Shown: positions 1 to 64,000 of the stretch, piece by piece | Layout of the letters: each line of letters begins with the position of its first letter | Numbering within the stretch: position 1 is the first letter of the stretch | Source: a virus | Reading direction: 5' to 3' (one strand) | DNA length: 64,000 bases | IMG/VR virus record: IMGVR_UViG_3300008952_001422 | Coordinates: 62,001 to 126,000 of that record | Program-made: the position numbers and the translations under genes | Notes under the pieces: model-generated | The model's database searches: none | The model's input: only the letters and a program-made list of their open reading frames with translations | What the model was told of the DNA's origin: nothing

Positions 1-1
1 G

Positions 2-673
2 TACATATTCTTAGAATATCTTTCAAAATTCCATGTAAAATCAGAACAAGAAGTAACAGTTACAATCACAACTGGTATGGCTTTTCCTGAAAAGAAATTT
101 ACGAAATTTATTGAGTTGATTGAACGTACTCCTAACATAATATACATTATGCAGTTATCTGGAGAAGCAATTGACGAGAGAGCAGAACTAATTCGGTGGG
201 GGATGGACTTTAAGACGTGGAACAATAACTTAGATATGTTCTTAACAGAGTCAGCAAGACTGAAGAATCTAGTTATAGGATTTGGTTGCGCCCATAATGC
301 CTTATCTCTGCCGTATTTCAAAGACTTTCTTGTATACATTAATAAAAAACTGGCAAAACACGAATACAAATCTCTTGTATGGTTTCTAATCAACTATATA
401 GAAGAGCCACAACACTTATCCATATCAATGCTAAATAGTCACCATGCTGATGCTGTAACAGAGCAGATAGAGTACATGGAGAACGAAATGACTAATCTTT
501 ATAAGAAAGATGAGTATACTACTATGCTAAAGTCACTTAGAAATCAAATTTTGAATGCGAATATCACTCCAGAGATGAAGCAGAATGCTTCAAAAGAGTT
601 TGAAATGTTAGAGAATAGAAGAGGAATCTCCTACAAGTCTGAATTTCCTCATTTTGATGAGATAATTAAATAA
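2..673 (+). CDS. Radical SAM protein, C-terminal part (5' end outside window)
   Basis: The reading frame is open from base 2 with no start, so the first in-frame ATG at 77 is almost certainly internal. The CxxxCxxC core is not in the window. The visible part matches the C-terminal half of the phage radical SAM proteins on the minus strand at 40-44 kb: a GxACAHNALSLPYF-like strand-helix segment (compare QALNIYYLPDF in the gene at 43007-44542), then a tail of the type F-x-x-L-E-x-R-x-x-x-x-x-x-x-x-P. This would be an eleventh radical SAM gene, about 30 kb from the main array. Family assignment rests on similarity by eye; the substrate is unknown. Confidence 0.65.
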   Translation, partial: YIFLEYLSKFHVKSEQEVTVTITTGMAFPEKKFTKFIELIERTPNIIYIMQLSGEAIDERAELIRWGMDFKTWNNNLDMFLTESARLKNLVIGFGCAHNALSLPYFKDFLVYINKKLAKHEYKSLVWFLINYIEEPQHLSISMLNSHHADAVTEQIEYMENEMTNLYKKDEYTTMLKSLRNQILNANITPEMKQNASKEFEMLENRRGISYKSEFPHFDEIIK

Positions 674-689
674 GAATATTTTATTTTTT

Positions 690-697
690 GATAAATA
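690..697 (+). promoter_or_regulatory. T4-type late promoter GATAAATA
   Basis: GATAAATA matches the T4 late consensus TATAAATA at seven of eight positions. The predicted +1 lies six bases after its last A, which is the A of the ATG at 703. The transcript would therefore be leaderless; no Shine-Dalgarno sequence is present. Confidence 0.7.
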
Positions 698-702
698 CTA
701 TT

Positions 703-909
703 ATGAAAATATATGAGATTTTAGGTGAAATGACAAGTGCTGGTGGTATTGCAAGTGTTTCTACTACATTAGGTGGTGGTGACCCAAAGCAGAGCATATA
801 CGCATCTAAAAAATCAAAGAAGAAAAAGAAATTAAAGATGGGATATAGTGCAGATGTTGGCAATTTATCATATAATACTCCCGTTAAATCACCAATGATT
901 AGAAGGTAG
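703..909 (+). CDS. Small basic late protein with capsid-targeting-like N terminus
   Basis: This 68-residue protein starts MKIYEILGEM. A TTG at 688 is in frame, but the ATG at 703 is placed exactly at the predicted +1 of the late promoter at 690-697. The N terminus has the hydrophobic-x-E arrangement (L7-G8-E9) of T4 internal head proteins, where gp21 protease cleaves after LxE or IxE. A Gly/Ser-rich stretch follows, then a run of seven lysine-rich residues (KKSKKKKKLK) that could bind DNA. It sits directly upstream of the 1287-residue protein that shares the N-terminal feature. A packaged internal protein is my inference; no family name can be given. Confidence 0.6.
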   Translation: MKIYEILGEMTSAGGIASVSTTLGGGDPKQSIYASKKSKKKKKLKMGYSADVGNLSYNTPVKSPMIRR

Positions 910-916
910 AAGGCTT

Positions 917-3900
917 ATGAAACTGACACAACTTATAGAAACCAAAGAACGTCTTTACGTTTGCGTTCATGCTAAAACTCCAAAGCATGAAGTTTACGCA
1001 AAATCATCTTATGATGCGGCAAAACAAGCGGCTGAGTATTGGGGTATGAAATCTACAGCAGGCATTGATGCACATTTGGCAGAAGACAATCAGCCTGAAC
1101 CACGTAAGATGCAAGTAACACAAGCAGACAAAGATAATAATACTGAAGCCTGGAAACGTTTTAGAGCAGGTGACCCAAGATATGAATGGAAAGATATGAT
1201 ACTTTCCAAAAAAGAAGGTGATGTATCAGAAGCAGTTGGCGAATTTGCACAACCAATTTATGATTTAATTGATGACTTGGGTGGTGATAATGATGCACAT
1301 GAAATCGTATTAAACGATATGGTTCGTTACTTAGGTGGTGATACTATTCAAGATTTTGTTAAAGACTTTAGAAGTAACCATGATATGAATCATCCAGGTG
1401 AAGATGGCGATTACGGTGAAGATGATAAAAACTTTGAATCAGTAAAAGAAGCAACACATGGTGAAGCCAAACCAATTTATGATTTAGTTGGTTCATTAGG
1501 TGCAGGTGATATTGAATTAGCACAGAATCCTGTATTTCAAGATTTAGTTCGTTTTTTAGATGCTGATACTATTAATAAGTTTGTAACAGACTTCCGTAGA
1601 AAGATGGCTAAAGATAAAGATTTCAAAGGTTCAGTTGATTTTGGTCAATATAAAGAATCATTTAATGATGAAGAATATAATGATGAAGAAAGGGCTGGAA
1701 TGGAATATACTGTATGGGTTGGTGGTACTGAAGTTAATGACAAGTGGCTAAATTACGAAGAAGCCAAAGAGTTATATGACTTATGGAGAGCCAAAGGTTA
1801 CGATGACGTTCAACTAGATGCTCGTTTAAAAGAAGGTTCATTTTGGGGCAGAGATGATATGGTTGCTCAAATGAAAAGAGATGAACTAGCGGCAGGAATG
1901 AGAAAGTACACAAAAGATGTTGACGGCGTCCATAGCGGTTCGACTACTTCTGACCCAGAAGAATGGAAAAGATTAGAAGCAGATGGTTACGAATGGGATA
2001 AAGATTATTATAAAGATATAGAAGAATTAGAAGCAAGATGGAAAAAGAAACACGTCAAAGGAGAATCACGTACAGATGAATGGGCATTTGTGGCTCCATT
2101 AGCCGGAGTTGCCGGAACCGCGGCAAGAGTAGTTGGAAGCGGTCTCGGAAGAGCGGCAATGCGAGGAGCGGTAGGTGGAATGGTTGGTAAAGCCGTAAAA
2201 AAGGCAGCCAGTCTAGGCAGTGATAATGCAACAAAAAGCGTTAGATATGGAACAACAAGCACTTTACCGACAAGTAGTAGCATTGAAAAATTTAATGACC
2301 TTAATGCATCTAAGAAACCAAAAAAGAATGCCAAAAAATTAAACGCAGTTAAAGAAAAACAAGAAAAGACAGATGATTTATTAAAAGGATTTGACCCTAA
2401 AACTGCAAGAGCATTAATGATGTTGAAAACAAAATATCCTCAAGCAGATAATGTTCTTTCGGCTCTATTAGCAGATGTTGAAAATAATGAAAAAGATAGT
2501 GATGTTGCCGATTTGACACAAGGTCATAATATTGAGAAATTAAAAAAAGCAGTTGATATCTTACAAAAAGAAATCAATCTTTTGAAAGTGGATAAAAAAA
2601 GAAATGCAGTTAAAGAAAAAGCAAAGCCAGACTTTTTAGACCTTGACAAAGATGGCAACAAGAAAGAACCAATGAAAAAAGCAGTTAAAGATAAGAAAAA
2701 AGTAAGTGAAGACTTAGATGCTGTTTCCAAAAAAATCATAAAAAAACTAAGACAGAAAGCAAAAGATGATTATGATAAAGGCCGCCCGATAGCAAAAAGA
2801 AAGTCTGATAAAGAAATCATAAAAAAACTGAGACAGGACGCAGATGATGATATCAAAGCCAGGGACAAACGTAATAGAAAAAGACATCCCGAATGGTTTG
2901 AAGCATATAATCCTGAAACAGGAAGAGACCCTAATAAGCCTACACCAGAATGGGACAATCTTATTGCAAAAGCAAAGAAAAAGCAAGGTATCAGTGACGA
3001 AGAAGAAGTATGGTTTAATTATGAAGACATTGGTGGAAACATAATTGTTAATCCTAAGTCAACTATAGAAGACCAGATTGGTGAACTGTTAAACAGATAT
3101 TATGACATTAGTCCAATGGAATTTGACCCTAGTAAAATAGAAATTACAACTCCAGACCAAACAAATCAAGATGCAAATTTTGCCAAAACTCAAAATGCAA
3201 GAAATACACCAGTTCAAGAGGATAAATATTCTGACCTGAATCCTACTAATAAGTTTGGTTACTTTGGTGGACCAGGATTCTATAGTAATGATGGCAGTAC
3301 TTATACTGAACCACATTATGATGATTTTGATATCAGACAACACAACAGAGATAATCCTGAAGATAAAATCAAACTTAATAATTGGGCTGATTTTAATCTA
3401 AAAATGAGTTATCATAAAAAGGATGGTAAAAGAGTTCAAGGATTTGGTGGAATGGGATATAATGTTTCATTTCACGGCAATCCAAAAGATGTAGAAGCCT
3501 TTGCTATGCAACATTTAGATGCAGAACGTTACTCAGGTGATAATATTCCTGAATCAGAATCTTTACCGCAACAGGTATCACTTGCAAGTTCGTTGATAGC
3601 ATCAAGACAAGCAAAAAGAAATGAAGTTAAAAAAGTTAGAGAAGATGAAGAAGCAGTAGCGGCTAGAGATGAATTTATGAAAGTTATGGATATGAAACCA
3701 AAAGGTGGTTTAAAAGATATTCCAAAAGCAATCGACACAATTAAGAAGATTGTAGCAGACAAACAAAATCAACAAGTAAAATTTGACGATGGCAAGATGA
3801 GAGTAGATTTATACACAGCATCAGCAGTATCAAAAGTATATGATGCAGTTAAGCCAGAAACACAAGAAAAAATTGACGATATGTTAAGAACTAAAGAAGG

Positions 3901-4780
3901 TATGCTTAAGATGTCAAACTTTGCATTTAGCAAACTTAGTGAAGGTATCAAAGCAGGCAAACGTATTGATGAGATTTTACCTTTAGCGGCTATTGGTGCA
4001 GTTGCTGGTGGGGTTGCTAGAGCAGTTGGTGGAAAACTTGCAAAAGCGGCTGTAAAACATCCAATTAAAACAGCGGCAGTTGTTAGTACTGTAAAAAATA
4101 AAGACAAGACAGTAAAACAGAAAGCAACTGACGTAGCACGAATAACATCAAGCAAATATGATTTAGATGAATTACAAGCACCTTATACTGGTCCAGATGC
4201 AGTAATAGATAAAAATGGTAAGGGGCATAAGCCTGGTAGTCCAAAAGCGAACATGATTATAAATATGAAAAAGAAGACACCAGTTGCTAAACCATTACAA
4301 AAAAAGACAGCAAACAAATCAGGTGTTAAACCAGCACAAAGTACAGTAAAACCAGCAGGAGTAGGTAGAGGTAATGCACCTGGTTCAAAAGCGACTCAAA
4401 TTCAACCTGGTGGTGGTAGTAAGGCAGGTATGGCTAATAAGGCTACTCCATCACAAATTGCACAAGCGAAAAAAGATGTAATGAAGAATAAAGTTAGAGC
4501 AGTTGGTAAGAAAGTTTACGATATGGGCAAATCTGCTATAGCAAAAAGTATGGACCGTACCGGAATGGGTAATCCTCTATCGGCATCTGAGTATTCTCCC
4601 GAAGATAAAGCGGTAGACATAATGAAAGGTGCTATGAAGAAAGTAGAAGAACTAAATACAAAACCTTCAGGTAAAATCACAGTTAAGAGAATCCCAGCGA
4701 AAGGACCGAAAGGACCGAAAGGTTATACGCCTGGTGACCATCATCCCCCTACTAAATTCAAGGCCTCAGTTAAATTTTAA
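917..4780 (+). CDS. Giant late protein, putative internal/ejected head protein (1287 aa)
   Basis: The N terminus MKLTQLIET has an L-I-E motif at residues 6-8, as in T4 capsid-targeting sequences. A short alpha/beta unit rich in Lys and Ala follows (residues 12-55). Residues about 109-160 and 183-234 are a tandem duplicate (both contain PIYDL, then an LVR/MVR-YL segment, then a D-T-I-x-x-F-V-x-D-F segment). Residues about 390-430 and 1015-1055 are two Ala/Gly-rich hydrophobic or amphipathic segments, suited to membrane insertion. An EF-hand-like loop DLDKDGNKKE lies near residue 573. The rest is highly charged and low in complexity, ending in a basic Gly/Pro/Lys tail. It follows the 703-909 gene with a good ribosome site (AGAAGG) and no promoter of its own. 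A structural or ejected role is inferred; enzymatic function is not visible. Confidence 0.65.
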   Translation: MKLTQLIETKERLYVCVHAKTPKHEVYAKSSYDAAKQAAEYWGMKSTAGIDAHLAEDNQPEPRKMQVTQADKDNNTEAWKRFRAGDPRYEWKDMILSKKEGDVSEAVGEFAQPIYDLIDDLGGDNDAHEIVLNDMVRYLGGDTIQDFVKDFRSNHDMNHPGEDGDYGEDDKNFESVKEATHGEAKPIYDLVGSLGAGDIELAQNPVFQDLVRFLDADTINKFVTDFRRKMAKDKDFKGSVDFGQYKESFNDEEYNDEERAGMEYTVWVGGTEVNDKWLNYEEAKELYDLWRAKGYDDVQLDARLKEGSFWGRDDMVAQMKRDELAAGMRKYTKDVDGVHSGSTTSDPEEWKRLEADGYEWDKDYYKDIEELEARWKKKHVKGESRTDEWAFVAPLAGVAGTAARVVGSGLGRAAMRGAVGGMVGKAVKKAASLGSDNATKSVRYGTTSTLPTSSSIEKFNDLNASKKPKKNAKKLNAVKEKQEKTDDLLKGFDPKTARALMMLKTKYPQADNVLSALLADVENNEKDSDVADLTQGHNIEKLKKAVDILQKEINLLKVDKKRNAVKEKAKPDFLDLDKDGNKKEPMKKAVKDKKKVSEDLDAVSKKIIKKLRQKAKDDYDKGRPIAKRKSDKEIIKKLRQDADDDIKARDKRNRKRHPEWFEAYNPETGRDPNKPTPEWDNLIAKAKKKQGISDEEEVWFNYEDIGGNIIVNPKSTIEDQIGELLNRYYDISPMEFDPSKIEITTPDQTNQDANFAKTQNARNTPVQEDKYSDLNPTNKFGYFGGPGFYSNDGSTYTEPHYDDFDIRQHNRDNPEDKIKLNNWADFNLKMSYHKKDGKRVQGFGGMGYNVSFHGNPKDVEAFAMQHLDAERYSGDNIPESESLPQQVSLASSLIASRQAKRNEVKKVREDEEAVAARDEFMKVMDMKPKGGLKDIPKAIDTIKKIVADKQNQQVKFDDGKMRVDLYTASAVSKVYDAVKPETQEKIDDMLRTKEGMLKMSNFAFSKLSEGIKAGKRIDEILPLAAIGAVAGGVARAVGGKLAKAAVKHPIKTAAVVSTVKNKDKTVKQKATDVARITSSKYDLDELQAPYTGPDAVIDKNGKGHKPGSPKANMIINMKKKTPVAKPLQKKTANKSGVKPAQSTVKPAGVGRGNAPGSKATQIQPGGGSKAGMANKATPSQIAQAKKDVMKNKVRAVGKKVYDMGKSAIAKSMDRTGMGNPLSASEYSPEDKAVDIMKGAMKKVEELNTKPSGKITVKRIPAKGPKGPKGYTPGDHHPPTKFKASVKF
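1241..1618 (+). repeat. Tandem protein-coding duplication inside the giant late gene
   Basis: Two diverged copies of a unit of about 52 codons (roughly 1241-1396 and 1463-1618) encode the same pattern: PIYDL, a Gly-rich turn, V/M-R-Y/F-L, then D-T-I-x-x-F-V-x-D-F. They look like an old internal duplication of a helical module. Confidence 0.6.
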
Positions 4781-4792
4781 ACAAATAACCTA

Positions 4793-4821
4793 TTGACTTT
4801 TGAAGTCACCTATGTTAATAT
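4793..4821 (+). promoter_or_regulatory. Sigma70-type promoter with extended -10
   Basis: TTGACT (4793-4798), a 17-base spacer and TAATAT (4816-4821) preceded by TGt. The predicted start, near 4828, falls inside the 5' arm of the overlapping terminator at 4824-4848. Drives the DsbA-like and polymerase genes. Confidence 0.75.
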
Positions 4822-4823
4822 AT

Positions 4824-4848
4824 AAAGAGTGAGAAATCACTCTTTTTT
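4824..4848 (+). terminator. Rho-independent terminator after the giant late gene
   Basis: Perfect 9-bp stem AAAGAGTGA/TCACTCTTT closed by a GAAA tetraloop, running into TTTTTT. It would stop transcripts coming from the late genes. RNAs started at the overlapping promoter lack part of the 5' arm and should escape. Confidence 0.85.
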
Positions 4849-4873
4849 ATTGTCCAACTTATAGGAGATTTAT

Positions 4874-5134
4874 ATGTCAATTGACGCAATTAATGAAGAA
4901 GAAAAAGCAAAACTCATTCAATTAGTAAATGAAGGTTGTCTAGTTCTACAAGAAGTTGAAGACCTCAAAGGTGGATTACGTGATACAGTAAGAGCAATTG
5001 CTGAAGAAATCGATGTAAAACCAGCAGTTTTAAACAAGGCAATCTCGGTTGCACATAAGGCCAAACTATCTGAGATACGTGCTGACTTTGAAGATATGGA
5101 AACAATTCTGGAAACTGTAGGGCGTACTCTTTGA
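4874..5134 (+). CDS. dsbA: DsbA-like double-stranded DNA-binding protein
   Basis: An 86-residue acidic/helical protein with the conserved core GGLRDTVRAIAEEIDVKPAV and LNKAISVAHK. This is the pattern of the small DsbA-like proteins that accompany DNA polymerase in T4-like marine phages. In T4, DsbA binds double-stranded DNA near late promoters. The ribosome site is AGGAG at 4863. Its stop overlaps the TTG start of the polymerase gene (TTGA), implying translational coupling. It lies under the early promoter at 4793. Assignment is by length, position and pattern. Confidence 0.65.
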   Translation: MSIDAINEEEKAKLIQLVNEGCLVLQEVEDLKGGLRDTVRAIAEEIDVKPAVLNKAISVAHKAKLSEIRADFEDMETILETVGRTL

Positions 5135-7938
5135 GTTATGTAGATGCATTCTACAACAAAGATAAGGACATTGTTCAAGTTGTAGAACGAATAAAAGGCA
5201 AAAGAGTTTATAATGATTATCCAGCGTGGCGCACTTTCTATGTGAAAGACCCACGCGGTGACCATATAAGTATTCATGGTGACAAAGTACGACAAATCAA
5301 ATGTAAACGTCTTAAAGACTTACACAAAGAACGAAAAATAAATACTGGTAAAACATTTTACGAAAGTGATATTAAACCAGAAGTTCGTTGTTTGAGTGAG
5401 AATTATAATGGAATTGATTCACCTACTCTAAATACTGCCTTTTTCGATATTGAAACAGACTTCGATGCAAGTCGAGGGTTTGCTGACCCTAGTGACCCAT
5501 TCATGCCAATCACGGCAATCACAGTTCATCTTCAATGGTTAGACTTACTTGTAACACTTGTTATCCCACCCAAGTCAATGAGAAGTGGTGAAGGTCTTAA
5601 AGAGGCAGAAAGAATTTGTGAGCAATTTGAGAATACTCAATTATATCTAAGTGAAGTAGATATGCTTAATGACTTTTTAGATGTCATTGAAGATGCTGAT
5701 GTGTTGGCTGGTTGGAACTCTGAAGGTTATGATATTCCATACATTGTGAATAGAATAACTGAAGTACTAAGTAAATCACATACACGCAAGTTGTGTCTAT
5801 GGGAATTAGAACCTCAGAAACGTAGAATAGTAAAATATGGTAAAGAACAAGAAACATTTGACTTGTTCGGAAGAATTCACTTAGACTACCTAGAATTATA
5901 TCGTAAGTACACATATCACGAAATGCACTCATACGCACTTGATACAATTGGTGAACACGAAGTAGGTGAACAAAAAGTTGCATATGACGGCACACTAGAC
6001 CAGTTATACAACAATGACTTCTATAAGTTTGTTGAATATAACAGACAAGACGTTGCACTACTTGATAAGATTGATAAGAAACTAAGATTTATCGAACTGG
6101 CAAACGAGATTGCACACGATAATACAGTAAACATCAAAACAACAATGGGTGCAGTTGCAGTTACAGAACAAGCAATCATCAACGAAGCACATAGACGTGG
6201 TATGGTTGTTCCAGATAGAAAGAAAAAAGTTTGGTCAGATGATGATGTAGAATTATCAGATGAAGAATTACACGAAGTAGAAATGCAAAAGGCCGCTGGT
6301 GCTTTTGTGGCAGTTCCCAAAGCAGGATTACAGAGATGGGTAGCAGGTATTGATATCAACTCTCTTTATCCATCAGTTATTCGTGCGATGAATATGTCAC
6401 CAGAAACAATTGCAGGACAACTAAGACCTGACTTGACTGAAAAGATGATTGGTGATAGAATATCAGAGGGTAGAAAAACAGGTGCTAAAACATTTGGTTC
6501 ATCTCAAGCATGGGATGAAACATTTAGTACAGAAGAATTCCGTTTAGTTAATGAGAGGGACAAAGCAAGTAATATTACATTAGTACTTGAAGATGCACCA
6601 TGGGAAGAAAACAAAACAACTCAAGCACTATCAGGTCAAGAGGCATATGATTTAATATACAATAGCGAATTGAACTGGACTCTTACTGCTAATGGTACTA
6701 TATTTAAACAAGATGTTCAAGGTATCATTCCTAGTTTGTTAGAACGTTGGTATGCTGAACGACAAGTAATGCAAGAGAACAAGAAACTTGCCATTAAAGA
6801 TGGTGATGCTGAAGAAATAGCATTTTGGGATAAACGACAACTTGTTAAGAAGATTAACTTAAACTCATTATATGGTGCGATTTTGAATCAAGGATGTCGT
6901 TTCTATGATAAACGTATTGGTCAGAGTACAACTCTAACAGGTCGTTGTATAACAAGACACATGGGTGCAAAGTGTAATGAAGTAATCGTTGGCGAATATG
7001 ATTATAAGGGTCCAGCAGTTATATATGGTGACACAGACTCTATCTATTATTCAATGTATCCTGTTTACAAACAAGAGATTGATGACGGTAGTATTGAATG
7101 GGATAAAGAAAAAGTATTAATGTTATATGATGAAGTTGCCAATCAAGTCAACGCAAGTTTTCCAGATTTTATGAAAACGTTCTTTAATGTTCCTAGAAAA
7201 GAAGGTGAGATTATTGTTGCTGGCCGTGAGAATTGTTCGATTACAGGTATTTTTATTAAAAAGAAACGATACGCATTGCTTATGTATGATGACGATGGTG
7301 TTCGCCGTGATGTAGATGGTTCACCTGGTAAAGTCAAAGTAATGGGAATTGACATAAAGAGAAGTGATACTCCACCATATATGCAAGATTTTCTAAGTGA
7401 AGTTCTACTGAAAGTGTTAACTGATGGCACACGTGAAGAAGTCATTGAGATGGTTAAAGAGTTTAAGAAAGAGTTTAGAACAAAACCAGGTTGGGAAAAA
7501 GGTTCTCAAACTCGTGTAAACAATCTAACTTCATACAAGAACAGAGTGAACGCCGCAAAGAAGGCAATGGCAAGAGATTTGAATAATGGTGGTGATAAAT
7601 CTAAAAGAGATAAAGTCCACTTACCTGGACATGTCGCCGCATCATTGAATTGGAATATGTTACGAGAACTTAATCAAGACCGATATGCAGTAGAAATTGT
7701 AGATGGTATGAAGACGATTGTTTGTAAACTAAAGCCAAACACGTTCAAGTTGAAAAGTGTTGCATATCCTGTAGATGCGACTAAAATACCAGAATGGTTT
7801 CAAAAACTTCCATTTGACCATGAGTTGATGGAACAAACTATTGTTGATAAGAAATTAGACAACCTAATTGGAGTATTAAATTGGGATATGAGTGATGCAA
7901 ATGCATCAGAAACTTTTGATAATCTTTTCGATTTGTAA
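5131..7938 (+). CDS. 43: Family B DNA polymerase (T4 gp43 type)
   Basis: Replicative polymerase with 3'-5' exonuclease. Exo I is FDIETDF (about residue 105), Exo II is NSEGYDIPYI (about 195), and Exo III is YNRQDVALLD (about 300). Polymerase motif A is DINSLYPSVI (about 407), motif B KINLNSLYGA (about 573) and motif C YGDTDS (about 631). All catalytic Asp residues are present. The last residues, FDNLFDL, form a hydrophobic C-terminal tail like the clamp-binding tail of RB69 gp43. The start is TTG, overlapping the upstream stop; no better in-frame ATG precedes the N-terminal domain. The length of 935 aa is normal for the family and the gene is not split. Confidence 0.97.
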   Translation: MSYVDAFYNKDKDIVQVVERIKGKRVYNDYPAWRTFYVKDPRGDHISIHGDKVRQIKCKRLKDLHKERKINTGKTFYESDIKPEVRCLSENYNGIDSPTLNTAFFDIETDFDASRGFADPSDPFMPITAITVHLQWLDLLVTLVIPPKSMRSGEGLKEAERICEQFENTQLYLSEVDMLNDFLDVIEDADVLAGWNSEGYDIPYIVNRITEVLSKSHTRKLCLWELEPQKRRIVKYGKEQETFDLFGRIHLDYLELYRKYTYHEMHSYALDTIGEHEVGEQKVAYDGTLDQLYNNDFYKFVEYNRQDVALLDKIDKKLRFIELANEIAHDNTVNIKTTMGAVAVTEQAIINEAHRRGMVVPDRKKKVWSDDDVELSDEELHEVEMQKAAGAFVAVPKAGLQRWVAGIDINSLYPSVIRAMNMSPETIAGQLRPDLTEKMIGDRISEGRKTGAKTFGSSQAWDETFSTEEFRLVNERDKASNITLVLEDAPWEENKTTQALSGQEAYDLIYNSELNWTLTANGTIFKQDVQGIIPSLLERWYAERQVMQENKKLAIKDGDAEEIAFWDKRQLVKKINLNSLYGAILNQGCRFYDKRIGQSTTLTGRCITRHMGAKCNEVIVGEYDYKGPAVIYGDTDSIYYSMYPVYKQEIDDGSIEWDKEKVLMLYDEVANQVNASFPDFMKTFFNVPRKEGEIIVAGRENCSITGIFIKKKRYALLMYDDDGVRRDVDGSPGKVKVMGIDIKRSDTPPYMQDFLSEVLLKVLTDGTREEVIEMVKEFKKEFRTKPGWEKGSQTRVNNLTSYKNRVNAAKKAMARDLNNGGDKSKRDKVHLPGHVAASLNWNMLRELNQDRYAVEIVDGMKTIVCKLKPNTFKLKSVAYPVDATKIPEWFQKLPFDHELMEQTIVDKKLDNLIGVLNWDMSDANASETFDNLFDL

Positions 7939-8549
7939 TGACTAAGACTTACACAGATTTAGTAGGAAGACGAAGCAGTAATGCAATATCAGATGAATGC
8001 TATACTCCTTCTGACCAAGTTCTTCCATTATTAGAATATCTAAACAAAGACAATACTTACTATGAAGCAACTAGCGGAAAGTCTAATTTAATTGTAGACG
8101 GCTTCAATAAAAATGGATATAAGATAGTGCCAAGTAATGATAAAGATTTCTTTGACTGTGGTCCAGATGATGTATATGATGGAATAATAACTAATCCACC
8201 ATATAGTATTAAAGATAAGTTTATAGAACATTGTTATTCTCTTGGTAAACCATTTGCGTTACTATTACCAGTAACAAGTTTTCAAGGTGGAAAACGAGGT
8301 AAGATGTTTATTAAACATGGTATGTCTACACTTGTGTATAACAATCGGGTAGATTTCACAGGAACTGGTAATCCTACATTTGGAAATGCTTGGTTTATGT
8401 GGGGTATTATACCATCTAATACTATCTATTGGGTCGATAATCCAAAGAATGGTCAACTTCAATATACAACTGAAGATAAAAAGCCATGGGTACTACGAAA
8501 AAGAAAAGATAATACAGCAAAATCATTTGATAATCTATTCGATTTATAG
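7938..8549 (+). CDS. NPPY-motif DNA methyltransferase-like protein with clamp-binding tail
   Basis: This 203-residue protein has a catalytic-type NPPYSIK motif (about residue 93), as in adenine-N6/cytosine-N4 methyltransferases. The candidate SAM-binding segment, EATSGKSNLI near residue 40, departs from the usual FxGxG, so activity is uncertain. The C terminus ends SFDNLFDL, almost the same as the polymerase tail ETFDNLFDL, and the clamp gene follows. The start ATG overlaps the polymerase stop by one base (TAATG). It could modify new DNA while riding on the clamp, or be a non-catalytic replisome protein. There is no target-recognition domain, which favours a short or relaxed target. Confidence 0.75.
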   Translation: MTKTYTDLVGRRSSNAISDECYTPSDQVLPLLEYLNKDNTYYEATSGKSNLIVDGFNKNGYKIVPSNDKDFFDCGPDDVYDGIITNPPYSIKDKFIEHCYSLGKPFALLLPVTSFQGGKRGKMFIKHGMSTLVYNNRVDFTGTGNPTFGNAWFMWGIIPSNTIYWVDNPKNGQLQYTTEDKKPWVLRKRKDNTAKSFDNLFDL

Positions 8550-8550
8550 G

Positions 8551-8580
8551 TTGACAAGTGGTTCTAAATTATGTTATAAT
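8551..8580 (+). promoter_or_regulatory. Sigma70-type promoter, extended -10, for sliding clamp
   Basis: TTGACA (8551-8556), an 18-base spacer and TATAAT (8575-8580) preceded by TGt. Both hexamers are perfect. An AGGAG ribosome site follows before the ATG at 8611. Confidence 0.85.
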
Positions 8581-8610
8581 TAATTTAATAATTAAATAAA
8601 AGGAGTAAAA

Positions 8611-9366
8611 ATGCGTGATATTTTAAAGGATATTGTCAAACACACACATTCGCTAGGTATTATCCAAGCGGCTAAAGTGACAACAGATAAAGAGGGAACT
8701 ACAATCGATGCAATGGACGAAGACCGTACTGTTGTATTGAGTGGTAAATTACATGCACCAGTTCCTGAATTCGAAGGCAAGTTCGGTCTAGGAAGATTAA
8801 GTGTCTTAAGTGGATTACTTGACTATACTGGCGAAGACAAAGAAGGCAATCCTATTGTAGCAGATGTTAAAGTAGGAACAGAATCACGAAATGGTGAAGA
8901 TGTTACTACTGAACTTAACTTCTCTATGCCAGGTGGTTTTGATAGTTCATATCGAGTAATCGTAAGTGAATTAGTAGATGCACAAATCAAAACAGCAACT
9001 TTTAGAGGTGCGGCATGGAATGTAGAAATTATGCCAACACAAAAAGCAATCAAAGACTTACAATACTTTGCAGGTATTCTAGGTCAATTTGACCCACTAC
9101 TTACTGCGAGAACAGTGAATGGTAATTTAGTTTTCTATATCGGTGATAGTTCAACAGATAAAGTAGAACTTCCATTTGCAAACAATGTAGAGGGTGAACT
9201 AAAGACAGGTTGGAGTTTTCCATTGTCAACAGTTCTAACTATTCTTAGACTTAGTGATACAAGTACTATGAACATGAAGTTATCCGACCAAGGTGCGATG
9301 ATGATTTCAGTTGATAGTGGTTTAGGTTTATACGAGTACATTCTACCAGCAAAAGCCGGCAACTAA
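8611..9366 (+). CDS. 45: DNA polymerase sliding clamp (T4 gp45 type)
   Basis: This 251-residue protein has the gp45-like opening: a helix, then a strand, then the GKFGLGRLSVLSGLLDY segment that forms a clamp strand and helix. A second half follows with repeated two-domain logic and ends LGLYEYILPAK. It is slightly longer than T4 gp45. It trims replication and late transcription in T4 by encircling DNA; here it would tether the polymerase and probably the NPPY protein through their shared tails. It has its own perfect promoter, fitting its high demand. The late promoters in the window imply that it also serves as a transcription activator. Confidence 0.88.
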   Translation: MRDILKDIVKHTHSLGIIQAAKVTTDKEGTTIDAMDEDRTVVLSGKLHAPVPEFEGKFGLGRLSVLSGLLDYTGEDKEGNPIVADVKVGTESRNGEDVTTELNFSMPGGFDSSYRVIVSELVDAQIKTATFRGAAWNVEIMPTQKAIKDLQYFAGILGQFDPLLTARTVNGNLVFYIGDSSTDKVELPFANNVEGELKTGWSFPLSTVLTILRLSDTSTMNMKLSDQGAMMISVDSGLGLYEYILPAKAGN

Positions 9367-9390
9367 TTTATAATAATATTAGAGTTTTAT

Positions 9391-9398
9391 TATAAATA
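9391..9398 (+). promoter_or_regulatory. T4-type late promoter TATAAATA
   Basis: Perfect TATAAATA. Predicted +1 near 9404. An orphan GAGGAGG lies right at the predicted 5' end without a usable start codon after it. The next gene has its own AGGAG before the ATG at 9444. Confidence 0.75.
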
Positions 9399-9443
9399 CA
9401 TCGAGGAGGTTGTAACTGGTAAGACTCATTATAGGAGAAATGA

Positions 9444-9638
9444 ATGGGAAAAATCAACGCAGAGAAAATCAAAACACGCCTAATACACTTAAAAAAACAA
9501 CACAGAGACTTAGATGATGGTATTATAACTGCATTCAAGATGCACACAGATGACCAAGTTGTCTCTAAATTAAAACTTAAAAAGTTACATCTTAAAGAAG
9601 AAATTGTTCAATTAGAAAGAGACCTAGAAGAAATCTAG
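9444..9638 (+). CDS. YdcH/DUF465-like small coiled-coil protein
   Basis: A 64-residue, fully helical protein. It shows the YdcH pattern: L-K-x-x-H-x-x-L-D-x-x-I in the first half and L-K-x-x-L-K-E-E-I in the second, which form a helical hairpin. The function of the family is not established. The stop TAG shares a base with the GTG start of the apt gene. It is transcribed from the late promoter at 9391. Confidence 0.6.
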   Translation: MGKINAEKIKTRLIHLKKQHRDLDDGIITAFKMHTDDQVVSKLKLKKLHLKEEIVQLERDLEEI

Positions 9639-10189
9639 TGAGCATACTCAAACCAACACCAAAAACAATCCAAAATTTGATAAGAGTCATTCCAGACCAT
9701 CCGAGGCCTGGCGTACTCTATCAGGATATGGCAAGTGTCTTTAATGCGGCTCGAGGTATACAAGATGTCATGTCATTGTTTAATGATTATATCTCAGAGA
9801 ATAATATAAAATTTAACAGAATCATTGGACTAGATGCACGTGGATTTCCAATGGCTGGATGTTTAAGTTCAGAAACTGGCATACCATTTTCAATGGCTAG
9901 AAAGAAAGGTAAACTACCAGGCGAAACAATATTTACTGAATATGAACTAGAATACGGAACTGACGAATTGCACTTACAAGTAGATGCAATAGAGAAAGGG
10001 GACCAAGTATTGATTGTAGATGATGTTATAGCAACAGGTGGAACACTGGAGGCAGCCATTAAACTAACTGATAGATTTGAAGCCGAGGTTGTAGGTATAT
10101 TAAGTATAATGGAACTTGAGTTTTTGGGTGGTGGTGAGAAATTGCGTGATGCAGGGCATGACGTGTACTCAATATTACAAGAACAGTAG
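9638..10189 (+). CDS. apt: Adenine phosphoribosyltransferase
   Basis: Purine salvage enzyme joining adenine and PRPP to give AMP. The PRPP-binding motif VLIVDDVIATGGT lies near residue 125. The family's N-terminal IPDHPRPGVLYQD and RKKGKLPGET flexible-loop segments are also present. The length of 183 aa is typical. The GTG start overlaps the previous stop; no ATG gives a complete N terminus. With metK next, it suggests nucleotide and SAM economy: Apt also recycles adenine released when adenosine-containing by-products are broken down. That link is inference. Confidence 0.93.
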   Translation: MSILKPTPKTIQNLIRVIPDHPRPGVLYQDMASVFNAARGIQDVMSLFNDYISENNIKFNRIIGLDARGFPMAGCLSSETGIPFSMARKKGKLPGETIFTEYELEYGTDELHLQVDAIEKGDQVLIVDDVIATGGTLEAAIKLTDRFEAEVVGILSIMELEFLGGGEKLRDAGHDVYSILQEQ

Positions 10190-10199
10190 CATAAACCAC

Positions 10200-10228
10200 T
10201 TGACTTTTGTGTTAAAATTTTGTATAAT
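10200..10228 (+). promoter_or_regulatory. Sigma70-type promoter giving leaderless metK mRNA
   Basis: TTGACT (10200-10205), a 17-base spacer and TATAAT (10223-10228). Seven bases after the -10 is the A of the ATG at 10235. The AGGAG at 10229-10233 is only one base from the ATG, too close to act as a ribosome site. Confidence 0.75.
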
Positions 10229-10234
10229 AGGAGT

Positions 10235-11323
10235 ATGAATAACTATATTTTTACTAGTGAGAGTGTAAGTGACGGTCATCCTGACAAGGTTGCAGACCAA
10301 ATTAGTGATGCATTAGTTGATGCAGGACTTAAAAATGGTGATGAAAAGACACGGATAGCGGTCGAAACACTCGTAACTACAAATCACGTAACGTTAGCAG
10401 GTGAAGTAAAGAACTTTAACGTGAGCAAAGAAGATGTTGAGCAAATTGTTCGTAATAAAGTTAAAGATATCGGATATGAACAAGGAGGCTTTCATTGGGA
10501 TAAACTAAAGATTTATAATGAGATTCACACACAATCTGGTGATATCGCACTAGGAACCGATGATTTCGGCGCTGGAGACCAAGGATTAATGTTTGGTTAT
10601 GCGTGTAACGACAACGAAGCAATGATGCCAGCACCTATATATTACGCACACGAAATACTTAAAGACCTCAAAGAAAAACGCAAAGGTGGTTATGAATATA
10701 TGTTGCCAGATGCAAAATCACAAGTAAGTTTGCAATATGAAGGTGGTAAAGTAAAACGTGTTGACCAGATTGTAATATCACATCAACATACAAAAGGATT
10801 TGGACATAGTATTAAAATGCCTTGTAGAGATTCAGCAGAAAAAATACTAAAAGGTTTGATAGATGATGAAACTGTATGGTATATCAATCCTACGGGCAAG
10901 TTTGAGATTGGTGGACCAGATGGAGATGCCGGAGTAACAGGTAGAAAGATTATTGTTGATACATACGGCGGTTATGCACCTCATGGTGGCGGTGCATTCT
11001 CAGGAAAAGACCCTACGAAAGTAGATAGAAGTGCCTCTTATATGGCACGATGGTTAGCAAAGAATGTTGTAGCAGATAACATGGCAGATTGGTGTCAAAT
11101 TCAATTGAGTTATGCTATCGGTGTTAAAGAGCCAACTAGTATCTATGTAGATAGTGATGGACACAATCGTAGTATTGAAAAGTTTATTGCTGAGAATATT
11201 GATTTAACACCAAAAGGGATTATTGATAGATTTGATTTATTCAACTTTCATCAATATAGTAAGAATTGTGTATACGGACATTTTGGTGACAAAGATGTTC
11301 CATGGGAGAAAATAGGATGGTAA
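10235..11323 (+). CDS. metK: S-adenosylmethionine synthetase
   Basis: Makes S-adenosylmethionine from methionine and ATP. It carries the MetK signatures TSESVSDGHPDKVADQISDA near the N terminus, GAGDQGLMFGYACN (about residue 108), GGPDGDAGVTGRK (about 228) and GGGAFSGKDPTKVDRSASY (about 248). The 362-residue length from ATG 10235 is slightly shorter than the bacterial norm. An upstream in-frame start lies inside the promoter, so 10235 is preferred. Downstream genes follow with a one-base gap. The window encodes at least eleven radical SAM proteins and several methyltransferase-like proteins that consume SAM, which gives a rationale for a viral copy. Confidence 0.96.
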   Translation: MNNYIFTSESVSDGHPDKVADQISDALVDAGLKNGDEKTRIAVETLVTTNHVTLAGEVKNFNVSKEDVEQIVRNKVKDIGYEQGGFHWDKLKIYNEIHTQSGDIALGTDDFGAGDQGLMFGYACNDNEAMMPAPIYYAHEILKDLKEKRKGGYEYMLPDAKSQVSLQYEGGKVKRVDQIVISHQHTKGFGHSIKMPCRDSAEKILKGLIDDETVWYINPTGKFEIGGPDGDAGVTGRKIIVDTYGGYAPHGGGAFSGKDPTKVDRSASYMARWLAKNVVADNMADWCQIQLSYAIGVKEPTSIYVDSDGHNRSIEKFIAENIDLTPKGIIDRFDLFNFHQYSKNCVYGHFGDKDVPWEKIGW

Positions 11324-11324
11324 T

Positions 11325-11618
11325 ATGCCAGTAGTACCAAACGATTTAGAAAAATTTACAGTTCTATGGGAAGTTGATTACTATGATGCTGAAAAGAAAT
11401 TCTTTGTACGAGAAGGAAATACTGCTGAAAGTTTAGATGATTTAATGGACGATTTAGGTGAGAACGCAGTCGACCATGAACCAGAAAATGAAACGCCAGT
11501 TGGATTAGGAAACTTCAACATCGAATGGATTAAAATTTTAGATAACAATGATAACGAAGTTTGGAGAGATAAAGATTACGACTTCACTGAATATGAAAGG
11601 GAAATAAATGAGCAGTAA
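11325..11618 (+). CDS. Acidic protein of unknown function
   Basis: A 97-residue, strongly acidic protein with alternating strand-like segments (KFTVLWEVDYYDAEKKFFV, then NFNIEWIKILDNNDNEVW). No family recognised. It begins one base after the metK stop and overlaps the next gene by 11 bases, so it is part of the metK operon. Confidence 0.65.
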   Translation: MPVVPNDLEKFTVLWEVDYYDAEKKFFVREGNTAESLDDLMDDLGENAVDHEPENETPVGLGNFNIEWIKILDNNDNEVWRDKDYDFTEYEREINEQ

Positions 11619-11892
11619 GATGAAAACATTTACGTTTGAAACGTTAGATGGTGCAGAAATAGAATCAAAAGAATACAAAGGATTAAAACAAGCATTGTTT
11701 GATGTACAAAAACAAATTAAAGGCAATAAGGTTCGTGTCCAATATAAAAATAAGAAAGGCAATGCAATTGACCGATGGGCAAAGATTCCTATTGGCAGAA
11801 AAAAGAGAGGGTTTCAAATACCTAAACCTTATATGACTAAAGCAATGCTGAGGAAACTAGAAAAACAACCAAAACAAGGAGTATATAGATGA
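11608..11892 (+). CDS. Small basic protein of unknown function
   Basis: 94 residues, basic in the second half (KVRVQYKNKKGNAIDRWAK, IGRKKRGFQIPKP). It may bind nucleic acid, but no family is recognised. The start at 11608 follows AAAGGGAAAT; an in-frame ATG at 11620 is the alternative. Its stop overlaps the next ATG by four bases. Confidence 0.6.
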   Translation: MSSKMKTFTFETLDGAEIESKEYKGLKQALFDVQKQIKGNKVRVQYKNKKGNAIDRWAKIPIGRKKRGFQIPKPYMTKAMLRKLEKQPKQGVYR

Positions 11893-12356
11893 GCAATCCA
11901 CTAAATCCATCTAATTGGTTTAGCACACCAGAAGAAAAAGAAAGAGCAATTGCTAGACGAATTGTTGACGAAAAAGAACGTGACATTGCACTTGAAAAGA
12001 TTAACTTCAAGTATGGTCATATAGACCAACATAAACACGACAAAAACATGGCAACATTAGAAGGCAAAGAATATGTCAGAGTTGTTGGCATGGAATTAGA
12101 TAAAGATAAACCAGGACAAGGTTTCTTTGAATTAGATTTCAATGATAACTTTGTAGAATATCTTGCACAGAATGGTTACGAAGGCATAGAACAAGACCAA
12201 ATCGTTGATAACTGGTTTAATGATTTATGTAAGAACATTGTGTTGAATGATTTAGAAGACGAAGAAGGTGTCAGAAGAAGTGTAATGACTGATAGCAAAG
12301 AAGGTCTAATCATCAGCAAGGTTAAAACAGACAAGAACACTTCTGAGTATTCCTAA
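11889..12356 (+). CDS. Conserved phage protein of unknown function
   Basis: 155 residues with an N-terminal helical region rich in Glu/Arg (EEKERAIARRIVDEKERDIA) and an acidic C-terminal half. The ribosome site GGAG precedes the ATG. It overlaps its upstream neighbour (ATGA) and is one base from the FEN nuclease, suggesting a role in replication or DNA handling by association only. Confidence 0.6.
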   Translation: MSNPLNPSNWFSTPEEKERAIARRIVDEKERDIALEKINFKYGHIDQHKHDKNMATLEGKEYVRVVGMELDKDKPGQGFFELDFNDNFVEYLAQNGYEGIEQDQIVDNWFNDLCKNIVLNDLEDEEGVRRSVMTDSKEGLIISKVKTDKNTSEYS

Positions 12357-12357
12357 T

Positions 12358-13359
12358 ATGTCTACATTCATTCTAGTAGATTCATTCAATATGTATCATC
12401 GAGCAAAGCACGTAGCAATGCGTGGTGCGAATGTTGATATGAAAATTGGTATGGCATATCATATAATGCTTAGTAGTGTTAAACTATGTTATAACAAATT
12501 CAAGGCAGACCATGCCGTATTCTGTTTAGAAGGTCGTAGTTGGCGTAGAGATTTTTATGAGCCATACAAAAAGAATAGACATGTTGCTCAAATGGCTAAG
12601 ACTGTCAAAGAAAAAGAAGAAGATGAAATTATGTTTCAATCATATGATGATATGATTACATTCTTAGATGAGAAAACAAATGTAACATTGTTACATAATC
12701 CCGAAGCCGAAGCAGATGATATGATTGCTATATTCATCGAGGCACATCCAAATGATAATCACATTATTGTATCAAGTGATAGTGATTATCTACAATTAAT
12801 TTCAGATAATGTAACTATGTATGACGGAGTACAAAATCGTATTATTACTAAAGATGGTTTCTTTAAAGATGATAAGAATATGACTCCTATAAAAGAAAAG
12901 AAAACTGACGAGATTAAAGAAGCACCAAATCCAGAGTGGTTGTTGTTTGAGAAATGTATTCGTGGTGACACATCAGATAATATCTTTTCAGCATATCCTG
13001 GTTGTCGTAAGAAAGGCACTAAGAATAAAGTAGGTATGTTAGAAGCATTTGCTGATAAAGAAAATGGTGGATTTAATTGGAATAATTTTATGCTCCAGGT
13101 ATGGACTGACCATAATGGTGAAGAGCATACTGTCCGTGATGATTTTGAACGTAACGTAAAACTAATAGATTTGACTGCTCAACCTATGGATTTAAAAGTT
13201 AAGTTTGTAGAAACAATCGCAGAGAATAGTATACCAAAAAGTAAAACTGGTGTTGGTATGAACTTCTTAAAGTTTTGTGGCACACACGATTTACAAAATC
13301 TTGCTAAGTCACCTGATGAACTTGCATCAATTCTTAATCAACCGTATCCTGTTCAATGA
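12358..13359 (+). CDS. rnh: FEN-family 5' nuclease / RNase H (T4 Rnh type)
   Basis: Removes RNA primers and flaps during lagging-strand synthesis. The N terminus TFILVDSFNMYHRA holds the first metal-binding Asp. LEGRSWRRDFYEPYKKNR is the arch/helical region with conserved Arg and Lys. EAEADDMIA (about residue 120) and VSSDSDYLQL (about 141) carry the acidic cluster, and a later RGDTSDNIF (about 204) is the helix-hairpin-helix entry. 333 aa. A 31-residue membrane ORF overlaps its stop. Confidence 0.9.
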   Translation: MSTFILVDSFNMYHRAKHVAMRGANVDMKIGMAYHIMLSSVKLCYNKFKADHAVFCLEGRSWRRDFYEPYKKNRHVAQMAKTVKEKEEDEIMFQSYDDMITFLDEKTNVTLLHNPEAEADDMIAIFIEAHPNDNHIIVSSDSDYLQLISDNVTMYDGVQNRIITKDGFFKDDKNMTPIKEKKTDEIKEAPNPEWLLFEKCIRGDTSDNIFSAYPGCRKKGTKNKVGMLEAFADKENGGFNWNNFMLQVWTDHNGEEHTVRDDFERNVKLIDLTAQPMDLKVKFVETIAENSIPKSKTGVGMNFLKFCGTHDLQNLAKSPDELASILNQPYPVQ

Positions 13360-13451
13360 GAAAGAGAAAGACGACTTCATTACTTGAATCGTTATTAGTA
13401 TTTGCAGTTATAACATTCGTTTATGGAATGATTATACTGTTTTGGAATTAA
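13356..13451 (+). CDS. 31-aa single-span membrane microprotein
   Basis: Starts MRKRKTTSLLE, then a single hydrophobic span (LLVFAVITFVYGMIILFW). The ATG overlaps the nuclease stop (ATGA). The positive-inside rule predicts a cytoplasmic N terminus. No family can be assigned; it resembles other tiny membrane proteins in this genome. Confidence 0.55.
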   Translation: MRKRKTTSLLESLLVFAVITFVYGMIILFWN

Positions 13452-13455
13452 ATAA

Positions 13456-14202
13456 ATGAATTGTTACATATTCGATGTAGATGGTACACTTACTCCAAGT
13501 AGAGATGAAATCAATAAGGATTTTCTAAAGTGGTTTTTGGAGTTTGTTAAATGGCATCCAGTGTACCTAGTTACAGGAAGCGATAGAACTAAAACAGAAG
13601 AACAAATTGGTGAAGAACTATTTAAAAAAGTAAACTGTGTATATAATTGTTCAGGAAACACAAAACACAAAAAGGGTGTTTGTGTATTCAATACTAAAGA
13701 TTTCAAATTAGAAGACAAACCACAAAAGTTCTTAGAAAGAAAATTACGTAATAGTGATTTTGATATTAAAACTGGATTTCATTTTGATTCTAGACCAGGA
13801 TTATTGAACTTTAGTATTGTTGGCAGAAATGCCTCGAAGACTGAAAGAAAAAAGTATGTTAAGTATGACACATCAACTAATGAACGAGAGTTAATTTCTA
13901 ACAAATTCAATAAACTGTTTTCTAAGAAATTTGGTATTGTGTCGCAAATAGCAGGTGAAACTGGATTAGATATTATAAAGATAGGAACGGATAAGGCACA
14001 AATATTAAAAGATTTCACATTCCAAGATGAACTGATATTCTTCGGTGACAATATACAACCTGGTGGCAATGATTATGGAATTGCACAAGTAATTGAATAT
14101 GGTCCCTATGACCGTACTGAGGTTCATCATGTAAAGAATTGGAAAGAAACATGGAAGATACTTAAAAAATATGATATACACGAAAGAAATAGTAAAAGAT
14201 AA
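13456..14202 (+). CDS. Phosphomannomutase-like HAD phosphatase (eukaryotic-type fold)
   Basis: HAD superfamily, cap type C2. Motif I is FDVDGTLTPSR (DxDGT) at the N terminus. LVTGSDRTKTEEQIG, RPGLLNFSIVGRNAS, DIIKIGTDKAQIL and FFGDNIQPGGNDY line up in order with eukaryotic-type phosphomannomutases. That family converts mannose-6-phosphate to mannose-1-phosphate. At 248 aa it is about the expected size. It could feed GDP-mannose for the glycosyltransferase-like gene on the other strand, but a general sugar phosphatase is also possible. The last 32 bases overlap the next gene. Confidence 0.78.
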   Translation: MNCYIFDVDGTLTPSRDEINKDFLKWFLEFVKWHPVYLVTGSDRTKTEEQIGEELFKKVNCVYNCSGNTKHKKGVCVFNTKDFKLEDKPQKFLERKLRNSDFDIKTGFHFDSRPGLLNFSIVGRNASKTERKKYVKYDTSTNERELISNKFNKLFSKKFGIVSQIAGETGLDIIKIGTDKAQILKDFTFQDELIFFGDNIQPGGNDYGIAQVIEYGPYDRTEVHHVKNWKETWKILKKYDIHERNSKR

Positions 14203-14710
14203 GTTTTGGATTTTAGAAAATTCAGGTATTAAAATAGGAACATTACGTTTTTGTTCATCAGATGATTTTGTAGTCAATGTAACGAATACAGATATATCTA
14301 AGGGTATTAATAACGAACACGTTACATATTCAGAACTCATACAATGTTTTGGTGAGAAGATATTAGAATCAAAAGAAAGTCCTGTAGTTGTTGAAGAAAA
14401 CAAAGTTGGACCTCGTGGTGGATGGAATACTTCTATGACTGAAATTGATGGTTATGCATCTAAACATATAGTACATAATGTAGAAACAATAGAGTTAAAA
14501 GGAAAACAAATTCCAACCTATACTAAAACTGAAACAAGTAAAGTAAGATATGTTGCTGGATATTATGGAGTAAGATTTCCAAGTGACTGGAGATGGTTTT
14601 ATGGTGGCAAACTTGATACATTAAAAGATTGCGATTTCATAGGACCTTATAGAACTAAATCAGAAATGCAATCAGAAACATTACTAGCGAACAAACGAGA
14701 TGGATTATAA
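14171..14710 (+). CDS. Conserved T4-like marine phage protein, unknown function
   Basis: 179 residues; a Trp/Tyr/Gly-rich C-terminal part (YYGVRFPSDWRWFYGGKLDTL) and a central Gly-rich turn (VGPRGGW). No catalytic motif recognised. It overlaps the HAD gene by 32 bases and the next gene by 11, so it belongs to the same transcript. Confidence 0.6.
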   Translation: MIYTKEIVKDKFWILENSGIKIGTLRFCSSDDFVVNVTNTDISKGINNEHVTYSELIQCFGEKILESKESPVVVEENKVGPRGGWNTSMTEIDGYASKHIVHNVETIELKGKQIPTYTKTETSKVRYVAGYYGVRFPSDWRWFYGGKLDTLKDCDFIGPYRTKSEMQSETLLANKRDGL

Positions 14711-14894
14711 AAGTTTAAAAGATTTTCTAGTGGCAATCAAACGAGCAAATCTTAGAGGTGACCACAAGGTAACACTTCCTATGAAAGAAGCAATTGATAT
14801 ACAAAATGACATTGCTTTACTGTTATTAGAACTAAAGAAACGTAATACTAACGTTGAAACCACTTTGGATGGTGGTGGCTTCAATGAGGAATAA
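14700..14894 (+). CDS. Small helical protein of unknown function
   Basis: 64 residues with two predicted helices (SLKDFLVAIKRANLRG and IDIQNDIALLLLELKKR) and an acidic tail. The ATG lies within the end of the previous gene. Not recognised. Confidence 0.5.
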   Translation: MDYKSLKDFLVAIKRANLRGDHKVTLPMKEAIDIQNDIALLLLELKKRNTNVETTLDGGGFNEE

Positions 14895-14925
14895 CCATTA
14901 TATACGTCTATTATTCTAATAATTA

Positions 14926-14933
14926 GATAAATA
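14926..14933 (+). promoter_or_regulatory. T4-type late promoter GATAAATA
   Basis: GATAAATA with predicted +1 near 14939, 24 bases before the ATG at 14963. Confidence 0.65.
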
Positions 14934-14962
14934 AGAGTAGAACCAATAATAAGGATACTCTT
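14933..14962 (+). other. Hairpin overlapping late start site and ribosome site
   Basis: AAGAGTA (14933-14939) pairs with TACTCTT (14956-14962), which abuts the ATG at 14963. AAGG (14951-14954) is in the loop. RNA starting at the late +1 loses the 5' arm, so only read-through RNA can fold it. Confidence 0.5.
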
Positions 14963-15250
14963 ATGGCTAGACCAAAACCTACAATAATCTTGGAACACAC
15001 CGATAATCAAACATATCGTAGTGAACAAGTACTTAAAGCAACAGCAGTATATTCCGTTTTTTACAAAGGAGTAGCGATTAATCTTCGTAGCCTTAACTCA
15101 TTGGTTAATTTTCCTGGTCCAAAATACAAAAAAGTATCATTCAGTAACCCTGGACATGCAATCAACCTAGCACAACGTTTAAATAAGTTGTTTAGATGTG
15201 ACGATTTTGAAGTATTTGTGCTAACAAAGGGTGAAAAATTAGAGTTGTAA
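14963..15250 (+). CDS. Conserved T4-like phage protein, unknown function
   Basis: 95 residues opening with ARPKPTIILEHTDNQTYRSEQ, then AINLRSLNSLVNFPGPKYKKV. I recall similar sequences as conserved hypotheticals in marine T4-like phages. Mixed alpha/beta, basic, no catalytic motif. Late expression is suggested by the promoter at 14926. The next gene starts one base after its stop. Confidence 0.65.
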   Translation: MARPKPTIILEHTDNQTYRSEQVLKATAVYSVFYKGVAINLRSLNSLVNFPGPKYKKVSFSNPGHAINLAQRLNKLFRCDDFEVFVLTKGEKLEL

Positions 15251-15251
15251 A

Positions 15252-15617
15252 GTGAACAAGATTGAGTTAATAACTTATATTAACGAAAATACAACTGGAA
15301 AAATAGCAGGCAGAAAAGAAATCACTCTAAGTGATATATTCATAAGTACTCTACCCAATCAATTCAGAGTTTCAGCACTGGGTCGAAATATTCTCAAAAA
15401 ACATTTCAAAATATATAATATAGAGATAAAATCAGAAATTGCTATAGGTACAGGTAATCAAATACTTGCACTTGATAAGTATCTAAAAACTCCCTATTAT
15501 CTAAGAAAGTCTAAATTAGTCTTATTTGAAGAGGTTCCAGCCGCAGAATTGCTGATGATTGACGGTGATATAGACCTCTGGACCGAAAATAAGACATTTT
15601 TTAACCCAAAAACTTGA
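15252..15617 (+). CDS. Protein of unknown function
   Basis: 121 residues, GTG start directly after the previous stop. The sequence LPNQFRVSALGRNILKKHFKIY suggests a helical basic patch. No family recognised. Its 3' end overlaps the -35 region of the promoter for the MoxR gene. Confidence 0.55.
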   Translation: MNKIELITYINENTTGKIAGRKEITLSDIFISTLPNQFRVSALGRNILKKHFKIYNIEIKSEIAIGTGNQILALDKYLKTPYYLRKSKLVLFEEVPAAELLMIDGDIDLWTENKTFFNPKT

Positions 15618-15641
15618 CAGATATCGAATATATGCTATAAT
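15614..15641 (+). promoter_or_regulatory. Sigma70-type promoter, extended -10, for MoxR ATPase
   Basis: TTGACA (15614-15619), a 16-base spacer and TATAAT (15636-15641) preceded by TGc. Ribosome site AGAGAGG before the ATG at 15673. Confidence 0.82.
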
Positions 15642-15672
15642 ACTTGTATATTCAATAAAAAGAGAGGTTATT

Positions 15673-16803
15673 ATGAATACTAAAGTATCAACAAACGATT
15701 TAGATGTAAGAGTTGTCAGACCTAGTGATGTTAGGGCTGAACTTAACTATGCATTTAACAGAAAACGACCTGTATTTATTTGGGGTCCTCCTGGTGTTGG
15801 TAAATCAGAAATTGTAGATAGTATCACACAAGAAAGGTCAGGTTTTATGATTGACCTTAGACTTGCTCTGATGGAACCAACTGACTTAAGAGGTATTCCT
15901 TATTTCAACGAAAAAAATGGTACAATGGAATGGGCTACCCCTTCGGATTTACCTAGTCAAGAATTAGCAGACCAATATGAGTCCGTTATCTTATTTCTTG
16001 ACGAAATGAACCAAGCACCGCAATCAGTCCAAGCGGCGGCTTATCAGTTAATTCTAAACAGACGATTAGGTTCGTATGTTTTACCAGACAACGTTTTAAT
16101 CGTTGCGGCTGGAAACAGAGAGAGTGATAGAGGTGTTGCTTATAGAATGCCTTCACCACTTGCTAACAGATTTGTTCACTTAGAAATGGGTGTTGACTTT
16201 GAAGATTGGCAGACTTGGGCATTAGAGAATAAAATTCATTCTGATGTTGTAGGTTTCTTAACATCTAACAAGATGGACTTATTTAACTTTGACCCTAGAA
16301 CGGCTTCAAGAGCCTTTGCTACTCCAAGAAGTTGGACTTTTGTTTCAGAAATGTTACCAAAAGAAGGCGAAGAAATCAGTGATAGCAGGTTACACGACCT
16401 AATTGCTGGTACAGTTGGTGACGGAGTTGCTACCAAGTTCATGGCTCACAGAGCCATTTCTGGGAAGTTACCTGTTCCTGCTGATATTCTGAATGGTAAA
16501 GTTAAAACACTTTCTGTCGAGGCTAAAGAAATTTCAGCAATGTTTTCATTAACAACTTCATTATGTTATGAGTTGAAAGACTTTGTTGACAGAAACGGTA
16601 AAAAGAAAATGGACGAGTTGTACAAAATGGCTGACAACTTCTTCAATTTTATGATGGAAAACTTCGATACTGAAATGACAGTATTGGGTGGAAGAACTGC
16701 TCTTAAAGTTTACAAGTTACCTCTAGAACCTAGAAAAGTACCTTGTATTGAGAAGTTCTTCAAAAAGCATGGGAAACTTATTATTGAGGCCCATAATGCA
16801 TAA
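15673..16803 (+). CDS. MoxR-family AAA+ ATPase
   Basis: Walker A GPPGVGKSE (about residue 38), Walker B ILFLDEMNQAP (about 108), sensor I VAAGN (about 146) and an Arg-finger region PSPLANRFVHLE (about 161). This is the MoxR pattern of chaperone-like ATPases, which usually work with a VWA-domain partner. Such a partner is encoded at 23065-24384. 376 aa, complete. It has its own strong promoter and a strong terminator, so it is monocistronic. Targets are unknown; assembly or metal loading of a protein is the usual role of MoxR-VWA pairs. Confidence 0.88.
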   Translation: MNTKVSTNDLDVRVVRPSDVRAELNYAFNRKRPVFIWGPPGVGKSEIVDSITQERSGFMIDLRLALMEPTDLRGIPYFNEKNGTMEWATPSDLPSQELADQYESVILFLDEMNQAPQSVQAAAYQLILNRRLGSYVLPDNVLIVAAGNRESDRGVAYRMPSPLANRFVHLEMGVDFEDWQTWALENKIHSDVVGFLTSNKMDLFNFDPRTASRAFATPRSWTFVSEMLPKEGEEISDSRLHDLIAGTVGDGVATKFMAHRAISGKLPVPADILNGKVKTLSVEAKEISAMFSLTTSLCYELKDFVDRNGKKKMDELYKMADNFFNFMMENFDTEMTVLGGRTALKVYKLPLEPRKVPCIEKFFKKHGKLIIEAHNA

Positions 16804-16833
16804 ATCTCAATAATACATAGTAATAACCACTCG

Positions 16834-16868
16834 AAAAGAGGGATGTCTATTGACTTCCCTCTTTTTTT
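16834..16868 (+). terminator. Rho-independent terminator after MoxR gene
   Basis: Stem AAAAGAGGGA/TCCCTCTTTT (10 bp) with a 12-base loop, then Ts. The -35 hexamer of the next promoter (16850-16855) lies in the loop, so terminator and promoter share sequence. Confidence 0.85.
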
Positions 16869-16878
16869 ATGGTACAAT
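16850..16878 (+). promoter_or_regulatory. Sigma70-type promoter of the halogenase operon (leaderless)
   Basis: TTGACT (16850-16855), a 17-base spacer and TACAAT (16873-16878) preceded by TGg. The seventh base after the -10 is the A of the ATG at 16885. No Shine-Dalgarno sequence precedes this ATG. Confidence 0.75.
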
Positions 16879-16884
16879 GATACT

Positions 16885-18264
16885 ATGATATTTGATACCA
16901 TAAAGCAGATGGCTCGGGACCACGGGTCAAAGACGGCTCTTGTCTGCAAGGATAAGCAATATACCTATTCTGAACTTATAAAAAGTGTAGAAAAACTGTC
17001 TGCCATTTTATCAACTGCTATAAAACCTGGTGAAAAAGTTCTGTTTGCAAGTGAAAAAGAATATCACTATGTGAGAATGGTACTTGCTTGTGATATCTTA
17101 GGTATAACATTCATTCCAACTCATCCTAATCTACCAGAAGATTACTTATTTGATATTGTCGAAGCCTGTAAACCAGACCATGTTATAATGAATGAGAAAG
17201 ATGCATTAGAACTAAAACCCCACAATAAAGGTCTAGTGTATTCTAAAAACGAGAACTCTATCTATACGGTATTATTCACAAGTGGCACAAGTGGTACTCC
17301 ATCTGCGGTTACTCACTCCGCCGCCGCCTGTATGTTTGGATGTTTAAATAGTATTTCAATACACGATTTATCATCTGATGATGTAATATTATCACAACTT
17401 CCTCCATCAACGATTGCAGGACTATACTTATATGCACTCCCAGGATTACTTAAAGGTGCTACTGTAATTATTGAAAAGTTCGAACCAAGACGATATATAG
17501 AATTATGTAACAAATGGAAGCCTACTATCGGCACAATGGTACCAGCAATGATACTTGCTTTACAAAAAGTTCGTAAATGGAAAGATTATAGTATGTCACA
17601 TTATCGACAGTTGAGTATTGGCAGTACCGCAATTACTAATGAAGTAATTGACTTATTGTTTGATAAGGGAGTTCCACTTGTTAGACATCTTTATGGATGT
17701 ACAGAAACACACGTACCTGCACTTACATATCTTATTGAACCCGATACTAAACACAAATTGCAACTGTCAGTATCACAATTTTATGAGCATAAATTAGATA
17801 GATTTGGTGTATTGTGGTTGAAAGGACCAACAGTAACAAAACGATACTTGAATAGTGAAGCAACCGTTATTGATGCCGAAGGATATTGGTGTACTGGTGA
17901 TGTATTTGAGAGAGAACATAACGAGTTAGTATTTAAGACACGAGAGAAAGATTTGATTAACGTAAATAGTTTCAATGTGTCACCGGTAGCAGTAGAGAAC
18001 GCCATCCTTGCTTGTGATGGAGTAGATGAAGTATGTGTTACATATAGAGAACGAGGTCTTGGAGAGAATGAATTAGTAGCCGTCATACGAAGTACTGATA
18101 AAAGAATGAATAAATACTACATAACAGAACAAATAAAGACAAAGTTAATGCACTACGAATTGCCTAAAGATATCATTATTGTGACAGAAGATTTGCCACG
18201 AAATGCAATGGGTAAAATTAAAAGACACACAGTAAAGAAGACATTTTGTGAGAAGGAGGATTAA
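16885..18264 (+). CDS. Acyl/aryl-adenylate ligase (ANL superfamily)
   Basis: Activates a carboxylic acid with ATP and passes it to CoA or a carrier. Core motifs are all present: A3 LFTSGTSGTPSAV (about residue 131), A5 YGCTETH (about 270), A7 GYWCTGDVF (about 332), A8 REKDLINVNSFNVSP (about 353), and A10 PRNAMGKIKR with the catalytic Lys near the C terminus. 459 aa from ATG 16885. An in-frame ATG at 16843 would lie inside the terminator/promoter and is rejected. The first gene of a four-gene operon; zero-base junction with the halogenase. The acid substrate cannot be read from the sequence; no fused carrier domain. Confidence 0.92.
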   Translation: MIFDTIKQMARDHGSKTALVCKDKQYTYSELIKSVEKLSAILSTAIKPGEKVLFASEKEYHYVRMVLACDILGITFIPTHPNLPEDYLFDIVEACKPDHVIMNEKDALELKPHNKGLVYSKNENSIYTVLFTSGTSGTPSAVTHSAAACMFGCLNSISIHDLSSDDVILSQLPPSTIAGLYLYALPGLLKGATVIIEKFEPRRYIELCNKWKPTIGTMVPAMILALQKVRKWKDYSMSHYRQLSIGSTAITNEVIDLLFDKGVPLVRHLYGCTETHVPALTYLIEPDTKHKLQLSVSQFYEHKLDRFGVLWLKGPTVTKRYLNSEATVIDAEGYWCTGDVFEREHNELVFKTREKDLINVNSFNVSPVAVENAILACDGVDEVCVTYRERGLGENELVAVIRSTDKRMNKYYITEQIKTKLMHYELPKDIIIVTEDLPRNAMGKIKRHTVKKTFCEKED

Positions 18265-20010
18265 ATGAAATCTAAAGTTAAAAGTATTGTCGTAGTTGGT
18301 GGCGGTGTAGGTGGCTGGTTCTCAGCGGCTTGGATGGCAGTGAAACATCCTAATATCAAAGTAACCCTTATTGAAAGTGATAAAGTTGGAATTATAGGAG
18401 TAGGCGAAAGTACGTTGCCTCAACTGGGTACAATGATGAAAGAGATTGGATTAGAAGAAAGAGATTGGATGACCCACACAAATTCTATTTACAAACTAGG
18501 TAATAAATTTGTTGGTTGGAACATCGAAGGCAAACGTGACCATGCAACTAATCATTTTTGGTGTTCACGATGGGACGAACAATATTATGGTTTCTCTTAT
18601 GCACTACCTGAAAAGAAAATTACATCAGGTCTATATCATCCATTAGAAAAGGAAGACCTATTTAGAAATTCTAAAGGGCAACCTGGCGTTGATGATAAAT
18701 GGAACGATTATTGGTTACAGTTATTACGTGACGGTCGTAAGAACCAGTGGGAAATGGCACAAGATATGCAAGAAGGAACATATCTTATGGATTATAATAA
18801 GGCGCCGTATGATTGGGATGATAATTTATTAGTTGGCACTTGGCAAGGTGTTACATATCATGTTGATGCAAATAGATTTCCAGAAATAATCAGAGAAAAG
18901 GTTGCAATTCCTCACGGTGTTAATCACATACATGGTCATATCAATGATATTAAGAAAGACGATGATGGTTATATTACCTCAGTTGTTACCGAAGAAGGTG
19001 AAGAGTTTGAGGCTGATTTATTCCTTGATTGTACTGGTTTCGCCCGAGTACTAACAAAAACAATGAATGTAGAATGGATACCGATGCCAGAAATAACAAC
19101 TACAAGTTTAGTTGTTGCACCAATAAAATACAAGGATGTAAAAAAAGAATTTCGTCCATACACTATGAGTAATGCAATGGATGAGGGATGGTTATTTGTT
19201 ATACCATTGTATAATCGAATGGGCTCTGGATACGTATATGATAGTAGCGAGATATCTAAAGAAGATGCAATGAAGAAATATAAAAAGTATTGGGAAGGTT
19301 ACGAATTTATCCAAGAACCACAACATATGTCCTGGGATGCAGGAAAGTATAAAACTCAATGGAATAAAAATCTTGTATCAATTGGCATGTGTGGTTCTAT
19401 GATTGAACCGATGGAAGCAAACATTCTTGGCATTGCTCAAGCAGGATTTCAATTATGTAGTAATTTAATTTCTCGTGCAGAGGAAAAAGACGAAGTTATT
19501 GGTAGAGGTTCACTCCACGCATACAACAGGAACATAGATTGGTTAGTTGAAACAATTAAACGATTTATTTTATTTCATTATACATTAACTGAAAGAGAAG
19601 ATACTCCATTCTGGAAGAAAATGAAACAAATGGGTATTGACGAAAAACATAAAGAAGCATGTTGGAGAGAATATAGGATACCTGCCAACAATGCTGAATC
19701 AGGAGTTCCAGATTTTATGTGGGCGATGATGGCGGTTGCTATGAATAAGTTCGATGATGATATTAAACTAAACACAAAACCACATCTAATGGAACAAGCA
19801 AATGAAAAATTCTCTTGGCTTCGAACATCAAGCAAACGAAATGGTGTGAATGCACCAAATGCCTATGAGTGGCATAAGAAGGTACTCTTTAGCAACAAGA
19901 CACATGATGAAGTCCTTCAGGAGAATCTTAAAAAATATTCAAAGATTGTTAAAACTAAGGGAAAGGTAAAGTCATCCTCCAGCGGAACAATTACCTCACC
20001 TGGAAATTAA
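18265..20010 (+). CDS. Flavin-dependent halogenase (tryptophan-halogenase family)
   Basis: Uses FADH2, O2 and a halide to halogenate an electron-rich substrate. The FAD motif is VVGGGVGGWFSA (residues 10-21). GIIGVGESTLP (43-52) is the flavin loop. Lys77 in SIYKLGNKFVGW aligns with the catalytic Lys of PrnA/RebH. GWLFVIPL (about 309) resembles the family's WxWxIP motif with Phe in place of the second Trp. MIEPMEANILG (about 378) is the C-terminal flavin site. 581 aa, full length. No flavin reductase gene is seen nearby, so host reductase is presumed. A marine cyanophage halogenase of this family (VirX1) is known. Substrate unknown here. Confidence 0.93.
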   Translation: MKSKVKSIVVVGGGVGGWFSAAWMAVKHPNIKVTLIESDKVGIIGVGESTLPQLGTMMKEIGLEERDWMTHTNSIYKLGNKFVGWNIEGKRDHATNHFWCSRWDEQYYGFSYALPEKKITSGLYHPLEKEDLFRNSKGQPGVDDKWNDYWLQLLRDGRKNQWEMAQDMQEGTYLMDYNKAPYDWDDNLLVGTWQGVTYHVDANRFPEIIREKVAIPHGVNHIHGHINDIKKDDDGYITSVVTEEGEEFEADLFLDCTGFARVLTKTMNVEWIPMPEITTTSLVVAPIKYKDVKKEFRPYTMSNAMDEGWLFVIPLYNRMGSGYVYDSSEISKEDAMKKYKKYWEGYEFIQEPQHMSWDAGKYKTQWNKNLVSIGMCGSMIEPMEANILGIAQAGFQLCSNLISRAEEKDEVIGRGSLHAYNRNIDWLVETIKRFILFHYTLTEREDTPFWKKMKQMGIDEKHKEACWREYRIPANNAESGVPDFMWAMMAVAMNKFDDDIKLNTKPHLMEQANEKFSWLRTSSKRNGVNAPNAYEWHKKVLFSNKTHDEVLQENLKKYSKIVKTKGKVKSSSSGTITSPGN

Positions 20011-20627
20011 TGAACGTTTTAGAAACCTGGATAGGTGCTGACAATTTAGAATTCAAGTTAGTTGAATATACTCCTAGCATACTGGGTGATGTTCAGGCAT
20101 TTTGTGAAGCCTGTGCGGCAGAAGGTATTGAAAATAACTCCAGTTTACAAGAAATGAAGTTTGGTAAATGGGGTGACTTAGAACAATGGCACATGGTATA
20201 TCATGGTGATAAAATTATTAGCATAAGTGGGTCGCATTATTATCCACATTTTCATAAAGATTGTTATAGAATAATGTATCGAATGGCTACATTGAAAGCA
20301 TATCGTGGGATGGCAAGTGAGAAGATATCCCTTAGAAAAATGCAACACAACTTTTGCTTTAGAGCAATTATGCCAGCACAAGTTGATTGGTGTTTAACAA
20401 AAGGAGCAACTGAAATTATCGCAACTACTAATTCGCCAGATAATATCGATTATGGTGGGACGATGCATAAGGTTCATAATCACGGACGTAGACGCAGACC
20501 AAATACTAAATCTGATAATATGACATTAATTCAGAAAGATGCTGATGTTTACAATACAAAACAAGATATTTGGAGAGTAAATGTTAGAGATTTTGCAACA
20601 GGTAAAAAGATTAAATTTAAGAAATGA
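20010..20627 (+). CDS. GNAT-like acyltransferase (tentative)
   Basis: 205 residues. ISISGSHYYPHF followed by YRIMYRMATLKAYRGM resembles the beta4-beta5 and acyl-CoA-binding loop layout of GNAT enzymes. The C-terminal part is basic (HGRRRRPNTKS, GKKIKFKK). The ATG overlaps the halogenase stop (TAATG), and its stop overlaps the ketosynthase start (ATGA), so the four genes are translationally coupled. GNAT assignment is by pattern only; an unrelated operon-specific enzyme is possible. Confidence 0.5.
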   Translation: MNVLETWIGADNLEFKLVEYTPSILGDVQAFCEACAAEGIENNSSLQEMKFGKWGDLEQWHMVYHGDKIISISGSHYYPHFHKDCYRIMYRMATLKAYRGMASEKISLRKMQHNFCFRAIMPAQVDWCLTKGATEIIATTNSPDNIDYGGTMHKVHNHGRRRRPNTKSDNMTLIQKDADVYNTKQDIWRVNVRDFATGKKIKFKK

Positions 20628-21775
20628 CAGTATATATTAACGCAATCAGTGGATTAACTCCCTTTGGTAATTTAGACCAAACATGGAAAGGCATAACAGA
20701 TAATAAAGTATGTTATAGTGAACTAAGAAAGTTTCCATGGGACAAATATACTAGGTCTAAAGTTGCAGGTGAAGTGAAATTTAATGCCGAAGATTATTCT
20801 AGTATATCTGAAAGAGACCGTGAGAAGATGCCAGAGTATATGCAATGGGCATTAGCATCAGCACAGGAACTATTAGATGGTAAAGAGTTAAACAAAGAAA
20901 GAACTGGTGTAATGGTTTCATCAGCATTAAGTATGCACCTTGAGACTTTAAGGGCTAATGAAAAAGATGCAGGTAACACTTTCACTTTTACACCAAACAT
21001 GATATCTAATAATATTAACATTCAATATGGATTTACTGGTCCTAGTACTATGACTTCTAGTGCCTGTTCTACAGGAATGTATAGTGTTATTATTGGATGT
21101 ATGTTAATAGAAACTGGACAAGCAGATAATATAATTGCTGGTGCATTTGATGATTCCGTATCACCAGATTCCTATAAACAGTTCGGAAAACTTAGGGCAT
21201 TATCTACAAAATTCAATAATACTCCAGAAAAGGCATCTCGACCTTGGGACACAAAACGTGATGGATTGGTACTTAGTGAGGGTGGAGCAATGTTCTTATT
21301 ATCTAATGAGAAGACATCAGAGACATTGGCAGAGATATCTGGTTACTCCATGAACAATGATGCTTATCAAGTCGTGGCACCTCATCCTGAGGGGATTATG
21401 ATAGAGAAATGCATGAAAGATACGTTAAATGGACGTATTCCAGACTTAATTAATGCTCATGCCACATCTACTCCTATGGGCGATTATATTGAAATAGACG
21501 CACTTAATCGGCTTGGACTACAAGATGTATGGGTAACTGCAAATAAGTCGCAAATAGGGCATCTCATGGGGGCGGCCGGGGCTATGGAGTTGGCTTTAAG
21601 TGTACTATCATTGAAACATGGTGCAATAACTCCGTCATTAAATATAGATTACTTAGAAGATGGCTACAACATAAAGTATACTCCAACCACCAAGAACTAT
21701 ATGGTAGATTCAGTTCTATGTAATAGTTTCGGATTTGGTGGTGCAAATGCAAGTATTTTACTGTCTAAAACTTGA
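20624..21775 (+). CDS. Beta-ketoacyl-ACP synthase (KAS I/II type)
   Basis: Condensing enzyme of fatty-acid or polyketide synthesis. The active-site Cys is in SSACSTGMYS (about residue 148). The two catalytic His residues are in NAHATSTPMGD (about 278) and NKSQIGHLMGAAGA (about 312). The C-terminal NSFGFGGANA glycine motif is complete. 383 aa, close to KAS length. Cys-His-His retention means condensation, not just decarboxylation, is possible. No acyl carrier protein gene is visible in this window, so a host ACP or a gene elsewhere must supply it. Last gene of the halogenase operon; the next promoter overlaps its stop. Confidence 0.94.
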   Translation: MTVYINAISGLTPFGNLDQTWKGITDNKVCYSELRKFPWDKYTRSKVAGEVKFNAEDYSSISERDREKMPEYMQWALASAQELLDGKELNKERTGVMVSSALSMHLETLRANEKDAGNTFTFTPNMISNNINIQYGFTGPSTMTSSACSTGMYSVIIGCMLIETGQADNIIAGAFDDSVSPDSYKQFGKLRALSTKFNNTPEKASRPWDTKRDGLVLSEGGAMFLLSNEKTSETLAEISGYSMNNDAYQVVAPHPEGIMIEKCMKDTLNGRIPDLINAHATSTPMGDYIEIDALNRLGLQDVWVTANKSQIGHLMGAAGAMELALSVLSLKHGAITPSLNIDYLEDGYNIKYTPTTKNYMVDSVLCNSFGFGGANASILLSKT

Positions 21776-21799
21776 CAGGATTAACATTTGTGTTATAAT
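21772..21799 (+). promoter_or_regulatory. Sigma70-type promoter, extended -10
   Basis: TTGACA (21772-21777), a 16-base spacer and TATAAT (21794-21799) preceded by TGt. Begins inside the last codons of the ketosynthase gene and marks the end of that operon. Confidence 0.82.
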
Positions 21800-21822
21800 T
21801 ATATCATAATTCAATAAAAGTA

Positions 21823-22629
21823 ATGGATATGATAGATAAATCAAAAAAACACACTTATATAGACTTTGAGGACTCAAAAGTAGTCTTATACTTTAGTAAG
21901 TATAATTTTACTGGTTCTGAAAAAACACTCAAAGATATGCAGGACAAGGATTCTCCTCACGTTTTTACTAAAACTGAGGTATTAAGTGCATCGATAATTG
22001 CAGATAAATTCAATGATAAGTATGTGAAATCTTCTGGTGCATTTGATATAGTTGAGGGCGAGTTTATGAAGACTGCTTTCAGTAATAAAGATATTTTGAT
22101 AGGAATTCTGACCAATTATCGTCATTTGATTACAAATAAAACATATCAGGAAGCAAAAGAGATAATGGCATATCTTGAGGATAAGTTTGCATTTAAAATT
22201 CTTGCTGATAATTTAACTGATTTTGAACATGGAATTGCTAAATTTCTGGCTGATGATAATTCATTGAGTAGTCACACATTGGGAATTGCCGCATATATTC
22301 CTACTTATTATGCAACCCATACAAAAAGTGATGAACTTAAAGATAGAAGTACACAATCTGGTCACTTAGGTAAGATAGGTGAAAAAATTACTACTGAAAT
22401 TGAGATACTATCATCAAAATATCTAGCAGAAACTCAATTTGGTGGGTCAGGTTATATGGTTAATGCTATCACAAGTGATAATCATAGATTATCTTTTTTC
22501 ACTGCAAATGAAGATATAGCAAACAGTAAAAAGAATGTTAAGGTTTCTTGTAAGATAAAATCTAAAGGAACCGCTTGGAAAGACGATAGTGTCAACGAAA
22601 CCAGGGTAAATTATGTTAAATTTGCTTAA
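21823..22629 (+). CDS. Protein of unknown function with possible OB-fold C terminus
   Basis: 268 residues. The C-terminal 85 residues (from GKIGEKITTEIEIL, through a Gly-rich YMVNAITSDNHRLSFF, to VKVSCKIKSKGTAW) have the strand order and turns of an OB-fold. This could bind single-stranded nucleic acid. N-terminal part is helical. ATG at 21823 or 21829 both fit; the ribosome site is weak (AAAAGTAA). It has its own strong early promoter, so it is probably abundant early. Not recognised with confidence. Confidence 0.55.
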   Translation: MDMIDKSKKHTYIDFEDSKVVLYFSKYNFTGSEKTLKDMQDKDSPHVFTKTEVLSASIIADKFNDKYVKSSGAFDIVEGEFMKTAFSNKDILIGILTNYRHLITNKTYQEAKEIMAYLEDKFAFKILADNLTDFEHGIAKFLADDNSLSSHTLGIAAYIPTYYATHTKSDELKDRSTQSGHLGKIGEKITTEIEILSSKYLAETQFGGSGYMVNAITSDNHRLSFFTANEDIANSKKNVKVSCKIKSKGTAWKDDSVNETRVNYVKFA

Positions 22630-22632
22630 AAT

Positions 22633-22660
22633 TTGACAAAATGCGGTTTTATGCTATAAT
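22633..22660 (+). promoter_or_regulatory. Sigma70-type promoter, extended -10
   Basis: TTGACA (22633-22638), a 16-base spacer and TATAAT (22655-22660) preceded by TGc. Ribosome site AGAGG before the ATG at 22694. Both hexamers are perfect. Confidence 0.85.
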
Positions 22661-22693
22661 AGTAGTATATTTAATGATAAAAGAGGTTAAAAA

Positions 22694-23056
22694 ATGAGTA
22701 CAGATTATATCTTAAACAATACAGAGGGTTTAGTCAGCGAATGTTGTGGCGAGATTATGTGGGAAGACGGAGACCGTTGTCCTGCTTGTTTTGATAACTG
22801 TCTGGGAATTACTCCTGCAGAGGCATTCGGTACTCCTAAAGAAATTATGCTAGAAAAGTTAAAAGAATTTGCAAGTCCTTCTTCTGAAACAAGTCTAGCA
22901 AAAGGTCTTCCTATGGAAATGCTTGATAAGATTAAAGCAATTTTTCCAGGTGAATTTTTATACAGATACAGAGGACCTTCAACTAAAACATTCACAAGGT
23001 CTCCGTTTAATACGGTTCTTGAACATGCAACTAGTTTTGCAATATATTATAAGTAA
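22694..23056 (+). CDS. Zinc-ribbon protein of unknown function
   Basis: 120 residues. Residues 17-33 hold a ribbon ECCGEIMWEDGDRCPAC, giving Cys pairs CC and CxxC for one zinc. The rest has no recognised motif and ends with aromatic residues. It is co-transcribed with the VWA protein (9-base gap), so it may be an adaptor in that system. Confidence 0.6.
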   Translation: MSTDYILNNTEGLVSECCGEIMWEDGDRCPACFDNCLGITPAEAFGTPKEIMLEKLKEFASPSSETSLAKGLPMEMLDKIKAIFPGEFLYRYRGPSTKTFTRSPFNTVLEHATSFAIYYK

Positions 23057-23064
23057 GGAAAAAT

Positions 23065-24384
23065 ATGACAACTGTTACGAATGAAAAAGAATTAGACAAA
23101 GCATTAGACGATGTTTTGTCTGCTAACGGTGTTGAGATAGATAATACTCTTCCTGCTCCAGTAGTATTCGATTATACTGATGAAGAAGTTAAAGAGATGA
23201 TTGTAAGTAGTCGAGTTAGACTTCTTATTAGACATCCATTTTTTGGTACACTTGCTACTAGACTTAAAATGGTCGAGGCAGAATGGTGTCCAACTGCCGC
23301 AACTGACGGTAGACATTTTTATTATAATTCAGATTTCTTTAGAACTTTAACTCCTGAAGAAATTGATTTTGTTGTTGGTCACGAAGTTATGCATTGTGTT
23401 TATGAACATTGTGGTGAGTTCGGTAGATTAATGGACAAAAAAGAAGAAGACCGAGATATGAAACTTTGGAATATTGCGGCTGACTATAAAGTTAACCAAG
23501 CATTAGTTGAGTCCGGTGTCGGTACTATGCCGAAACAAGCATTACACGATAGAAAATATTACAGAAGTTATACAGAAGAAATTTACGAACATCTTAAAGA
23601 ATCTGGTGAGGCTGAGGATAAACAAACATTAGACGTTCATATGTTTGGTGATGGTGATGAAAAAGGTAAAGAAGGTGAGGGTAATGACCCAACTGGAAGA
23701 AAAGCACCTATTAAAGTTTCACCTCAAGAAGCCCAAGCGATTAAAGACCAGATGAAACAAGCAGTATTACAAGCGGCTCAATCAACCGATGCAGGAACTC
23801 TTCCTGGCGATATCAAAAGAATTATAAGTGGTATGACTAATCCTAAAATGGATTGGAGAGAACTTCTTAATATCTCTATTCAGAGTTTAGTAAAAAGTGA
23901 TTTCACATTTATGAGACAATCTCGTAAATCAAAGTCAATGGGAATTTATCTTCCAGGTCAAAAGAATGAAGATAAGATTGATGTTGCAATTGGTCTTGAT
24001 GTTTCAGGTTCTATTTCATCTTCAATGATTGAAGAATTTCTTGGTGAAGTTCACGGAATTATGCAACAGTTTCAAGATTTTAAGATTAGAATTTGGACAT
24101 TTGATACACAAGTAAACAAAGAAGGTTATAAAGAATTTGACCCATATAATGCTGACGAACTTAAGAACTACGAGATTGTCGGCGGTGGTGGTACTGATTT
24201 TGAATGTAACTATAACTTTATGAAGGAAAACGATATTACTCCTGATAAGTTTATTATGTTTACAGATGGTATGCCTTGGGATTCCTGGGGTGATGAAAGT
24301 TATTGTGATAGTTTATTTGTTATTCACGGTACTGACCAAATTGTTCCACCTTTCGGTGAACACGCCTATTACAGCCAAGCATAA
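23065..24384 (+). CDS. Metallopeptidase-fold plus VWA-like protein (MoxR partner)
   Basis: Residues 1-150 form a metallopeptidase-like domain with an HExxH motif, in VVGHEVMHCVYEHCGE (about residue 104). Residues about 305-439 form a VWA domain with a MIDAS-type DVSGSISSS (about 312), GGGGTDFECN and MFTDGMPW. This is the DUF2201-like layout found beside MoxR ATPases. The MoxR gene is 6 kb upstream, so the pair are split by the halogenase operon. 439 aa, complete. Role in phage unknown; regulated assembly or proteolysis of a target is the family-based guess. Confidence 0.85.
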   Translation: MTTVTNEKELDKALDDVLSANGVEIDNTLPAPVVFDYTDEEVKEMIVSSRVRLLIRHPFFGTLATRLKMVEAEWCPTAATDGRHFYYNSDFFRTLTPEEIDFVVGHEVMHCVYEHCGEFGRLMDKKEEDRDMKLWNIAADYKVNQALVESGVGTMPKQALHDRKYYRSYTEEIYEHLKESGEAEDKQTLDVHMFGDGDEKGKEGEGNDPTGRKAPIKVSPQEAQAIKDQMKQAVLQAAQSTDAGTLPGDIKRIISGMTNPKMDWRELLNISIQSLVKSDFTFMRQSRKSKSMGIYLPGQKNEDKIDVAIGLDVSGSISSSMIEEFLGEVHGIMQQFQDFKIRIWTFDTQVNKEGYKEFDPYNADELKNYEIVGGGGTDFECNYNFMKENDITPDKFIMFTDGMPWDSWGDESYCDSLFVIHGTDQIVPPFGEHAYYSQA

Positions 24385-24385
24385 T

Positions 24386-24727
24386 ATGAGTGATAAAAAT
24401 AAAAATTGGATATTAGCAATCGCAATTACACTTGCATTTATAACAAGTTCAGCATTTGCCGATACGCCATCTAAATATGGTTCAGAGTTTGACCTCTATC
24501 AATCAGGTTATGACGAAGAAGGCATATGGTGGGGAGTAAGTGGTTTAACATATAAAAACATTGATACACCGATAGATTATTCAATTTGTGTAGGATATAA
24601 AGTAAATGAATGGACTTTATGTAAAGAAATTCTCAAGTCACGAGGATATAGATTTCATAATACACTTAATGATATTGATGTATCAGAAACGTATGAAATT
24701 GATTTCGAACTAGCAAAACTCAAATAA
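24386..24727 (+). CDS. Secreted/periplasmic protein with signal peptide
   Basis: 113 residues from ATG 24386. Lys-rich N terminus, hydrophobic core (WILAIAITLAFITS) and an AFA|D cleavage site, a textbook Sec signal. The mature part of about 87 residues contains two Cys (ICVGY, TLCKE) that could form a disulfide. It follows the VWA gene by one base and ends at a strong terminator. Role unknown; envelope alteration or superinfection exclusion are possible. Confidence 0.72.
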   Translation: MSDKNKNWILAIAITLAFITSSAFADTPSKYGSEFDLYQSGYDEEGIWWGVSGLTYKNIDTPIDYSICVGYKVNEWTLCKEILKSRGYRFHNTLNDIDVSETYEIDFELAKLK

Positions 24728-24750
24728 ATTAAAACTAGGTCATAGTTCTC

Positions 24751-24774
24751 AAACCCCTCTTCGGAGGGGTTTTT
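24751..24774 (+). terminator. Rho-independent terminator with UUCG loop
   Basis: AAACCCCTC-TTCG-GAGGGGTTT, a perfect 9-bp stem with the very stable C(UUCG)G tetraloop, then T residues. It is directly followed by a late promoter. Confidence 0.93.
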
Positions 24775-24782
24775 GATAAATA
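24775..24782 (+). promoter_or_regulatory. T4-type late promoter GATAAATA
   Basis: Begins at the base after the terminator's T run. Predicted +1 near 24788, about 20 bases before the HNH gene start. Confidence 0.65.
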
Positions 24783-24807
24783 TTTACTATTAATATTGAT
24801 ATGACCT

Positions 24808-25338
24808 ATGAGAGATACCCTCCTTTTGAACGCAGACGGCAATCCTTTAAGTGCCGCACCACTTTCAACACTCACCTGGCAAGAGAGCATTAAACTCGTA
24901 TGGCTTGATAGAATTAACGTCCTGGAATGGCACGAGGATTGGCAGGTTCATAGTCCTAACATAACAATGACAGTTCCTAGTGTTATGATGGTTCGAGAAT
25001 ATGTCAAACGAAGAACAAACACATCATTTAGTAGAAGTAATGTTTATCTAAGAGATAATTATATTTGTCAGTATTGTAAACAGATGTGTAGTTATAAAGA
25101 ATTAACCATAGACCATGTTATCCCAAAATCAAAAGGTGGTAAAACAGAATGGACAAATGTCGTTTCTGCCTGTAAAAAGTGTAACAATAATAAGGGAAGT
25201 TATACTCACATCAAACCCTATAAAGAACCTAGAAAGCCAGATTTCCTACAATTAGTCAATGGAGTCAATGGTAAACACATCGACCATGAGATTTGGTTGA
25301 AGTATATTAACACTAATTCAAAGAAAAAAAGAGCATAA
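24808..25338 (+). CDS. HNH endonuclease
   Basis: 176 residues. The HNH domain (residues about 75-135) has CQYC and CKKC zinc pairs around LTIDHVIPKSKGGKTEWTNV with the DH catalytic pair. The N-terminal part (LLLNADGNPLSAAPLSTLTW) is typical of HNH proteins in marine phages. It could be a homing nuclease, but its own late promoter, a preceding terminator and no interrupted host gene favour a resident phage nuclease. Ends with a basic tail. Confidence 0.88.
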   Translation: MRDTLLLNADGNPLSAAPLSTLTWQESIKLVWLDRINVLEWHEDWQVHSPNITMTVPSVMMVREYVKRRTNTSFSRSNVYLRDNYICQYCKQMCSYKELTIDHVIPKSKGGKTEWTNVVSACKKCNNNKGSYTHIKPYKEPRKPDFLQLVNGVNGKHIDHEIWLKYINTNSKKKRA

Positions 25339-25353
25339 ATTAGTAAAAAATGC

Positions 25354-25382
25354 TTGACTTTCAATAGTAAACCAAGTAGAAT
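25354..25382 (+). promoter_or_regulatory. Sigma70-type promoter
   Basis: TTGACT (25354-25359), a 17-base spacer and TAGAAT (25377-25382). Ribosome site AAAGGAG before the ATG at 25450; leader about 60 bases. Confidence 0.65.
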
Positions 25383-25449
25383 AGACTAGTGAATTGTAAA
25401 AATTCATATTATATAATATAAATTTAACAAATGTCAAAGGAGAAATTTT

Positions 25450-25716
25450 ATGGCAGACAAACAAAAAACAGCGGCACCAGAGCAAACTGCTCCTAGTGTA
25501 ACAGTAAATGACCTGGTTAATATCTACAATATTATTGACCTGGCGTCAAAGCGTGGTGCCTTTCAAGCGAATGAACTTTCGTCTGTAGGTGCTGTTGCAA
25601 ATAAAGTCAAGGAATTTGTAGACCATGTCCAAGCGGCGCAAAAAGCGGCAGCCGAAGCGGCAGAAGGTAAAAACGCAGATGTTAAACCTGACGATAAGAA
25701 AGAGGGAGCAGAATAA
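25450..25716 (+). CDS. Conserved T4-like marine phage protein, unknown function
   Basis: 88 residues. The core VTVNDLVNIYNIIDLASKRG followed by AFQANELSSVG matches a small conserved hypothetical I recall from marine T4-like phages. Ala/Lys/Glu-rich C-terminal helix. Its stop overlaps the next ATG (TAATG), so both are in one unit. Confidence 0.6.
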   Translation: MADKQKTAAPEQTAPSVTVNDLVNIYNIIDLASKRGAFQANELSSVGAVANKVKEFVDHVQAAQKAAAEAAEGKNADVKPDDKKEGAE

Positions 25717-26381
25717 TGGCTGCCTTTATTAAACACGTAGGAACACACAAAGGCACTAACACTCGTTTGAGTGTAGTATTTTTGCGCCTACCTGACGACA
25801 AAGAGAATGCTTTAGCAGTATACAGTGATTCATTGCCAGATAAGTATCATGAAGATTTCATGAAGGCAGTTGAGTCTAAGGAAGGACAAGCCGCAAAAGA
25901 GTTATATGAGGTTCTTTCTCGCAAAGTATTTTGGAACGGTAACAATATGCTAGAGACTTTACATAAAGAAGGTCTGCTAGTTAAAATACCAGTCGATGCA
26001 ATTATTATGACACCTAACACCAACACTTCATTACCTTTGCCTGATTTACTAACGCAGATGGATGAAATTACTGGTGGTAAAGCAACTAGAACACCTGAAG
26101 CAACAAGCCAAACTGTTCAAGAAGCCGTTGCTGACCAGGTCGATAGAAGTTTGGGTGATGATAATAAAAAGATTGCTCAAAACTTACTAGTTCAGGCAGT
26201 AATGTTAGAACAAGAGGCTGAAAGAAAACGTGCAGAAGCGGTTAAGTATGACCCATCTCTTGCTGAGAAGGCAGAAAAACCAGCGAAACGTGGCAGAGGC
26301 AGACCTGCAGGTACAACTGCTAAAGCCATGAAGGCGAGAGCAGAAGCCGCCGCTCCAGCAGACGCCGTCCCAACGGAATAA
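25716..26381 (+). CDS. AT-hook-bearing phage protein of unknown function
   Basis: 221 residues. A globular N-terminal domain (residues 1-115) is followed by a helical linker. Then comes an AT-hook KRGRGRPAG (about residue 190), which grips the minor groove of AT-rich DNA, and an Ala-rich tail. It would suit DNA organisation or transcription control in an AT-rich genome. No enzymatic motif. Confidence 0.62.
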   Translation: MAAFIKHVGTHKGTNTRLSVVFLRLPDDKENALAVYSDSLPDKYHEDFMKAVESKEGQAAKELYEVLSRKVFWNGNNMLETLHKEGLLVKIPVDAIIMTPNTNTSLPLPDLLTQMDEITGGKATRTPEATSQTVQEAVADQVDRSLGDDNKKIAQNLLVQAVMLEQEAERKRAEAVKYDPSLAEKAEKPAKRGRGRPAGTTAKAMKARAEAAAPADAVPTE

Positions 26382-26417
26382 GCCTGCTAGTATATTAACT
26401 TTTAAGAGGAATCTGAA

Positions 26418-26780
26418 ATGATGAATGACCCAGACTTTGATAAGTTAATGGATGAAATATTTCCAATGAGTATTCCAACAGAATACGTAGAAAAAATACT
26501 AGTAACATTAGCAAGTGGTCAAATGATTGAAATGTCAGGTGATGAATTATTACATCCACTGCCACTTGCTGATGATTTAAATTGGGAAAGACTCGTACAC
26601 AGATTTGATAAGATTGCTGATGTTCAAGTAAAGATAAATGTTACAAAGATTAAATCTGATGTTTCTAAAAATGTAAAAACAATTCTAGGCGCCCATTTTA
26701 AAAGTAATAATACAGATACCGGAACTGTCAATGGAGAAATAGAAGATGAGAACAAGGACATATTGACCGGCAATGATTAA
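26418..26780 (+). CDS. Acidic protein of unknown function
   Basis: 120 residues (119 from ATG 26421). Leading acidic helix DPDFDKLMDEIFPM, a central SGQMIEMSGDELLHPLP segment and an Asp/Asn-rich tail. The tail overlaps the start of the DHFR gene by eight bases. No family recognised; similar sequences occur in marine T4-like phages as far as I recall. Confidence 0.55.
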   Translation: MMNDPDFDKLMDEIFPMSIPTEYVEKILVTLASGQMIEMSGDELLHPLPLADDLNWERLVHRFDKIADVQVKINVTKIKSDVSKNVKTILGAHFKSNNTDTGTVNGEIEDENKDILTGND

Positions 26781-27336
26781 CATGATACTGGCTGCCGATG
26801 AATTGGGCAGTATCGGATTCAAAAACGGCCTTCCCTGGCCAAAACTCAAAGAAGACTTACACTGGTTTAAACAACTCACTGAAATGAATGTAGTAGTTAT
26901 GGGTTCCAATACTTGGAAAAGTCTTGGTGTACACGCACCATTAACATCCAGATACAATTACGTAATAACTTCATCACATAAGAAAGATGATTTTCCTGGT
27001 TGTTTTGGAGTTTGTAATCCAAGTGAAGACTCAGTTGAGATTATTCTTAAGTCTTTAGACTTTGGTCATCCTGACAGAGATATATTTGTTATTGGTGGAA
27101 AGACTTTATTTGATGAAGCCTATGAGTATTGCGATGCTATATTTTTGACTAGAGTACACGACCAATATCCCTCAGATACTAAAGTTGATATAGAAAAGTA
27201 CATTGACGATTTTGTTATACTCAATCAATTGTATAGTCAAGGCACCCAACATATTCCTGATATAACGTTTGAAACCTATTTAAGAGCAGGTGAAGAAAAC
27301 GAGGAAATTGAATGGGATGACGATATACCATTCTAA
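26773..27336 (+). CDS. Dihydrofolate reductase
   Basis: Reduces dihydrofolate to tetrahydrofolate with NADPH. INMILAADELGSIGFKNGLPWP is the family N terminus, DLHWFKQLT carries the substrate-binding acid (Asp), and VVMGSNTWKSLG the NADPH site. Also PLTSRYNYVITSS and FVIGGKTLFDEAYEYCD. 187 aa, slightly long owing to an acidic C-terminal tail. ThyX is encoded in the same genome at 42314-43006; ThyX itself does not produce dihydrofolate. Begins within the end of the previous gene. Confidence 0.93.
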   Translation: MINMILAADELGSIGFKNGLPWPKLKEDLHWFKQLTEMNVVVMGSNTWKSLGVHAPLTSRYNYVITSSHKKDDFPGCFGVCNPSEDSVEIILKSLDFGHPDRDIFVIGGKTLFDEAYEYCDAIFLTRVHDQYPSDTKVDIEKYIDDFVILNQLYSQGTQHIPDITFETYLRAGEENEEIEWDDDIPF

Positions 27337-27340
27337 ATTA

Positions 27341-27348
27341 GATAAATA
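27341..27348 (+). promoter_or_regulatory. T4-type late promoter GATAAATA
   Basis: Just after the DHFR stop. Predicted +1 near 27354, inside the palindrome at 27351-27366. Confidence 0.65.
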
Positions 27349-27350
27349 AG

Positions 27351-27366
27351 TATAGTAATTACTATA
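27351..27366 (+). other. Palindrome at late start site
   Basis: TATAGTAATTACTATA is perfectly self-complementary over 16 bases and begins two bases after the late promoter. As RNA it would pair only in read-through transcripts from DHFR. A protein-binding site is the alternative. Confidence 0.45.
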
Positions 27367-27392
27367 ACCTTTTAACACCGGAGTACTAAATT

Positions 27393-27701
27393 ATGATAAA
27401 AGAAACTACTATCCTGCAAGGATTGGATGATGAACAGACTTACGAATCAGTTGATGCATTCTTCACTGCACATGGACTTGATGAGTGGAGAGCGAAAGAA
27501 CTAAAATGTTTTACTGATGCTGGTTTTGATGTTACTGACTCCACTAAACAGATGGCTGAAATGAGTTCAGATGGCAAACGTGTAATCATTACAGTTGCTT
27601 ATGCTGACCAAGCCGAAAAAGATGCTGTATTCGCCAATGCAGATGCAGGCGAAGGTCCAGCAGGACTTACACAATATATAACTGAAGACCACTTATTCTA
27701 A
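27393..27701 (+). CDS. Small acidic late protein of unknown function
   Basis: 102 residues, acidic. DAFFTAHGLDEWRAKELKCF, then KRVIITVAYADQAEKDAVF; a small alpha/beta fold similar in pattern to antibiotic-biosynthesis-monooxygenase-like ferredoxin folds, but not assignable. Ribosome site CCGGAG. Its last nine bases overlap the last nine of the convergent AspH-like gene. Confidence 0.55.
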   Translation: MIKETTILQGLDDEQTYESVDAFFTAHGLDEWRAKELKCFTDAGFDVTDSTKQMAEMSSDGKRVIITVAYADQAEKDAVFANADAGEGPAGLTQYITEDHLF

Positions 27702-28298
27702 ATCAAGTTCTAATTGATTTTTAGTCCTACCGTCTTTAGGCGGTAGGCAAAACACTATATGGAATCTCAAATGTCTTCCTGCATTTATGGCAGTATGCTT
27801 TTTGGTGGTGTCAACGTGATACGTAACTCCTTCGTGTAACTTTTCTACCTTCTCATCTATAATCATAAAACAATTTTCATTTGCTACTAATGGTAAATGA
27901 ATTCTGGATGTTTTATCGTTGTGATATGTTAGACATGTTTTCCAGTTCATCATCATATATCTACCACGAACTGCTCCATATTTTTCATTAAAGATATTAA
28001 TAACTTCTTCTGTATATGTTCCCTTTAGAAAATCACAAACCTCTGTAAAATCTATCTCATCTAAAATAACATCTCGCATCTTTGGCTTTGAATTTGGGTC
28101 AGTAGAATCATGGTTGTCCCAATCATAATGAAGACTAAGTGTACCTGAATTTGGTTGGTCTTCTACAGGAGTGCCAGAAATGGTTTGTATTGACATTTGA
28201 CCATTGTTCTCAATAAGAAACTGGTCAACGTTCAAATCATACATCTCCTTTCGAAGTCTATCGTAATCAATGTCTATGTCTATTTTAGTTACGTTCAT
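27693..28298 (-). CDS. AspH-like 2-oxoglutarate/Fe(II) dioxygenase
   Basis: 201 residues. The C-terminal half fits aspartyl/asparaginyl beta-hydroxylases: SRIHLPLVANENCFMIID with the first iron-ligand His, then KHTAINAGRHLRFHIVF with the second His and the Arg that binds 2-oxoglutarate. This subfamily uses a two-His site with a weak acid. It hydroxylates Asp or Asn side chains in proteins or small molecules. It lies at the 3' end of the long minus-strand operon, 12 bases after the transporter gene. The substrate is unknown; a product of the radical SAM genes is possible. Confidence 0.72.
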   Translation of the reverse strand: MNVTKIDIDIDYDRLRKEMYDLNVDQFLIENNGQMSIQTISGTPVEDQPNSGTLSLHYDWDNHDSTDPNSKPKMRDVILDEIDFTEVCDFLKGTYTEEVINIFNEKYGAVRGRYMMMNWKTCLTYHNDKTSRIHLPLVANENCFMIIDEKVEKLHEGVTYHVDTTKKHTAINAGRHLRFHIVFCLPPKDGRTKNQLELDLE

Positions 28299-28310
28299 TT
28301 GTTTTATCCT

Positions 28311-29072
28311 TTAAATTATTCCCATGTCATAAAAGTATTTTATCATCATTGCAAATGATACAACAACAATCAGTACTCTAATGACGGCAGGATTTGCTTT
28401 GATGAGATAATGGGCGCCTAATATTGACCCAATTATTTGACTAATCATCATAAGTAATGCGAGTTCCCAAACGATATGTCCATACGATACGAATACAATT
28501 ACGGATGCGATATTAGTTGAGAAATTTAATGGTTTTGCTATGATACTTGCTGTTATTAAGCCGAGTCGTTTGTAAACGGTAGTTGCCATTACAAAAAAGG
28601 ACCCAGTACCAGGACCGAACATACCGTCATAAAATCCAATGGCAGGCACAACTACATCACGATAACTTAATACACGTGATGTCTTAAATTTTCGCAATTT
28701 GGGTGCGACTAAGAAATAAACACCAGTAATAACAAGTACAATTGGAACAATGATAGATAAAGTATCAGTATCAATATATTGTACTATAAACGCCCCGACC
28801 AGGGCACCAAGAAATGCTGTAATTACAATGGGTCGAATTTCTCTCCAGTCAAACTTCTTCTTTTTAAGTAATAATAATGTTGCAGAACCAACACCAACAG
28901 TTGTTTGTAGTTTGTGAGTGCCAAGGGCAAATATTGGTGAGATACCGCTCATTAATAATGCTGGAATAGTTAATAATCCTCCACATCCGCCTAATGTATT
29001 TAAAAATCCTGCTAAACCTCCAATAGCAAATAGGAATATTAGCATTTCTATTGAATAATTAATTAATTCCAT
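28311..29072 (-). CDS. TauE/SafE-family membrane transporter
   Basis: 253 residues with about eight predicted membrane spans. Two family repeats are visible: GGLAGFLNTLGGCGGLLTIPA with LGTHKLQTTVGV in the first half, and GFYDGMFGPGTGSFFVM with NFSTNIASV in the second. TauE/SafE proteins export sulfite, sulfonates or related small anions. A phage copy next to a PLP enzyme could export or import a sulfur compound during infection. The ATG follows AGGATGAG and six bases separate it from the PLP gene. Confidence 0.85.
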   Translation of the reverse strand: MELINYSIEMLIFLFAIGGLAGFLNTLGGCGGLLTIPALLMSGISPIFALGTHKLQTTVGVGSATLLLLKKKKFDWREIRPIVITAFLGALVGAFIVQYIDTDTLSIIVPIVLVITGVYFLVAPKLRKFKTSRVLSYRDVVVPAIGFYDGMFGPGTGSFFVMATTVYKRLGLITASIIAKPLNFSTNIASVIVFVSYGHIVWELALLMMISQIIGSILGAHYLIKANPAVIRVLIVVVSFAMMIKYFYDMGII

Positions 29073-29078
29073 TTAATC

Positions 29079-29993
29079 TCATCCTGGTAAATCTTCCTCA
29101 TTATGACCTTGAAAAGGGTCATCATCATCATAATAGTTATCTTCTTTCTGGTTTAACAATGATTGGATATCACTTTCTAATTCATCTGTTATACAAATCT
29201 TATTGCCTTTTTCATCGAGTACCCACATCCATATTTCTAGTGCGGTGTATTCCGGATGATTCTTTACATATTCTTCTTGTAGTTTCTTTCCGTGTTCAGT
29301 AATATATAGAGGTCCAAACTTTGGTAAGATAGCATTTGCTACTGTCACTGCGTTAATATTGTAGTAGTTATAATTCATTAGTTTACTTATAGGAATAGTT
29401 AGACTTGGTGCTAAATCGTTTCCAAATAATATTCCTGCTCTTATTCCACCCAATAGAAAACTTTTACTAAGACTAAATGCAGTACAATCTATAACTGAAT
29501 CTTCAACATTCATTGTTTCTAAACTTGTTCCATAGAATGCACAGTCTAAAAATATCTTACTATTTGTCTTTTTACATTGCTTTTTTAGTTTGGGAAACCA
29601 AGTAGAAATACTACCTGTGTGGTTAGGTTGACTAACGATAATGTAACTATTTTCCTCTATCGTGTCTAGGTCCGCATGGTGGACGCACTCAGCCGTATAT
29701 GGTGATAACAATGATTCATAGAATCTATAGTCATCTTCAAAGTAATAAAACTTATTAACAGTCTTTGACCTATAAGCAACTTGATTAACTATTGCATCGT
29801 GTATTCCATTACATATTGCCCAGTCAGAAAACTTATCTACTCCAGTAAATCTAGATGTCCAGTTAATCCAATTAGTTCTATATTCCTCTAGTTCTACTTG
29901 TGTTCCTTTGTTTTTAAACTTAAGGTCATCTAGTACTTTTCGAACTTGTCTTGGACAAAAACAATGAACTGCATCTTCTGGTGAATTTTTCAT
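29079..29993 (-). CDS. PLP-dependent aminotransferase-like enzyme (fold type I)
   Basis: 304 residues from ATG 29993. KIFLDCAFYGTS contains the Asp that binds the PLP ring nitrogen, and CTAFSLSKSFLLGGIRAGILF is the aldimine Lys motif (SxSKxFxxxGxRxG) of aspartate-aminotransferase-like enzymes. The protein is shorter than usual (about 400 aa) and lacks most of the N-terminal arm. The acidic tail contains DDDDPF. The start overlaps the stop of the membrane microprotein (TAATG). It could supply or modify an amino group for the radical SAM products. Confidence 0.78.
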   Translation of the reverse strand: MKNSPEDAVHCFCPRQVRKVLDDLKFKNKGTQVELEEYRTNWINWTSRFTGVDKFSDWAICNGIHDAIVNQVAYRSKTVNKFYYFEDDYRFYESLLSPYTAECVHHADLDTIEENSYIIVSQPNHTGSISTWFPKLKKQCKKTNSKIFLDCAFYGTSLETMNVEDSVIDCTAFSLSKSFLLGGIRAGILFGNDLAPSLTIPISKLMNYNYYNINAVTVANAILPKFGPLYITEHGKKLQEEYVKNHPEYTALEIWMWVLDEKGNKICITDELESDIQSLLNQKEDNYYDDDDPFQGHNEEDLPG

Positions 29994-30094
29994 TACTTGC
30001 CTTTTAATACTAGTATTGTTAATAATATACCCACTGATAATCCCACTGCAAACCCACAAAGAGTGTACATCATAATGAACAACTTAATAGTCAT
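29993..30094 (-). CDS. 33-aa single-span membrane microprotein
   Basis: [13 protein letters not shown], then [17 protein letters not shown] and a KGK end: one membrane span with a basic C terminus. The ATG overlaps the bL33 stop (ATGA) and its stop overlaps the PLP gene start (TAATG). Confidence 0.55.
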
Positions 30095-30246
30095 TTCTTA
30101 ATCTTTTTCTCATTGTACACTACATGCTTACGTACAAATGGGTCATACATATTCAACTTCATCTTTTCTGGATGTAGTCGTTGATTCTTATGTCGTGTAT
30201 AAAAGTGTGCTGACTCTGATGATTGCATTCTAATTTTTGTTCTCAT
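30091..30246 (-). CDS. rpmG: Ribosomal protein bL33 homologue
   Basis: 51 residues. It aligns along its whole length with bacterial bL33: [30 protein letters not shown], then [18 protein letters not shown]. It is the Cys-free (zinc-independent) type. bL33 sits on the large subunit near the E site. Stop overlaps the downstream microprotein (ATGA); one base from the upstream membrane-protein gene. A second ribosomal protein (bL31) is encoded at 56644-56862. Function in phage unknown; replacing host bL33 to alter translation is an inference. Confidence 0.92.
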
Positions 30247-30247
30247 A

Positions 30248-30487
30248 TTAACCTCTTATCTTTTTAGTAATCCAAAGAACTGCGGCATAAACCGCAAGTC
30301 CATACAATGTTGCAAATGCTAATTCAGGTAAATAATTATAAATCTTCTCAATAAATTCTATTGTTGCGGCTACATCTCCTGTAGTTGAAGAACCAGTAGC
30401 ATTACCTGAGTCTACAACTATCGTTTTACTATAGTCGCCCGAAACATCTCCAACACTTTGTTGGATATCTAATGTATTATCTGCCAT
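30248..30487 (-). CDS. Small membrane protein, C-terminal span
   Basis: 79 residues. A polar N-terminal half rich in Asp/Ser/Gly/Thr ([20 protein letters not shown]), then one strong span ([24 protein letters not shown]) ending in positive residues. It could be a tail-anchored protein or a small holin-like protein. Ribosome site AAGGAG. Confidence 0.5.
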
Positions 30488-30489
30488 GT

Positions 30490-30612
30490 TTATCTCCTTC
30501 GTACTTTTTCATGAAACTCAACAATACTCTCCAATTTCTCTATACGTTTGGTCAGAGTATTTATGAGTTCTTCCAGTGCCTCAATCTTTTCTTTCATCTC
30601 ATCTAGTGTCAT
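30490..30612 (-). CDS. 40-aa coiled-coil microprotein
   Basis: The whole protein is a heptad-patterned helix (LDEMKEKIEALEELINTLTK, then RIEKLESIVEF). Ends RRR. Two bases separate it from the membrane-protein start. Oligomerisation adaptor is a guess from the coiled coil. Confidence 0.55.
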   Translation of the reverse strand: MTLDEMKEKIEALEELINTLTKRIEKLESIVEFHEKVRRR

Positions 30613-30617
30613 TGGCG

Positions 30618-30866
30618 TTAACTCTTTTTTGTTTTTATCACCTTCTTTGGTTTCTCAGCAGTTTTTCCAGTCAGCATTGCTGATGGCTTTTCAGCAGTTA
30701 TAGCCTTCTTTTTTGCAGTTGGCTTTTTCGCTGTCATGGCTTTGCTTTTGGCAGGTGCTTTCTTACTTTTACCTGACAAATATGATGGTGTATATCCCGC
30801 CGGGCTTACTCCTTTGCCAAAGAATAGTTCTGTTAATGTTGGCCACTCACTTATTGGTTTCCACAT
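30618..30866 (-). CDS. Lys/Ala/Pro-rich histone-H1-like protein
   Basis: 82 residues from ATG 30866 (ribosome site AAGGAG). The N terminus is MWKPISEWPTLTELFFGKG. The last 50 residues are AKKP-type repeats (KKAPAKSK, AKKPTAKKK, AEKPSAM, TAEKPKK) like H1 tails or phage DNA-condensing proteins. A modified precursor peptide with a leader-like N terminus and repetitive core is a second possibility, since it lies directly downstream of a radical SAM gene. Confidence 0.55.
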   Translation of the reverse strand: MWKPISEWPTLTELFFGKGVSPAGYTPSYLSGKSKKAPAKSKAMTAKKPTAKKKAITAEKPSAMLTGKTAEKPKKVIKTKKS

Positions 30867-30867
30867 T

Positions 30868-32043
30868 TTATTTCTCCTTATTAAATGATGTATCACCTGG
30901 ATAAATTGGTATCATTGCACCAGGTTTACGTTTTGGTATTTTACTGTCTGCACTACTGACACAACTGTCACTAATACAAACTTTAGGGGCATCAAATAAC
31001 TTGAACCCACTCTCTACATACCCAAGTGGCTTATCCGCACAACTGTACGAACGTTTTATTGAACCATCTGGCTCCCTAATAATGATACCTTTGAACCCAC
31101 TAGTACATTCCCATCCCTTAAACTTATTAAAGTTAAAGGCATTAAAACGTTCTGCTTGGTCCATGTACCATTTCTTTCCTTTACTATCTTGAAATTCTAC
31201 TTGCATAATTGGTGGAACAGACTTGTCATCTCCGTTATCTATATCCATTTTCCACATACCTACTTTAGGTTTTGGTCTCGTAACTTTTATGCCAGTTTCT
31301 TTCTGTAATTCTGTAGTGTAGTCACGTTGCGGCATGCCATTACGCATTGTTTCTAATTGTTTATCAGTGTACCCAGACACAACAAACGAAGCAGTTGGGT
31401 CACTCTGAGGTTTTAGTGTAACATTTATCCCACGGTTATGAAAGTACATTGCATTATCCCAATCTCTATCAAACCAGTCAGGTACTAAAACCATATTGAT
31501 TGTTACTTGTACATCATGTTCCATACAGAACAATAACTTGTCTGCAAAGACTACCTTCTCTGCGTATTCAGTATGAAATGATGCAGTAATACTTGCTCTA
31601 TGCATCTTAGCAACAGTATCACAATATGTCTGATGCCATTTCATATTACGTGACATATTAGTTGTCATATGTACTGATGTATAATTTGTATTCTCTACAT
31701 CATTTGCTATGTGATTGAGTATGTCCAGATATCCAGGATGGAATGTTGGTTCACCACCCGACAAACTGAAATGAAATGAATTGAAACCATTGCCTCTTGC
31801 TTGTCTTTTAATCTCGTCAATTGTTGCTAGACATAGTTCAGTCGGTCTATGGTCTTTTCTATCACTTCTAGCATACGGCCAACAATAAGAACACTTATAG
31901 TTACAGAATCTTCCCAGTAACCAACTTACTGAAAACAAATCTCTATATAATAGTGTTCGTTGTCCTACACTAACAAGGTCATCATATGGTATCTTAGTGA
32001 AATCATATTGTGACCAATATAATTCATCTTTTTCTTTATTCAT
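30868..32043 (-). CDS. Radical SAM enzyme with C-terminal Cys motif
   Basis: 391 residues. The [4Fe-4S]-SAM motif is CNYKCSYC (Cys47, 51, 54). SGGEPT (about 93) is the SAM-binding GGE motif. A C-terminal Cys set (WECTSG, SYSCADKP, VCISDSCVSSADSK) suggests an auxiliary cluster as in SPASM or twitch enzymes. The core is unusually far from the N terminus. The ATG overlaps the upstream stop (ATGA). It is the distal member of the array, next to the repetitive basic protein. Substrate unknown. Confidence 0.9.
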   Translation of the reverse strand: MNKEKDELYWSQYDFTKIPYDDLVSVGQRTLLYRDLFSVSWLLGRFCNYKCSYCWPYARSDRKDHRPTELCLATIDEIKRQARGNGFNSFHFSLSGGEPTFHPGYLDILNHIANDVENTNYTSVHMTTNMSRNMKWHQTYCDTVAKMHRASITASFHTEYAEKVVFADKLLFCMEHDVQVTINMVLVPDWFDRDWDNAMYFHNRGINVTLKPQSDPTASFVVSGYTDKQLETMRNGMPQRDYTTELQKETGIKVTRPKPKVGMWKMDIDNGDDKSVPPIMQVEFQDSKGKKWYMDQAERFNAFNFNKFKGWECTSGFKGIIIREPDGSIKRSYSCADKPLGYVESGFKLFDAPKVCISDSCVSSADSKIPKRKPGAMIPIYPGDTSFNKEK

Positions 32044-32396
32044 TTACGACTCATTCCACATGGCTCATTAAACGTAACATTAAAGAATCGTTGTTTCGTT
32101 TCATATGCCTGTTCAATTCTCTTATAATCTATTCCAACTGCACTTAAAATGTGGCGCATATCTTCTCTGTCTTCATCATTCATTTGCTCTCGTACTTGGT
32201 CTTTTACATCTTGTGAAATCATATCATAGATACTACCATAACACCATTCACAAAATGTAACTGGTATTACACCAAAGTATCCTTGCATTCCACCACGGTC
32301 TTCGTCATATTCACTATTACAAACACTACACGTTGATGGTGGTGTAAATGTTAAAGTATCATTGTCCTGTATAGTCTTTACATTCGTCTTTTTCAT
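32040..32396 (-). CDS. Small zinc-finger protein of unknown function
   Basis: 118 residues from ATG 32396, chosen for its AGGAG ribosome site; ATG 32420 is in frame upstream but has no site. Two CxxC pairs (CSVC near residue 23, CEWC near 48) form one zinc site or a small cluster site, followed by a helical acidic part. Overlaps the radical SAM start (ATGA). Could be an adaptor or chaperone for that enzyme. Confidence 0.6.
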   Translation of the reverse strand: MKKTNVKTIQDNDTLTFTPPSTCSVCNSEYDEDRGGMQGYFGVIPVTFCEWCYGSIYDMISQDVKDQVREQMNDEDREDMRHILSAVGIDYKRIEQAYETKQRFFNVTFNEPCGMSRK

Positions 32397-32532
32397 TTGC
32401 TCTCCTGTTACGTTCAACAATATATCTATACCATTTCATTAACCAAAGCACTCTTTGAGGATAGTGGTCAGGATTAGGTATATTTTCTTCTCCAAAATAA
32501 TCAATAAATCCTTGTATTTCTTCGTCACTCAT
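32359..32532 (-). CDS. 57-aa protein of unknown function
   Basis: MSDEEIQGFIDYFGEENIPN, then HYPQRVLWLMKWYRYIVERNRR: an acidic helix, a Pro/Asn turn and an aromatic helix. I recall similar short phage sequences. The ATG overlaps the SPASM gene's stop (ATGA), and the 3' end overlaps the zinc-finger gene by 38 bases in another frame. Confidence 0.5.
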   Translation of the reverse strand: MSDEEIQGFIDYFGEENIPNPDHYPQRVLWLMKWYRYIVERNRRANEKDECKDYTGQ

Positions 32533-32846
32533 AGTGGTTTATCTCTTTCTTCTTTTGCACAGTTTGTTTGACAAACTTCTAAGCCTGTCATATTATTTTC
32601 AATCCATTCAAAGATTGGACCTTCTATAATCTCTTCCATAGAATAATGATGTATATTATGATACTTCTTATCTATGCCTGATTCATTCCATAACCCAGTC
32701 ATTCTTCTTGCAATGCCAAACCAACAACAAGGTAATACATATCCCTTTGATGTGATGTAAAGATTTCCCATTGTCTTATGGAATGTTCCTTTGCCATTTC
32801 CAATCGTTGCTTTACATTTAGGTTCTATTTCAAAAGTCTTGGTCAT
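32529..32846 (-). CDS. Stand-alone SPASM-type domain (C-terminal half of a split radical SAM enzyme)
   Basis: 105 residues without the SAM-cluster motif. KCKATIG, a Gly-rich turn, YITSKGYVLPCCWFGIAR and VCQTNCAKEE match the C-terminal cluster-binding domain of the enzyme at 44588-45679 (KCKVAAEK, YLSAEGLILPCCWVAGSM, VCAQKCGEEF). The ATG overlaps the stop of the radical SAM core gene (ATGA), so both are made together and probably form one complex. The Cys residues for the auxiliary cluster are kept. Confidence 0.78.
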   Translation of the reverse strand: MTKTFEIEPKCKATIGNGKGTFHKTMGNLYITSKGYVLPCCWFGIARRMTGLWNESGIDKKYHNIHHYSMEEIIEGPIFEWIENNMTGLEVCQTNCAKEERDKPL

Positions 32847-33553
32847 GCAGTTACTCCTTCATAACCTGCCGGCAAAACGATTTCATCTATTTCATTCTCA
32901 GGATTAGTATTTCTAAAAGACTTGATAACTACAAATCTTTCAAATTTCTCTGCTTCTGATAACTTTTTAATGTCTGCTATCTGATGCTGATTCCATTTGA
33001 ATACAATAAATTGCCAACCTGCCCTACCACCTGAAGAGATATATGCTCTCCAGTTCTTCTGTAAAGTTTTCCAATCAACATTCTTTCTATAGAGATGATT
33101 AGTTTCTTCATCTCCATCTATTCCAAAAACAACGGTCAGACGATTATTCAATTCTTTAGACAGTTTCCCTAATTCACTCCAGAAACTTTCATTTCTTGAC
33201 CCACCGTTAACATGAACCCAAATGTTTTTCTCTTTATTATCTAAGTAATAAAAATATTTTATAATTTCTATTACATCTGGATTTATTACAGGTTCATCAA
33301 CATTACCACACAAAACTATTTCATCTAAGTGTGTCCATTTATTTGGTAAAAAAGTCTTCTTTATATCTGCTATTGATAGAAAAGTATTGTTTAGTTCAAT
33401 ATCATAATCTAATGTAAAATCTTTTCGTTCTTCAGATGTTTCATTCTGAAGTTCAATCATATAGTTTCTTTCACATTGTGAACAGAAAGCATTACAGTAG
33501 TTGGTTATTTCTAACTGTAACCGTCCTATATTACCTTCTTTTGCCCAAATCAT
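32843..33553 (-). CDS. Radical SAM core protein (N-terminal half of a split enzyme)
   Basis: 236 residues. Cluster motif CNAFCSQC (Cys20, 24, 27). CGNVDEPVINPD (about 82) replaces the GGE motif, exactly as CGNFGDPIIATD does in the gene at 44588-45679. FGIDGDEETNHLYRKNV is the next conserved block. It ends where the SPASM domain should begin, and that domain is encoded as the next ORF with an ATGA overlap. The core alone is a complete TIM-like barrel by length. Confidence 0.88.
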   Translation of the reverse strand: MIWAKEGNIGRLQLEITNYCNAFCSQCERNYMIELQNETSEERKDFTLDYDIELNNTFLSIADIKKTFLPNKWTHLDEIVLCGNVDEPVINPDVIEIIKYFYYLDNKEKNIWVHVNGGSRNESFWSELGKLSKELNNRLTVVFGIDGDEETNHLYRKNVDWKTLQKNWRAYISSGGRAGWQFIVFKWNQHQIADIKKLSEAEKFERFVVIKSFRNTNPENEIDEIVLPAGYEGVTA

Positions 33554-33556
33554 CTA

Positions 33557-34360
33557 TCACTCTATGTCCAGTTCTTTCCAGTCTTTAAGAGAATCTATTG
33601 CTGAATAGTTGTATATCTCTGCTGTTGCCCATTCTTTCTCAATACACCACCAACATCCGTTACATGGTTCTGTAAAGTAATTAGTTTCTTCAATCCAACC
33701 TTCACAAGACCTAGTTAATGAACCAAGGTCAAGAAGTTTGCCATATTTTTTATAAAAGGCCAATACTATTCTTTTGTCTGAATGAATAAATGGTAAGTAT
33801 TCTGTGTGGCGGTCGCATTTAGATTCTGCTCTTTCATCAATCCACCATTGACGATTAGTCCAATCTCTACGTTCTGCACGTCTGGGCCATCTCTTTCTCC
33901 AAACTGGCTTACCAATTTCTTCAGGTGGATTAACAGTTACACCATTGAATAATGCTGTTATGTTATACTTCTTAACCATATCCCATGATAATCTAGTTCC
34001 ATTATCGATATAGTCTTTTGCTGTTGTAGGTCTAATCATATGCTCACCAAATTTGACATTTGGAAATTCTTCTTTAACAAAAGCAAGTGCTTTTTTGGCA
34101 TGATGATGTTGCCATGGCTTTTCTTCGTGAATACATGACCAGATGTAGATAGTAACATCTAAATTGTTCTTATCAATGTGATATGCTAATAGCCATAACA
34201 ATATTGATGAATCCATACCACCTGACATTCCAATGCCAATGTTTTTGTGAAAGCCCCATTCTTTTGATTCGAATGGCAACTTTATTTTGTATTCTTCGGG
34301 ATGTACTTCTTCACAATCGTTCCCTCTTTTATATACGATTGCTGTGTCTTCTACTATCAT
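33557..34360 (-). CDS. QueC-like PP-loop ATP pyrophosphatase
   Basis: 267 residues. PP-loop SGGMDSS (residues 46-52) activates a substrate by adenylation. The C-terminal LTRSCEGW with CNGCWWCIEKEW resembles the four-Cys zinc site of QueC (TxSC, CGxCxxC). The middle FNGVTVNPPEEIG is shared with the second PP-loop gene at 41659 but is not in canonical QueC. FolE, QueD and QueE are not in the window, so preQ0 synthesis is not established. Sandwiched between radical SAM genes with 1-3 base gaps. Confidence 0.82.
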   Translation of the reverse strand: MIVEDTAIVYKRGNDCEEVHPEEYKIKLPFESKEWGFHKNIGIGMSGGMDSSILLWLLAYHIDKNNLDVTIYIWSCIHEEKPWQHHHAKKALAFVKEEFPNVKFGEHMIRPTTAKDYIDNGTRLSWDMVKKYNITALFNGVTVNPPEEIGKPVWRKRWPRRAERRDWTNRQWWIDERAESKCDRHTEYLPFIHSDKRIVLAFYKKYGKLLDLGSLTRSCEGWIEETNYFTEPCNGCWWCIEKEWATAEIYNYSAIDSLKDWKELDIE

Positions 34361-34361
34361 T

Positions 34362-35567
34362 TTAATATATTCCTTTTTTGGTTAGTTTTATGTTCAAATC
34401 GGAGCACCTCGTTGTGCATACTTTTAGTTTTGGATTATTTTCATCGCCATATTCATTAGAAAAACTGTCTTCTAAATCTTTAGTAAAGAAGTCATGACTT
34501 ATTATATCATGAAATGAATGCGAATGCAAGTTGTTCCATCCTTCATTGTACTTTTTAGTGAATCTGAGCCAGTTTTCTCGTTCTCCAGCATCAAATTCGG
34601 TTTTATATTGATAATTTGAATTCATCCAACAGCATCTCCATACAGAACCATCATGAGATATTTGATATCTATTATTGGCTCCCCATATACACGTAATGCC
34701 TGCAGTTTCTCTTATTTTCTCTAAGTTCTGATGTGCATCAAGTTTTGTGTCAATTGGAATATCCTTGATGACTTCTTTTGCCTTCTTTAAGTTTTCATTA
34801 ACTAATTCTTCACTAATGTTCAGCAAATCTTCATCTTCTTCTTTCATCTTATCGAGTTCATTCAATTTTTCACTCAAAGCAATCTGTACTGCTTTTTGTT
34901 CAACTCTTTGAATTCTGTTTCTTTGAAATTTTTGAAATCCATGTTTTGCGGCTAGTATCTTTGCCTGTTCCTCTAGTTCGTCATTGAAATCAAAAGGAAT
35001 CATTTTCCATACAGCCTGACCACCACCACTAATAAATGCTTCTGCATTTTCTATTATTTTATCAAAGTCTGTGGAAATTCTGTACATATTCTGTGTTTTG
35101 TTATCTATGCCATCTAAGTCAAACATTACATGATGTCTATTTGGTAGATGTTCGTTTAATATTTCACCAAGTTTTTTCCAAAAGGCTGGTGTCTTATATG
35201 AACCGTTTGTTGAAATAGTCATATCGTGTAATCCATTAAACTCAGGACTTAATTGTCCTATCTTCTCGTCACCAAATGGCTCAACGTCACCTTTTAGTTT
35301 TGAGGCTGAATATTCTATCATTTCTAAAAAGTCTGGATGAAAAGGACTATCACCAAAACTTCCATCGTATGTCATATACTTCACTTTAGATTTCTCAGCA
35401 AGGTCATCAATAAGTTTATTGTGTACTTCTAAAGGCAAGTTCCAGTTCTTAGGTGGAGCAGATACTAAATCTGTATTTGGATTAAATACTTTATGTCTAA
35501 TACAGCCAGGACATTTTGCTTGGCAGTTAGACGTTACCTCAATCGTTATTTCCATATCTCTAATCAT
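34362..35567 (-). CDS. Radical SAM/SPASM enzyme
   Basis: 401 residues. The core motif is CQAKCPGC (Cys15, 19, 22) right at the N terminus. YDGSFGDSPFHPDF stands for the GGE region, and MFDLDGIDNKTQNMYR is the conserved DG block. A long charged helical insert (about residues 225-290) precedes the SPASM region, which has CIWGANNRYQISHDGSVWRC with CWMNSN and VCTTRCSDL. ATG 35567 overlaps the upstream stop by eight bases; ATG 35555 is possible. Auxiliary-cluster enzymes of this kind modify peptides or proteins, but the substrate is not known. Confidence 0.9.
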   Translation of the reverse strand: MIRDMEITIEVTSNCQAKCPGCIRHKVFNPNTDLVSAPPKNWNLPLEVHNKLIDDLAEKSKVKYMTYDGSFGDSPFHPDFLEMIEYSASKLKGDVEPFGDEKIGQLSPEFNGLHDMTISTNGSYKTPAFWKKLGEILNEHLPNRHHVMFDLDGIDNKTQNMYRISTDFDKIIENAEAFISGGGQAVWKMIPFDFNDELEEQAKILAAKHGFQKFQRNRIQRVEQKAVQIALSEKLNELDKMKEEDEDLLNISEELVNENLKKAKEVIKDIPIDTKLDAHQNLEKIRETAGITCIWGANNRYQISHDGSVWRCCWMNSNYQYKTEFDAGERENWLRFTKKYNEGWNNLHSHSFHDIISHDFFTKDLEDSFSNEYGDENNPKLKVCTTRCSDLNIKLTKKGIY

Positions 35568-36729
35568 TTATATAATTCCATACTTTTGGTGCCATTGTTT
35601 CACATGATACATTATATAGTTCATCCTGTAGTCGAACTAGTTCTTTAAATTTGTTACTATCAGTTGTTCTTTTACCTTTCAATCGTTGGGCAAATTCAGC
35701 AGTGAAATCATTCATAATTAAATCATCTAGTATTTCATCTTTCGTTTCTTCTTCTAAATTTACAATATCCAATGCTTGTGGCCAATGAACAAATGTTGTT
35801 CTTATATTTACTTTTTTTGTTGGTATAGTTGCCTTAATGTCCAAGAAATCATTGTATATTTGGTTCATATAAAATGCATGATACGCCGTTGTAGTACACA
35901 CAAATAAGAAATTGTGAACAAGTGGTGCTACTTCCTTAATGTTATTTAGAACTGTCTGATAGTCTCCGTCTGTTCTAAAGTAGTTAAATAAGTCACCTGT
36001 TCCGTCTAATGATACTGTAACACTTACTCTTTTGAAATGAGGCCATAATGTTTTAACTGTCCAACCTTTATATTCTAGTATACTCATGTTAGTATTATAG
36101 ACCAGAGATATCTTTTTCGTATCAATTCTCGGGTCATCAATCATTCTTTGTAATGTCTTATACATATCTCTTGTATAGAATGGTTCACCACCAGAAAACT
36201 CAATGTTCTCTACTGTAGGTAATACATTTTCAAATAGGTCATCCATAACTCGGTCGTCTGGAATCTCTATCTTGTTTGTAGGAAAAGAGATATGACTAAA
36301 ATTGAAATCTTTTCTTAACTTTAATTCTATTGTTGGATTATCTTTACCAGTCTGTTCAAATCTAGAGTTTGATGATGTATCACAATGTCTACATTTATAG
36401 TTACAGGCACGTGTCATCTTCAGTTGTAAATCTCTTATATGAATTGTATCTGAATCATAATCTGGCTCTGAATGAATAGTATTCTCTAGTGACCTAGTTC
36501 TATACGAAGATAATCCAGACTCTTCCTGTATCTGACAATCAATACAACCTGCAGGCCATTCATCGTTTCTTAACTGCTGTCGAACTTTAATAAAGTCGCT
36601 GTTGTTAATCACTTGTGATGGTAGTTTATCTAAATCAGATTCTACTAAATCATTTCGTTTGAATCTAAAGCAAGGAGCATATCCACCAGACTTTAAATCT
36701 AAATGTGACCATGCATATTTACATTTCAT
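35560..36729 (-). CDS. Radical SAM enzyme with N-terminal twitch-like Cys domain
   Basis: 389 residues. Unlike SPASM enzymes, the extra Cys set lies ahead of the barrel: Cys3, Cys20, Cys62 and Cys65 (KCKYAW, APCFRF, GCIDC). The core is CNYKCRHC (Cys109, 113, 116), then EFSGGEPFYTRDM (about 180) and VSLDGTGDLFNYFR. The same layout recurs in the next four array genes, so the group arose by duplication. Overlaps its upstream neighbour by four bases. Confidence 0.9.
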   Translation of the reverse strand: MKCKYAWSHLDLKSGGYAPCFRFKRNDLVESDLDKLPSQVINNSDFIKVRQQLRNDEWPAGCIDCQIQEESGLSSYRTRSLENTIHSEPDYDSDTIHIRDLQLKMTRACNYKCRHCDTSSNSRFEQTGKDNPTIELKLRKDFNFSHISFPTNKIEIPDDRVMDDLFENVLPTVENIEFSGGEPFYTRDMYKTLQRMIDDPRIDTKKISLVYNTNMSILEYKGWTVKTLWPHFKRVSVTVSLDGTGDLFNYFRTDGDYQTVLNNIKEVAPLVHNFLFVCTTTAYHAFYMNQIYNDFLDIKATIPTKKVNIRTTFVHWPQALDIVNLEEETKDEILDDLIMNDFTAEFAQRLKGKRTTDSNKFKELVRLQDELYNVSCETMAPKVWNYIND

Positions 36730-38018
36730 TGTAGTTCTCCTGCTTCGTATCTCTGTTGTATATATTTAAGTGAGAAATCTGGGTCTTTCATCATCTTATC
36801 TACTTCAGTATATCCCTCTAATTCAGTACATAATTTATAAAGAATATCTTTTTCTTTCATTGCTTGTACTAACTCAGGATTATAATCTTCTATATTAGAA
36901 TCATAATATTCTGTATCTAATAGATGAGTTTTTCTCAAAAATAAATACCATGCATATTCTTTTTCTTCTTGTGGTACTCTATTCTTTTTTAGTATTTTAA
37001 TAGCCCTATCTATTTTTACTTGTGCGGCTGGTAAACGTTCTTTGCTTTTCCATTCATCTAATATCCATTGCTCGTACCAATCAGGTGCTAAGTGTGGACA
37101 ATACTCGCCAGACTCTACCATCTTAAAAGACACAGACCAACTTGGATGGTTCTTAGCATAGTAATCCATATCATCTGCAAATCCATTTAGATTTAATGTA
37201 CTGTATGTCGAATGTATATGTCCCTTTTCTATATTCTTTAATTGTGATAGATATTCTTCATAGATGTCTAATGATTCTTTCCAACCTGGTGAACCCCAAC
37301 GTTGATATGAATTATAATCATTACATCCATCCACTGAACCAGTCAATATGATTTTTCTGAAACGATTTAGTTTCTCAATCATTACATCATCTAATCTCTT
37401 TGTAGTGTTTGTAATTATTTCTAGTAACACATCTTCTACTTTACATTTTTCAATCAACCAATCTATCAACTTTGGAAAGTTTGGTGAGAAGAATGGTTCT
37501 CCACCTAATACTTTAATCTTTGTTAGATGTTGCCAATCTACATTCAATGATTTTAGATATTCAATTCTTTGTTTTGGTATTGTTGTAGGTTGTCTACCTC
37601 GCATTCCTTTTTCATTTAATAGAAAGTCATCTCGATAATATAACTTACTTGAAAACAAAGAGTCACACATCTTACATTGTAGATTACATAGGTTGTCTAA
37701 ACTCAATTCTATAGAACGTAACTTGTCAAAGTCTTCAGTTAATTTTGCTTGTTCTAATTTAAAATGTACATTATTGGCAGCCCATCGCATTGACTCATTA
37801 CCTTCAGAATAACATAGAGAACATTCTTTCGATTTCTTTCCCTCTAACATGTTCTTTCTTAGCCATCTATACTTATCATCGAATGGCTTCATTGCATCTT
37901 CTTCTATATGGTCTTCATCATTGCCTACTGTAAATCTACAGCAAGGTCTGGCAACATTCTTCATAGAAACTGCCATATGATTCCATGCTAACATACATAC
38001 TACACCGTTATCTTTCAT
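36726..38018 (-). CDS. Radical SAM enzyme with N-terminal twitch-like Cys domain
   Basis: 430 residues. N-terminal Cys8, Cys26/27, Cys66 and Cys69 (VCMLAWNH, RPCCRF, CSLC). Core CNLQCKMC (Cys111, 115, 118), KVLGGEPFFSPNF (about 167) and GSVDGCNDYNSYQRWG. The C-terminal part is longer than in its neighbours. ATGA overlap upstream and downstream. Substrate unknown. Confidence 0.9.
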   Translation of the reverse strand: MKDNGVVCMLAWNHMAVSMKNVARPCCRFTVGNDEDHIEEDAMKPFDDKYRWLRKNMLEGKKSKECSLCYSEGNESMRWAANNVHFKLEQAKLTEDFDKLRSIELSLDNLCNLQCKMCDSLFSSKLYYRDDFLLNEKGMRGRQPTTIPKQRIEYLKSLNVDWQHLTKIKVLGGEPFFSPNFPKLIDWLIEKCKVEDVLLEIITNTTKRLDDVMIEKLNRFRKIILTGSVDGCNDYNSYQRWGSPGWKESLDIYEEYLSQLKNIEKGHIHSTYSTLNLNGFADDMDYYAKNHPSWSVSFKMVESGEYCPHLAPDWYEQWILDEWKSKERLPAAQVKIDRAIKILKKNRVPQEEKEYAWYLFLRKTHLLDTEYYDSNIEDYNPELVQAMKEKDILYKLCTELEGYTEVDKMMKDPDFSLKYIQQRYEAGELQ

Positions 38019-39193
38019 ATCATCATTACCTTAAATCGGTCATCTAAATCTCTAACGTTTTCACTTCTATAATTGTCATATTTATTTTGCAATGCAACAA
38101 ATTCCTTTCGGGCATATTCAGTATAAGGAGTATCTCTTAAAATTTTTATTCCATTTTCGGCAGTATTAACTTTACTTCTTGTTGCCCAGTCATCTCTAGA
38201 TTTGGGTAGTTCTTTGATATAGTTTTCTAAGTATTTTATTGACTTCTGTTTCAAGTCATTGGGTATACAAGCAATTGACATTCCAGTTGGCACCCATACT
38301 TGATTAATAATTACCTCTATACCAATATCCATAAGTTCATTCCACCATTTGTCTAGTGTTACCATATTAATAGCAGTAGCAGTACATTGAATAGTAACAC
38401 CACAATTAGTTGTAGGGTCATCTGATATTTTCTTATATACTAACATGTTTTGTTTAACGGTATTCCATTTGATACTGCTTTTTCTTTGAAACTCTTGTGT
38501 TGGTCCTGATGCATCTACTGATAGAATAACCTGTAGGCCTGCACCGCTACAAAATTTCATTAAAGTTTTTATCCATTTGTCAGAGGCGTTAGTTGCATTA
38601 GTTGTTACAAGAATTGGGATATTTGAATAAGTATCAGCAACATAGTTCATAAATTTTCTTATTTTTAAATCAATTGATGGCTCGCCACCTAGAATAGATA
38701 TTTCTTCACAATGAGTCAAATCTAAATCATATGCATCTGATGTATCTAAGTGTTTTATAAAGCCTTCCTCATGTGTTTTGATATGTTTTCCAAATTGTGC
38801 CCCAGCGGCTACAATTTCTTCTTCAAGTAGTGATGAAGATTGTGGACCACACATTCTACACATCATGTTGCATTTATTACCTGCTCTATAGTCTAATCGT
38901 ATTATTTTATTTAAACCAGGTGCTTCATAATCAACATCGTTATCCCATTGTTCGTAATACTTTCTTCTAGAGTGTCCACCAATTTTCTCGTTGTGTATAC
39001 ATTCTATACAACCTGGGTCAGTTCTGTCACGATACATCATCTCTTTGAATCTTTTTAAGTAATCAGATTTAATATATTCTTCATATGTCCCCCAAAATGT
39101 ATCATTTTTCCACTCACAACAAGGCTGACATCCTTGAGTGGCTTCATATGCTAATCCTAACCATGGAGCATTACAGTAAGGTTTATCACGCAT
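38015..39193 (-). CDS. Radical SAM enzyme, tandem paralogue A
   Basis: 392 residues. N-terminal Cys7, Cys22/25/26, Cys62, Cys65; core CNMMCRMC (Cys108, 112, 115); ISILGGEPSIDLKIRKF and LSVDASGPTQEFQRKSS. The first 12 residues (MRDKPYCNAPWL) and the block IKSDYLKxFKEMMY are nearly the same as in the next gene upstream, so the two are a tandem duplication. Overlaps that gene by eight bases. Confidence 0.9.
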   Translation of the reverse strand: MRDKPYCNAPWLGLAYEATQGCQPCCEWKNDTFWGTYEEYIKSDYLKRFKEMMYRDRTDPGCIECIHNEKIGGHSRRKYYEQWDNDVDYEAPGLNKIIRLDYRAGNKCNMMCRMCGPQSSSLLEEEIVAAGAQFGKHIKTHEEGFIKHLDTSDAYDLDLTHCEEISILGGEPSIDLKIRKFMNYVADTYSNIPILVTTNATNASDKWIKTLMKFCSGAGLQVILSVDASGPTQEFQRKSSIKWNTVKQNMLVYKKISDDPTTNCGVTIQCTATAINMVTLDKWWNELMDIGIEVIINQVWVPTGMSIACIPNDLKQKSIKYLENYIKELPKSRDDWATRSKVNTAENGIKILRDTPYTEYARKEFVALQNKYDNYRSENVRDLDDRFKVMMI

Positions 39194-40292
39194 TTAGTAT
39201 CTCCTCAAATCTGTAATCTAAGTCATTTATATTTTCATTTCTCCAGTCGTCCATTTTCTTAACTTCTCTTTTGAAACTTTCATTATACTTCTTGTCATAT
39301 CTATTCATTTTAAGCAATTTAATTGCTTCTTTTGCCTCCATCTTTTGTCTGAAGATTTTGGATTCTTTTGATATCCAATCCTCTAGCCATTGTATTTGGA
39401 CATCTTTATATTTGTCTGGAATTGCTTTAAGACTATATGAGATTGGATATACAACAGCAGAAGAAGTCAGAGGTATATCTAACTCCATAAGTTCTTCCCA
39501 CCATGTATCTAACATAGTGAAATTTATTGACGATGCTGTGATTTGAATTTTTATTTGATTTTCAAACTCTTTTTTATACTTTATTATATTCTTTTTTAAT
39601 TCTTTCCAATCACTTCCTTTTCGTTGAAAGTCATTAGCATCTCCAGTAGCATCAATTGATAACCAAATGGTCAGTTTCTTTAACTGCTTTAATGAATCAA
39701 ACCATTTATCAGAAGCATTTGTTCCATTGGTTGTTACAAATACGTGAGTATCAAAGTCTTTAACATGGTCTATCCATCTTCTCACTTCTAAATCGATAGA
39801 TGGTTCTCCACCTAATATTGAAAGTTCTTCACATTTAGATAAATCAATGTCGTATGCATCACTCATATCTTCTACTCTGAATATTGGATTTGCATTGTTG
39901 AATTTAATTTCTTCTTCTTCACGCATAGATGAAGCCTCAGGATGACACATTCTACACATTAGATTGCACTTGTTTCCTGCTCTGAAATCAAACTTGACTA
40001 ATTTGTTATCGTTTGATTTATAATTAACCTTATGTCTTAGCATTCTTAATCTTGTTGAGTCGTTGTTTATTTTTTCGCCATCAATACATACTTTACAACC
40101 TTTACTCATATCATCTTCGTACATCATCTCTTTAAAATTCTTCAAGTAATCAGATTTTATATAATCTGTATATCTACCCTTAAATGTGGAATCATAAGTG
40201 GCATCATTATATTCACAACATGGCTTACATCCTACTGAACTTTCATATGCTAATCCTATCCATGGTGCATTGCAATATGGCTTATCACGCAT
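39186..40292 (-). CDS. Radical SAM enzyme, tandem paralogue B
   Basis: 368 residues. N-terminal Cys7, Cys22/25/26, Cys66, Cys69; core CNLMCRMC (Cys109, 113, 116); LSILGGEPSIDLEVRRW and LSIDATGDANDFQRKGS. Shares MRDKPYCNAPWIGLAYE and the C-terminal W-R-x-E-N-x-x-D-L-D-x-R-F block with paralogue A. The sequences have diverged enough to suggest distinct substrates. It overlaps both neighbours by eight bases. Confidence 0.9.
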   Translation of the reverse strand: MRDKPYCNAPWIGLAYESSVGCKPCCEYNDATYDSTFKGRYTDYIKSDYLKNFKEMMYEDDMSKGCKVCIDGEKINNDSTRLRMLRHKVNYKSNDNKLVKFDFRAGNKCNLMCRMCHPEASSMREEEEIKFNNANPIFRVEDMSDAYDIDLSKCEELSILGGEPSIDLEVRRWIDHVKDFDTHVFVTTNGTNASDKWFDSLKQLKKLTIWLSIDATGDANDFQRKGSDWKELKKNIIKYKKEFENQIKIQITASSINFTMLDTWWEELMELDIPLTSSAVVYPISYSLKAIPDKYKDVQIQWLEDWISKESKIFRQKMEAKEAIKLLKMNRYDKKYNESFKREVKKMDDWRNENINDLDYRFEEILNA

Positions 40293-41649
40293 CGAATAGG
40301 TCCTTATACTGAGGAACGATATCTAATATGTTTTGGTCTCTTACTTCGTCAAGTTTTTTTGTTATCTTAACAAATTCGTTTAGCCAGTCTTTAGAGTAAT
40401 CTTCACTTAACATAAATCTAACAGTTGAATCTAAAACAGTACAGAAATGCTTCTTCGTTTTCTCTGGATGGTCACTAGCATTTACCCAGTCTTTGTATTC
40501 TTCATACAATGCAACTACTTCTTGCTTGTTCTTTTCTGGTAACACTTTAATGTTATAGTATTTTGGTGAGTGACACATATGTTGTGTTATTGTTGGTCGT
40601 GGACTATGATGAGGATTAAACTTATCTAATCCAGACTCTTCTAATTTCCATTTCATAAATTCTGGCATATGATATACATTCATTGGTGTAACTGTAAAGG
40701 CAAACCATGCTTTCAAGTTGATAGTTGGATTGTCATTTAACGTTTTCATATGTTTATATACTGCCGGGAACTTTGCTGGTGTTCTTTGATAATCAAAAAC
40801 ATTATTACATCCATCAATACTAACACCGATACGAATTTGTTTAAACTGTTCCCATAAATGTACCAGTCTATTTGGAACCATAGTAAGATTTGTGTTATAT
40901 TCTAATTGTATTTCGCCTGCGTTACCACTTGCAACTAGTTTCTCTAAACTCTCTTGGTGTTCAGCAATGATTAATGGTTCACCACCAACGATGTATAATT
41001 TCTTAGCAGTAGTACAATATTTGTCAAACTGTTCCCAGTAATGGTCAGCATTCTTAAACCAATCATATTGGTCAGTAGCCCATTTACCTTTGTTATTTTG
41101 TACTAATTCAATTCTATCATGGGTATCTTTGTAGGTAGTTCTTCCAGTTATCTTTACAAAATCATCATACCACTTATGAGAATCTGTGGGTCCGCACATT
41201 CTACATTTTAGATTACAGAAATTACCATAACGAATATCAAAGAAGTCGATGTTCTGTTTTTCAACATCAAGTGTTCCGTCTTCTTCTGTGACTTCGTGAA
41301 TTCGTTCTTCAGAAAGTCCCCAATCTTCAGTTTCATATTCTCGTCTTGACCTGATTCCATTTATTTCTTCTTGTCTGCAACGTTCACATTCTGGATGCCA
41401 CTCACCTTTCATCATAGTCTTGCGAACATCTTTCAATAGCACAGCATTTCTGGCTACATTAAAATCATCACGTCCAGCATTATAAGGGGTGCCATCCTCT
41501 TTCTTCATTATGCCACGTTGAGGTGAATACGAATTCGTATTACAACATATTCTCAAATCACCATTATTTCTAAGATTGATTGAGTTCCATGGCATTGGAC
41601 AAAGTGTGTTTCCTTTTGATTTTGGTACGTTATCGAAATCTTTACTCAT
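40285..41649 (-). CDS. Radical SAM enzyme with N-terminal twitch-like Cys domain
   Basis: 454 residues. N-terminal Cys17, Cys35/36, Cys88, Cys91 (LCPMPWNS, RICCNT, CERC); core CNLKCRMC (Cys145, 149, 152); LYIVGGEPLIIAEHQ and GVSIDGCNNVFDYQRTP. C-terminal K-L-D-E-V-R-D-Q-N-I-L-D-I block as in the 43007 gene and, loosely, in the partial gene at the left edge. Ribosome site AAGGA before the ATG; nine bases after the PP-loop gene. Confidence 0.91.
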   Translation of the reverse strand: MSKDFDNVPKSKGNTLCPMPWNSINLRNNGDLRICCNTNSYSPQRGIMKKEDGTPYNAGRDDFNVARNAVLLKDVRKTMMKGEWHPECERCRQEEINGIRSRREYETEDWGLSEERIHEVTEEDGTLDVEKQNIDFFDIRYGNFCNLKCRMCGPTDSHKWYDDFVKITGRTTYKDTHDRIELVQNNKGKWATDQYDWFKNADHYWEQFDKYCTTAKKLYIVGGEPLIIAEHQESLEKLVASGNAGEIQLEYNTNLTMVPNRLVHLWEQFKQIRIGVSIDGCNNVFDYQRTPAKFPAVYKHMKTLNDNPTINLKAWFAFTVTPMNVYHMPEFMKWKLEESGLDKFNPHHSPRPTITQHMCHSPKYYNIKVLPEKNKQEVVALYEEYKDWVNASDHPEKTKKHFCTVLDSTVRFMLSEDYSKDWLNEFVKITKKLDEVRDQNILDIVPQYKDLFDA

Positions 41650-41658
41650 AATATATCC

Positions 41659-42321
41659 TTAATTAAATCCCCATTCTCGTTCTTTACACCACCAGCATTC
41701 ACCACAATGTTCCAGTCCAGGGTCTTTTATATTGTCAAAATATTCGCAAGTTGGGTCATACTCACAACTTCTTGTTATTGGCAATAAACTATCTATTAAT
41801 TTTTCTTTTCTATACATACTTGCAATGTCTTTTTTATTAGTGTTAGCCCATGGCATGTAGAACTTATCATCATTATATAACATAATATTATTACCAGTGT
41901 CACTTCTTGATGAATCAAATCCTAATATTGGAGTGAATTGACTCGCAATATCATGTGGTGGATTCATCGTTGTTCCATCGTACACTATATTTATTTCTTG
42001 TTTGTCTATATCTTTTTGTGGTGCATTACATGGTGAACTCTCTGTTGCGGCCTCATCATAATGTATATGATGTATTACGTTATTATTTTCTGTTAGTTCT
42101 ATGCATTTCTCTACCACTCTTGGCGCAATAATTGAATTCCTTCTATACTTTAAATTACTTCCAGTTGTATAGATATGGATAGTGTCTTTAATGTGTTTCA
42201 TTAGATAGTATAATAATATAGCACTATCAACACCACCACTAACCATTATTCCTATTGGTCCGTCATATATTTTAACACTAACTTCCTCTGTAAGTAGAAT
42301 AACTCCTGAACATTTAGCCAT
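41659..42321 (-). CDS. QueC-like PP-loop ATP pyrophosphatase, second copy
   Basis: 220 residues. PP-loop SGGVDSA (28-34), the shared YDGTTMNPPHDIA segment and a C-terminal ITRSCEYD with CGECWWCKEREWGF, which fits the QueC zinc site better than the first copy. About 50 residues shorter than the copy at 33557. Its ATG overlaps the ThyX stop by eight bases. Two diverged copies within one radical SAM operon imply two adenylated substrates or a heteromer. Confidence 0.85.
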   Translation of the reverse strand: MAKCSGVILLTEEVSVKIYDGPIGIMVSGGVDSAILLYYLMKHIKDTIHIYTTGSNLKYRRNSIIAPRVVEKCIELTENNNVIHHIHYDEAATESSPCNAPQKDIDKQEINIVYDGTTMNPPHDIASQFTPILGFDSSRSDTGNNIMLYNDDKFYMPWANTNKKDIASMYRKEKLIDSLLPITRSCEYDPTCEYFDNIKDPGLEHCGECWWCKEREWGFN

Positions 42322-43006
42322 TAATTAAATCTCCTGCAAGTGGAAATATATCTGCAATAACTTTGGCACAGGCATGTGCAATTTCCATATGTTCTTTTTG
42401 TGTGCCATTGGCACCACGTAATTCAATATAATGTACCCAACTACGAATTGTACCATTCATATATAATCTTGTTTTTGTTAAGCCCTCTGGCAAAACAACT
42501 CTTGCTTGTTCTTTAGCAATACCATTTTCAATTGCCCATTCATAAACTTCTGTTGCGGCTTTAATAATACCATGTTGTCTTCTCTGCCAATCTGTAATCA
42601 ATTCTACAGTCTTTGGGTCTCCTTGAGTTGCTGGGTCATGTTCAATATCAATAGAATTTTGTCTATTCTTGTGGTCTTGTAAGCGACATTCACGTGTAGT
42701 GAATGCATCACCCATTTTGCCTGGCTCTGCATAACGTTGACTGAACTCCTGAAATGAGAAACTACGATGACGCACCATTTGGTGTGCAATGTCACGTGTT
42801 GTTTCAATTTCTAAACATGCACTAACCATTTCAAGTGGACTCCAATGTTGATGTTCAATCAAATACGTAATCAGTTTTTCACTAGTTTTTTTATTGATTT
42901 GATTAGTTGGGTTACTTACTTTAGCACAATAGGCAATTAGTTCTTGTACGTTATCTAATTCTGAATCTGCTGGTGCTGTGCTGTGCGATATTAATTTTAC
43001 TCTCAT
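42314..43006 (-). CDS. thyX: Flavin-dependent thymidylate synthase ThyX
   Basis: Makes dTMP from dUMP with methylene-tetrahydrofolate, FAD and NADPH. The ThyX motif RHRSFSFQEFSQRY (79-92; RHRxxSxxExSxRY) is complete. QHWSPLEMVSACLEI and a C-terminal RSWVHYIELR block complete the family pattern. 230 aa, normal. It lies within the radical SAM array, with an ATG directly after the upstream stop. Provides thymidine for an AT-rich genome. Confidence 0.96.
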   Translation of the reverse strand: MRVKLISHSTAPADSELDNVQELIAYCAKVSNPTNQINKKTSEKLITYLIEHQHWSPLEMVSACLEIETTRDIAHQMVRHRSFSFQEFSQRYAEPGKMGDAFTTRECRLQDHKNRQNSIDIEHDPATQGDPKTVELITDWQRRQHGIIKAATEVYEWAIENGIAKEQARVVLPEGLTKTRLYMNGTIRSWVHYIELRGANGTQKEHMEIAHACAKVIADIFPLAGDLING

Positions 43007-44542
43007 TTATTCTCCATCTCTGTATAGTTCTGCTTGATTAACATGAAATCCATCATCTTCTAGTTCTCTTAATAGTCTGTCATCAAACTCACCATCCCAG
43101 TCATCTCCATCTTCTGGTGTCCAATCTAGTAATGGTGCCATTTCAGGAAATACATCTCTGAAATTTGTATCTCGTATTCCATCCATCTTGTTGATATACT
43201 CAATGAATTCTGGCATACGTTCTCTGCTCCAATCTCCACTCTCTGAGAATGATAACATACCTTGTAGTCTTTTAATACCATAATTTGCTTGTCGCCATTC
43301 TTCGTAACTTGCTTCAGAGCCTCGTGTACATAACTCCCAGTTTTCTTCCAACCATGCAATAAACGTATCGAACTTTGCGTGTGTCATTTCTTTAAACCAG
43401 TTAGGTAAAACTTTTACATTAAGATGAGGCGGATGATAAACAAAATGATAGTTAATCATACCTGCACCAAAAGGCCACATATTAATTTTCTTAAAATTCT
43501 GTTCTAGTTTCCACTTAACAAAGTCAGGTAAGTAATATATGTTCAAAGCCTGAACTGCACAAGCAACTGTTACTTCTACATTGGGTCCAGTATTATCAAG
43601 TAAATGAAATTGCTTTACTGTGTGTTCCCATTCACTTGGATAACGAATATAATCGTTCATTTCACCAATACTATCGACACTATAATGAAAACGTACACGT
43701 TTAAACTTATCCCACAAGTCAAATAAACGTTGTGGCATTTCTACTCCATTAGAATTATATCTTAACTCGATTCCTGATGCGTATCCTGCCTTAACAACTT
43801 CTTCAAGCAATGTGTAATGTTCTTCAATAATTGTTGCTTCACCACCAGCAAAGTATAATTGTTTCATATGTGGAATTTGCTCGTATAATTGTTCCCAGAA
43901 CTTATCATTCTTTTTATGCCAATTATATGATGCGCCGTCAATCTGTCCTTTATTGCCCCATTGCATAGTTTCTTTAAGGGATTCGTTTTCAATCGTTGGA
44001 TGTAATTTAATCCAGTCAGGAACCCATAATGAACTATCATGTGGTGAACACATAATACATTTCAGATTACACTTAGAACCCAGTCGTAAATCTAAGTAAC
44101 GAATCTTTGGTGGTATTTCTCCCTCTACGGAAGTTTCTTCGAGTATTTCTTTTAAGTCTACACGTCTTGCCCAATATTCTGTTTCCCAGAAACGCTTGGA
44201 CATATGACCTGCATCTTCTTCAGCATAACACTTCAGACATGACGCTGGTTTTTCTCCATTGAGCATTTGCTTTCTGACATTTTTCATGTAGTCATTATTC
44301 CAACTACTCATCAAGTCAGTTACATTTAGATTGGCTGGTTTGCCATCTGATTGTTTAAGAACGCCTACTTCACCACCATGTTCTTTATCGTTTGTTGGTC
44401 CAACACTTGAGGCATTTGCTGTACAGCACACTCGCATATGACCATTTGGTCGTGTACTTAAGTGTATCCAAGGTAATAAACAAAAGGTATCTGTTGGTGC
44501 TTTAGTTCTCTTACGCCATTCTTCGGTGTTTTTGTTGGTCAT
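43007..44542 (-). CDS. Radical SAM enzyme with N-terminal twitch-like Cys domain (longest member)
   Basis: 511 residues. N-terminal Cys21, Cys39/40, Cys102, Cys105 (FCLLPWIH, VCCTAN, CLKC); core CNLKCIMC (Cys158, 162, 165); LYFAGGEATIIEEH (GGEA variant of GGEP) and YSVDSIGEMNDYIRYPS. An acidic C-terminal extension of about 40 residues is unique to this member. It has its own late promoter at 44571, with a hairpin between promoter and ribosome site (AAGG). Confidence 0.91.
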   Translation of the reverse strand: MTNKNTEEWRKRTKAPTDTFCLLPWIHLSTRPNGHMRVCCTANASSVGPTNDKEHGGEVGVLKQSDGKPANLNVTDLMSSWNNDYMKNVRKQMLNGEKPASCLKCYAEEDAGHMSKRFWETEYWARRVDLKEILEETSVEGEIPPKIRYLDLRLGSKCNLKCIMCSPHDSSLWVPDWIKLHPTIENESLKETMQWGNKGQIDGASYNWHKKNDKFWEQLYEQIPHMKQLYFAGGEATIIEEHYTLLEEVVKAGYASGIELRYNSNGVEMPQRLFDLWDKFKRVRFHYSVDSIGEMNDYIRYPSEWEHTVKQFHLLDNTGPNVEVTVACAVQALNIYYLPDFVKWKLEQNFKKINMWPFGAGMINYHFVYHPPHLNVKVLPNWFKEMTHAKFDTFIAWLEENWELCTRGSEASYEEWRQANYGIKRLQGMLSFSESGDWSRERMPEFIEYINKMDGIRDTNFRDVFPEMAPLLDWTPEDGDDWDGEFDDRLLRELEDDGFHVNQAELYRDGE

Positions 44543-44552
44543 TTGTTACCTT

Positions 44553-44570
44553 CTGATATTATTATATCAG
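44553..44570 (-). other. Hairpin overlapping late start site
   Basis: CTGATAT-AATA-ATATCAG, a perfect 7-bp inverted repeat. It begins right after GATAAATA, so late RNAs (predicted +1 near 44565) lose most of the 5' arm. AAGG of the downstream ribosome site abuts the 3' arm. Confidence 0.5.
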
Positions 44571-44578
44571 TATTTATC
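44571..44578 (-). promoter_or_regulatory. T4-type late promoter GATAAATA
   Basis: Located in the 45-base gap between two radical SAM genes and directed toward the gene ending at 43007. It indicates that the array is, at least from here on, transcribed late. Confidence 0.65.
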
Positions 44579-44587
44579 TGTTGAATT

Positions 44588-45679
44588 TTAGTCAAATTGT
44601 GCCTTAAAGGCATCAAATTCTTCACCACATTTCTGGGCACATACCATTGGTTTTCCTAGATGAGTGTTAGGTTTACTCCAGGCGTCTACTAGTCTACCAG
44701 TGAAATATTCATTATTAAGTACTGCTTTTACGCCATGTGTTTTTGCATCAAATACATCTTTACCACCAGATTCTTGTAAGAGTTCCCATACTTGATTCTC
44801 GCCTGGCTTTTGCCAGAACTTGTACATACTTCCTGCAACCCAACAGCACGGTAAGATTAATCCTTCTGCACTGAGATACATACTCTTTTCTGCGGCCACT
44901 TTGCATTTTATTTTTACATTGTCAAAGTATTTTTCTAAAGAACCATGCTTCTCTTCTAATTTTATAATATCTTTAGTAGCAGTATTTTGGTATTTTACTT
45001 CTTTTGGTTTCTTTAGAAGTTGTTGCTCTTCACCTTTTCGATTCATTGCTTGATGTTCTTCTTTGCCAGTCTTTCTAATTGTAGAGAAAAATCTACCAGT
45101 CTTTTTAGATATGAATTTGGTAAAGCCCTTTTCTTTTGATAGTGCTTCTGCTTCTTCTACTTGGTGTTCATTATGTGCGAATATTAAATAATCCCAGTGT
45201 GCTTTACCACCAGCATCAATAAAAGCCATTGCATTTTCCCATGCGATATCCCAATTGACACCTTGGCGATATAAATGATTTGTGTCACCTAATCCATCAA
45301 ATCCAAACTTAACATAACTCCAGTTGCCTAGAACTCCTGCTAATTCTCTCCACCATTCTGGCTTTTGTGCGCCTGCATTAGTATTCATACCTAGAGTAAG
45401 TTCTTTCTTCTGTTCTCTAAAGTATTTGAATACTTCTAATGTATCAGTTGCTATAATAGGGTCACCAAAATTGCCACATAGATAAATTTTATCAAGTTGC
45501 TTGACAAATTCTGGTGGTAGTATTCTTTGAATATCTGCTAACTTCAATTCATGCAATCTTAAATTAGGATTAAGGGCGCCACCTTTAATATTCCGGTCAC
45601 ACATCGGACAAGATGCTTGACACTTCTCTGTGATTTCTAAGTGAACTACTCTAATATCTTCGTACTTATATAGATTCAT
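44588..45679 (-). CDS. Radical SAM/SPASM enzyme
   Basis: 363 residues. Core CQASCPMC (Cys20, 24, 27), YLCGNFGDPIIATD in place of GGE, KFGFDGLGDTNHLYRQGV, and a SPASM-type C terminus KCKVAAEK, LILPCCWVAGSM, VCAQKC. It is the undivided homologue of the split pair at 32529-33553. The ATG overlaps the methyltransferase stop by one base. First radical SAM gene of the array. Confidence 0.91.
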   Translation of the reverse strand: MNLYKYEDIRVVHLEITEKCQASCPMCDRNIKGGALNPNLRLHELKLADIQRILPPEFVKQLDKIYLCGNFGDPIIATDTLEVFKYFREQKKELTLGMNTNAGAQKPEWWRELAGVLGNWSYVKFGFDGLGDTNHLYRQGVNWDIAWENAMAFIDAGGKAHWDYLIFAHNEHQVEEAEALSKEKGFTKFISKKTGRFFSTIRKTGKEEHQAMNRKGEEQQLLKKPKEVKYQNTATKDIIKLEEKHGSLEKYFDNVKIKCKVAAEKSMYLSAEGLILPCCWVAGSMYKFWQKPGENQVWELLQESGGKDVFDAKTHGVKAVLNNEYFTGRLVDAWSKPNTHLGKPMVCAQKCGEEFDAFKAQFD

Positions 45680-46854
45680 TACTTTCTACCTATAACCATA
45701 TAACGATTATATTCATCTAGTGCTAGTGTGCCCTCATATAATGTTTCAGATACATTTAATCTCTTAGAGAATTCTTCTAAACTAGATACTGTGTCTTCTG
45801 CATGTTCATGGTCTTCATCATCAAAATCATTGTTCTGCATTATAACTAACATGCCTTTTGGAATACCAGCCCACCATTTATCAAAGTTTTCAATGTGTTC
45901 ACAACTAGTATTGATTACACATGTTGGAGCACCGTCAGTTATCATTTCTTTATCGCCATTATACTTAAATGTTTCGTACATAAACTCACCAGTGTATATC
46001 AAGTTGTTTACATCCATTGTACTTGCTTTGAACTGCCAATCATTTTGTGTATAACTTCTATTCAATGTTTCTGCTGGTAATGAACAACTCGCATCTATAT
46101 CAAAACTTCGAATATTAGTAATCTTATTTCGTTCAAATAATATCGCTGGCAATACTCCATACCATCCAGCACATACATAAACCATATCACCTAACTCAAT
46201 GTCTAAGTCTTTAATTGTATCACTTACCCATATCTTACTTCTTAATTGGCCTCTACTAAATGAATCTGTAAGTACTTTACCTTCAAAATTCTTAATCATA
46301 TTTTTTAGATTTAACGGAATAGTGTATTTTTCTTCAGTCAATTTGTGTGCTAACTTCAGTATATTAGTTTTATATATTGTCACACTCTTTAGTGTTCCAA
46401 TCCATTCATTTTCAGTATCGATTGCTTGTAACACTTTGAACAACAGAAACATATCTGGTTCTGCGGTATTAGATATTAAATTCTTTATAGCACTTATAAC
46501 TTCTTCATCTCTATTATCTAAGTTAATAATCAACTTGAATAGTAATTCAGTTTGTAGAGTTACAAAATTAGAATCACTAACTACATTTCGTAACGCATGT
46601 AATGCCTCATTATCATTAGCAATAGGCTCAATAACTTTAAACAATACAAATATATTGTCTTCTGGTTTGCGTTCATATACTAGATTCTTTAACGCACTAA
46701 CTGTTTCTCTATGTTCTTTGCCCAAGAGATACGATGATAAAACAAATATATCACTTAATACTTCGGTATTTGCTACTCGCTCAAGACTATTCATTATAGG
46801 ATATTTGTTACCATATAATATTGTTAATCTATCTACTATTTCATGTGGTTTCAT
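45679..46854 (-). CDS. Rossmann methyltransferase-like protein with helical-repeat N terminus
   Basis: 391 residues. Residues 1-190 are helical repeats, each with an I-x-N-L-I/V-type helix (ALKNLVYERK, ALRNVVSDSN, AIKNLISNTA, TLKSVTIYKT), about 36 residues apart. The C-terminal domain is class I methyltransferase-like: DMVYVCAGWYGVLPAILF (motif I region), IRSFDIDASCSLP (acidic residue at the end of strand 2) and TCVINTSCEHI. The motif I Gly pattern is degenerate (AGWYG). Its C-terminal domain matches the neighbouring gene. Substrate unknown. Confidence 0.68.
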   Translation of the reverse strand: MKPHEIVDRLTILYGNKYPIMNSLERVANTEVLSDIFVLSSYLLGKEHRETVSALKNLVYERKPEDNIFVLFKVIEPIANDNEALHALRNVVSDSNFVTLQTELLFKLIINLDNRDEEVISAIKNLISNTAEPDMFLLFKVLQAIDTENEWIGTLKSVTIYKTNILKLAHKLTEEKYTIPLNLKNMIKNFEGKVLTDSFSRGQLRSKIWVSDTIKDLDIELGDMVYVCAGWYGVLPAILFERNKITNIRSFDIDASCSLPAETLNRSYTQNDWQFKASTMDVNNLIYTGEFMYETFKYNGDKEMITDGAPTCVINTSCEHIENFDKWWAGIPKGMLVIMQNNDFDDEDHEHAEDTVSSLEEFSKRLNVSETLYEGTLALDEYNRYMVIGRK

Positions 46855-47804
46855 TATTTTAATCCTATCTTCATAAAGTATTGTTTCTTACCGATTGTTA
46901 TAACACCAGTGTATTGTTCAAACGTCATAGGAAATGCCTTATTGAATGCCTGTGAACTACTGAATGGGCGATGAATATCTATATGGCCTGCTTCACCTAT
47001 TAAAACAATCTTTCTTGTGTCTGGTAACATATCATACCAATCATCTTGATTTTGTAACAAACTGACATTAGTATTAATAACTAATCCAGGAATTTCTTTG
47101 AATGCCTTAGATGTTGAACCATTTGGTAATGTAATCTCTAGATTGTTTTTTATATAATCAACATTAAACATATCTTGTGTTGATGCTTTGAATTTCCAAT
47201 CATCTAGTACTTCTTTTTTCATCATTTCGTCTGCTAGAAACTTACATGTTCCATTTATATCTAAGTTTCTTATATTCTCTATTCGCAATGTAGTGTCAAG
47301 CAACATGGCTCCTATTAGTCCAATTCCACCACCTAAAGTATAAACAGTTCCTAGATACTTTTCGCCAAATACTTTAACCATGTTTTGAATCATCCACGAA
47401 TATACAATTGCATGTTCTTTATTAACAAATGAACTGATATCTACATTGGGATAACTATAAATCAAGTCTTTGAGTCTATCAACTATTCTATCATTGTCAT
47501 CATTTGCTGGAAGAGTTACATGGGCAAGAAATTCCATTGCTTGTCTATAATTTCCTAATTGCTGTGCTACATTTCTTTCAGAATACTTTTCTGCCATTTG
47601 TTTGTAATCATATTCAGCACCAATAAGTGGTCGAAATCTTTTTCTTTCAACAGTCTTTATTTGTATCTGCTCAACATATTCTGGAGTTTCATCTGGAAGT
47701 ACAAATACTTCTTCAGTTAATGAACTATATAACTCATCATTTGAAGTTATCTTTGATTTGTTTCTTCTCTGTCTTCTCTTATCTTTTATTGTTGATTTAG
47801 TCAT
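46854..47804 (-). CDS. Rossmann methyltransferase-like protein, paralogue
   Basis: 316 residues from ATG 47804, which overlaps the upstream stop by eight bases as other genes in this operon do. A basic N terminus (KDKRRQRRNKSK) is followed by a helical region. Then comes YTLGGGIGLIGAMLL (motif I), IRNLDINGTCKFL and a LVINTNVSLL segment. The same order appears in the adjacent 391-residue protein, so the two are a diverged pair. The glycine motif here is intact, so this copy is the better candidate for SAM binding. Confidence 0.7.
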   Translation of the reverse strand: MTKSTIKDKRRQRRNKSKITSNDELYSSLTEEVFVLPDETPEYVEQIQIKTVERKRFRPLIGAEYDYKQMAEKYSERNVAQQLGNYRQAMEFLAHVTLPANDDNDRIVDRLKDLIYSYPNVDISSFVNKEHAIVYSWMIQNMVKVFGEKYLGTVYTLGGGIGLIGAMLLDTTLRIENIRNLDINGTCKFLADEMMKKEVLDDWKFKASTQDMFNVDYIKNNLEITLPNGSTSKAFKEIPGLVINTNVSLLQNQDDWYDMLPDTRKIVLIGEAGHIDIHRPFSSSQAFNKAFPMTFEQYTGVITIGKKQYFMKIGLK

Positions 47805-50559
47805 TAGTATCTTCCTCGAACTTCTTATGCAACCAGTCGTAATCATTAATTTTACTTAATGCATCTTCATCACCTGCATGTTTAGTCCCATAATCTCTTC
47901 CTGAGTTTGCTCCTTTGATTGAATATTCTCCGTACTTCGCACCATTATTTATTGTACACCACGTTTCTAAACGTTCATCTGTTTCATCTTTCTTAGACTT
48001 TTGAATAACACTTGATGATAGTTTGGTACATTCTCTGAATGCTGACTTCCATGTGTCGTATGGATTAGTATTGAATGCTGTATAGTTTGCTGTACCTGGC
48101 ATTGCTTTAAACTTATCAGAAATTGATGTTGTAAAGTCAACTTTCCATTCTTTTGCATCACGCACCAACTGTGTTGGAAATAGTTTCAATCCACCAAAAC
48201 CATACACTAATCCGTTAATTGGATTTTTAGATTTCCATACGTGAACTGTATCTTCATCCCATACTGTTGGAAAGTAATCAAACTCAAACTCATCAAGTAG
48301 AATAGCATCGGCATCAATTACATAAAACATCTTTGTGTCTGCTATTTCAGATGCTCGTTGATGTGCATTGAAGATACCCTTGACTCCGTGAACCCTCTTA
48401 GCATTTGGAACTCTTTCTAACAACTTGGCATAGTTTGCATCTGCTTCTGGTTCTTTATAACTTAACATAACAACATCATACGGAATATCTTCTGTTCTTA
48501 TATCTTCTGACTTAATTGGTTTCTTATTCTTAAAAGACATCTTTCTTAATTTGGCAGTATTTGGTTTAAGATGTTTTATTGCCTCTGCTGGAATTAATTT
48601 TAGTCCACCATATTGATGAATATATCCAGTAGATGGATTTACCTTCGGCCAAACATGGAAGTGTGATGCGTGATGTCTATCAACATAGAAACGTCTATCA
48701 AATTCATCCAAAACTGTTACATCATTATCGATTGCCCAGAAATATCCAGTGTTTGTAAGTTTAGCGGCTTTCATATAACATTCTTCAAGTGTTCCAGTTA
48801 GCACCTCAACAGTCTTATCTTTTTTATATTTCTTAGTATTAGATGAATACATTCCCTCATCAAAATAGAATACTGGATGTCCAGTAACTTTCGATACTAC
48901 CTCATCAACTCTAATAATATTCTTAAATCTGTCAAATGAGAAGTCATCTTTAGATGGTTTAAAACTAGCAAGATGTGGGCGATGAACTAGATATACACCA
49001 GCACCGGCATCTCCCTCAGATTTAAATGCGAATACATTTTCAATTGAGAATATATCTGGATAGAAATCAAAACTAAAAGTATCTAATAGTTCTACAACAG
49101 TATCAACTACCCAATAGAAAATATGTTTCTTTGCTTTTTGATATGCACTATAAGGGTCACGAGTATGATATGTAGGAAAGTTATGTTTATCTGGAACACG
49201 TGATGCATATTCATCATGGAATATTATATTCTCTGAATGATAATCTATATTACTAAATGCTATACCACCATATCCTAAATCTTTCTCACCATCTCTTGTA
49301 CTAAACTTCCAAAGATGTGTCGGACCAGTTTCATATAAGTCTGGATAAAAAGAATTAGAAACAGTTGAAGTTTCAGTCAAGTCTGGATTAATCATCCAAA
49401 AATTATATCCAGTTGCTTTGGGAATTGCTTCTTCAATTGTTCTTGCACTTATCTTTTGTATCTCTGGAATTCTACCGAGTACAACATCTACATCTTTCAT
49501 TTTATCTTTAGTAGCATTTACTGTAGGTACTAATCGTACACCATTACGTACGACTTTGCCACTAGCAAGTTTGACATTAAAATTGTGAATGAACTCACGG
49601 TCATAACTCATTGGATAAAAACTTGTTCTAAAGTCTTCAACATCTTCGTGGACAAGCCAATACATATCACTATCAACCTTATGGTCAAAGTTGTGAAGGT
49701 CTTTAGTTCTTATAACTTCAAATTCTAAGTCACTACACGCAGGGTCTTTTTCATAGACTGCTTTTCTTTTGAAGTTAAATATATCATATTCTTTTTCAGT
49801 AAACATAGGAGCATTCTTTGGAAACAATCCAACGCCATGATACTCACGTGATAATTTCGTTACTGGATTCTCTTTTTGCCAGACTACCACTTTTTGTTTT
49901 TCTTTATCCAATCCAAATGCGAATGAATAATCAAACTTAAATGAATCGTATATACTGGTGTTTGGCATGATTAGATAGTAAAAGTCAGTTCTTGCTTTTG
50001 CTCTACACTTCTCGTGTACCTCTAAACTATGTTCGCCATCTATCAAATTGATTGTGTAATTCTCTTGTAATCTCTTTAACTCTTTATATCCATATCCTTT
50101 ATCCCAAAAGAATATATCATATGTTTCAGTTGTTGGTTTATAAATTACATTAGAGTCATGGTCTTTATATTCACCTGTTAGAAAATAGGCATCTCGTATA
50201 TATGAGTCGTCATTTTTTATAACTTCTTTTGTTTTAAACAACTTGACACCCACAACACGCCGAAATACATTTCGTTCATCACAACTCCATAGATGTGTGA
50301 TGTTATCATCATAACTATCAGTTTCAAAAGAAAAATCAAAGCCGTCATTAACCTTAACATCTGGGTCAACAACCCAAAAATGTTTGGTATTGGCTATAGA
50401 GGCAATCTTATTAATCGCTTCTTCCATCTTAGGATTCTCAAAATCCTCTAGATTTATCTTAACCATACGAAAAGACGGATACTTTTTCTGTATCTTGTCG
50501 AATCTTTCGTTAGTTTCTTTGTCTGCTTTGTATGTTAAATAGTAACCATCGTATGCCAT
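47797..50559 (-). CDS. Giant glycosyltransferase-like protein with seven repeats
   Basis: 920 residues. A GT-A-like unit recurs seven times, at about residues 61-108, 193-247, 299-345, 387-437, 481-527, 607-657 and 745-795. The pattern is FYVIDADxxxxxxFxFDY, then HVWKSxNP and YGFGGLKLFP. The acidic DxD pair is kept in units 1 (DPD), 6 (DND) and 7 (DAD), and lost or altered in the others. Single-unit relatives with the YGYGGVKL signature are annotated as glycosyltransferases in marine T4-like phages, as I recall. A sugar-modifying or sugar-binding role is likely. It has its own sigma70-type promoter. Confidence 0.75.
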   Translation of the reverse strand: MAYDGYYLTYKADKETNERFDKIQKKYPSFRMVKINLEDFENPKMEEAINKIASIANTKHFWVVDPDVKVNDGFDFSFETDSYDDNITHLWSCDERNVFRRVVGVKLFKTKEVIKNDDSYIRDAYFLTGEYKDHDSNVIYKPTTETYDIFFWDKGYGYKELKRLQENYTINLIDGEHSLEVHEKCRAKARTDFYYLIMPNTSIYDSFKFDYSFAFGLDKEKQKVVVWQKENPVTKLSREYHGVGLFPKNAPMFTEKEYDIFNFKRKAVYEKDPACSDLEFEVIRTKDLHNFDHKVDSDMYWLVHEDVEDFRTSFYPMSYDREFIHNFNVKLASGKVVRNGVRLVPTVNATKDKMKDVDVVLGRIPEIQKISARTIEEAIPKATGYNFWMINPDLTETSTVSNSFYPDLYETGPTHLWKFSTRDGEKDLGYGGIAFSNIDYHSENIIFHDEYASRVPDKHNFPTYHTRDPYSAYQKAKKHIFYWVVDTVVELLDTFSFDFYPDIFSIENVFAFKSEGDAGAGVYLVHRPHLASFKPSKDDFSFDRFKNIIRVDEVVSKVTGHPVFYFDEGMYSSNTKKYKKDKTVEVLTGTLEECYMKAAKLTNTGYFWAIDNDVTVLDEFDRRFYVDRHHASHFHVWPKVNPSTGYIHQYGGLKLIPAEAIKHLKPNTAKLRKMSFKNKKPIKSEDIRTEDIPYDVVMLSYKEPEADANYAKLLERVPNAKRVHGVKGIFNAHQRASEIADTKMFYVIDADAILLDEFEFDYFPTVWDEDTVHVWKSKNPINGLVYGFGGLKLFPTQLVRDAKEWKVDFTTSISDKFKAMPGTANYTAFNTNPYDTWKSAFRECTKLSSSVIQKSKKDETDERLETWCTINNGAKYGEYSIKGANSGRDYGTKHAGDEDALSKINDYDWLHKKFEEDTND

Positions 50560-50594
50560 TAAGTTCTCATTCCAAAATCAGTAATCATCTTTGT

Positions 50595-50623
50595 ATTATA
50601 ACAGATTTTTAGTCGGATGTAAA
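50595..50623 (-). promoter_or_regulatory. Sigma70-type promoter, extended -10
   Basis: On the minus strand: TTTACA (50623-50618), a 17-base spacer and TATAAT (50600-50595) preceded by TGt. The segment AAATCTGTTATAATA is almost repeated upstream of the iscU-like gene at 53739. Drives the glycosyltransferase-like gene. Confidence 0.72.
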
Positions 50624-52165
50624 GACTTTTACACCATAATGTTTAGAGAAATCAATAGCATCTTGTTCATCGTTTACTATTGGTTTCCCTTTTATATTTA
50701 GTGAGGTGTTAACTAGCATTGGGCAGCCAGTTTCTTCTTTAAATCTAGATAACAACTGATATAACTCTGGATGTTGTAGTTGATTGACAGTCTGTACTCT
50801 ACTGGTATTATCTACGTGTATAATAGCAGGAAACTCTTTAGGAAACTTACATTTTGCGACAAATTGCATGTATGGAGACTGTGTTATATTCTTAGGCATT
50901 TCAAAGTATTCGTGTACATCTTCTTCTAAAATCATTGGTGCGAATGGTCTAAACTTCTGTCTGCGTTTAATTTCATTCATTTTATCTTTAATTAGTGGTC
51001 CTCTTGGGTCTGCCGCCAGCGTACGATTACCTAACGCTCTTGGACCAAACTCTGCTCGACCATTTGCAATACCTACTATCTCACCTTTTAATAGGGTTTT
51101 TAGTGTTTTTTCAACTGGATAATCACCCTCAATATTGTAACCAAGATATGGTGTTTTCCAATTAAGATTCCAATCTGCTTTATTAAATTTTTGTGCAACT
51201 CCTATACAACTTCCTGCATCACCAGGATTTGGCATAATCCAAATATCTTTGAAACCATATTTTGATGTTATCATACTATTGGCTACACAATTTAATGCAC
51301 ATCCACCCATCAATACTAGATTTGTGCTAAATGATACTGTTCGGTGTGCTAACTTTATTACTCTATCGAACATTATCTCATATATCTTTTGTGTTGCGGC
51401 AGCCAAATCAAACAAGTCTTGTTCTGATGTTAAGTCTGGAAAAATCCAGTTACATCCTCTATGTAGATTTTGTTTAAATGTATGTAGTTTATGATTGTGT
51501 GTTGTTATACCCAATTCGTTCATAAGTTGATGTTTTAATGATGTGCCCTTGTATTTTCTATCTGCATTTCCATAGGCTGCCATTCCCATAAGAATATACT
51601 CATCTTCGTTTGCTTTTAATCCTAATCTCTGCGTCATTGCACTATAAAATAATCCAAAACTATGTGGATATCTTTGTGAATATACCTTAGACAATTTACC
51701 ACCAGAACCTTGCCAGATTGTTAATGTCTCCCATTCACCAATACTGTCTATCACAACAACTGCGGCATTAACAAATCCACTCGTGTGATATCCACTTGAG
51801 GCATGAGTATAATGATGGTCTTGATAAACTATCGGTAAATCTTTCAATTCTGGAATTTGTTGTAAGTATCTTTTAGGTAACTCATCCATATCAAATGCTG
51901 TTTCATATTGACCTGCATATAATTGTCGAGTCTTCTTTTTGTATGGATTTTCATACCAAGCAATGACATCTGGTGTGCCATATTCTAGTGCGTTTTGAAT
52001 TATCTCAGAGTTGAGAAGAGGGTCGTTTTTGATTTTAGAGTAACGTTCTGAATGGGCCGCAAATAGAATTTCATTTCCTTTGACTATGCTAACCGAAGCA
52101 TCGTGATTTAATGCTCCTGCTATTCCTAGAACTGTTTTGTGATTATTTGTATATGAACGGGTCAC
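50609..52165 (-). CDS. NodU/CmcH/TobZ-family carbamoyltransferase
   Basis: Transfers a carbamoyl group from carbamoyl phosphate to a hydroxyl, by way of carbamoyl-AMP. DHHYTHASSGYHTSGF (about residue 116) is the Kae1-like metal-binding His motif. VLMGGCALNCVANS (about 288), RAEFGPRALGNRTLAADPR (about 373) and KFRPFAPMIL (about 404) are diagnostic. 518 aa, GTG start at 52165 inside the end of a small upstream ORF. Family members carbamoylate sugars and antibiotics. The glycosyltransferase-like neighbour suggests a sugar acceptor, on DNA, protein or envelope glycan. Confidence 0.93.
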   Translation of the reverse strand: MTRSYTNNHKTVLGIAGALNHDASVSIVKGNEILFAAHSERYSKIKNDPLLNSEIIQNALEYGTPDVIAWYENPYKKKTRQLYAGQYETAFDMDELPKRYLQQIPELKDLPIVYQDHHYTHASSGYHTSGFVNAAVVVIDSIGEWETLTIWQGSGGKLSKVYSQRYPHSFGLFYSAMTQRLGLKANEDEYILMGMAAYGNADRKYKGTSLKHQLMNELGITTHNHKLHTFKQNLHRGCNWIFPDLTSEQDLFDLAAATQKIYEIMFDRVIKLAHRTVSFSTNLVLMGGCALNCVANSMITSKYGFKDIWIMPNPGDAGSCIGVAQKFNKADWNLNWKTPYLGYNIEGDYPVEKTLKTLLKGEIVGIANGRAEFGPRALGNRTLAADPRGPLIKDKMNEIKRRQKFRPFAPMILEEDVHEYFEMPKNITQSPYMQFVAKCKFPKEFPAIIHVDNTSRVQTVNQLQHPELYQLLSRFKEETGCPMLVNTSLNIKGKPIVNDEQDAIDFSKHYGVKVFTSD

Positions 52166-52259
52166 GTTTCTTTAGTTCCGCTAAACGTTTCTTCATTGCA
52201 CGTTCTTGTTTAAACCATGTCCATGGATAGATTAGAGTACGCCATATCTTCTTTATCAT
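52143..52259 (-). CDS. 38-aa basic aromatic microprotein
   Basis: MIKKIWRTLIYPWTWFKQER followed by AMKKRLAELKKRDPF: an aromatic amphipathic helix, then a basic helix. The ATG overlaps the SGNH gene stop by four bases. The 3' end overlaps the carbamoyltransferase GTG start. Could be a membrane-surface peptide. Confidence 0.5.
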   Translation of the reverse strand: MIKKIWRTLIYPWTWFKQERAMKKRLAELKKRDPFIYK

Positions 52260-52987
52260 TTTTTCATTCCTCGTGTATTTTCAATATCAGCAAACAAAAT
52301 ATCAGCCCAATCCTTATGAGCCTCTTCGTTTGGATGCATGTATCGTTCATCTCCTTCTACTGGAAAGAACATTTTCTTATCGTACATGTAAGTAAAGAAT
52401 GTTTGGTCTTCATATATACGAGTCATATCTAATTGAGCCAATACATCTTTCATATCCGCTTGTTCGCATAACTCTGTAAAGTTTGTTGGTTCAAGTAGAT
52501 TTGGTGTCAAGTTAAGACTGTTGAATATAATATATTCTAAATCATTAGCAACACAAAAGTTTTGTAGTGTTAATACTTGAATAAGATAATTGTGAAAGTC
52601 ATAAACAGGTGACCAGAAATGTTTCATATACAATTTGTTAAACTTATCTAAATCAGTATTTGTTTTTTCATCTAGTCTGATATTGCCGTGATATTCGTGT
52701 GATGGTATATTATGAATTAATATATTTTTACTTTCAATGAAATGTTCTCTGCGATTTGGTGCAGATAAGCCAATTGCTACAAATGGTTTCTTTCCATTTG
52801 AAACATACTCTGAAACTTTTGTTATAGTTTGTCTAACAATGTATTGATTGCTAATTCCTCGTTCTGCGTCAGTTACTACATCTTCTTTGCTTATTTCGAG
52901 TCTCTCAGCCAACATAAAAGGCCATGCTTTGTCCTTATGTGCTAGTCCAGTACCATATGTGAAACTACATCCGTTTGCGTATAACAT
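52256..52987 (-). CDS. SGNH/GDSL-like hydrolase
   Basis: 243 residues. Block I is NGCSFTYGTG near the N terminus with the nucleophile Ser. SAPNRREHFIESK is a middle block, and HPNEEAHKDWADIL near the C terminus fits the block V His. The expected catalytic Asp is replaced by the HPNxxAH variant common in phage SGNH proteins. Likely de-esterifies a glycan or lipid. First gene of the run that continues to the carbamoyltransferase. Confidence 0.78.
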   Translation of the reverse strand: MLYANGCSFTYGTGLAHKDKAWPFMLAERLEISKEDVVTDAERGISNQYIVRQTITKVSEYVSNGKKPFVAIGLSAPNRREHFIESKNILIHNIPSHEYHGNIRLDEKTNTDLDKFNKLYMKHFWSPVYDFHNYLIQVLTLQNFCVANDLEYIIFNSLNLTPNLLEPTNFTELCEQADMKDVLAQLDMTRIYEDQTFFTYMYDKKMFFPVEGDERYMHPNEEAHKDWADILFADIENTRGMKK

Positions 52988-52997
52988 TATTATACTC

Positions 52998-53324
52998 CTA
53001 TTCTTTCATAGTGAATGATTCACCACATCCACAAGTAGAGCCCTCAAGTGGATTATTAAATGAAAATCCACTGTTTATTCCTTCTGTTTGATAATCTAGT
53101 TCTGTGCCGTCAACCATTAGTAATGATTTACTATCAACAACAATAGTTACTCCGTTTGATTCAAATACAGTATCATCGTCATTAGTTTCATCAGCAAATT
53201 CTATTCCGTATGCATATCCTGAGCAACCAGTAGTTGTTATTTTAACTCTGATACCTATTCCAGATTCTCTGTTTTCTAAGAAATGATTTACTCTTTTTGC
53301 ACCCTCATCAGTTATTGTAATCAT
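52998..53324 (-). CDS. iscA: A-type iron-sulfur carrier (IscA/ErpA family)
   Basis: 108 residues, full length. The three cluster-binding Cys are in TTGCSGYAYG (about residue 35) and the C-terminal CGCGESF (about 99 and 101). MITITDEGAKRVNHFLEN is the family N terminus. Receives Fe-S clusters from a scaffold and delivers [4Fe-4S] to target proteins. It is adjacent to iscU (no gap). Radical SAM enzymes need [4Fe-4S] clusters, so the function fits this genome. Confidence 0.94.
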   Translation of the reverse strand: MITITDEGAKRVNHFLENRESGIGIRVKITTTGCSGYAYGIEFADETNDDDTVFESNGVTIVVDSKSLLMVDGTELDYQTEGINSGFSFNNPLEGSTCGCGESFTMKE

Positions 53325-53705
53325 TTAGTTTAATTGCTTCTTTCTATAATCAGCAATTGCGGCTTTAATTGAGTCTTCCGCAAGTACACTACAATGGATT
53401 TTAACTGGTGGTAAAGAAAGTGCTTCTACAATTGTTGTATTTTTAACTTCTTTTGCTTCTTCTAAAGTCATGCCTTTAATCATTTCAGTAACCATACTTG
53501 AACTAGCAATAGCACTACCACATCCATATGCTTTAAACTTTGCATCAGTGATAATTCCATCTTCAACTTGTATCTGGAGTTTCATAACATCTCCACATGC
53601 TGGAGCACCAACCATTCCAGTTCCAATTGAATCGATTTTAGGGTCAAACTTACCTACATTACGAGGATTCTCGTAGTGGTCTAAAACTTCTTTTGAATAT
53701 GCCAT
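53325..53705 (-). CDS. iscU: Iron-sulfur cluster scaffold IscU
   Basis: 126 residues, full length. Cys37 and Asp39 (PACGDVMKL), Cys62 region (YGCGSAIASSS) and Cys105 region (IHCSVLAEDSI) are all intact, as is DHYENPRNVG at the N terminus. The LPPVK motif for HscA binding is present (LSLPPVKIHC). No IscS, HscA or HscB is seen here, so host sulfur donor and chaperones are presumed. Two promoter types lie upstream, one early and one late-like. Confidence 0.96.
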   Translation of the reverse strand: MAYSKEVLDHYENPRNVGKFDPKIDSIGTGMVGAPACGDVMKLQIQVEDGIITDAKFKAYGCGSAIASSSMVTEMIKGMTLEEAKEVKNTTIVEALSLPPVKIHCSVLAEDSIKAAIADYRKKQLN

Positions 53706-53724
53706 TTATTTCTCCTAATTTAAC

Positions 53725-53732
53725 TATTTATT
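53725..53732 (-). promoter_or_regulatory. Late-promoter-like AATAAATA upstream of iscU
   Basis: AATAAATA differs from the T4 late consensus at the first base. It lies about 20 bases from the ATG, downstream of the sigma70-type promoter at 53739. Weaker match than the other late sites. Confidence 0.4.
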
Positions 53733-53738
53733 CTTTAT

Positions 53739-53767
53739 ATTATAACAGATTTTATACTAAAAGTCTA
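53739..53767 (-). promoter_or_regulatory. Sigma70-type promoter, extended -10, for iscU-iscA
   Basis: On the minus strand: TAGACT (53767-53762), a 17-base spacer and TATAAT (53744-53739) preceded by TGt. The -35 deviates from TTGACA by two bases. Nearly the same core as the promoter at 50595. Confidence 0.65.
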
Positions 53768-53772
53768 CCACT

Positions 53773-54513
53773 TTAAAATATTATTAATAATGCTTTAGAA
53801 GATGGACTGTCTGTAATTACAAGTCTACCTGCACTATCTCCTTTAGATGGAGATTTACCATAAATTTTAGGTATATTATTCTTATATTTTGCTTCTGGAT
53901 TAAATGTTTGGTCATTACGTCTAGCACGTAATCTAAAATATAAATCTTTATTTTCTGCATAGTGTTTTGATGTATATAAAGAACCATTAACTGTTACTGT
54001 ATCACCATTTTGTTCATGTGTGACATCCATTGGACCAATATACATAAAATCAATAGGACCGCCCATTGCTGTTGTTCCAACAACAAGCAACATTTTATCT
54101 TTATCGTTTAGTTTTCCTACTGTATCGGGAATCTTATCTCCTGCTTTATAACCCTTATCTAATAGATTATTATAAGCCGCAGTAAAAAAGTTTTCACCAA
54201 TATCTGGAATAATCGCTTGAATACCACGAAGTCCACCACCTGCTAATGAGGGTGCTGATGGACCTTTCATTGAAAGATTTAAATCACCATTAGTTGTTTT
54301 AAGTACAATATCTGTATATGGTTCTGAACCCGAGTCTTGTCTACCCATATACTTTACTACATCAGTTACACCATTAATAGTTGTATTGCCTGCTATTAAA
54401 TTAACAGGTTTGCCGTCATTATTAGCAATGGCATTTGTAATTGATTTTACAAAACCATTCTCTTGTCTTTCTGCATTTATACCTGCTTCGTGTAAAAATT
54501 CGTATGCTCTCAC
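53773..54513 (-). CDS. Late protein with capsid-targeting-like N terminus (246 aa)
   Basis: Begins MRAYEFLHEAG; L7-H8-E9 followed by Ala fits T4 gp21 cleavage (LxE|A). The rest is mostly strands with Gly-rich turns (SMKGPSAPSLAGGGLRGI, VGTTAMGGPIDFMYIGPM). It shares the N terminus and part of the AGGG region with the next gene upstream. Eight bases separate the two, so both are in the late unit starting at 55876. Likely packaged in the head; enzymatic activity is not visible. Confidence 0.65.
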   Translation of the reverse strand: MRAYEFLHEAGINAERQENGFVKSITNAIANNDGKPVNLIAGNTTINGVTDVVKYMGRQDSGSEPYTDIVLKTTNGDLNLSMKGPSAPSLAGGGLRGIQAIIPDIGENFFTAAYNNLLDKGYKAGDKIPDTVGKLNDKDKMLLVVGTTAMGGPIDFMYIGPMDVTHEQNGDTVTVNGSLYTSKHYAENKDLYFRLRARRNDQTFNPEAKYKNNIPKIYGKSPSKGDSAGRLVITDSPSSKALLIIF

Positions 54514-54521
54514 GTTTTCTC

Positions 54522-55841
54522 CTATCCAACTAATTTAAAATTGGCTTTGCCTTTAATGCCAGTTGCGTAATAATTTTTCTGTGTCCATAAAACAATTTCA
54601 CCTTTATAAACTATTGGAAATTTAGTAGAGTATGATAATTTAAGGTCTTTTGTTCCCCATAATTGACCATTAGTTAATAACTGAATATATGAATTGTTAT
54701 TGAGTGCGGCTAATACAGCCTTACCAAATTCTTTTCCGGAGTTAACAATTGCTGATAACTGATTAGTAATTCCCATCATTAAGTGAAAGAATACACGATA
54801 GCCAGATGATTGTGTTGTACTGGCTTGATTACTTAGTATTTCTTTAAGACGAGAAGATAACTGCGAAACTTCAAGAGATTTTCCTGTTTCCATTATGACT
54901 TTATCTTCCTCTTTGATAATTCCAAGTTCTACTGCAAGTGTTAATGGACCTAGTATTGCTGACTTCTCTACTAGTGTTTTAATAATATGTGTACCGGATG
55001 GATATGCCTTTTCAATTTCTGGTGTTATTTTTAAACCCGATAAGGCACTAGCCGCTCCACCACCAGTTTTTTGCTTACTACTTATTTTCATTTCAATACC
55101 GTTTGGAAATTGAACAATACTATCTATAAGTGTTTGAGTTGTGCTACGTGGAAACATTATTTTACTACCAGTAAATGACGTTTGATTATGAGCCTTCAGT
55201 GCCGATGTAACATCACTATCTGTTATGTTATTGGCTATTAGTGCTAATGGTCCAAGATATTCGCCTGCATATTTTTGTATAATACCGAGATGTTCACCGC
55301 CGTCTTTAATAGGTTGATTAATGTTGTTAGATTGTGCTATATTAACTGCTTGTATAATAGGATTGGCAAGTGATTTAGGAATTCCAGGTTGTTTCATGCC
55401 ATTAATAATCATTGTTGCTACTTCATTAGCATTACGATAATTTTCATCAGGAATTAGATTCGAAGGTTTAATTGGAATAGTTTCACTTTCTTGTCCGCCA
55501 CCAGCAAAATCATTTGTTTTTTGTAATTTGCTTAGAAGAATCCATTCTTTTGCCGTCGGGTCAAACTTATCTGTTTCGTCATCATTAGATACATCAGTGT
55601 CATCATTAGCAATTGGAAATGCAATCCAGTTCGGATGTTGCGGATGTACAGGCCATTTCGGTGTTGAAAGACCCAAGTCTGATATTATTTTAGGATTATT
55701 GTCCAATACCACAGTACCACCAGAAACTAATTCAAATTTGTCACCACTCTTTATCTTTGAAATAAAGCGTTGTAAATTATCACGTTTACTTAGTTCTTCT
55801 GGTTTTAGTGATTTCTCATATAAGAATTCGTAGGCTCTCAT
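54522..55841 (-). CDS. Late protein with capsid-targeting-like N terminus (439 aa)
   Basis: Begins MRAYEFLYEKS (L7-Y8-E9). Residues 10-90 are a charged region; the C-terminal half holds SSKQKTGGGAASALSGLKIT and a final KLSYSTKFPIVYKGE strand region. A central SKQKTGGG motif recalls the K-x-x-G-G-G-A pattern of some phage DNA-interacting proteins, but no family is recognised. Ribosome site AGGAGA. Preceded by a late promoter with a leader of about 35 bases. Confidence 0.62.
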   Translation of the reverse strand: MRAYEFLYEKSLKPEELSKRDNLQRFISKIKSGDKFELVSGGTVVLDNNPKIISDLGLSTPKWPVHPQHPNWIAFPIANDDTDVSNDDETDKFDPTAKEWILLSKLQKTNDFAGGGQESETIPIKPSNLIPDENYRNANEVATMIINGMKQPGIPKSLANPIIQAVNIAQSNNINQPIKDGGEHLGIIQKYAGEYLGPLALIANNITDSDVTSALKAHNQTSFTGSKIMFPRSTTQTLIDSIVQFPNGIEMKISSKQKTGGGAASALSGLKITPEIEKAYPSGTHIIKTLVEKSAILGPLTLAVELGIIKEEDKVIMETGKSLEVSQLSSRLKEILSNQASTTQSSGYRVFFHLMMGITNQLSAIVNSGKEFGKAVLAALNNNSYIQLLTNGQLWGTKDLKLSYSTKFPIVYKGEIVLWTQKNYYATGIKGKANFKLVG

Positions 55842-55875
55842 TTGTTCTCCTGATTAAATAATGATTGCTATACTC

Positions 55876-55883
55876 TATTTATC
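55876..55883 (-). promoter_or_regulatory. T4-type late promoter GATAAATA
   Basis: Upstream of the two MRAYEFL proteins. Predicted +1 near 55870; leader of about 28 bases with AGGAGA. Confidence 0.65.
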
Positions 55884-55886
55884 AGG

Positions 55887-56009
55887 CTATTTCTTATAAT
55901 TGGGTGGATAATTAGTGGGCAACATATTACTCTTCCGACTAGGAACTCTTGCGAATTTACGCACTGGTTTTGGTTTAGGTTTACAGAATAATCTTTTTAG
56001 CCACTTCAT
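55887..56009 (-). CDS. 40-aa basic microprotein
   Basis: MKWLKRLFCKPKPKPVRKFA, then RVPSRKSNMLP and NYPPNYKK. Very basic with a Lys-Pro repeat. It has its own late promoter (56016-56023), with only one base between predicted +1 and the ATG. DNA- or membrane-associated role is a guess. Confidence 0.55.
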   Translation of the reverse strand: MKWLKRLFCKPKPKPVRKFARVPSRKSNMLPTNYPPNYKK

Positions 56010-56015
56010 GTACAA

Positions 56016-56023
56016 TATTTATC
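56016..56023 (-). promoter_or_regulatory. T4-type late promoter GATAAATA
   Basis: Divergent from the plus-strand late promoter at 56068. Predicted +1 at 56010, one base before the ATG of the 40-aa ORF. No Shine-Dalgarno sequence. Confidence 0.6.
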
Positions 56024-56067
56024 GACTATTTCTCAATATATCAGTGTCTATTTCTTGAAGGATACAC

Positions 56068-56075
56068 TATAAATA
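56068..56075 (+). promoter_or_regulatory. T4-type late promoter TATAAATA (leaderless)
   Basis: Perfect TATAAATA; predicted +1 is the A of the ATG at 56081. No ribosome site. Confidence 0.75.
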
Positions 56076-56080
56076 ATAGT

Positions 56081-56638
56081 ATGAGAGAGGTTTATGCAAT
56101 ACAATACAGTTCGTATTTGACCAATGCTGGAGAATTCCTCTCGTCATTTATCAGCAAACATTCAGGCTTTGACGATACAAAAACTCTATTAACTACACAT
56201 ACTTTGTTGCAAGACCATGGCAATCAGTCTCAATCCCACACAACTACAATTATTGTTCCTTTTATTCATCTACATTTCCGTGAAAGAATGATAAAGAGTT
56301 GGGAGCAGTTAGAAGGTTTTGATGTGAAAGTTGCTACTTATGAATTCGACAAACAATATAGAATGATAAACGATTACTTATATGATACTGGTCATAAACA
56401 TGGAAATCCATATAAAGACTTTAGAGATGAACGATTGAACAGCAGACATTGTAGTTGTAATTTAGAGTTTATTGACGTTGGAAGATTACTTATGTACAAT
56501 GATTCTGAATATGATAAACTAGTTAAGACTTTAAACACGGAGCCATTATCTAGAAAAGATACTCCTTGTTGTAATAGTTGGAAAGAATATATTGAACAAT
56601 ATATTAATAATAAACTAATTATTGATATGGGACTATAA
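56081..56638 (+). CDS. Isolated plus-strand late gene, possible sulfotransferase-like tail
   Basis: 185 residues. SYLTNAGEFLSSFISKH and a SRHCSCNLEFIDVGRLLMYND segment, then W-K-E-Y-I-E-Q-Y at the C terminus, recall the end of P-loop sulfotransferase-like phage proteins, but the PAPS-binding loop is not obvious. It is the only plus-strand gene between 27.7 and 64 kb. It has a perfect late promoter and converges on the bL31 gene with a five-base gap. Function open. Confidence 0.6.
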   Translation: MREVYAIQYSSYLTNAGEFLSSFISKHSGFDDTKTLLTTHTLLQDHGNQSQSHTTTIIVPFIHLHFRERMIKSWEQLEGFDVKVATYEFDKQYRMINDYLYDTGHKHGNPYKDFRDERLNSRHCSCNLEFIDVGRLLMYNDSEYDKLVKTLNTEPLSRKDTPCCNSWKEYIEQYINNKLIIDMGL

Positions 56639-56643
56639 GAGTT

Positions 56644-56862
56644 TTATTTTCTTTTAAATCCAGCGTAACGATTTTTAAATTTCTCAACTCGTCCAGCAGT
56701 ATCCATAACCCTAGATTTTCCTGTAAAGAACGGATGACATTTAGAACATACATCTAAATTCATTTTTTCTGTTGTGAGAGTCGACCGTGTTATCCAGGTG
56801 TTGCCGCAACTACATACAACCTCAATAGTCTTATAAGTAGGATGTATGTTCTTCTTTGGCAA
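56644..56862 (-). CDS. rpmE: Ribosomal protein bL31 homologue
   Basis: 72 residues matching bL31 from end to end: [20 protein letters not shown], then [20 protein letters not shown] and [15 protein letters not shown]. The zinc-binding CxC and CxxC pairs are kept (zinc-form C+ type). bL31 bridges the two ribosomal subunits and helps set subunit dynamics. Downstream of the late promoter at 57203 through the 68-aa ORF. With bL33 at 30091-30246 the phage encodes two exchangeable large-subunit proteins. Confidence 0.96.
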
Positions 56863-56874
56863 CGTCCTTTCCGG

Positions 56875-57081
56875 TTAATAACCTGCTTTGTAAATATTGT
56901 TTTGGTATTCCCTTGCTTCTTCCAAAGTTTTAATTTCTTTTTGTTTACGTTTTATTGGTTTGTCAGGTGTAAACGGACTTAAAGGAGGCATAGGACTAGG
57001 TCTTATACTTTGGTCTTTTTGTTTTTGAGATTTTTGTTTTACTCTCTTAAGTAATTCTTTTATTTCTTTGATTGTTGGCAT
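56875..57081 (-). CDS. Small basic Pro/Lys-rich protein
   Basis: 68 residues: a basic N-terminal helix (IKEIKELLKRVKQKSQKQK), a proline-rich middle (PSPMPPLSPFTPDKP) and a second helix with KTLEEAREYQNNIYKAGY. It could touch RNA. It is 12 bases upstream of bL31, so a role with the ribosome is possible by association. Not recognised. Confidence 0.5.
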   Translation of the reverse strand: MPTIKEIKELLKRVKQKSQKQKDQSIRPSPMPPLSPFTPDKPIKRKQKEIKTLEEAREYQNNIYKAGY

Positions 57082-57130
57082 TTTGATTCTAAAATGTCTC
57101 CTCTAAACCCGTCTTTTAAAAACTGAGCAA

Positions 57131-57154
57131 GAGTGGGAAGTCCCACGCTTTTTT
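57131..57154 (+). terminator. Possible terminator on plus strand
   Basis: GTGGG-AAGT-CCCAC stem (5 bp, extended past a mismatch) followed by GC and six T residues. Could end transcripts of the plus-strand gene at 56081. On the minus strand the same hairpin lies in the leader (57082-57252) of the 68-aa/bL31 transcript; that leader holds no gene I can support. Confidence 0.45.
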
Positions 57155-57202
57155 ATGCGGTCGTTTGGTTCACCCGCCTTCTCGTCTAGTTGTAACTACT
57201 TT

Positions 57203-57210
57203 TATTTATC
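57203..57210 (-). promoter_or_regulatory. T4-type late promoter GATAAATA
   Basis: Directed to the 68-aa ORF and bL31. Predicted +1 near 57197, giving a leader of about 115 bases that contains the hairpin at 57131-57154. Confidence 0.6.
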
Positions 57211-57252
57211 AATCTTTTAATTAACTTCTTACTTATCGTTCATAATGAGCGA

Positions 57253-57402
57253 TTACTTCTGTCTTGCATCTTTATTCTCTTTCTTTACAAACCCATAATC
57301 AATTAAATATTTGTGTCCACAATTAATACAAGGACCAGGCATTGGTGTAATATATCTACATCCACATTGTAAACATTTCATATCGTGTTCTATTTGTTTC
57401 AT
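57253..57402 (-). CDS. 49-aa zinc-ribbon microprotein
   Basis: MKQIEHDMKCLQCGCRYITP, PMPGPCINCGHKYLIDYG: two knuckles CLQCGC and CINCGH make a complete zinc ribbon. TAATG overlap with the upstream SGNH gene. Nucleic-acid binding is likely for such ribbons. Confidence 0.62.
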   Translation of the reverse strand: MKQIEHDMKCLQCGCRYITPMPGPCINCGHKYLIDYGFVKKENKDARQK

Positions 57403-58169
57403 TAAAAGAATTCCTTTAATATTAAGTCAGCAAATGCTCTATGTGTTTTTGGACCTGAATGTCGACCATCTATTGCACTGTCTTTTTGAATATCGTCATG
57501 TCGTAACATCTTACTAACAAATGAAATATCACTTTCAAAGTTTGGGTCTTTAAGAAAATCATACTCATGCCAAGATTTCATATTGATTAATGATTTATTA
57601 TTATTATATTGTGAGTTCATTAATGGTGGACAATGAATTGATTTAACGCCTTGTGCTTTTAAAGTTAGATGAGCATAATTCATATACCATCTTATAACTA
57701 TAATAGCATCACTATCTGAATGAATATACTTGTAATATTGTTTAGCAATTTTTTCAGTATCGGTTGGTATTATATTATATAAATCAGGCCAGTGCGATGT
57801 TATATTAAGGGAACCAAATGTTTTATCACCTGTTTTTCTACCCTCTGATATTCCTCTTTCATCAATATGACAGGTAAATATAGCATGTCTTTCTATATAA
57901 GTCCAGTGTATAATAACTATATCATCTTTATTAATTTCAGACTGATTTAGTTTTATTTGTTGGAGTATATGTTTATTACTAGCACCTGGTCGAGATAAAT
58001 TAATTACTTCTTTACCCACTGTATCGCCAATTAATTGTGGATAAGCAAACTTTGAGGGTTCTTTTCCTGGGGCATAGAAGCCATCTTTTTTTATATAACA
58101 ATCTTCTAAGCCATGACCAAATGTCTCACTACATCCAAATGCCCATATTCTTGGATTCCATTCTATCAT
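57402..58169 (-). CDS. SGNH/GDSL-like hydrolase
   Basis: 255 residues. FGCSETFGHG is block I, LSRPGASNKHILQQI holds the Gly/Asn oxyanion block, IIHWTYIERH a further block, and DGRHSGPKTHRAFAD the C-terminal Asp-x-x-His pair. Complete triad. The ATG overlaps the kinase stop (ATGA). It likely acts with the sulfotransferase and kinase upstream on envelope or particle glycans. Confidence 0.82.
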   Translation of the reverse strand: MIEWNPRIWAFGCSETFGHGLEDCYIKKDGFYAPGKEPSKFAYPQLIGDTVGKEVINLSRPGASNKHILQQIKLNQSEINKDDIVIIHWTYIERHAIFTCHIDERGISEGRKTGDKTFGSLNITSHWPDLYNIIPTDTEKIAKQYYKYIHSDSDAIIVIRWYMNYAHLTLKAQGVKSIHCPPLMNSQYNNNKSLINMKSWHEYDFLKDPNFESDISFVSKMLRHDDIQKDSAIDGRHSGPKTHRAFADLILKEFF

Positions 58170-58636
58170 AGTCCATACCTTTTAATCACATCTTCGTTAA
58201 AATGCAAGTCAGGATATGCTTCTATCATCTTTTCAATAACACTTAAAATAGTATTAGCATCGTCTCCCCACTTTGTAATGCGATAATTATAATCAAATGC
58301 TGTTAGAGGTTCAAACATTGCATTAGTATCATCGAATCTTCCTTTCTTAATTGTATCCATCCATACAGTGAAGTCTGCATCAAACTCTTTTCTTGTTTCT
58401 TTTGTAGGACAAATGAAATCAGCAACTACAGTTTGTCCTGCTTTGACTACAACATCGGCTAAGAACTTCATTCTGTCTGCTTGTCGCATTCTACCTTCTT
58501 TGCTGAAATCGAAATCGTTATAGTCACTTCTTACTACATCAGCATTTAGCCAATAAGCACCAAGTCCTTCTGCTATAGGTTTTGCTAGTGTTGTTTTACC
58601 ACTTCCAGGTAATCCACATATTAGTATTTTAATCAT
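58166..58636 (-). CDS. Adenylylsulfate (APS) kinase-like P-loop kinase
   Basis: 156 residues. Walker A GLPGSGKTT (residues 8-16), LNADVVRSDYNDFDFSKEGR matching the CysC substrate region and RMKFLADVV. C-terminal VVADFICPTKETRKEF. APS kinase makes PAPS, the sulfate donor for sulfotransferases. The sulfotransferase-like gene is directly upstream with a one-base overlap, which supports this over the other small P-loop kinases. Confidence 0.82.
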   Translation of the reverse strand: MIKILICGLPGSGKTTLAKPIAEGLGAYWLNADVVRSDYNDFDFSKEGRMRQADRMKFLADVVVKAGQTVVADFICPTKETRKEFDADFTVWMDTIKKGRFDDTNAMFEPLTAFDYNYRITKWGDDANTILSVIEKMIEAYPDLHFNEDVIKRYGL

Positions 58637-59406
58637 TATCTTTTCTTTATTAAGTTAGTGAAATTATTTATGTCTGTGATAACTCCATCAGTAATCTTCA
58701 TGGACCATTGATGTGTTGAATAAAATTTGATTGCATACTCATACAACTCATCGTAGTTCGCTATAGTAATTTTCTTAGATTTAGCCTGCTTCACACTAGA
58801 TTTAATATCATGAATAGGAGCAAGTCCAGTCAACCTTGCGTCTGTTGAATCAAATGCCAAGTCTTCGTAATATATAATTTTATCACATTGTATATCTTTC
58901 TGTGCAAACATTACTTCGTATATGGCGAGAACTTTATAGCAGTATTCTACGAAATCATCCATTGGTATAGTAACAGTAGTATTCTTATAGGGTGGACGAA
59001 ACGAGCCAATTTCACTTGGGTCAAGACGCCAATTATGAAATGCTAACGCAAAACTCAACGCAACCTCTACTATGTTTAATCTAATTAGTCCTATTGTGTA
59101 ATCAGCCACTTGTGTGAATTGTTGAACTAATGGCAACATATCATCATTTGGCACATTACAGTATTTGAATTGTTTAACTGACGTATCAATTGGATAAAGC
59201 CAATTTGGATGCGTCTTAAACACCATAGAGTCTATTGCACTAAATTCATTTATATTATCAATTAATTCTTGCGAACCTGGACTGTTTTCATCATCACGTT
59301 CTTCAAACGGAGACGGTACAATAGGTATGCCTCGCATACCACTAATTAATGATTCTAGATAATGTGTACCACTTCTAGCGGTAGAAAATATGTGAATTTT
59401 ATTCAT
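58636..59406 (-). CDS. P-loop sulfotransferase-like protein
   Basis: 256 residues. The N-terminal IHIFSTARSGTHYLESLI is the 5'-phosphosulfate-binding loop (S-R/A-R-S-G-T). IGLIRLNIVEVALSFALAF is the 3'-phosphate-binding block with the RxxxxxxxS spacing. HNWRLDPSEIG is a substrate region. ATGA overlap with the upstream SGNH gene. Uses PAPS to sulfate a sugar or tyrosine; the acceptor is unknown. Confidence 0.82.
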   Translation of the reverse strand: MNKIHIFSTARSGTHYLESLISGMRGIPIVPSPFEERDDENSPGSQELIDNINEFSAIDSMVFKTHPNWLYPIDTSVKQFKYCNVPNDDMLPLVQQFTQVADYTIGLIRLNIVEVALSFALAFHNWRLDPSEIGSFRPPYKNTTVTIPMDDFVEYCYKVLAIYEVMFAQKDIQCDKIIYYEDLAFDSTDARLTGLAPIHDIKSSVKQAKSKKITIANYDELYEYAIKFYSTHQWSMKITDGVITDINNFTNLIKKR

Positions 59407-60290
59407 ATTAATTTTACAAAATAATTTTCAACAAGCCAATACCAAATTTCTTTGTTTAGATGAACACCGTCAAAACATAGTGACTGATTTAAATTTAATT
59501 TTTTGCCTCTGTTAAATTGTTTTGCTAATAAATTTGAAGATAAAGGTTTCTTATAAGGAATTACTTTTAAAAACTCTTTTACTCTTTTATTTTTTAAGAC
59601 AATAGGAGGAACATGTGGGCCGTAATCTATGTTAAACCAACAAACATTATATCCTAAGTTTGTTAAATAACCATGTATAGACATACAACATAATAAAATT
59701 TCTTCCTCTGGCACTACACTGTTTAGTGAATTCATAACATTTTGAAATCCAATATAGTCTTCCTTAAAAGATGGTGAAAGTTTCATCTCTCTTGCTTTGA
59801 ACTTCTCACTCGTTATCTTCCAAAAATCTTTATCTCGAATATCCATATTGATTGGTATAGAATTATTATAAAATTCATTAGATGGCAAGTCTTGCCAATC
59901 ACGTCCATTAAAGTAATCTTTTTTTAAAAATGTTTTAAAGAACTTATATGAAGGAGTTTCATATGTTGCGGTTATTCTATTACTACAAGGGATTTCAATT
60001 AAAAAAGTTAAATCAATGTCTGGGTCCTTCTCAAGACAATTCATAATTCTATGATGATACGTTGATATTCCGTGTCCACCCATACCACAGTTTTCTACAA
60101 TCCATGTTTCGTCTGGTCTTTCATTCAATTTGTTTTCTAAACGTTGGGTCCATCTTTCTGATTTTGTTTCAGCATAATGTCCTCTTACATAATCTGGATG
60201 ATGGCAAATCTCTTTAAATGTACCATGAATATCATTGACATGACTAGTCCCCAATACTATAAGTTTTTGTAGGACCTTGCCTTTTTTCAT
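59403..60290 (-). CDS. SGNH-hydrolase-like protein
   Basis: 295 residues. LIVLGTSHVNDIHG carries the N-terminal Ser block in the GTSH variant, ENCGMGGHGISTYHHRI the Gly block and CFDGVHLNKEIWYWLVEN the C-terminal Asp-x-x-His. It is a longer variant with a lid insertion (about residues 105-235). It overlaps the sulfotransferase gene by four bases. Confidence 0.7.
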   Translation of the reverse strand: MKKGKVLQKLIVLGTSHVNDIHGTFKEICHHPDYVRGHYAETKSERWTQRLENKLNERPDETWIVENCGMGGHGISTYHHRIMNCLEKDPDIDLTFLIEIPCSNRITATYETPSYKFFKTFLKKDYFNGRDWQDLPSNEFYNNSIPINMDIRDKDFWKITSEKFKAREMKLSPSFKEDYIGFQNVMNSLNSVVPEEEILLCCMSIHGYLTNLGYNVCWFNIDYGPHVPPIVLKNKRVKEFLKVIPYKKPLSSNLLAKQFNRGKKLNLNQSLCFDGVHLNKEIWYWLVENYFVKLI

Positions 60291-60291
60291 C

Positions 60292-60417
60292 TTAAACCCT
60301 CTCTATGTTACCTATTTGCCATGCTTTGAATTGTCTAAGATAAACTTTATGGTCTTCTAAGATAACTTCGTCTATTTGTTTTCCTTTATATCGTTCTACC
60401 CATTCGGCATACGACAT
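60292..60417 (-). CDS. 41-aa microprotein
   Basis: MSYAEWVERYKGKQIDEVIL, then EDHKVYLRQFKAWQIGNIER. Aromatic and charged, no membrane span. Follows the late promoter at 60440; one base precedes the SGNH-like gene's ATG. Confidence 0.55.
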   Translation of the reverse strand: MSYAEWVERYKGKQIDEVILEDHKVYLRQFKAWQIGNIERV

Positions 60418-60439
60418 TAAATGTTTGTTGTGTATATTG

Positions 60440-60447
60440 TATTTATA
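60440..60447 (-). promoter_or_regulatory. T4-type late promoter TATAAATA
   Basis: Perfect match on the minus strand, overlapping the stop of the 31-aa ORF. Predicted +1 near 60434. Heads the unit 60417 down to the SGNH gene at 57402. Confidence 0.72.
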
Positions 60448-60538
60448 AGACAAAGGAATGTAAAGCGGCTAAAGTGAAAAGCCCTATGGAGATTGCTATA
60501 CACATCTCAAGAAAATAATCAGTAAATGTTTTTTTCAT
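60443..60538 (-). CDS. 31-aa single-span membrane microprotein
   Basis: MKKTFTDYFLEMC, then the span IAISIGLFTLAALHSFVL. The stop TAA is shared with the late promoter. Unknown role. Confidence 0.5.
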   Translation of the reverse strand: MKKTFTDYFLEMCIAISIGLFTLAALHSFVL

Positions 60539-60539
60539 A

Positions 60540-60809
60540 TTATGCTCCTAATTTTGCTATTATTAAACTGTCTTCTGGACCTAAAAAATCTATCTCATCT
60601 GGATTAATATCATCTGCATCAATTGGTTCTGGTCTTGCGTCTAATAAACAAACCAATGCGGCTTGTCCTGTATCATCTTGGGCTACTCTTGTTAATTCTT
60701 CCAATTGTGTTTGACATATTTCTTCTGTTTCATATGATTCTATAGGAATAGTCATAATCTTTGGATTATCTGCACCAATGAATACTAATATTAATAGCCA
60801 CTCTATCAT
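60540..60809 (-). CDS. Small membrane-anchored/secreted acidic protein
   Basis: 89 residues. A short hydrophobic N terminus (IEWLLILVFIGA) that may be a signal or anchor, then an acidic domain with two Cys (EICQTQ, LVCLLDA). A long acidic tail (EPIDADDINPDEIDF). The ATG overlaps the upstream stop (ATGA). Confidence 0.52.
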   Translation of the reverse strand: MIEWLLILVFIGADNPKIMTIPIESYETEEICQTQLEELTRVAQDDTGQAALVCLLDARPEPIDADDINPDEIDFLGPEDSLIIAKLGA

Positions 60810-60970
60810 AATTTCTTCTTCTTAGGTTTCTTTTTTTCTTTCTTAGGTTTATCACGATTTCCACCCTCAATCGCATCTGATAATGGTGCAACCGCTACTT
60901 TTGTAAGAATTTTTAATCCTTCAACTATTGCATTAAAGGCTTCATCTAACGATGGTTCTTTTTTACTCAT
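60806..60970 (-). CDS. 54-aa Lys-rich microprotein
   Basis: An amphipathic helix (SLDEAFNAIVEGLKILTKVA) followed by a lysine run (KPKKEKKKPKKKKL). Between two overlapping genes. Possibly nucleic-acid binding. Confidence 0.52.
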   Translation of the reverse strand: MSKKEPSLDEAFNAIVEGLKILTKVAVAPLSDAIEGGNRDKPKKEKKKPKKKKL

Positions 60971-61250
60971 TTTCGTCTCCTTTCTGTCTGTCTACTGGAA
61001 TGTTTTGTTTCTCATCAATACCACTAAAGATACCAACCTTAGAGTTTCTTTCCCAACATTCAATAATATCATCACGAATATATTCCAATGGAGTACCATC
61101 TGGATATTCATATTTCCAATTATGAGCCATCTTCATAGCATTGTCACGTATAGTTTGAATCCTACGTTTCTCATAGTATTCTTTTCTTCTAAATTCTATT
61201 CGTTCCATAAACTTCTTCGAATAGCCTTGATTAAATAACGCTTTAAGCAT
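60963..61250 (-). CDS. Small basic protein of unknown function
   Basis: 95 residues. SKKFMERIEFRRKEYYEKRR is a basic helix, and PDGTPLEYIRDDIIECWERN an acidic one. Overlaps both neighbours. No family recognised. Confidence 0.52.
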   Translation of the reverse strand: MLKALFNQGYSKKFMERIEFRRKEYYEKRRIQTIRDNAMKMAHNWKYEYPDGTPLEYIRDDIIECWERNSKVGIFSGIDEKQNIPVDRQKGDENE

Positions 61251-61432
61251 TATAGTTTCTCCTTTTTTTTGGGTACTTTATTGTCTTTTAAGAATTCAGT
61301 TCTTTTATTTTCTGGTATTTTTTGATATCTTGCATACATATCTATAAAACCTACGTCAGTAAGTCTATGCCAACCTATGCACTTACCAGTCGGTGAACGT
61401 CCGCAAGGACATCCAAACTTTTTACTTGTCAT
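61250..61432 (-). CDS. Small Cys-rich protein
   Basis: 60 residues. KKFGCPCGRSPTGKCIGWHR has three Cys and a His, a compact metal-binding knot seen in small marine phage proteins. The rest is basic helix. The ATG is in the end of the membrane microprotein gene. Confidence 0.55.
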   Translation of the reverse strand: MTSKKFGCPCGRSPTGKCIGWHRLTDVGFIDMYARYQKIPENKRTEFLKDNKVPKKKEKL

Positions 61433-61568
61433 TGTTTACTGTTGCTCTTGATTGGGCTCTACTTCCTTCTTCGGTATGCTTATATCTTCCGTATGTATTC
61501 GCACCATACCACACACCTCCGCCGAATGTTAATCCCAATACTCCAATAATCATTATTAAATCCATCAT
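61422..61568 (-). CDS. 48-aa membrane microprotein with N-terminal span
   Basis: MMDLIMIIGVLGLTFGGGVW and a polar tail. Overlaps the peroxiredoxin stop (TAATG) and the next gene's start. Ten bases overlap downstream. Confidence 0.5.
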   Translation of the reverse strand: MMDLIMIIGVLGLTFGGGVWYGANTYGRYKHTEEGSRAQSRATVNNDK

Positions 61569-62104
61569 TATAGTTCCTTAAGTACATTCTCTGGTGTTGT
61601 TTCGCCGTATGGGTCTAAATCTTCAGGTGTACTATCGGGTTCAATAAACATTTTTGTAATTAAACCATCATCAACAATCATTGCGTAACGTTTACTACGC
61701 ATATTAAAGCCTACAGCGGACATATCAGTTAACATACCCATTTCTGTAGTAAATAAACCGTTACCATCTGGTAATACTTTAACATTCTTAAGATTATTAG
61801 CATCACGCCACGCATTCATAACAAATGAATCATTTACCGAACAACAATAGATATCATCTACTCCCTTGTCATAAAACTTCTGTGCGTTTTCTTCAAATCC
61901 AGGTAGTTGATGCGTTGAACAGGTGGGCGTAAATGCTCCTGGTAAACTAAACACTACCACTTTTTTATTTGAGAAGATTTCATCAGTAGATATTTCTCCC
62001 CATATTGATGGGTTTATTTCACAAGCATTTGGTTGTCCCAAATCACTTTCAACCCTTACTTTAAATGCAACTGTTGGAATAACAGTCTTTTCTAACCATG
62101 TCAT
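61568..62104 (-). CDS. Peroxiredoxin (Prx5/thioredoxin-fold peroxidase)
   Basis: 178 residues. KKVVVFSLPGAFTPTCSTHQ holds the peroxidatic Cys in the Prx5 context (PGAFTPTCS). VNDSFVMNAWRDAN and GMLTDMSAVGFNMRSKRYAM are the family blocks. A two-Cys resolving site is not obvious (CCSV near 87). Detoxifies H2O2, which would protect oxygen-sensitive Fe-S enzymes in an infected cell. Not linked to an obvious reductase, though rubredoxin is two genes upstream. Confidence 0.92.
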   Translation of the reverse strand: MTWLEKTVIPTVAFKVRVESDLGQPNACEINPSIWGEISTDEIFSNKKVVVFSLPGAFTPTCSTHQLPGFEENAQKFYDKGVDDIYCCSVNDSFVMNAWRDANNLKNVKVLPDGNGLFTTEMGMLTDMSAVGFNMRSKRYAMIVDDGLITKMFIEPDSTPEDLDPYGETTPENVLKEL

Positions 62105-62107
62105 ATT

Positions 62108-62551
62108 TTATCCTCCAAAATCTGTTGAGTATTTTCTCAACAATGCTTTATCTTCGCCAACTATATCCATCTTCTTTATTACATTAGGTTGGTTCATGGG
62201 TATAGCAAGTCTTTCACCGCCACCTTTTAATTTAACTGTATTATATGTAAAGCCTTTCTTCACTTTCCATATTGCGGCTTCATTTAAATACTCACAAGGT
62301 GCTTGTACGATTACAAAGTAGTCAGCATTTAAACATTTATTTAATTGATTTCTTCTAATTGTAAATGATTTATCTAAACAATAGGGTACTTGAGTTTTTA
62401 CTTCTAAGTTCTTTCCATTTACTATCATATCTTTTTCACTATCGAATGGGTCAGTGGACATTTCTACTGTTCGTCCAATCTTACTCATATAATTACTGAC
62501 AATCTTCTCGCCGATATCACCAAGTACTTTTTGTTCAGTTATTTTAATCAC
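62108..62551 (-). CDS. PD-(D/E)XK-like nuclease
   Basis: 147 residues. [16 protein letters not shown] is the N-terminal Glu helix, [22 protein letters not shown] the D-x(n)-E-V-K catalytic block of the fold, and a later DYFVIVQAP strand. Likely a DNA-processing or restriction-like nuclease; small VRR/holliday-type functions are possible. GTG start overlapping the rubredoxin stop (GTGA). Confidence 0.68.
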
Positions 62552-62718
62552 ACTTCCACCATCTCAAAATCTTCTTTACTAGCACCACAATCAGGACAAA
62601 ACCAATCATCTGGTACATTTGCCCAAAGTGTTCCTGGTTCAAGACCAGAATCTGGGTCACCTACGGCTTCGTCATAAATCCAACCACACATCATACATTC
62701 TAATTTTTTATATTTCAT
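62548..62718 (-). CDS. Rubredoxin
   Basis: 56 residues, complete. The four iron-ligand Cys are in [19 protein letters not shown] (CxxC) and [13 protein letters not shown] (CxxC). [15 protein letters not shown] is the conserved middle block. One-electron carrier with a single Fe(Cys)4 site. It is between two genes with overlapping ends (ATGA upstream, GTGA downstream). Could reduce a radical SAM enzyme, the AspH-like oxygenase or the peroxiredoxin; none is proven. Confidence 0.96.
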
Positions 62719-62999
62719 ACTATTTCTAATTTACCTTTATATAAACCTGAATTAGTGCAATTTAAATCATAAGCCTTTAAATCACCTGATTGTAATGACC
62801 TAATAACTAAACTCACATCATCAATTGAGATTAATGGACCGATGTCGTAATCAAAATCTACATCGTTCATAGTTCCCACACGAATTATTTTACCAATATT
62901 GCCCTCAATATCAGCAGTCTTTCTTAATTTAACATTATCTTCGACTAAAAAGGGTTCGCCTGTTTTAATTACTCCAGATAAGTACCAATCTTTTGTCAT
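62715..62999 (-). CDS. Small beta-rich protein of unknown function
   Basis: 94 residues. [36 protein letters not shown] and a [16 protein letters not shown] segment; alternating strands suggest a small barrel. No family recognised. Overlaps both neighbours with ATGA. Confidence 0.5.
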
Positions 63000-63145
63000 A
63001 GCATCACTCCTATTTGAATGCCGACATATAAAACGATTAATCCCATCATTATATGATAACTTCTTTGAATACTAACAAATGATTCACGAATACTTTTCAT
63101 ATTCTCCTCGTGTTTTTCTTCTATTTCCGCCCAATTATATTCCAT
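62996..63145 (-). CDS. 49-aa membrane microprotein, C-terminal span
   Basis: A charged helix (NWAEIEEKHEENMKSIRESF), then a span ([19 protein letters not shown]). ATGA overlap with the next gene. One base after the upstream stop. Confidence 0.52.
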   Translation of the reverse strand: MEYNWAEIEEKHEENMKSIRESFVSIQRSYHIMMGLIVLYVGIQIGVML

Positions 63146-63146
63146 A

Positions 63147-63299
63147 TCAACTCCTGTCTGAATGATTTAAAACTCTGTCAACTTTATGTCTAATTAATCC
63201 TATTGGATTATCTTTATCTTGTACTTTGTGATTAAATTCACTATCTAACGTTTGAATTATAAAAACTAGTAATTCTCGCATTTGTTCTTCTTTACTCAT
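63147..63299 (-). CDS. 50-aa helical microprotein
   Basis: MSKEEQMRELLVFIIQTLDS and then DNPIGLIRHKVDRVLNHSDR. Ribosome site AGGAG. First small gene after the structured gap at 63300-63401. Confidence 0.5.
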   Translation of the reverse strand: MSKEEQMRELLVFIIQTLDSEFNHKVQDKDNPIGLIRHKVDRVLNHSDRS

Positions 63300-63316
63300 A
63301 TCTGCTCCTTTTATTC

Positions 63317-63369
63317 GAGGGGAGATGGCTACGGCTCATATAGAGAAACGTATAAACTCCTCTCCCCTC
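63317..63369 (-). repeat. Long-loop inverted repeat in intergenic gap
   Basis: GAGGGGAGA (63317-63325) and TCTCCCCTC (63361-63369) form a perfect 9-bp GC-rich stem around a 35-base loop. The stem is conspicuous in AT-rich DNA. The RNA would sit in the leader of the 63299 gene, whose AAAGGAG site follows shortly. No T run, so it is not a normal terminator. Confidence 0.55.
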
Positions 63370-63401
63370 ATTATCCAACCTATCATTCGGTTGAAATTCT
63401 T

Positions 63402-63980
63402 TTATATCCATGTTCCTAATGTCGATTTATTATTATCCTGGGTCATAAGTAGTGTTTCTAAATGCTGAAAGAACATATTATTTAATTGAGTCATTGGAAC
63501 AAATTCTGCTATTGACAAACTATCTAAATCAATAAATTTAAGTTCTCTCGTATCATCATTCCATATTGCATTACCTAACCATGGGTCTCCATGATATAAA
63601 AATCCATTACCACGAAAAAGAGGATTATATCTGTTTTCCATCGATATATCATAGAACTCTTTCCAAATATAATCCATTGCTATCTTCATTTCTAGTATCA
63701 TCTTCTGGCTTACTTTCATACCGCCATCAACTTGTTCTTTTATCGTTTTACCTTCAACAAATTCATATCTATAACCTTTATCATTATATTCTACAATCTT
63801 AGGCAAGAAATCCAACTTATACTTCTCAATGAGAGGTAATAGTTTCAGCATAATAGAAATATCTTGTCTTCTGAACTTCTCATTTGCATTAAATTCTTTA
63901 AATACGGTACCATCACTATCAATGGGAACCTTTGTTCTAATTTGTATATATTGGTCTTTAGTCATAATATATTTGTCCAT
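63402..63980 (-). CDS. APH-fold small kinase
   Basis: 192 residues from ATG 63980, with AGGTAGGTG before it; a GTG at 63983 is just upstream. FLYHGDPWLGNAIWND is the catalytic HxDxxxxN and FIDLDSL the metal-binding Asp of aminoglycoside-phosphotransferase-like kinases. The N-terminal lobe (KVPIDSDGTVFKEFNANEKF) is short and has no clear P-loop. It phosphorylates a small molecule or sugar. At the window edge; upstream genes are not visible. Confidence 0.8.
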   Translation of the reverse strand: MDKYIMTKDQYIQIRTKVPIDSDGTVFKEFNANEKFRRQDISIMLKLLPLIEKYKLDFLPKIVEYNDKGYRYEFVEGKTIKEQVDGGMKVSQKMILEMKIAMDYIWKEFYDISMENRYNPLFRGNGFLYHGDPWLGNAIWNDDTRELKFIDLDSLSIAEFVPMTQLNNMFFQHLETLLMTQDNNKSTLGTWI

Positions 63981-64000
63981 CACCTACCTTGCACGAGAAG

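Follow-up and report, generated by a model that had tools for sequence, protein, structure and literature searches.

Organization of the polymerase, methyltransferase and clamp genes

The DNA analysed here is a stretch of 64,000 nt (referred to as the window) that corresponds to positions 62,001–126,000 of the 127,031-bp IMG/VR record IMGVR_UViG_3300008952_001422, derived from a marine phage. The features of the locus, in window coordinates, are the following:

5131..7938, + strand: family B DNA polymerase (T4 gp43-like), 935 aa as called from a TTG start (Pfam DNA_pol_B, 4e-33; PHROG 262, 6e-189; RB69 gp43 by sequence)
7915..7935, + strand: C-terminal tail FDNLFDL of the polymerase, a putative clamp-binding peptide by its position and character, which resemble those of the RB69/T4 gp43 tail (PMC3012046, PMC2988020)
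7938..8549, + strand: small methyltransferase-like protein, 203 aa (PHROG 799 DNA methyltransferase, 1.7e-30; best Foldseek match M.TaqI, E 3e-4)
8193..8204, + strand: NPPY catalytic motif, residues 86–89 (N86 P87 P88 Y89), invariant in 30 aligned homologues
8445..8525, + strand: variable linker, predicted disordered (AlphaFold2 pLDDT < 50 for residues 161–203)
8526..8546, + strand: C-terminal tail FDNLFDL of the methyltransferase, read from the sequence (short helix 197–202 in the AlphaFold2 model)
8551..8580, + strand: sigma-70-like promoter of the clamp gene, TTGACA-18-TATAAT, beginning 2 nt past the methyltransferase stop codon and outside the tail codons
8611..9366, + strand: PCNA/gp45-type sliding clamp, 251 aa (PHROG 12062, unnamed, 6e-42; Foldseek PCNA, E 6e-9)
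10235..11323, + strand: S-adenosylmethionine (SAM) synthetase (three Pfam S-AdoMet_synt domains, down to 1.5e-57)

The polymerase and methyltransferase ORFs overlap as TAATG and end in different stop codons (TAA vs. TAG, respectively). The polymerase C-terminus reads ...ASETFDNLFDL and that of the methyltransferase ...NTAKSFDNLFDL (last eight residues SFDNLFDL), with the seven tail residues being identical. The initial annotation had described this shared tail (TFDNLFDL/SFDNLFDL), with the clamp gene (8611–9366) next and near-identical coding DNA for both tails, all of which was confirmed, the FDNLFDL codons agreeing at 19 of 21 nt. When the ORFs of the whole 127,031-bp record were searched for this C-terminal tail, only the polymerase and the methyltransferase were found to bear it. 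The SAM synthetase encoded ca. 1.7 kb downstream is a possible source of the methyl donor.

For the clamp, every top Foldseek match of the low-confidence structural model was a PCNA-type clamp, and VIA-align yielded Z-scores of ca. 14 to PCNA and 9-1-1 clamps, so that the call as a PCNA/gp45-type clamp holds at the level of this predicted model.

Origin of the shared tail

Clamp-binding C-termini are known for gp43, gp55, and gp33 of T4/RB69 (PMC2988020, PMC3012046, PMC9690074), and those of T4 are interchangeable and placed on a variable linker (PMC2988020). Like these, the tails in the window are short hydrophobic-acidic peptides situated at the C-terminus or close to it and common to the polymerase and another protein of one phage; the linker before them varies, and the clamp is of the PCNA/gp45 type. 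Their sequence nevertheless differs (FDNLFDL vs. SLDFLFG and SLDFLYEAND at the ends of T4 gp43 and gp55, respectively), and the known bearers are polymerase and transcription factors, whereas here they are DNA-modifying enzymes.

A chance match between the peptides was excluded by family counts, since the polymerase-type tail occurred in 5 of 183 protein families of related clamp loci, against 0.27 expected from internal positions. At the nucleotide level, however, the 19/21 match is by itself no evidence of recent copying, because two random encodings generated according to the codon usage of the phage agreed at 16.8 nt on average and reached 19 in 13% of draws; nucleotide identity alone thus lends no support to a recent duplication of the tail DNA within the window.

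The 3′ end of the methyltransferase gene proved homologous to the polymerase 3′ end in relatives that lack the methyltransferase. In examples of such relatives (L066–L070, L072–L074, L076–L077, L084, L086, L097, and L098), the 3′-terminal 24 nt of the polymerase gene (tail plus stop codon) equal those of the window methyltransferase gene and are followed by a promoter matching that of the window at 30–36 of 40 nt. Because of this homology, part of the tail identity between methyltransferase and polymerase is, judging from these sequences, a matter of descent in the window lineage. The same junctions would be expected if the methyltransferase gene had come or gone between polymerase and clamp by recombination via a tail-coding repeat, leaving the tail as a functionless remnant of the polymerase gene, and the existence of close relatives that lost, or never had, the tail would fit such a scar as well.

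Conservation of the tail among phages with a window-type clamp

The polymerase tail was kept in all 50 distinct related polymerases. In the tailed methyltransferase homologues encoded beside window-type clamps (15 distinct sequences), F-D-x-L-F was fixed while the linker varied in sequence and length, linker plus tail measuring 18–34 aa among relatives. Deeper lineages retained F, L, and F over a changing linker, even though their tail DNA matched that of their own polymerase at only 5–16 of 21 nt, which argues against a mere remnant of the polymerase gene. Against a tether, in turn, stand five relatives (L071, L078, L082, L085, and L088) whose methyltransferase is 83% identical and located at the same gene position but lacks the tail, and a phage with a window-type clamp (L019) whose tailless methyltransferase is encoded elsewhere. 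Since the methyltransferase gene is moreover missing from many relatives, the tether would be dispensable.

Conservation of the tail might also be mimicked by the clamp promoter, as its –35 box TTGACA encodes Phe-Asp when read in frame. This box indeed lies within the tail codons in L007, L009, L010, L013, L015, and L128, and some tailless methyltransferases end in IDIG or IDID, likewise from TTGACA read in frame. However, the –35 box starts past the stop codon in the window and in L127–L142, the tails of T4-like phages are located upstream of the box, and the L-F-D-L part is not encoded by it. Promoter position hence refutes a promoter-imposed tail for the window, and we regard this explanation in general as barely credible.

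Two further proteins of related loci were scrutinized. A nuclease identity of the tailed 186- to 205-aa proteins encoded between methyltransferase and clamp was suggested by a motif seen by eye and found no database support. A 520-aa protein encoded downstream of the clamp carries an invariant DSGG followed by [YF]Q, but a TGT/DpdA identity was not confirmed, as searches of Pfam, PHROG, NCBIfam, and PDB yielded no match and hhalign to the DpdA of phage 9g gave 0.4%.

A different tail on methyltransferases and other modification enzymes of T4-like phages

Methyltransferase homologues in T4-like marine phages end in DLSAFFS/NLSEFFS, with L-x-x-F-[FM] being kept in those from T4-like phages with a gp45-type clamp (10 distinct sequences), while 140 of the 144 polymerases of this group end in TLEDFFG or close variants; both tails and the clamp co-occur on a single contig (L154). 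As far as these sequences go, the methyltransferase tail type follows the phage's own polymerase and replisome. Since the clade with the T4-type tail forms a single branch (100/99) amid tailless homologues, more than one origin of the tail is probable. In the initial annotation, absence of the tail from homologues encoded away from the clamp was to count, next to a lack of binding by the tail peptide, against the methyltransferase riding the clamp. The homologues did not sort in this simple way: the T4-like ones away from the clamp carry the tail of the other replisome, and some close relatives beside the clamp are tailless.

In the T4-like loci, the tail was borne by 52 of 53 Mom family members, all 58 SPPY methyltransferases, 38 of 51 TET/JBP oxygenases, 17 of 29 TAGT glycosyltransferases, and 4 of 5 PP-loop ATPases. 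When the 103 families with four or more members were compared, a tail on half of the members or more was confined to the polymerase, three families of modification enzymes, the PP-loop protein, and a single family of unknown function. In the cultured Methylophilales phage Melnitz, two proteins alone bear the strict tail, namely the polymerase and one of the Mom family (Pfam 7e-49). Counter to a tether, the methyltransferases of the T4-like phages L020 and P-TIM68 are tailless, as are the Mom-like protein of PAC2, the asparagine-synthase-like protein of S-B05, and the TAGT of PS2. A search for Mom in the window's own record gave no match, but neither did the control genomes in the same search.

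That the tail of T4-like homologues is of another type and encoded at a distance from the polymerase gene, and that Mom, TET, TAGT, SPPY methyltransferase, and DpdA (see below) are tailed as well, is difficult to reconcile with a recombination scar at the polymerase–clamp junction, which we consider improbable as the explanation of the tail.

Fold and putative function of the methyltransferase

The AlphaFold2 model of the methyltransferase has a class I methyltransferase fold, with the N6-adenine DNA methyltransferase M.TaqI as best Foldseek match. By VIA, M.TaqI (Z 10.3, rmsd 3.7–3.8 Å over ca. 140 residues) was tied with KsgA/ErmC; the rRNA methyltransferases KsgA and Erm reached Z-scores of up to 10.9, and the model fits rRNA adenine methyltransferases as well as M.TaqI. 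The SAM motif I region is a conserved YYEATSGKS in which the usual glycines are altered, and the 203 aa leave little room for a target-recognition domain, a region modelled at low confidence.

The rRNA methyltransferase scores, the altered motif I, and a clamp site shared with the polymerase would also suit a clamp binder that does not modify DNA, be it a regulator competing with the polymerase, a late-transcription adaptor resembling gp33/gp55 (which bear such tails in T4), or an RNA methyltransferase. Competition with the polymerase for the clamp, as raised in the initial annotation, is possible because both proteins would use the same clamp site. Nevertheless, the NPPY motif and a large part of the core do not vary among the 30 homologues, tailless ones included, and the recognised tailed families other than the methyltransferase are mostly DNA-modifying enzymes, making a role apart from DNA modification quite unlikely.

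In the explanation that we find likely, the seven C-terminal residues of the methyltransferase constitute a clamp-binding peptide like those of the T4/RB69 DNA polymerase, T4 gp55, and gp33; together with the flexible linker, they would hold this small SAM-dependent enzyme on the sliding clamp of the phage, where it would modify phage DNA at the replication fork or just behind it. That the methyltransferase rides the clamp, as initially proposed, is well supported by sequence comparison (i.e., a tail kept on a variable, disordered linker, its type switching with polymerase and clamp, and its recurrence on unrelated DNA-modifying enzymes), although the identity of its tail to that of the polymerase is partly due to descent. 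From this pattern we infer that the protein binds the clamp, is catalytically active, and takes DNA as its substrate during replication, and that the resulting marks may protect against host restriction.

Known and proposed clamp tethering in other phage and cellular systems

Precedents exist for a modification enzyme on a clamp. The T4 alpha-glucosyltransferase, likewise a phage DNA-modifying enzyme bound to the phage's sliding clamp, binds gp45 (Sommer et al. 2004, re-tested in PMC13216743), but it ends in KEQFDIITK, which does not evidently copy the polymerase tail, and clamp binding is not the main cause of its share of modification (PMC13216743), both of which weigh against a tether. DNMT1–PCNA (PMC9690074) similarly has a DNA methyltransferase tethered to a replication clamp, although DNMT1 is a eukaryotic C5 maintenance enzyme and an unrelated protein. 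The spread of polymerase-type tails over many families of modification enzymes seems to be novel.

The presence on many modifiers of tails matching the phage's own clamp suggests that phage DNA is marked during copying. More broadly, and with somewhat better than even confidence, phages with a clamp gene of their own may often link DNA modification to replication through a C-terminal tail on the modifying enzymes (methyltransferases, Mom, TET/JBP oxygenases, TAGT glycosyltransferases, and DpdA) that reproduces the clamp-binding motif used by the respective replisome. Such tails would be gained, lost or switched upon transfer of the enzymes among phages whose clamps are of the gp45/PCNA or the beta type. 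If true, such a tether would place modifying enzymes at the site of phage DNA synthesis and favour DNA bearing the phage clamp over host DNA, which bears on how phages mark their DNA fast and completely ahead of host restriction. The case of the T4 alpha-glucosyltransferase would then become a possible general strategy over three clamp types, and the tail a sequence rule to spot unrecognised modification enzymes.

The DpdA proteins of phage 9g and relatives (PMC6884629, where a search of the main text gave no mention of a clamp) are likewise DNA modifiers encoded near the phage clamp gene, but this clamp is of the bacterial beta type. Their C-termini read LQDLFDE, IQELF, MELF, or QRLF, and the six DpdA proteins encoded beside a phage beta clamp end in LF or LFDE, whereas a DpdA from a mycobacteriophage, for which the stretch read contains no clamp gene (n = 1), has no LF-type ending. 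In Vibrio phage 2.275.O, the only ORFs found to end in LF[DG]W encode the polymerase and a TGT-like protein.

Polymerase and methyltransferase share a C-terminal tail next to the clamp gene

The virus record is 127,031 bp long, and its bases 62001–126000 (the window) contain a polymerase gene, a methyltransferase-like gene and a clamp gene arranged head to tail:

5131–7938: family B polymerase, C-terminus TFDNLFDL
7938–8549: methyltransferase-like protein (203 aa), overlapping the polymerase gene as TAATG, C-terminus SFDNLFDL
8611–9366: clamp (251 aa)

The matching tails of the first two proteins, with the clamp gene next to them, had been sighted in the initial annotation and were borne out. 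The search that it had proposed, i.e., a scan of ORF C-termini throughout the 127,031-bp record, revealed the FDNLFDL-type tail on the polymerase and the methyltransferase and at no further ORF C-terminus.

The polymerase matched Pfam DNA_pol_B and RB69 gp43. No sequence match to the clamp was found in Pfam or PDB; the top matches of its AlphaFold2 model (poor, pLDDT 54) were all PCNA-type clamps (Foldseek E 6e-9, VIA-align Z ~14), and some of its phage homologues are annotated as clamps. The methyltransferase-like protein matched PHROG 799 (1.7e-30), its NPPY motif was invariant among homologues, and a SAM synthetase gene is situated downstream of the locus. Its AlphaFold2 model combines a core at residues ~20–130 (block pLDDT 71–93) with predicted disorder over residues 161–203, including a short helix within the tail. 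M.TaqI was the best Foldseek match to this core and rRNA adenine methyltransferases scored equally in VIA-align, so that by fold the substrate may be either DNA or RNA.

Conservation and origin of the tail

Within a sample of 80 clamp loci from the window's lineage, the tail was kept in 50/50 distinct related polymerases, while the methyltransferases located between polymerase and clamp occurred in a tailed and a tailless state. The tailed enzymes (ending SFDNLFDL, PLNNLFDL, SFDKLFKL, AFDNFFDL, TFDSLFDL, SVFDDLFE, SQFDILFE, SQFNILFE or CIFNDLFE) had near-zero entropy at the F, L and F columns, with a linker varying in length and letters. The nearest relatives of the window methyltransferase, 83% identical (related loci L071, L078, L082, L085 and L088), were tailless.

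In relatives without the methyltransferase, the polymerase gene ends in the same 24 nt that make up the tail and stop codon of the window methyltransferase, and the same clamp promoter comes next (30–36/40 nt matching); the window polymerase tail differs from those 24 nt at 3/24 positions. The two window tails thus form a direct repeat that brackets the methyltransferase gene. Either recombination between the repeats removed the gene from these relatives, or a tail was acquired from a polymerase 3′ end by recombination. Since nearly all more distant relatives with both locus ends have the gene in place, gene loss is tentatively favored.

Gene content varied among related loci. One or two additional genes (including one of ~260–281 aa) separate polymerase from methyltransferase in L101–L119, and a ~780–910-aa gene, most copies ending TAGxxWTF, separates methyltransferase from clamp in L127, L131–L135 and L139–L143. 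Two kinds of 186–205-aa protein were also seen between the latter two genes (one in L128 6406–6966 and L013 6615–7175; the other in L134 6356–6964 and L120 6352–6969); their C-termini are likewise of the FDxLF type (TIDSLFEV, MFDNMFEL, TFDKHFNM), and both kinds resemble PD-(D/E)xK nucleases by eye, with no database support. In L007, L009, L010, L013, L015 and L128, the promoter that follows the methyltransferase gene has its –35 box within the enzyme's tail codons, so that the same DNA would serve as promoter and putative binding peptide.

Tails in T4-like phages match the polymerase of the same replisome

Homologues of the window methyltransferase were present in marine T4-like phages that possess gp45, gp44 and an SbcC-like gene. 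There they end SDLTAFFS, SDLSAFFS, NLSEFFS, ADLSQFFS, DLTEFMV and similar after a variable linker, and the polymerases end TTLEDFFG or close variants. Methyltransferase, gp45, gp44 and polymerase are all encoded on one contig, L154. In a tree built from the methyltransferase core, leaving out linker and tail, the T4-like tail formed a single clade (support 100/99) beside tailless homologues, and the three tail states required 5 changes versus 21 with shuffled labels. The tail is absent from the homologue of the T7-like podophage Lau218.

Other enzymes of T4-like loci (families named from Pfam) carried tails of the polymerase's type as well: Mom-family proteins (52/53 distinct C-termini), an SPPY methyltransferase (58/58; weak Pfam N6_N4_Mtase), TET/JBP oxygenases (38/51), TAGT glycosyltransferases (17/29) and a PP-loop ATPase (4/5). 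A stricter pattern (base rate 0.0004 at internal positions) was applied to 330 loci, which had been collected around the polymerase and these enzymes themselves and hence are no random genome sample. Of the 103 families there with four or more members, those with a tail in at least half of the members were the polymerase, the SPPY methyltransferase, Mom, TAGT, the PP-loop protein plus an unknown family of 294-aa proteins. Among the 198 ORFs of the cultured Methylophilales phage Melnitz, the strict tail was confined to the polymerase (TTLEDFFG) and a Mom-family protein (TATLEGFF); the phage's TET/JBP protein has the C-terminus GNLNDFLGE.

The 294-aa family (L350 2760–3644; LxxF[FM] tail in 5/5 members, no Pfam match) is a candidate DNA-modifying enzyme. 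In Melnitz (L235 4010–6194), a C5-cytosine methyltransferase gene lies immediately upstream of the TET/JBP oxygenase gene, an arrangement that would suit a cytosine hypermodification pathway.

C-termini of DpdA and of a further protein encoded near clamp genes

Q-L-x-L-F-like motifs are used by bacterial beta-clamp ligands. The DpdA gene of phage 9g, whose product was experimentally shown to put 7-deazaguanines in DNA (PMC6884629), adjoins a beta-type clamp gene and encodes the C-terminus LQDLFDE. With a clamp gene at or near, DpdA proteins end IQELF (NP1, R7M), EQRLF (RHph_I36), VMELF (WildeMaa) and QMELF (VPv64, an unannotated record in which the neighbor was called a clamp by eye only). One mycobacteriophage DpdA ends PKGTP, with no clamp gene within the stretch examined.

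A ~513–596-aa protein encoded downstream of the clamp in the wider clamp lineage of the window frequently has the C-terminus GVADLFG, SVDALFG or similar; its C-terminus in Vibrio phage 2.275.O is NNNDLFGW, and that of the adjoining polymerase NNTDLFDW. It carries a TGT-like DSGG[YF]Q motif, and a search for TGT/DpdA homology gave no confirmation. The more general pattern, modification enzymes of three clamp systems bearing a putative clamp tail of their own phage's type, was not found in the open-access literature searched and is provisionally considered new.

Clamp tethering as the likely role of the tail

C-termini of this kind attach T4/RB69 polymerase, gp55 and gp33 to the clamp; they are interchangeable, and the gp55 linker can vary freely (PMC2988020, PMC3012046, PMC9690074). 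By analogy, the tail would hold the window methyltransferase on the clamp, where it may act on clamp-encircled DNA. T4 alpha-glucosyltransferase is an established case of a DNA-modifying enzyme that binds its phage's clamp; its share of modification is not set by clamp binding (PMC13216743), so a tether need not imply a large effect. DNMT1–PCNA is a eukaryotic parallel.

The proposal of the initial annotation that the methyltransferase rides the clamp is the best reading of tail conservation and replisome matching, although the tailless near relatives count against it. Several enzymes from phages that have a clamp or a T4-like polymerase likewise lack the tail (L019, L020, P-TIM68, PAC2 Mom-like, S-B05, PS2), so that it is an advantage at most and no requirement.

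Further observations in the window

A dihydrofolate reductase (26773–27336, + strand; Pfam 5.9e-29) has a C-terminus, EWDDDIPF, that resembles the tip of bacterial single-strand-binding protein; a 74%-identical relative (L240 from 1501) ends FDFDDDIPF after a changed linker. Finally, two neighboring genes at 38015–40292 (– strand) have near-identical starts (MRDKPYCNAPW[LI]GLA) and seem to be tandem paralogues.

Follow-up and report, generated by a model that had tools for sequence, protein, structure and literature searches.

A ligase, halogenase, GNAT and ketosynthase operon in a phage genome: a candidate pathway to a halogenated acyl molecule

Introduction

What could a phage make with an acid-activating ligase, a flavin-dependent halogenase, a GNAT-like protein and a condensing enzyme encoded in a single operon? 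The question is raised by a 64,000-nt stretch of viral DNA (the window hereafter), corresponding to positions 62,001-126,000 of the 127,031-bp record IMGVR_UViG_3300008952_001422. A preliminary description of this DNA had proposed that the four genes (here LIG, HAL, G3 and KS, together the cassette) serve one pathway yielding a halogenated acyl or polyketide-like small molecule, or halogenate a carrier-bound acid, with the host supplying the acyl carrier protein (ACP). We examined the operon, its proteins, its inheritance among related viruses, and the remainder of the record.

The virus

By its DNA polymerase the record falls near the jumbo myoviruses, with 48% to Sinorhizobium phage Phosso, 46% to Agrobacterium phage Atu_ph07 and 42% to Salmonella phage Munch. 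Since the polymerase is of this type and one relative reaches 342 kb, the 127 kb of the record probably cover only part of a larger genome. The virus is best read, on these sequence affinities, as a member of a marine jumbo-phage lineage. An Rfam scan of the window yielded no RNA families.

Operon structure

The four genes follow one another in frame and tightly coupled on the plus strand (Table 1). The LIG stop codon abuts the HAL ATG with 0 bases between them, HAL and G3 overlap in TAATG at 20010, and G3 and KS overlap in ATGA at 20624. The operon of the preliminary description is thus real, its coordinates, reading frames and junctions all being reproduced, and the promoters it had placed at 16850 and 21772 match the consensus with the scores listed. 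A stricter promoter pattern occurs five times on the plus strand of the window (10200, 15614, 16850, 21772 and 22633), compared with 0.4 expected from shuffled sequence.

Table 1. Features of the cassette and its surroundings; positions are those of the window.
Feature	Position	Strand	Basis and remarks
MoxR-type AAA ATPase	15673..16803	+	phrog_1297 ATPase and synteny; left anchor of the insertion site, outside the pathway
Intrinsic-terminator-like hairpin	16833..16868	+	3' of the MoxR gene; G+C-rich stem, T7 tail; RNAfold -20.0 kcal/mol
Cassette promoter, TTGACT-N17-TACAAT	16850..16878	+	10/12 of consensus; 6 nt from the end of the -10 box to the LIG ATG
LIG, ANL-superfamily adenylate-forming ligase, 459 aa	16885..18264	+	Pfam PF00501 (AMP-binding) E 1e-42 and PF13193 (AMP-binding_C)
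Shine-Dalgarno AAGGAGG for HAL	18253..18259	+	sequence
HAL, flavin-dependent (tryptophan-type) halogenase, 581 aa	18265..20010	+	Pfam PF04820 E 2.6e-85; phrog_2928; PDB matches
G3, GNAT-fold protein (predicted), 205 aa	20010..20627	+	AlphaFold model and Foldseek
KS, FabF-type beta-ketoacyl-ACP synthase, 383 aa	20624..21775	+	Pfam PF00109 E 5.5e-37 and PF02801 (ketoacyl-synt N and C)
Next promoter, TTGACA-N16-TATAAT	21772..21799	+	12/12 of consensus; opens the next transcription unit
VWA-type protein	23065..24384	+	named from sequence and synteny; anchors the insertion site on the right, outside the pathway

The hairpin, which from its intrinsic-terminator-like form would close the MoxR transcript, holds the -35 box of the cassette promoter in its loop, and the promoter spans loop and tail. 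Similar hairpins, with differing stem sequences, were found in 13 of 15 loci examined. The exact promoter pattern was likewise found in 13 of 15; one exception has a single mismatch in the -10 box (L013), and in the other the promoter is displaced further upstream (L037). An alternative LIG start, the ATG at 16843, precedes the -10 box, and the ATG at 16885 is therefore the better choice. LIG begins only 5-9 nt past the -10 box in 13 of 15 cassette loci examined, so that the cassette mRNA may be leaderless.

The four proteins

The key residues that had been called intact in LIG, HAL and KS are invariant, in LIG among all full-length copies and in HAL and KS across 12 divergent phages. In LIG these are motifs A3, A5, A7 and A8 and the A10 lysine. 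The solved chains closest to LIG are acyl-, feruloyl-, 4-coumaroyl- and malonyl-CoA synthetases. The protein is short, and its best matches are CoA ligases, not carrier-loading FAALs as defined in PMC11837247.

The solved relatives of HAL are LooH, Thal, VirX1 (6qgm, E 4e-55), PrnA and RebH. Its FAD motif GxGxxG (G12, G14, G17) is among the invariant features, as are K77 and E384, which align with the matching region of LooH and 6ul2 and which we take to be the catalytic lysine (PrnA K79) and glutamate (PrnA E346). The WxWxIP region reads W309-x-F-x-I-P/S/T, with phenylalanine in place of the second tryptophan. The histidine of the FYHPFG segment is one of the substrate-recognition residues of tryptophan halogenases; the position aligned with it in HAL is Tyr or Phe in all 12 phages, a result that speaks against tryptophan recognition. 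None of the 30 PDB matches of HAL is a PltA/CndH/CmlS-type enzyme (variant B, carrier-dependent), and the CmlS model gives it 19 bits where the cut-off is 900. HAL thus resembles the free-substrate (variant A) halogenases. This grouping and the lack of carrier-dependent PDB matches weaken the earlier suggestion that a carrier-bound acid is halogenated, while that of a halogenated acyl molecule retains support in part. With a free-substrate enzyme whose Trp-recognition histidine is replaced, neither free tryptophan nor a tethered acyl chain stands out as the substrate; what would suit the gene set is an acyl group in amide linkage to an aromatic amine or amino acid. We know of no viral halogenase with an established natural substrate.

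G3 has no match in Pfam, PHROG or NCBIfam. Its AlphaFold model (pLDDT 78.9, with residues ~103-109 of low confidence) has a GNAT as best Foldseek match (E 1.8e-6, probability 1.00) at a moderate TM of ~0.5-0.6. Judged from the model, G3 is a GNAT-fold protein, for which acyl-CoA- or acyl-ACP-dependent transfer is predicted. Assignment as a LuxI- or FeeM-type N-acyl synthase was considered and dropped, neither appearing among the 50 Foldseek matches listed. Relatives of G3 were sought in cultured phages and none were found.

The closest solved relative of KS is the FabF 4jga (E 8e-61). Its invariant residues comprise the C148, H279, H313 triad, K308, and the GFGG loop at F369-G373. Against NCBIfam fabF it scores 269 bits, below the cut-off of 493.75; by sequence KS appears FabF-like but not a FabF equivalog. 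Cultured-phage matches to KS and LIG, and to the ACP and AcpS described below, were set aside as phage evidence, being mostly unannotated or bacterial-looking records filed as phage.

Inheritance and selection

Searches of IMG/VR with each of the four proteins hit largely the same contigs, in which the genes stand in one order, LIG-HAL-G3-KS, that persists at HAL and KS identities as low as 56-65%. The preliminary description had made recurrence of this order in viral genomes a test of its proposal; the order does recur, so the genes co-occur in related phages.

We then anchored the comparison neutrally, on the neighbouring MoxR ATPase, which gave 80 loci, 62 of them spanning through to VWA, with genotypes defined at 95% MoxR identity. 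All four genes are full length in 25 of the 62 (13 genotypes) and none is in 36 (21 genotypes), while the single remaining locus (1 genotype) has a divergent G3 alone. The loci without full-length LIG, HAL or KS thus number 37 (22 genotypes), and no mixed state of full-length LIG, HAL and KS occurs among the 62. The cassette-bearing phages are related, so these locus counts are not independent.

At most empty loci MoxR lies close to VWA. Some relatives carry other cargo at the site, including a truncated ligase, a DUF6356-like gene, a PLP enzyme and a different halogenase. In six contigs with other cargo, LIG is truncated, without A3 and the C-terminal domain, and KS and canonical HAL are missing, so that LIG appears degraded where its two partners are absent; most of these contigs also hold a divergent GNAT. 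KS is absent from the empty-locus records searched, and the 342-kb cassette-bearing record has a single KS only. All four genes are under purifying selection, with dN/dS of 0.10-0.22 against relatives, dS being near saturation for the most distant pair.

In divergent relatives the operon gains membrane desaturase-like genes, singly or as a pair, at the HAL-G3 junction, the G3-KS junction or both, or else past the end of KS. For one type, most copies score above the Pfam threshold for FA_desaturase; a 241-aa type found after HAL has His-box motifs and a weak profile match only. A desaturase was looked for in the present record and none was found.

Contig scans with G3 and HAL alignments gave pattern matches only, none of them a relative. 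No cellular relative or donor of the cassette was found by these scans, whose pattern seeding makes the absence weak evidence. On plasmids, homologues of HAL and KS reach no more than about 25-35% identity.

A carrier protein elsewhere in the record

The preliminary description had noted that the window lacks an ACP and a flavin reductase. We too found no ACP within the window, but the same record encodes one outside it, together with a holo-ACP synthase (AcpS) and a weak reductase-like match (coordinates in this paragraph are those of the 127-kb record). The 78-aa ACP (47400-47636) matches PF00550 above cut-off (E 2.8e-11) and the NCBIfam acyl carrier protein at about 1e-17, and has the serine attachment site in NADSIDSVE. 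AcpS (9197-9577) scores 94.2 bits against the TIGR00516 cut-off of 59.8. The gene at 13449-14192 is ferredoxin-NADP/flavin-reductase-like, below curated cut-offs, and may be what supplies reduced flavin. With an ACP and a phosphopantetheinyl transferase encoded by the phage itself, the dependence on host ACP proposed earlier is now less likely.

Among related records of at least 60 kb, the ACP is present in 12 of 13 that bear the cassette and in 1 of 11 whose MoxR/VWA locus is empty, the two groups offering similar amounts of sequence (Fisher p 8.9e-5, or 1.1e-3 after rough collapse of near-identical records); the records being related and mostly fragments, this is an association and not proof of a link. 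The ACP gene lies beside an IscA-like gene, ~31 kb from the cassette in this record, and the same pairing recurs in relatives; the ACP may serve some process other than the cassette. Several divergent relatives have a second ACP, which in some adjoins a radical SAM gene and a ~333-aa family whose structure prediction is poor (pLDDT 51). AcpS was found in 2 of 21 long records searched, the present one and the 342-kb relative. No ketoreductase, dehydratase or thioesterase was recognised among the proteins scanned, which were a subset of the ORFs.

Proposed pathway and alternatives

The all-or-none inheritance, the purifying selection and the co-occurring phage ACP support the shared pathway of activation, condensation and halogenation that had been posited. 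From these, and from the gene content, operon structure, residue conservation and GNAT fold, we infer the chemistry, order of steps, carrier partner, product and role that follow. LIG would adenylate a carboxylic acid and hand it to the thiol of a phosphopantetheine arm, most probably that of the phage ACP, which phage AcpS would activate. KS would carry out a FabF-type condensation with host malonyl-ACP, and in divergent members the chain would be desaturated by one or two membrane desaturases. G3 would move the acyl group onto an amine or amino acid, and HAL would chlorinate or brominate an electron-rich partner or product, probably aromatic and probably free. We give a probability of roughly 0.55 to this reading, in which the ACP-linked cassette makes a halogenated acyl small molecule, most likely an acyl amide, early or midway in infection. 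That the ACP, phosphopantetheinyl transferase, ligase, KS, GNAT, halogenase and, in some members, desaturases form a virus-encoded, carrier-protein-based gene cluster for a halogenated molecule dedicated to signalling, inhibition or protection is a more tentative proposal, standing a little short of even odds. Several observations run against an ACP-linked route: the operon itself contains no ACP gene, AcpS was rare among the long records, LIG is nearest to CoA ligases, and HAL groups with free-substrate enzymes.

The cassette, the ACP and the relatives' desaturases might instead remodel host fatty acids and membranes to aid infection, with HAL turned to a lipid or redox role and no discrete secreted small molecule. 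The FabF-type KS and the desaturases inserted in relatives' operons agree with this, as do the proposal that phage desaturases shift membrane fluidity (PMC7300359) and the fabG-acpP-fabF genes of predicted roseobacter prophages (PMC8224337). We consider it unlikely, however: it leaves unexplained the GNAT and the invariant HAL, catalytic Lys and Glu included, in every KS-bearing locus, and no fabG-like reductase was recognised beside the cassette. Less probable again is that HAL and G3 have a macromolecule of the phage or its host as their target (structural protein, tRNA or DNA), and that LIG, ACP and KS provide an acyl or polyketide-like group for this modification. Proteins are frequent GNAT targets, halogenases of cultured cyanophages and pelagiphages lie mostly in structural or 2OG-oxygenase clusters, and in four divergent contigs (L107-L110) a ligase, a halogenase and a GNAT-like gene adjoin structural-looking repeat proteins; the cassette, though, sits in the replication/MoxR region, apart from structural genes, and KS and desaturases would be unusual for such a role.

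It could also be supposed that four independent auxiliary genes hitchhike at one hypervariable site and share no pathway. The MoxR-VWA site is indeed variable in its cargo, but the absence of mixed states, the fixed order with overlapping junctions, the purifying selection, the truncation of LIG where HAL and KS are missing, and the tracking of the cassette by ACP already largely contradict this explanation, and we regard it as very improbable.

If the pathway to a halogenated acyl molecule is correct, phages of planktonic bacteria would be capable of operating their own assembly line for small molecules, where otherwise they would boost one host reaction. The genetic linkage of a viral halogenase to enzymes for acid activation and condensation, to a GNAT and to a carrier protein of the phage also defines a gene set small enough to rebuild.

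Comparison with known systems

HAL shares with VirX1 and the cyanophage halogenases (Kyanoviridae) a viral origin, membership of the Trp_halogenase family and conserved catalytic Lys and Glu; judged by sequence, the resemblance to VirX1 is at family level only. The halogenases of cultured cyanophages and pelagiphages are about 24-29% identical to HAL (tblastn) and, unlike the cassette, adjoin mostly structural and 2OG-Fe(II) oxygenase genes, with neither a ligase nor a ketosynthase annotated close by. Among 153 cyanophages, a halogenase was reported in 20 and an ACP in 2 (PMC10452541).

Predicted Rhodobacteraceae prophages also associate an ACP and FabF with phage (PMC8224337), but their fabG-acpP-fabF genes keep the order of the host fatty-acid operon, and halogenase, ligase and GNAT are not described there. 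Desaturases are borne by cyanophages and polar viruses (PMC7300359), as by the divergent relatives of our cassette; they are described as lipid-fluidity genes and not as members of a halogenase/KS operon. In the openly licensed literature searched for a phage halogenase with an ACP/KS pathway, we found no match to the present combination. The components are thus of known kinds, and it is their linked and inherited combination with a phage carrier protein that appears to be absent from that literature.

The nearest bacterial logic is that of the jamaicamide front end, with its JamA FAAL, desaturase and ACP (PMC11837247). Shared with it are the acid-activating ligase, the ACP, the desaturase (in phage relatives) and the halogenated product class. 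The phage cassette differs in its free-standing FabF-type KS and GNAT, used without modular PKS/NRPS, and in a LIG that is closer to CoA ligases.

Start of the cassette and a possible ketosynthase replacement in L037

The four-gene cassette (adenylate-forming ligase LIG, flavin-dependent halogenase HAL, GNAT-fold protein G3 and FabF-type ketosynthase KS) is preceded by an overlapping terminator and promoter, an arrangement common to most relatives. The LIG start codon lies 6 nt past the -10 box, and from this spacing the cassette mRNA is possibly leaderless. In the related viral contig L037, dS is ~1.9 for KS vs ~0.4 for the adjoining LIG, HAL and G3, and because the KS value is so far above the others it suggests that this KS allele was swapped in by recombination.

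Features of the window and of related viral contigs
Feature	Location	Strand	Remarks
Phosphomannomutase-like protein, eukaryotic-type	window 13456-14202		PF03332, E 4e-24
Overlapping terminator and promoter	window 16833-16885		-35 box inside terminator loop
Radical SAM-rich gene block	window 30868-46854	-	radical SAM profile matches
Same block, further part	window 50609-52165		radical SAM profile matches
KS	L037:12305-13459		
~333-aa protein family	L068/L069:1444-2681, L077, L031:14935-15933		
Short AMP ligase, halogenase, GNAT-like gene	L107-L110, e.g. L109:8664-12014		module related to cassette
Radical SAM-like gene, desaturase, GNAT-like gene, oxygenase-like gene	L182:13153-16354		

Reduced and related gene sets

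At the cassette site, between the MoxR-type ATPase and VWA-type genes, six contigs (L133, L134, L135, L144, L145 and L130) carry a truncated LIG of ~350 aa that is without an intact A3 motif and without the C-terminal domain; a divergent GNAT gene adjoins it in most of them, and further cargo is a DUF6356-like gene, a PLP enzyme, a second, short ligase or a different halogenase. A DUF6356-like gene also precedes the related module in L109, one of the divergent viruses L107-L110. The halogenase of that module is 31% identical, no KS adjoins it, and no ACP was found in the two records searched among these viruses.

The ~333-aa family, with an invariant DSxHAGS motif and a predicted structure of poor quality, is encoded next to the second ACP gene of some divergent relatives, and in L031 immediately 3′ of KS.

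Radical SAM loci

In L182 the MoxR/VWA site is empty, and the four genes tabulated for this contig are grouped at a separate locus. The radical SAM-rich block of the window is densely packed on the minus strand; at least eight of its proteins match radical SAM profiles, one of them under the Pfam cut-off. Genes for a Nol-like carbamoyltransferase and a TauE transporter lie nearby, together with an aminotransferase-like one. The block looks like an additional biosynthetic or surface-modification cluster.
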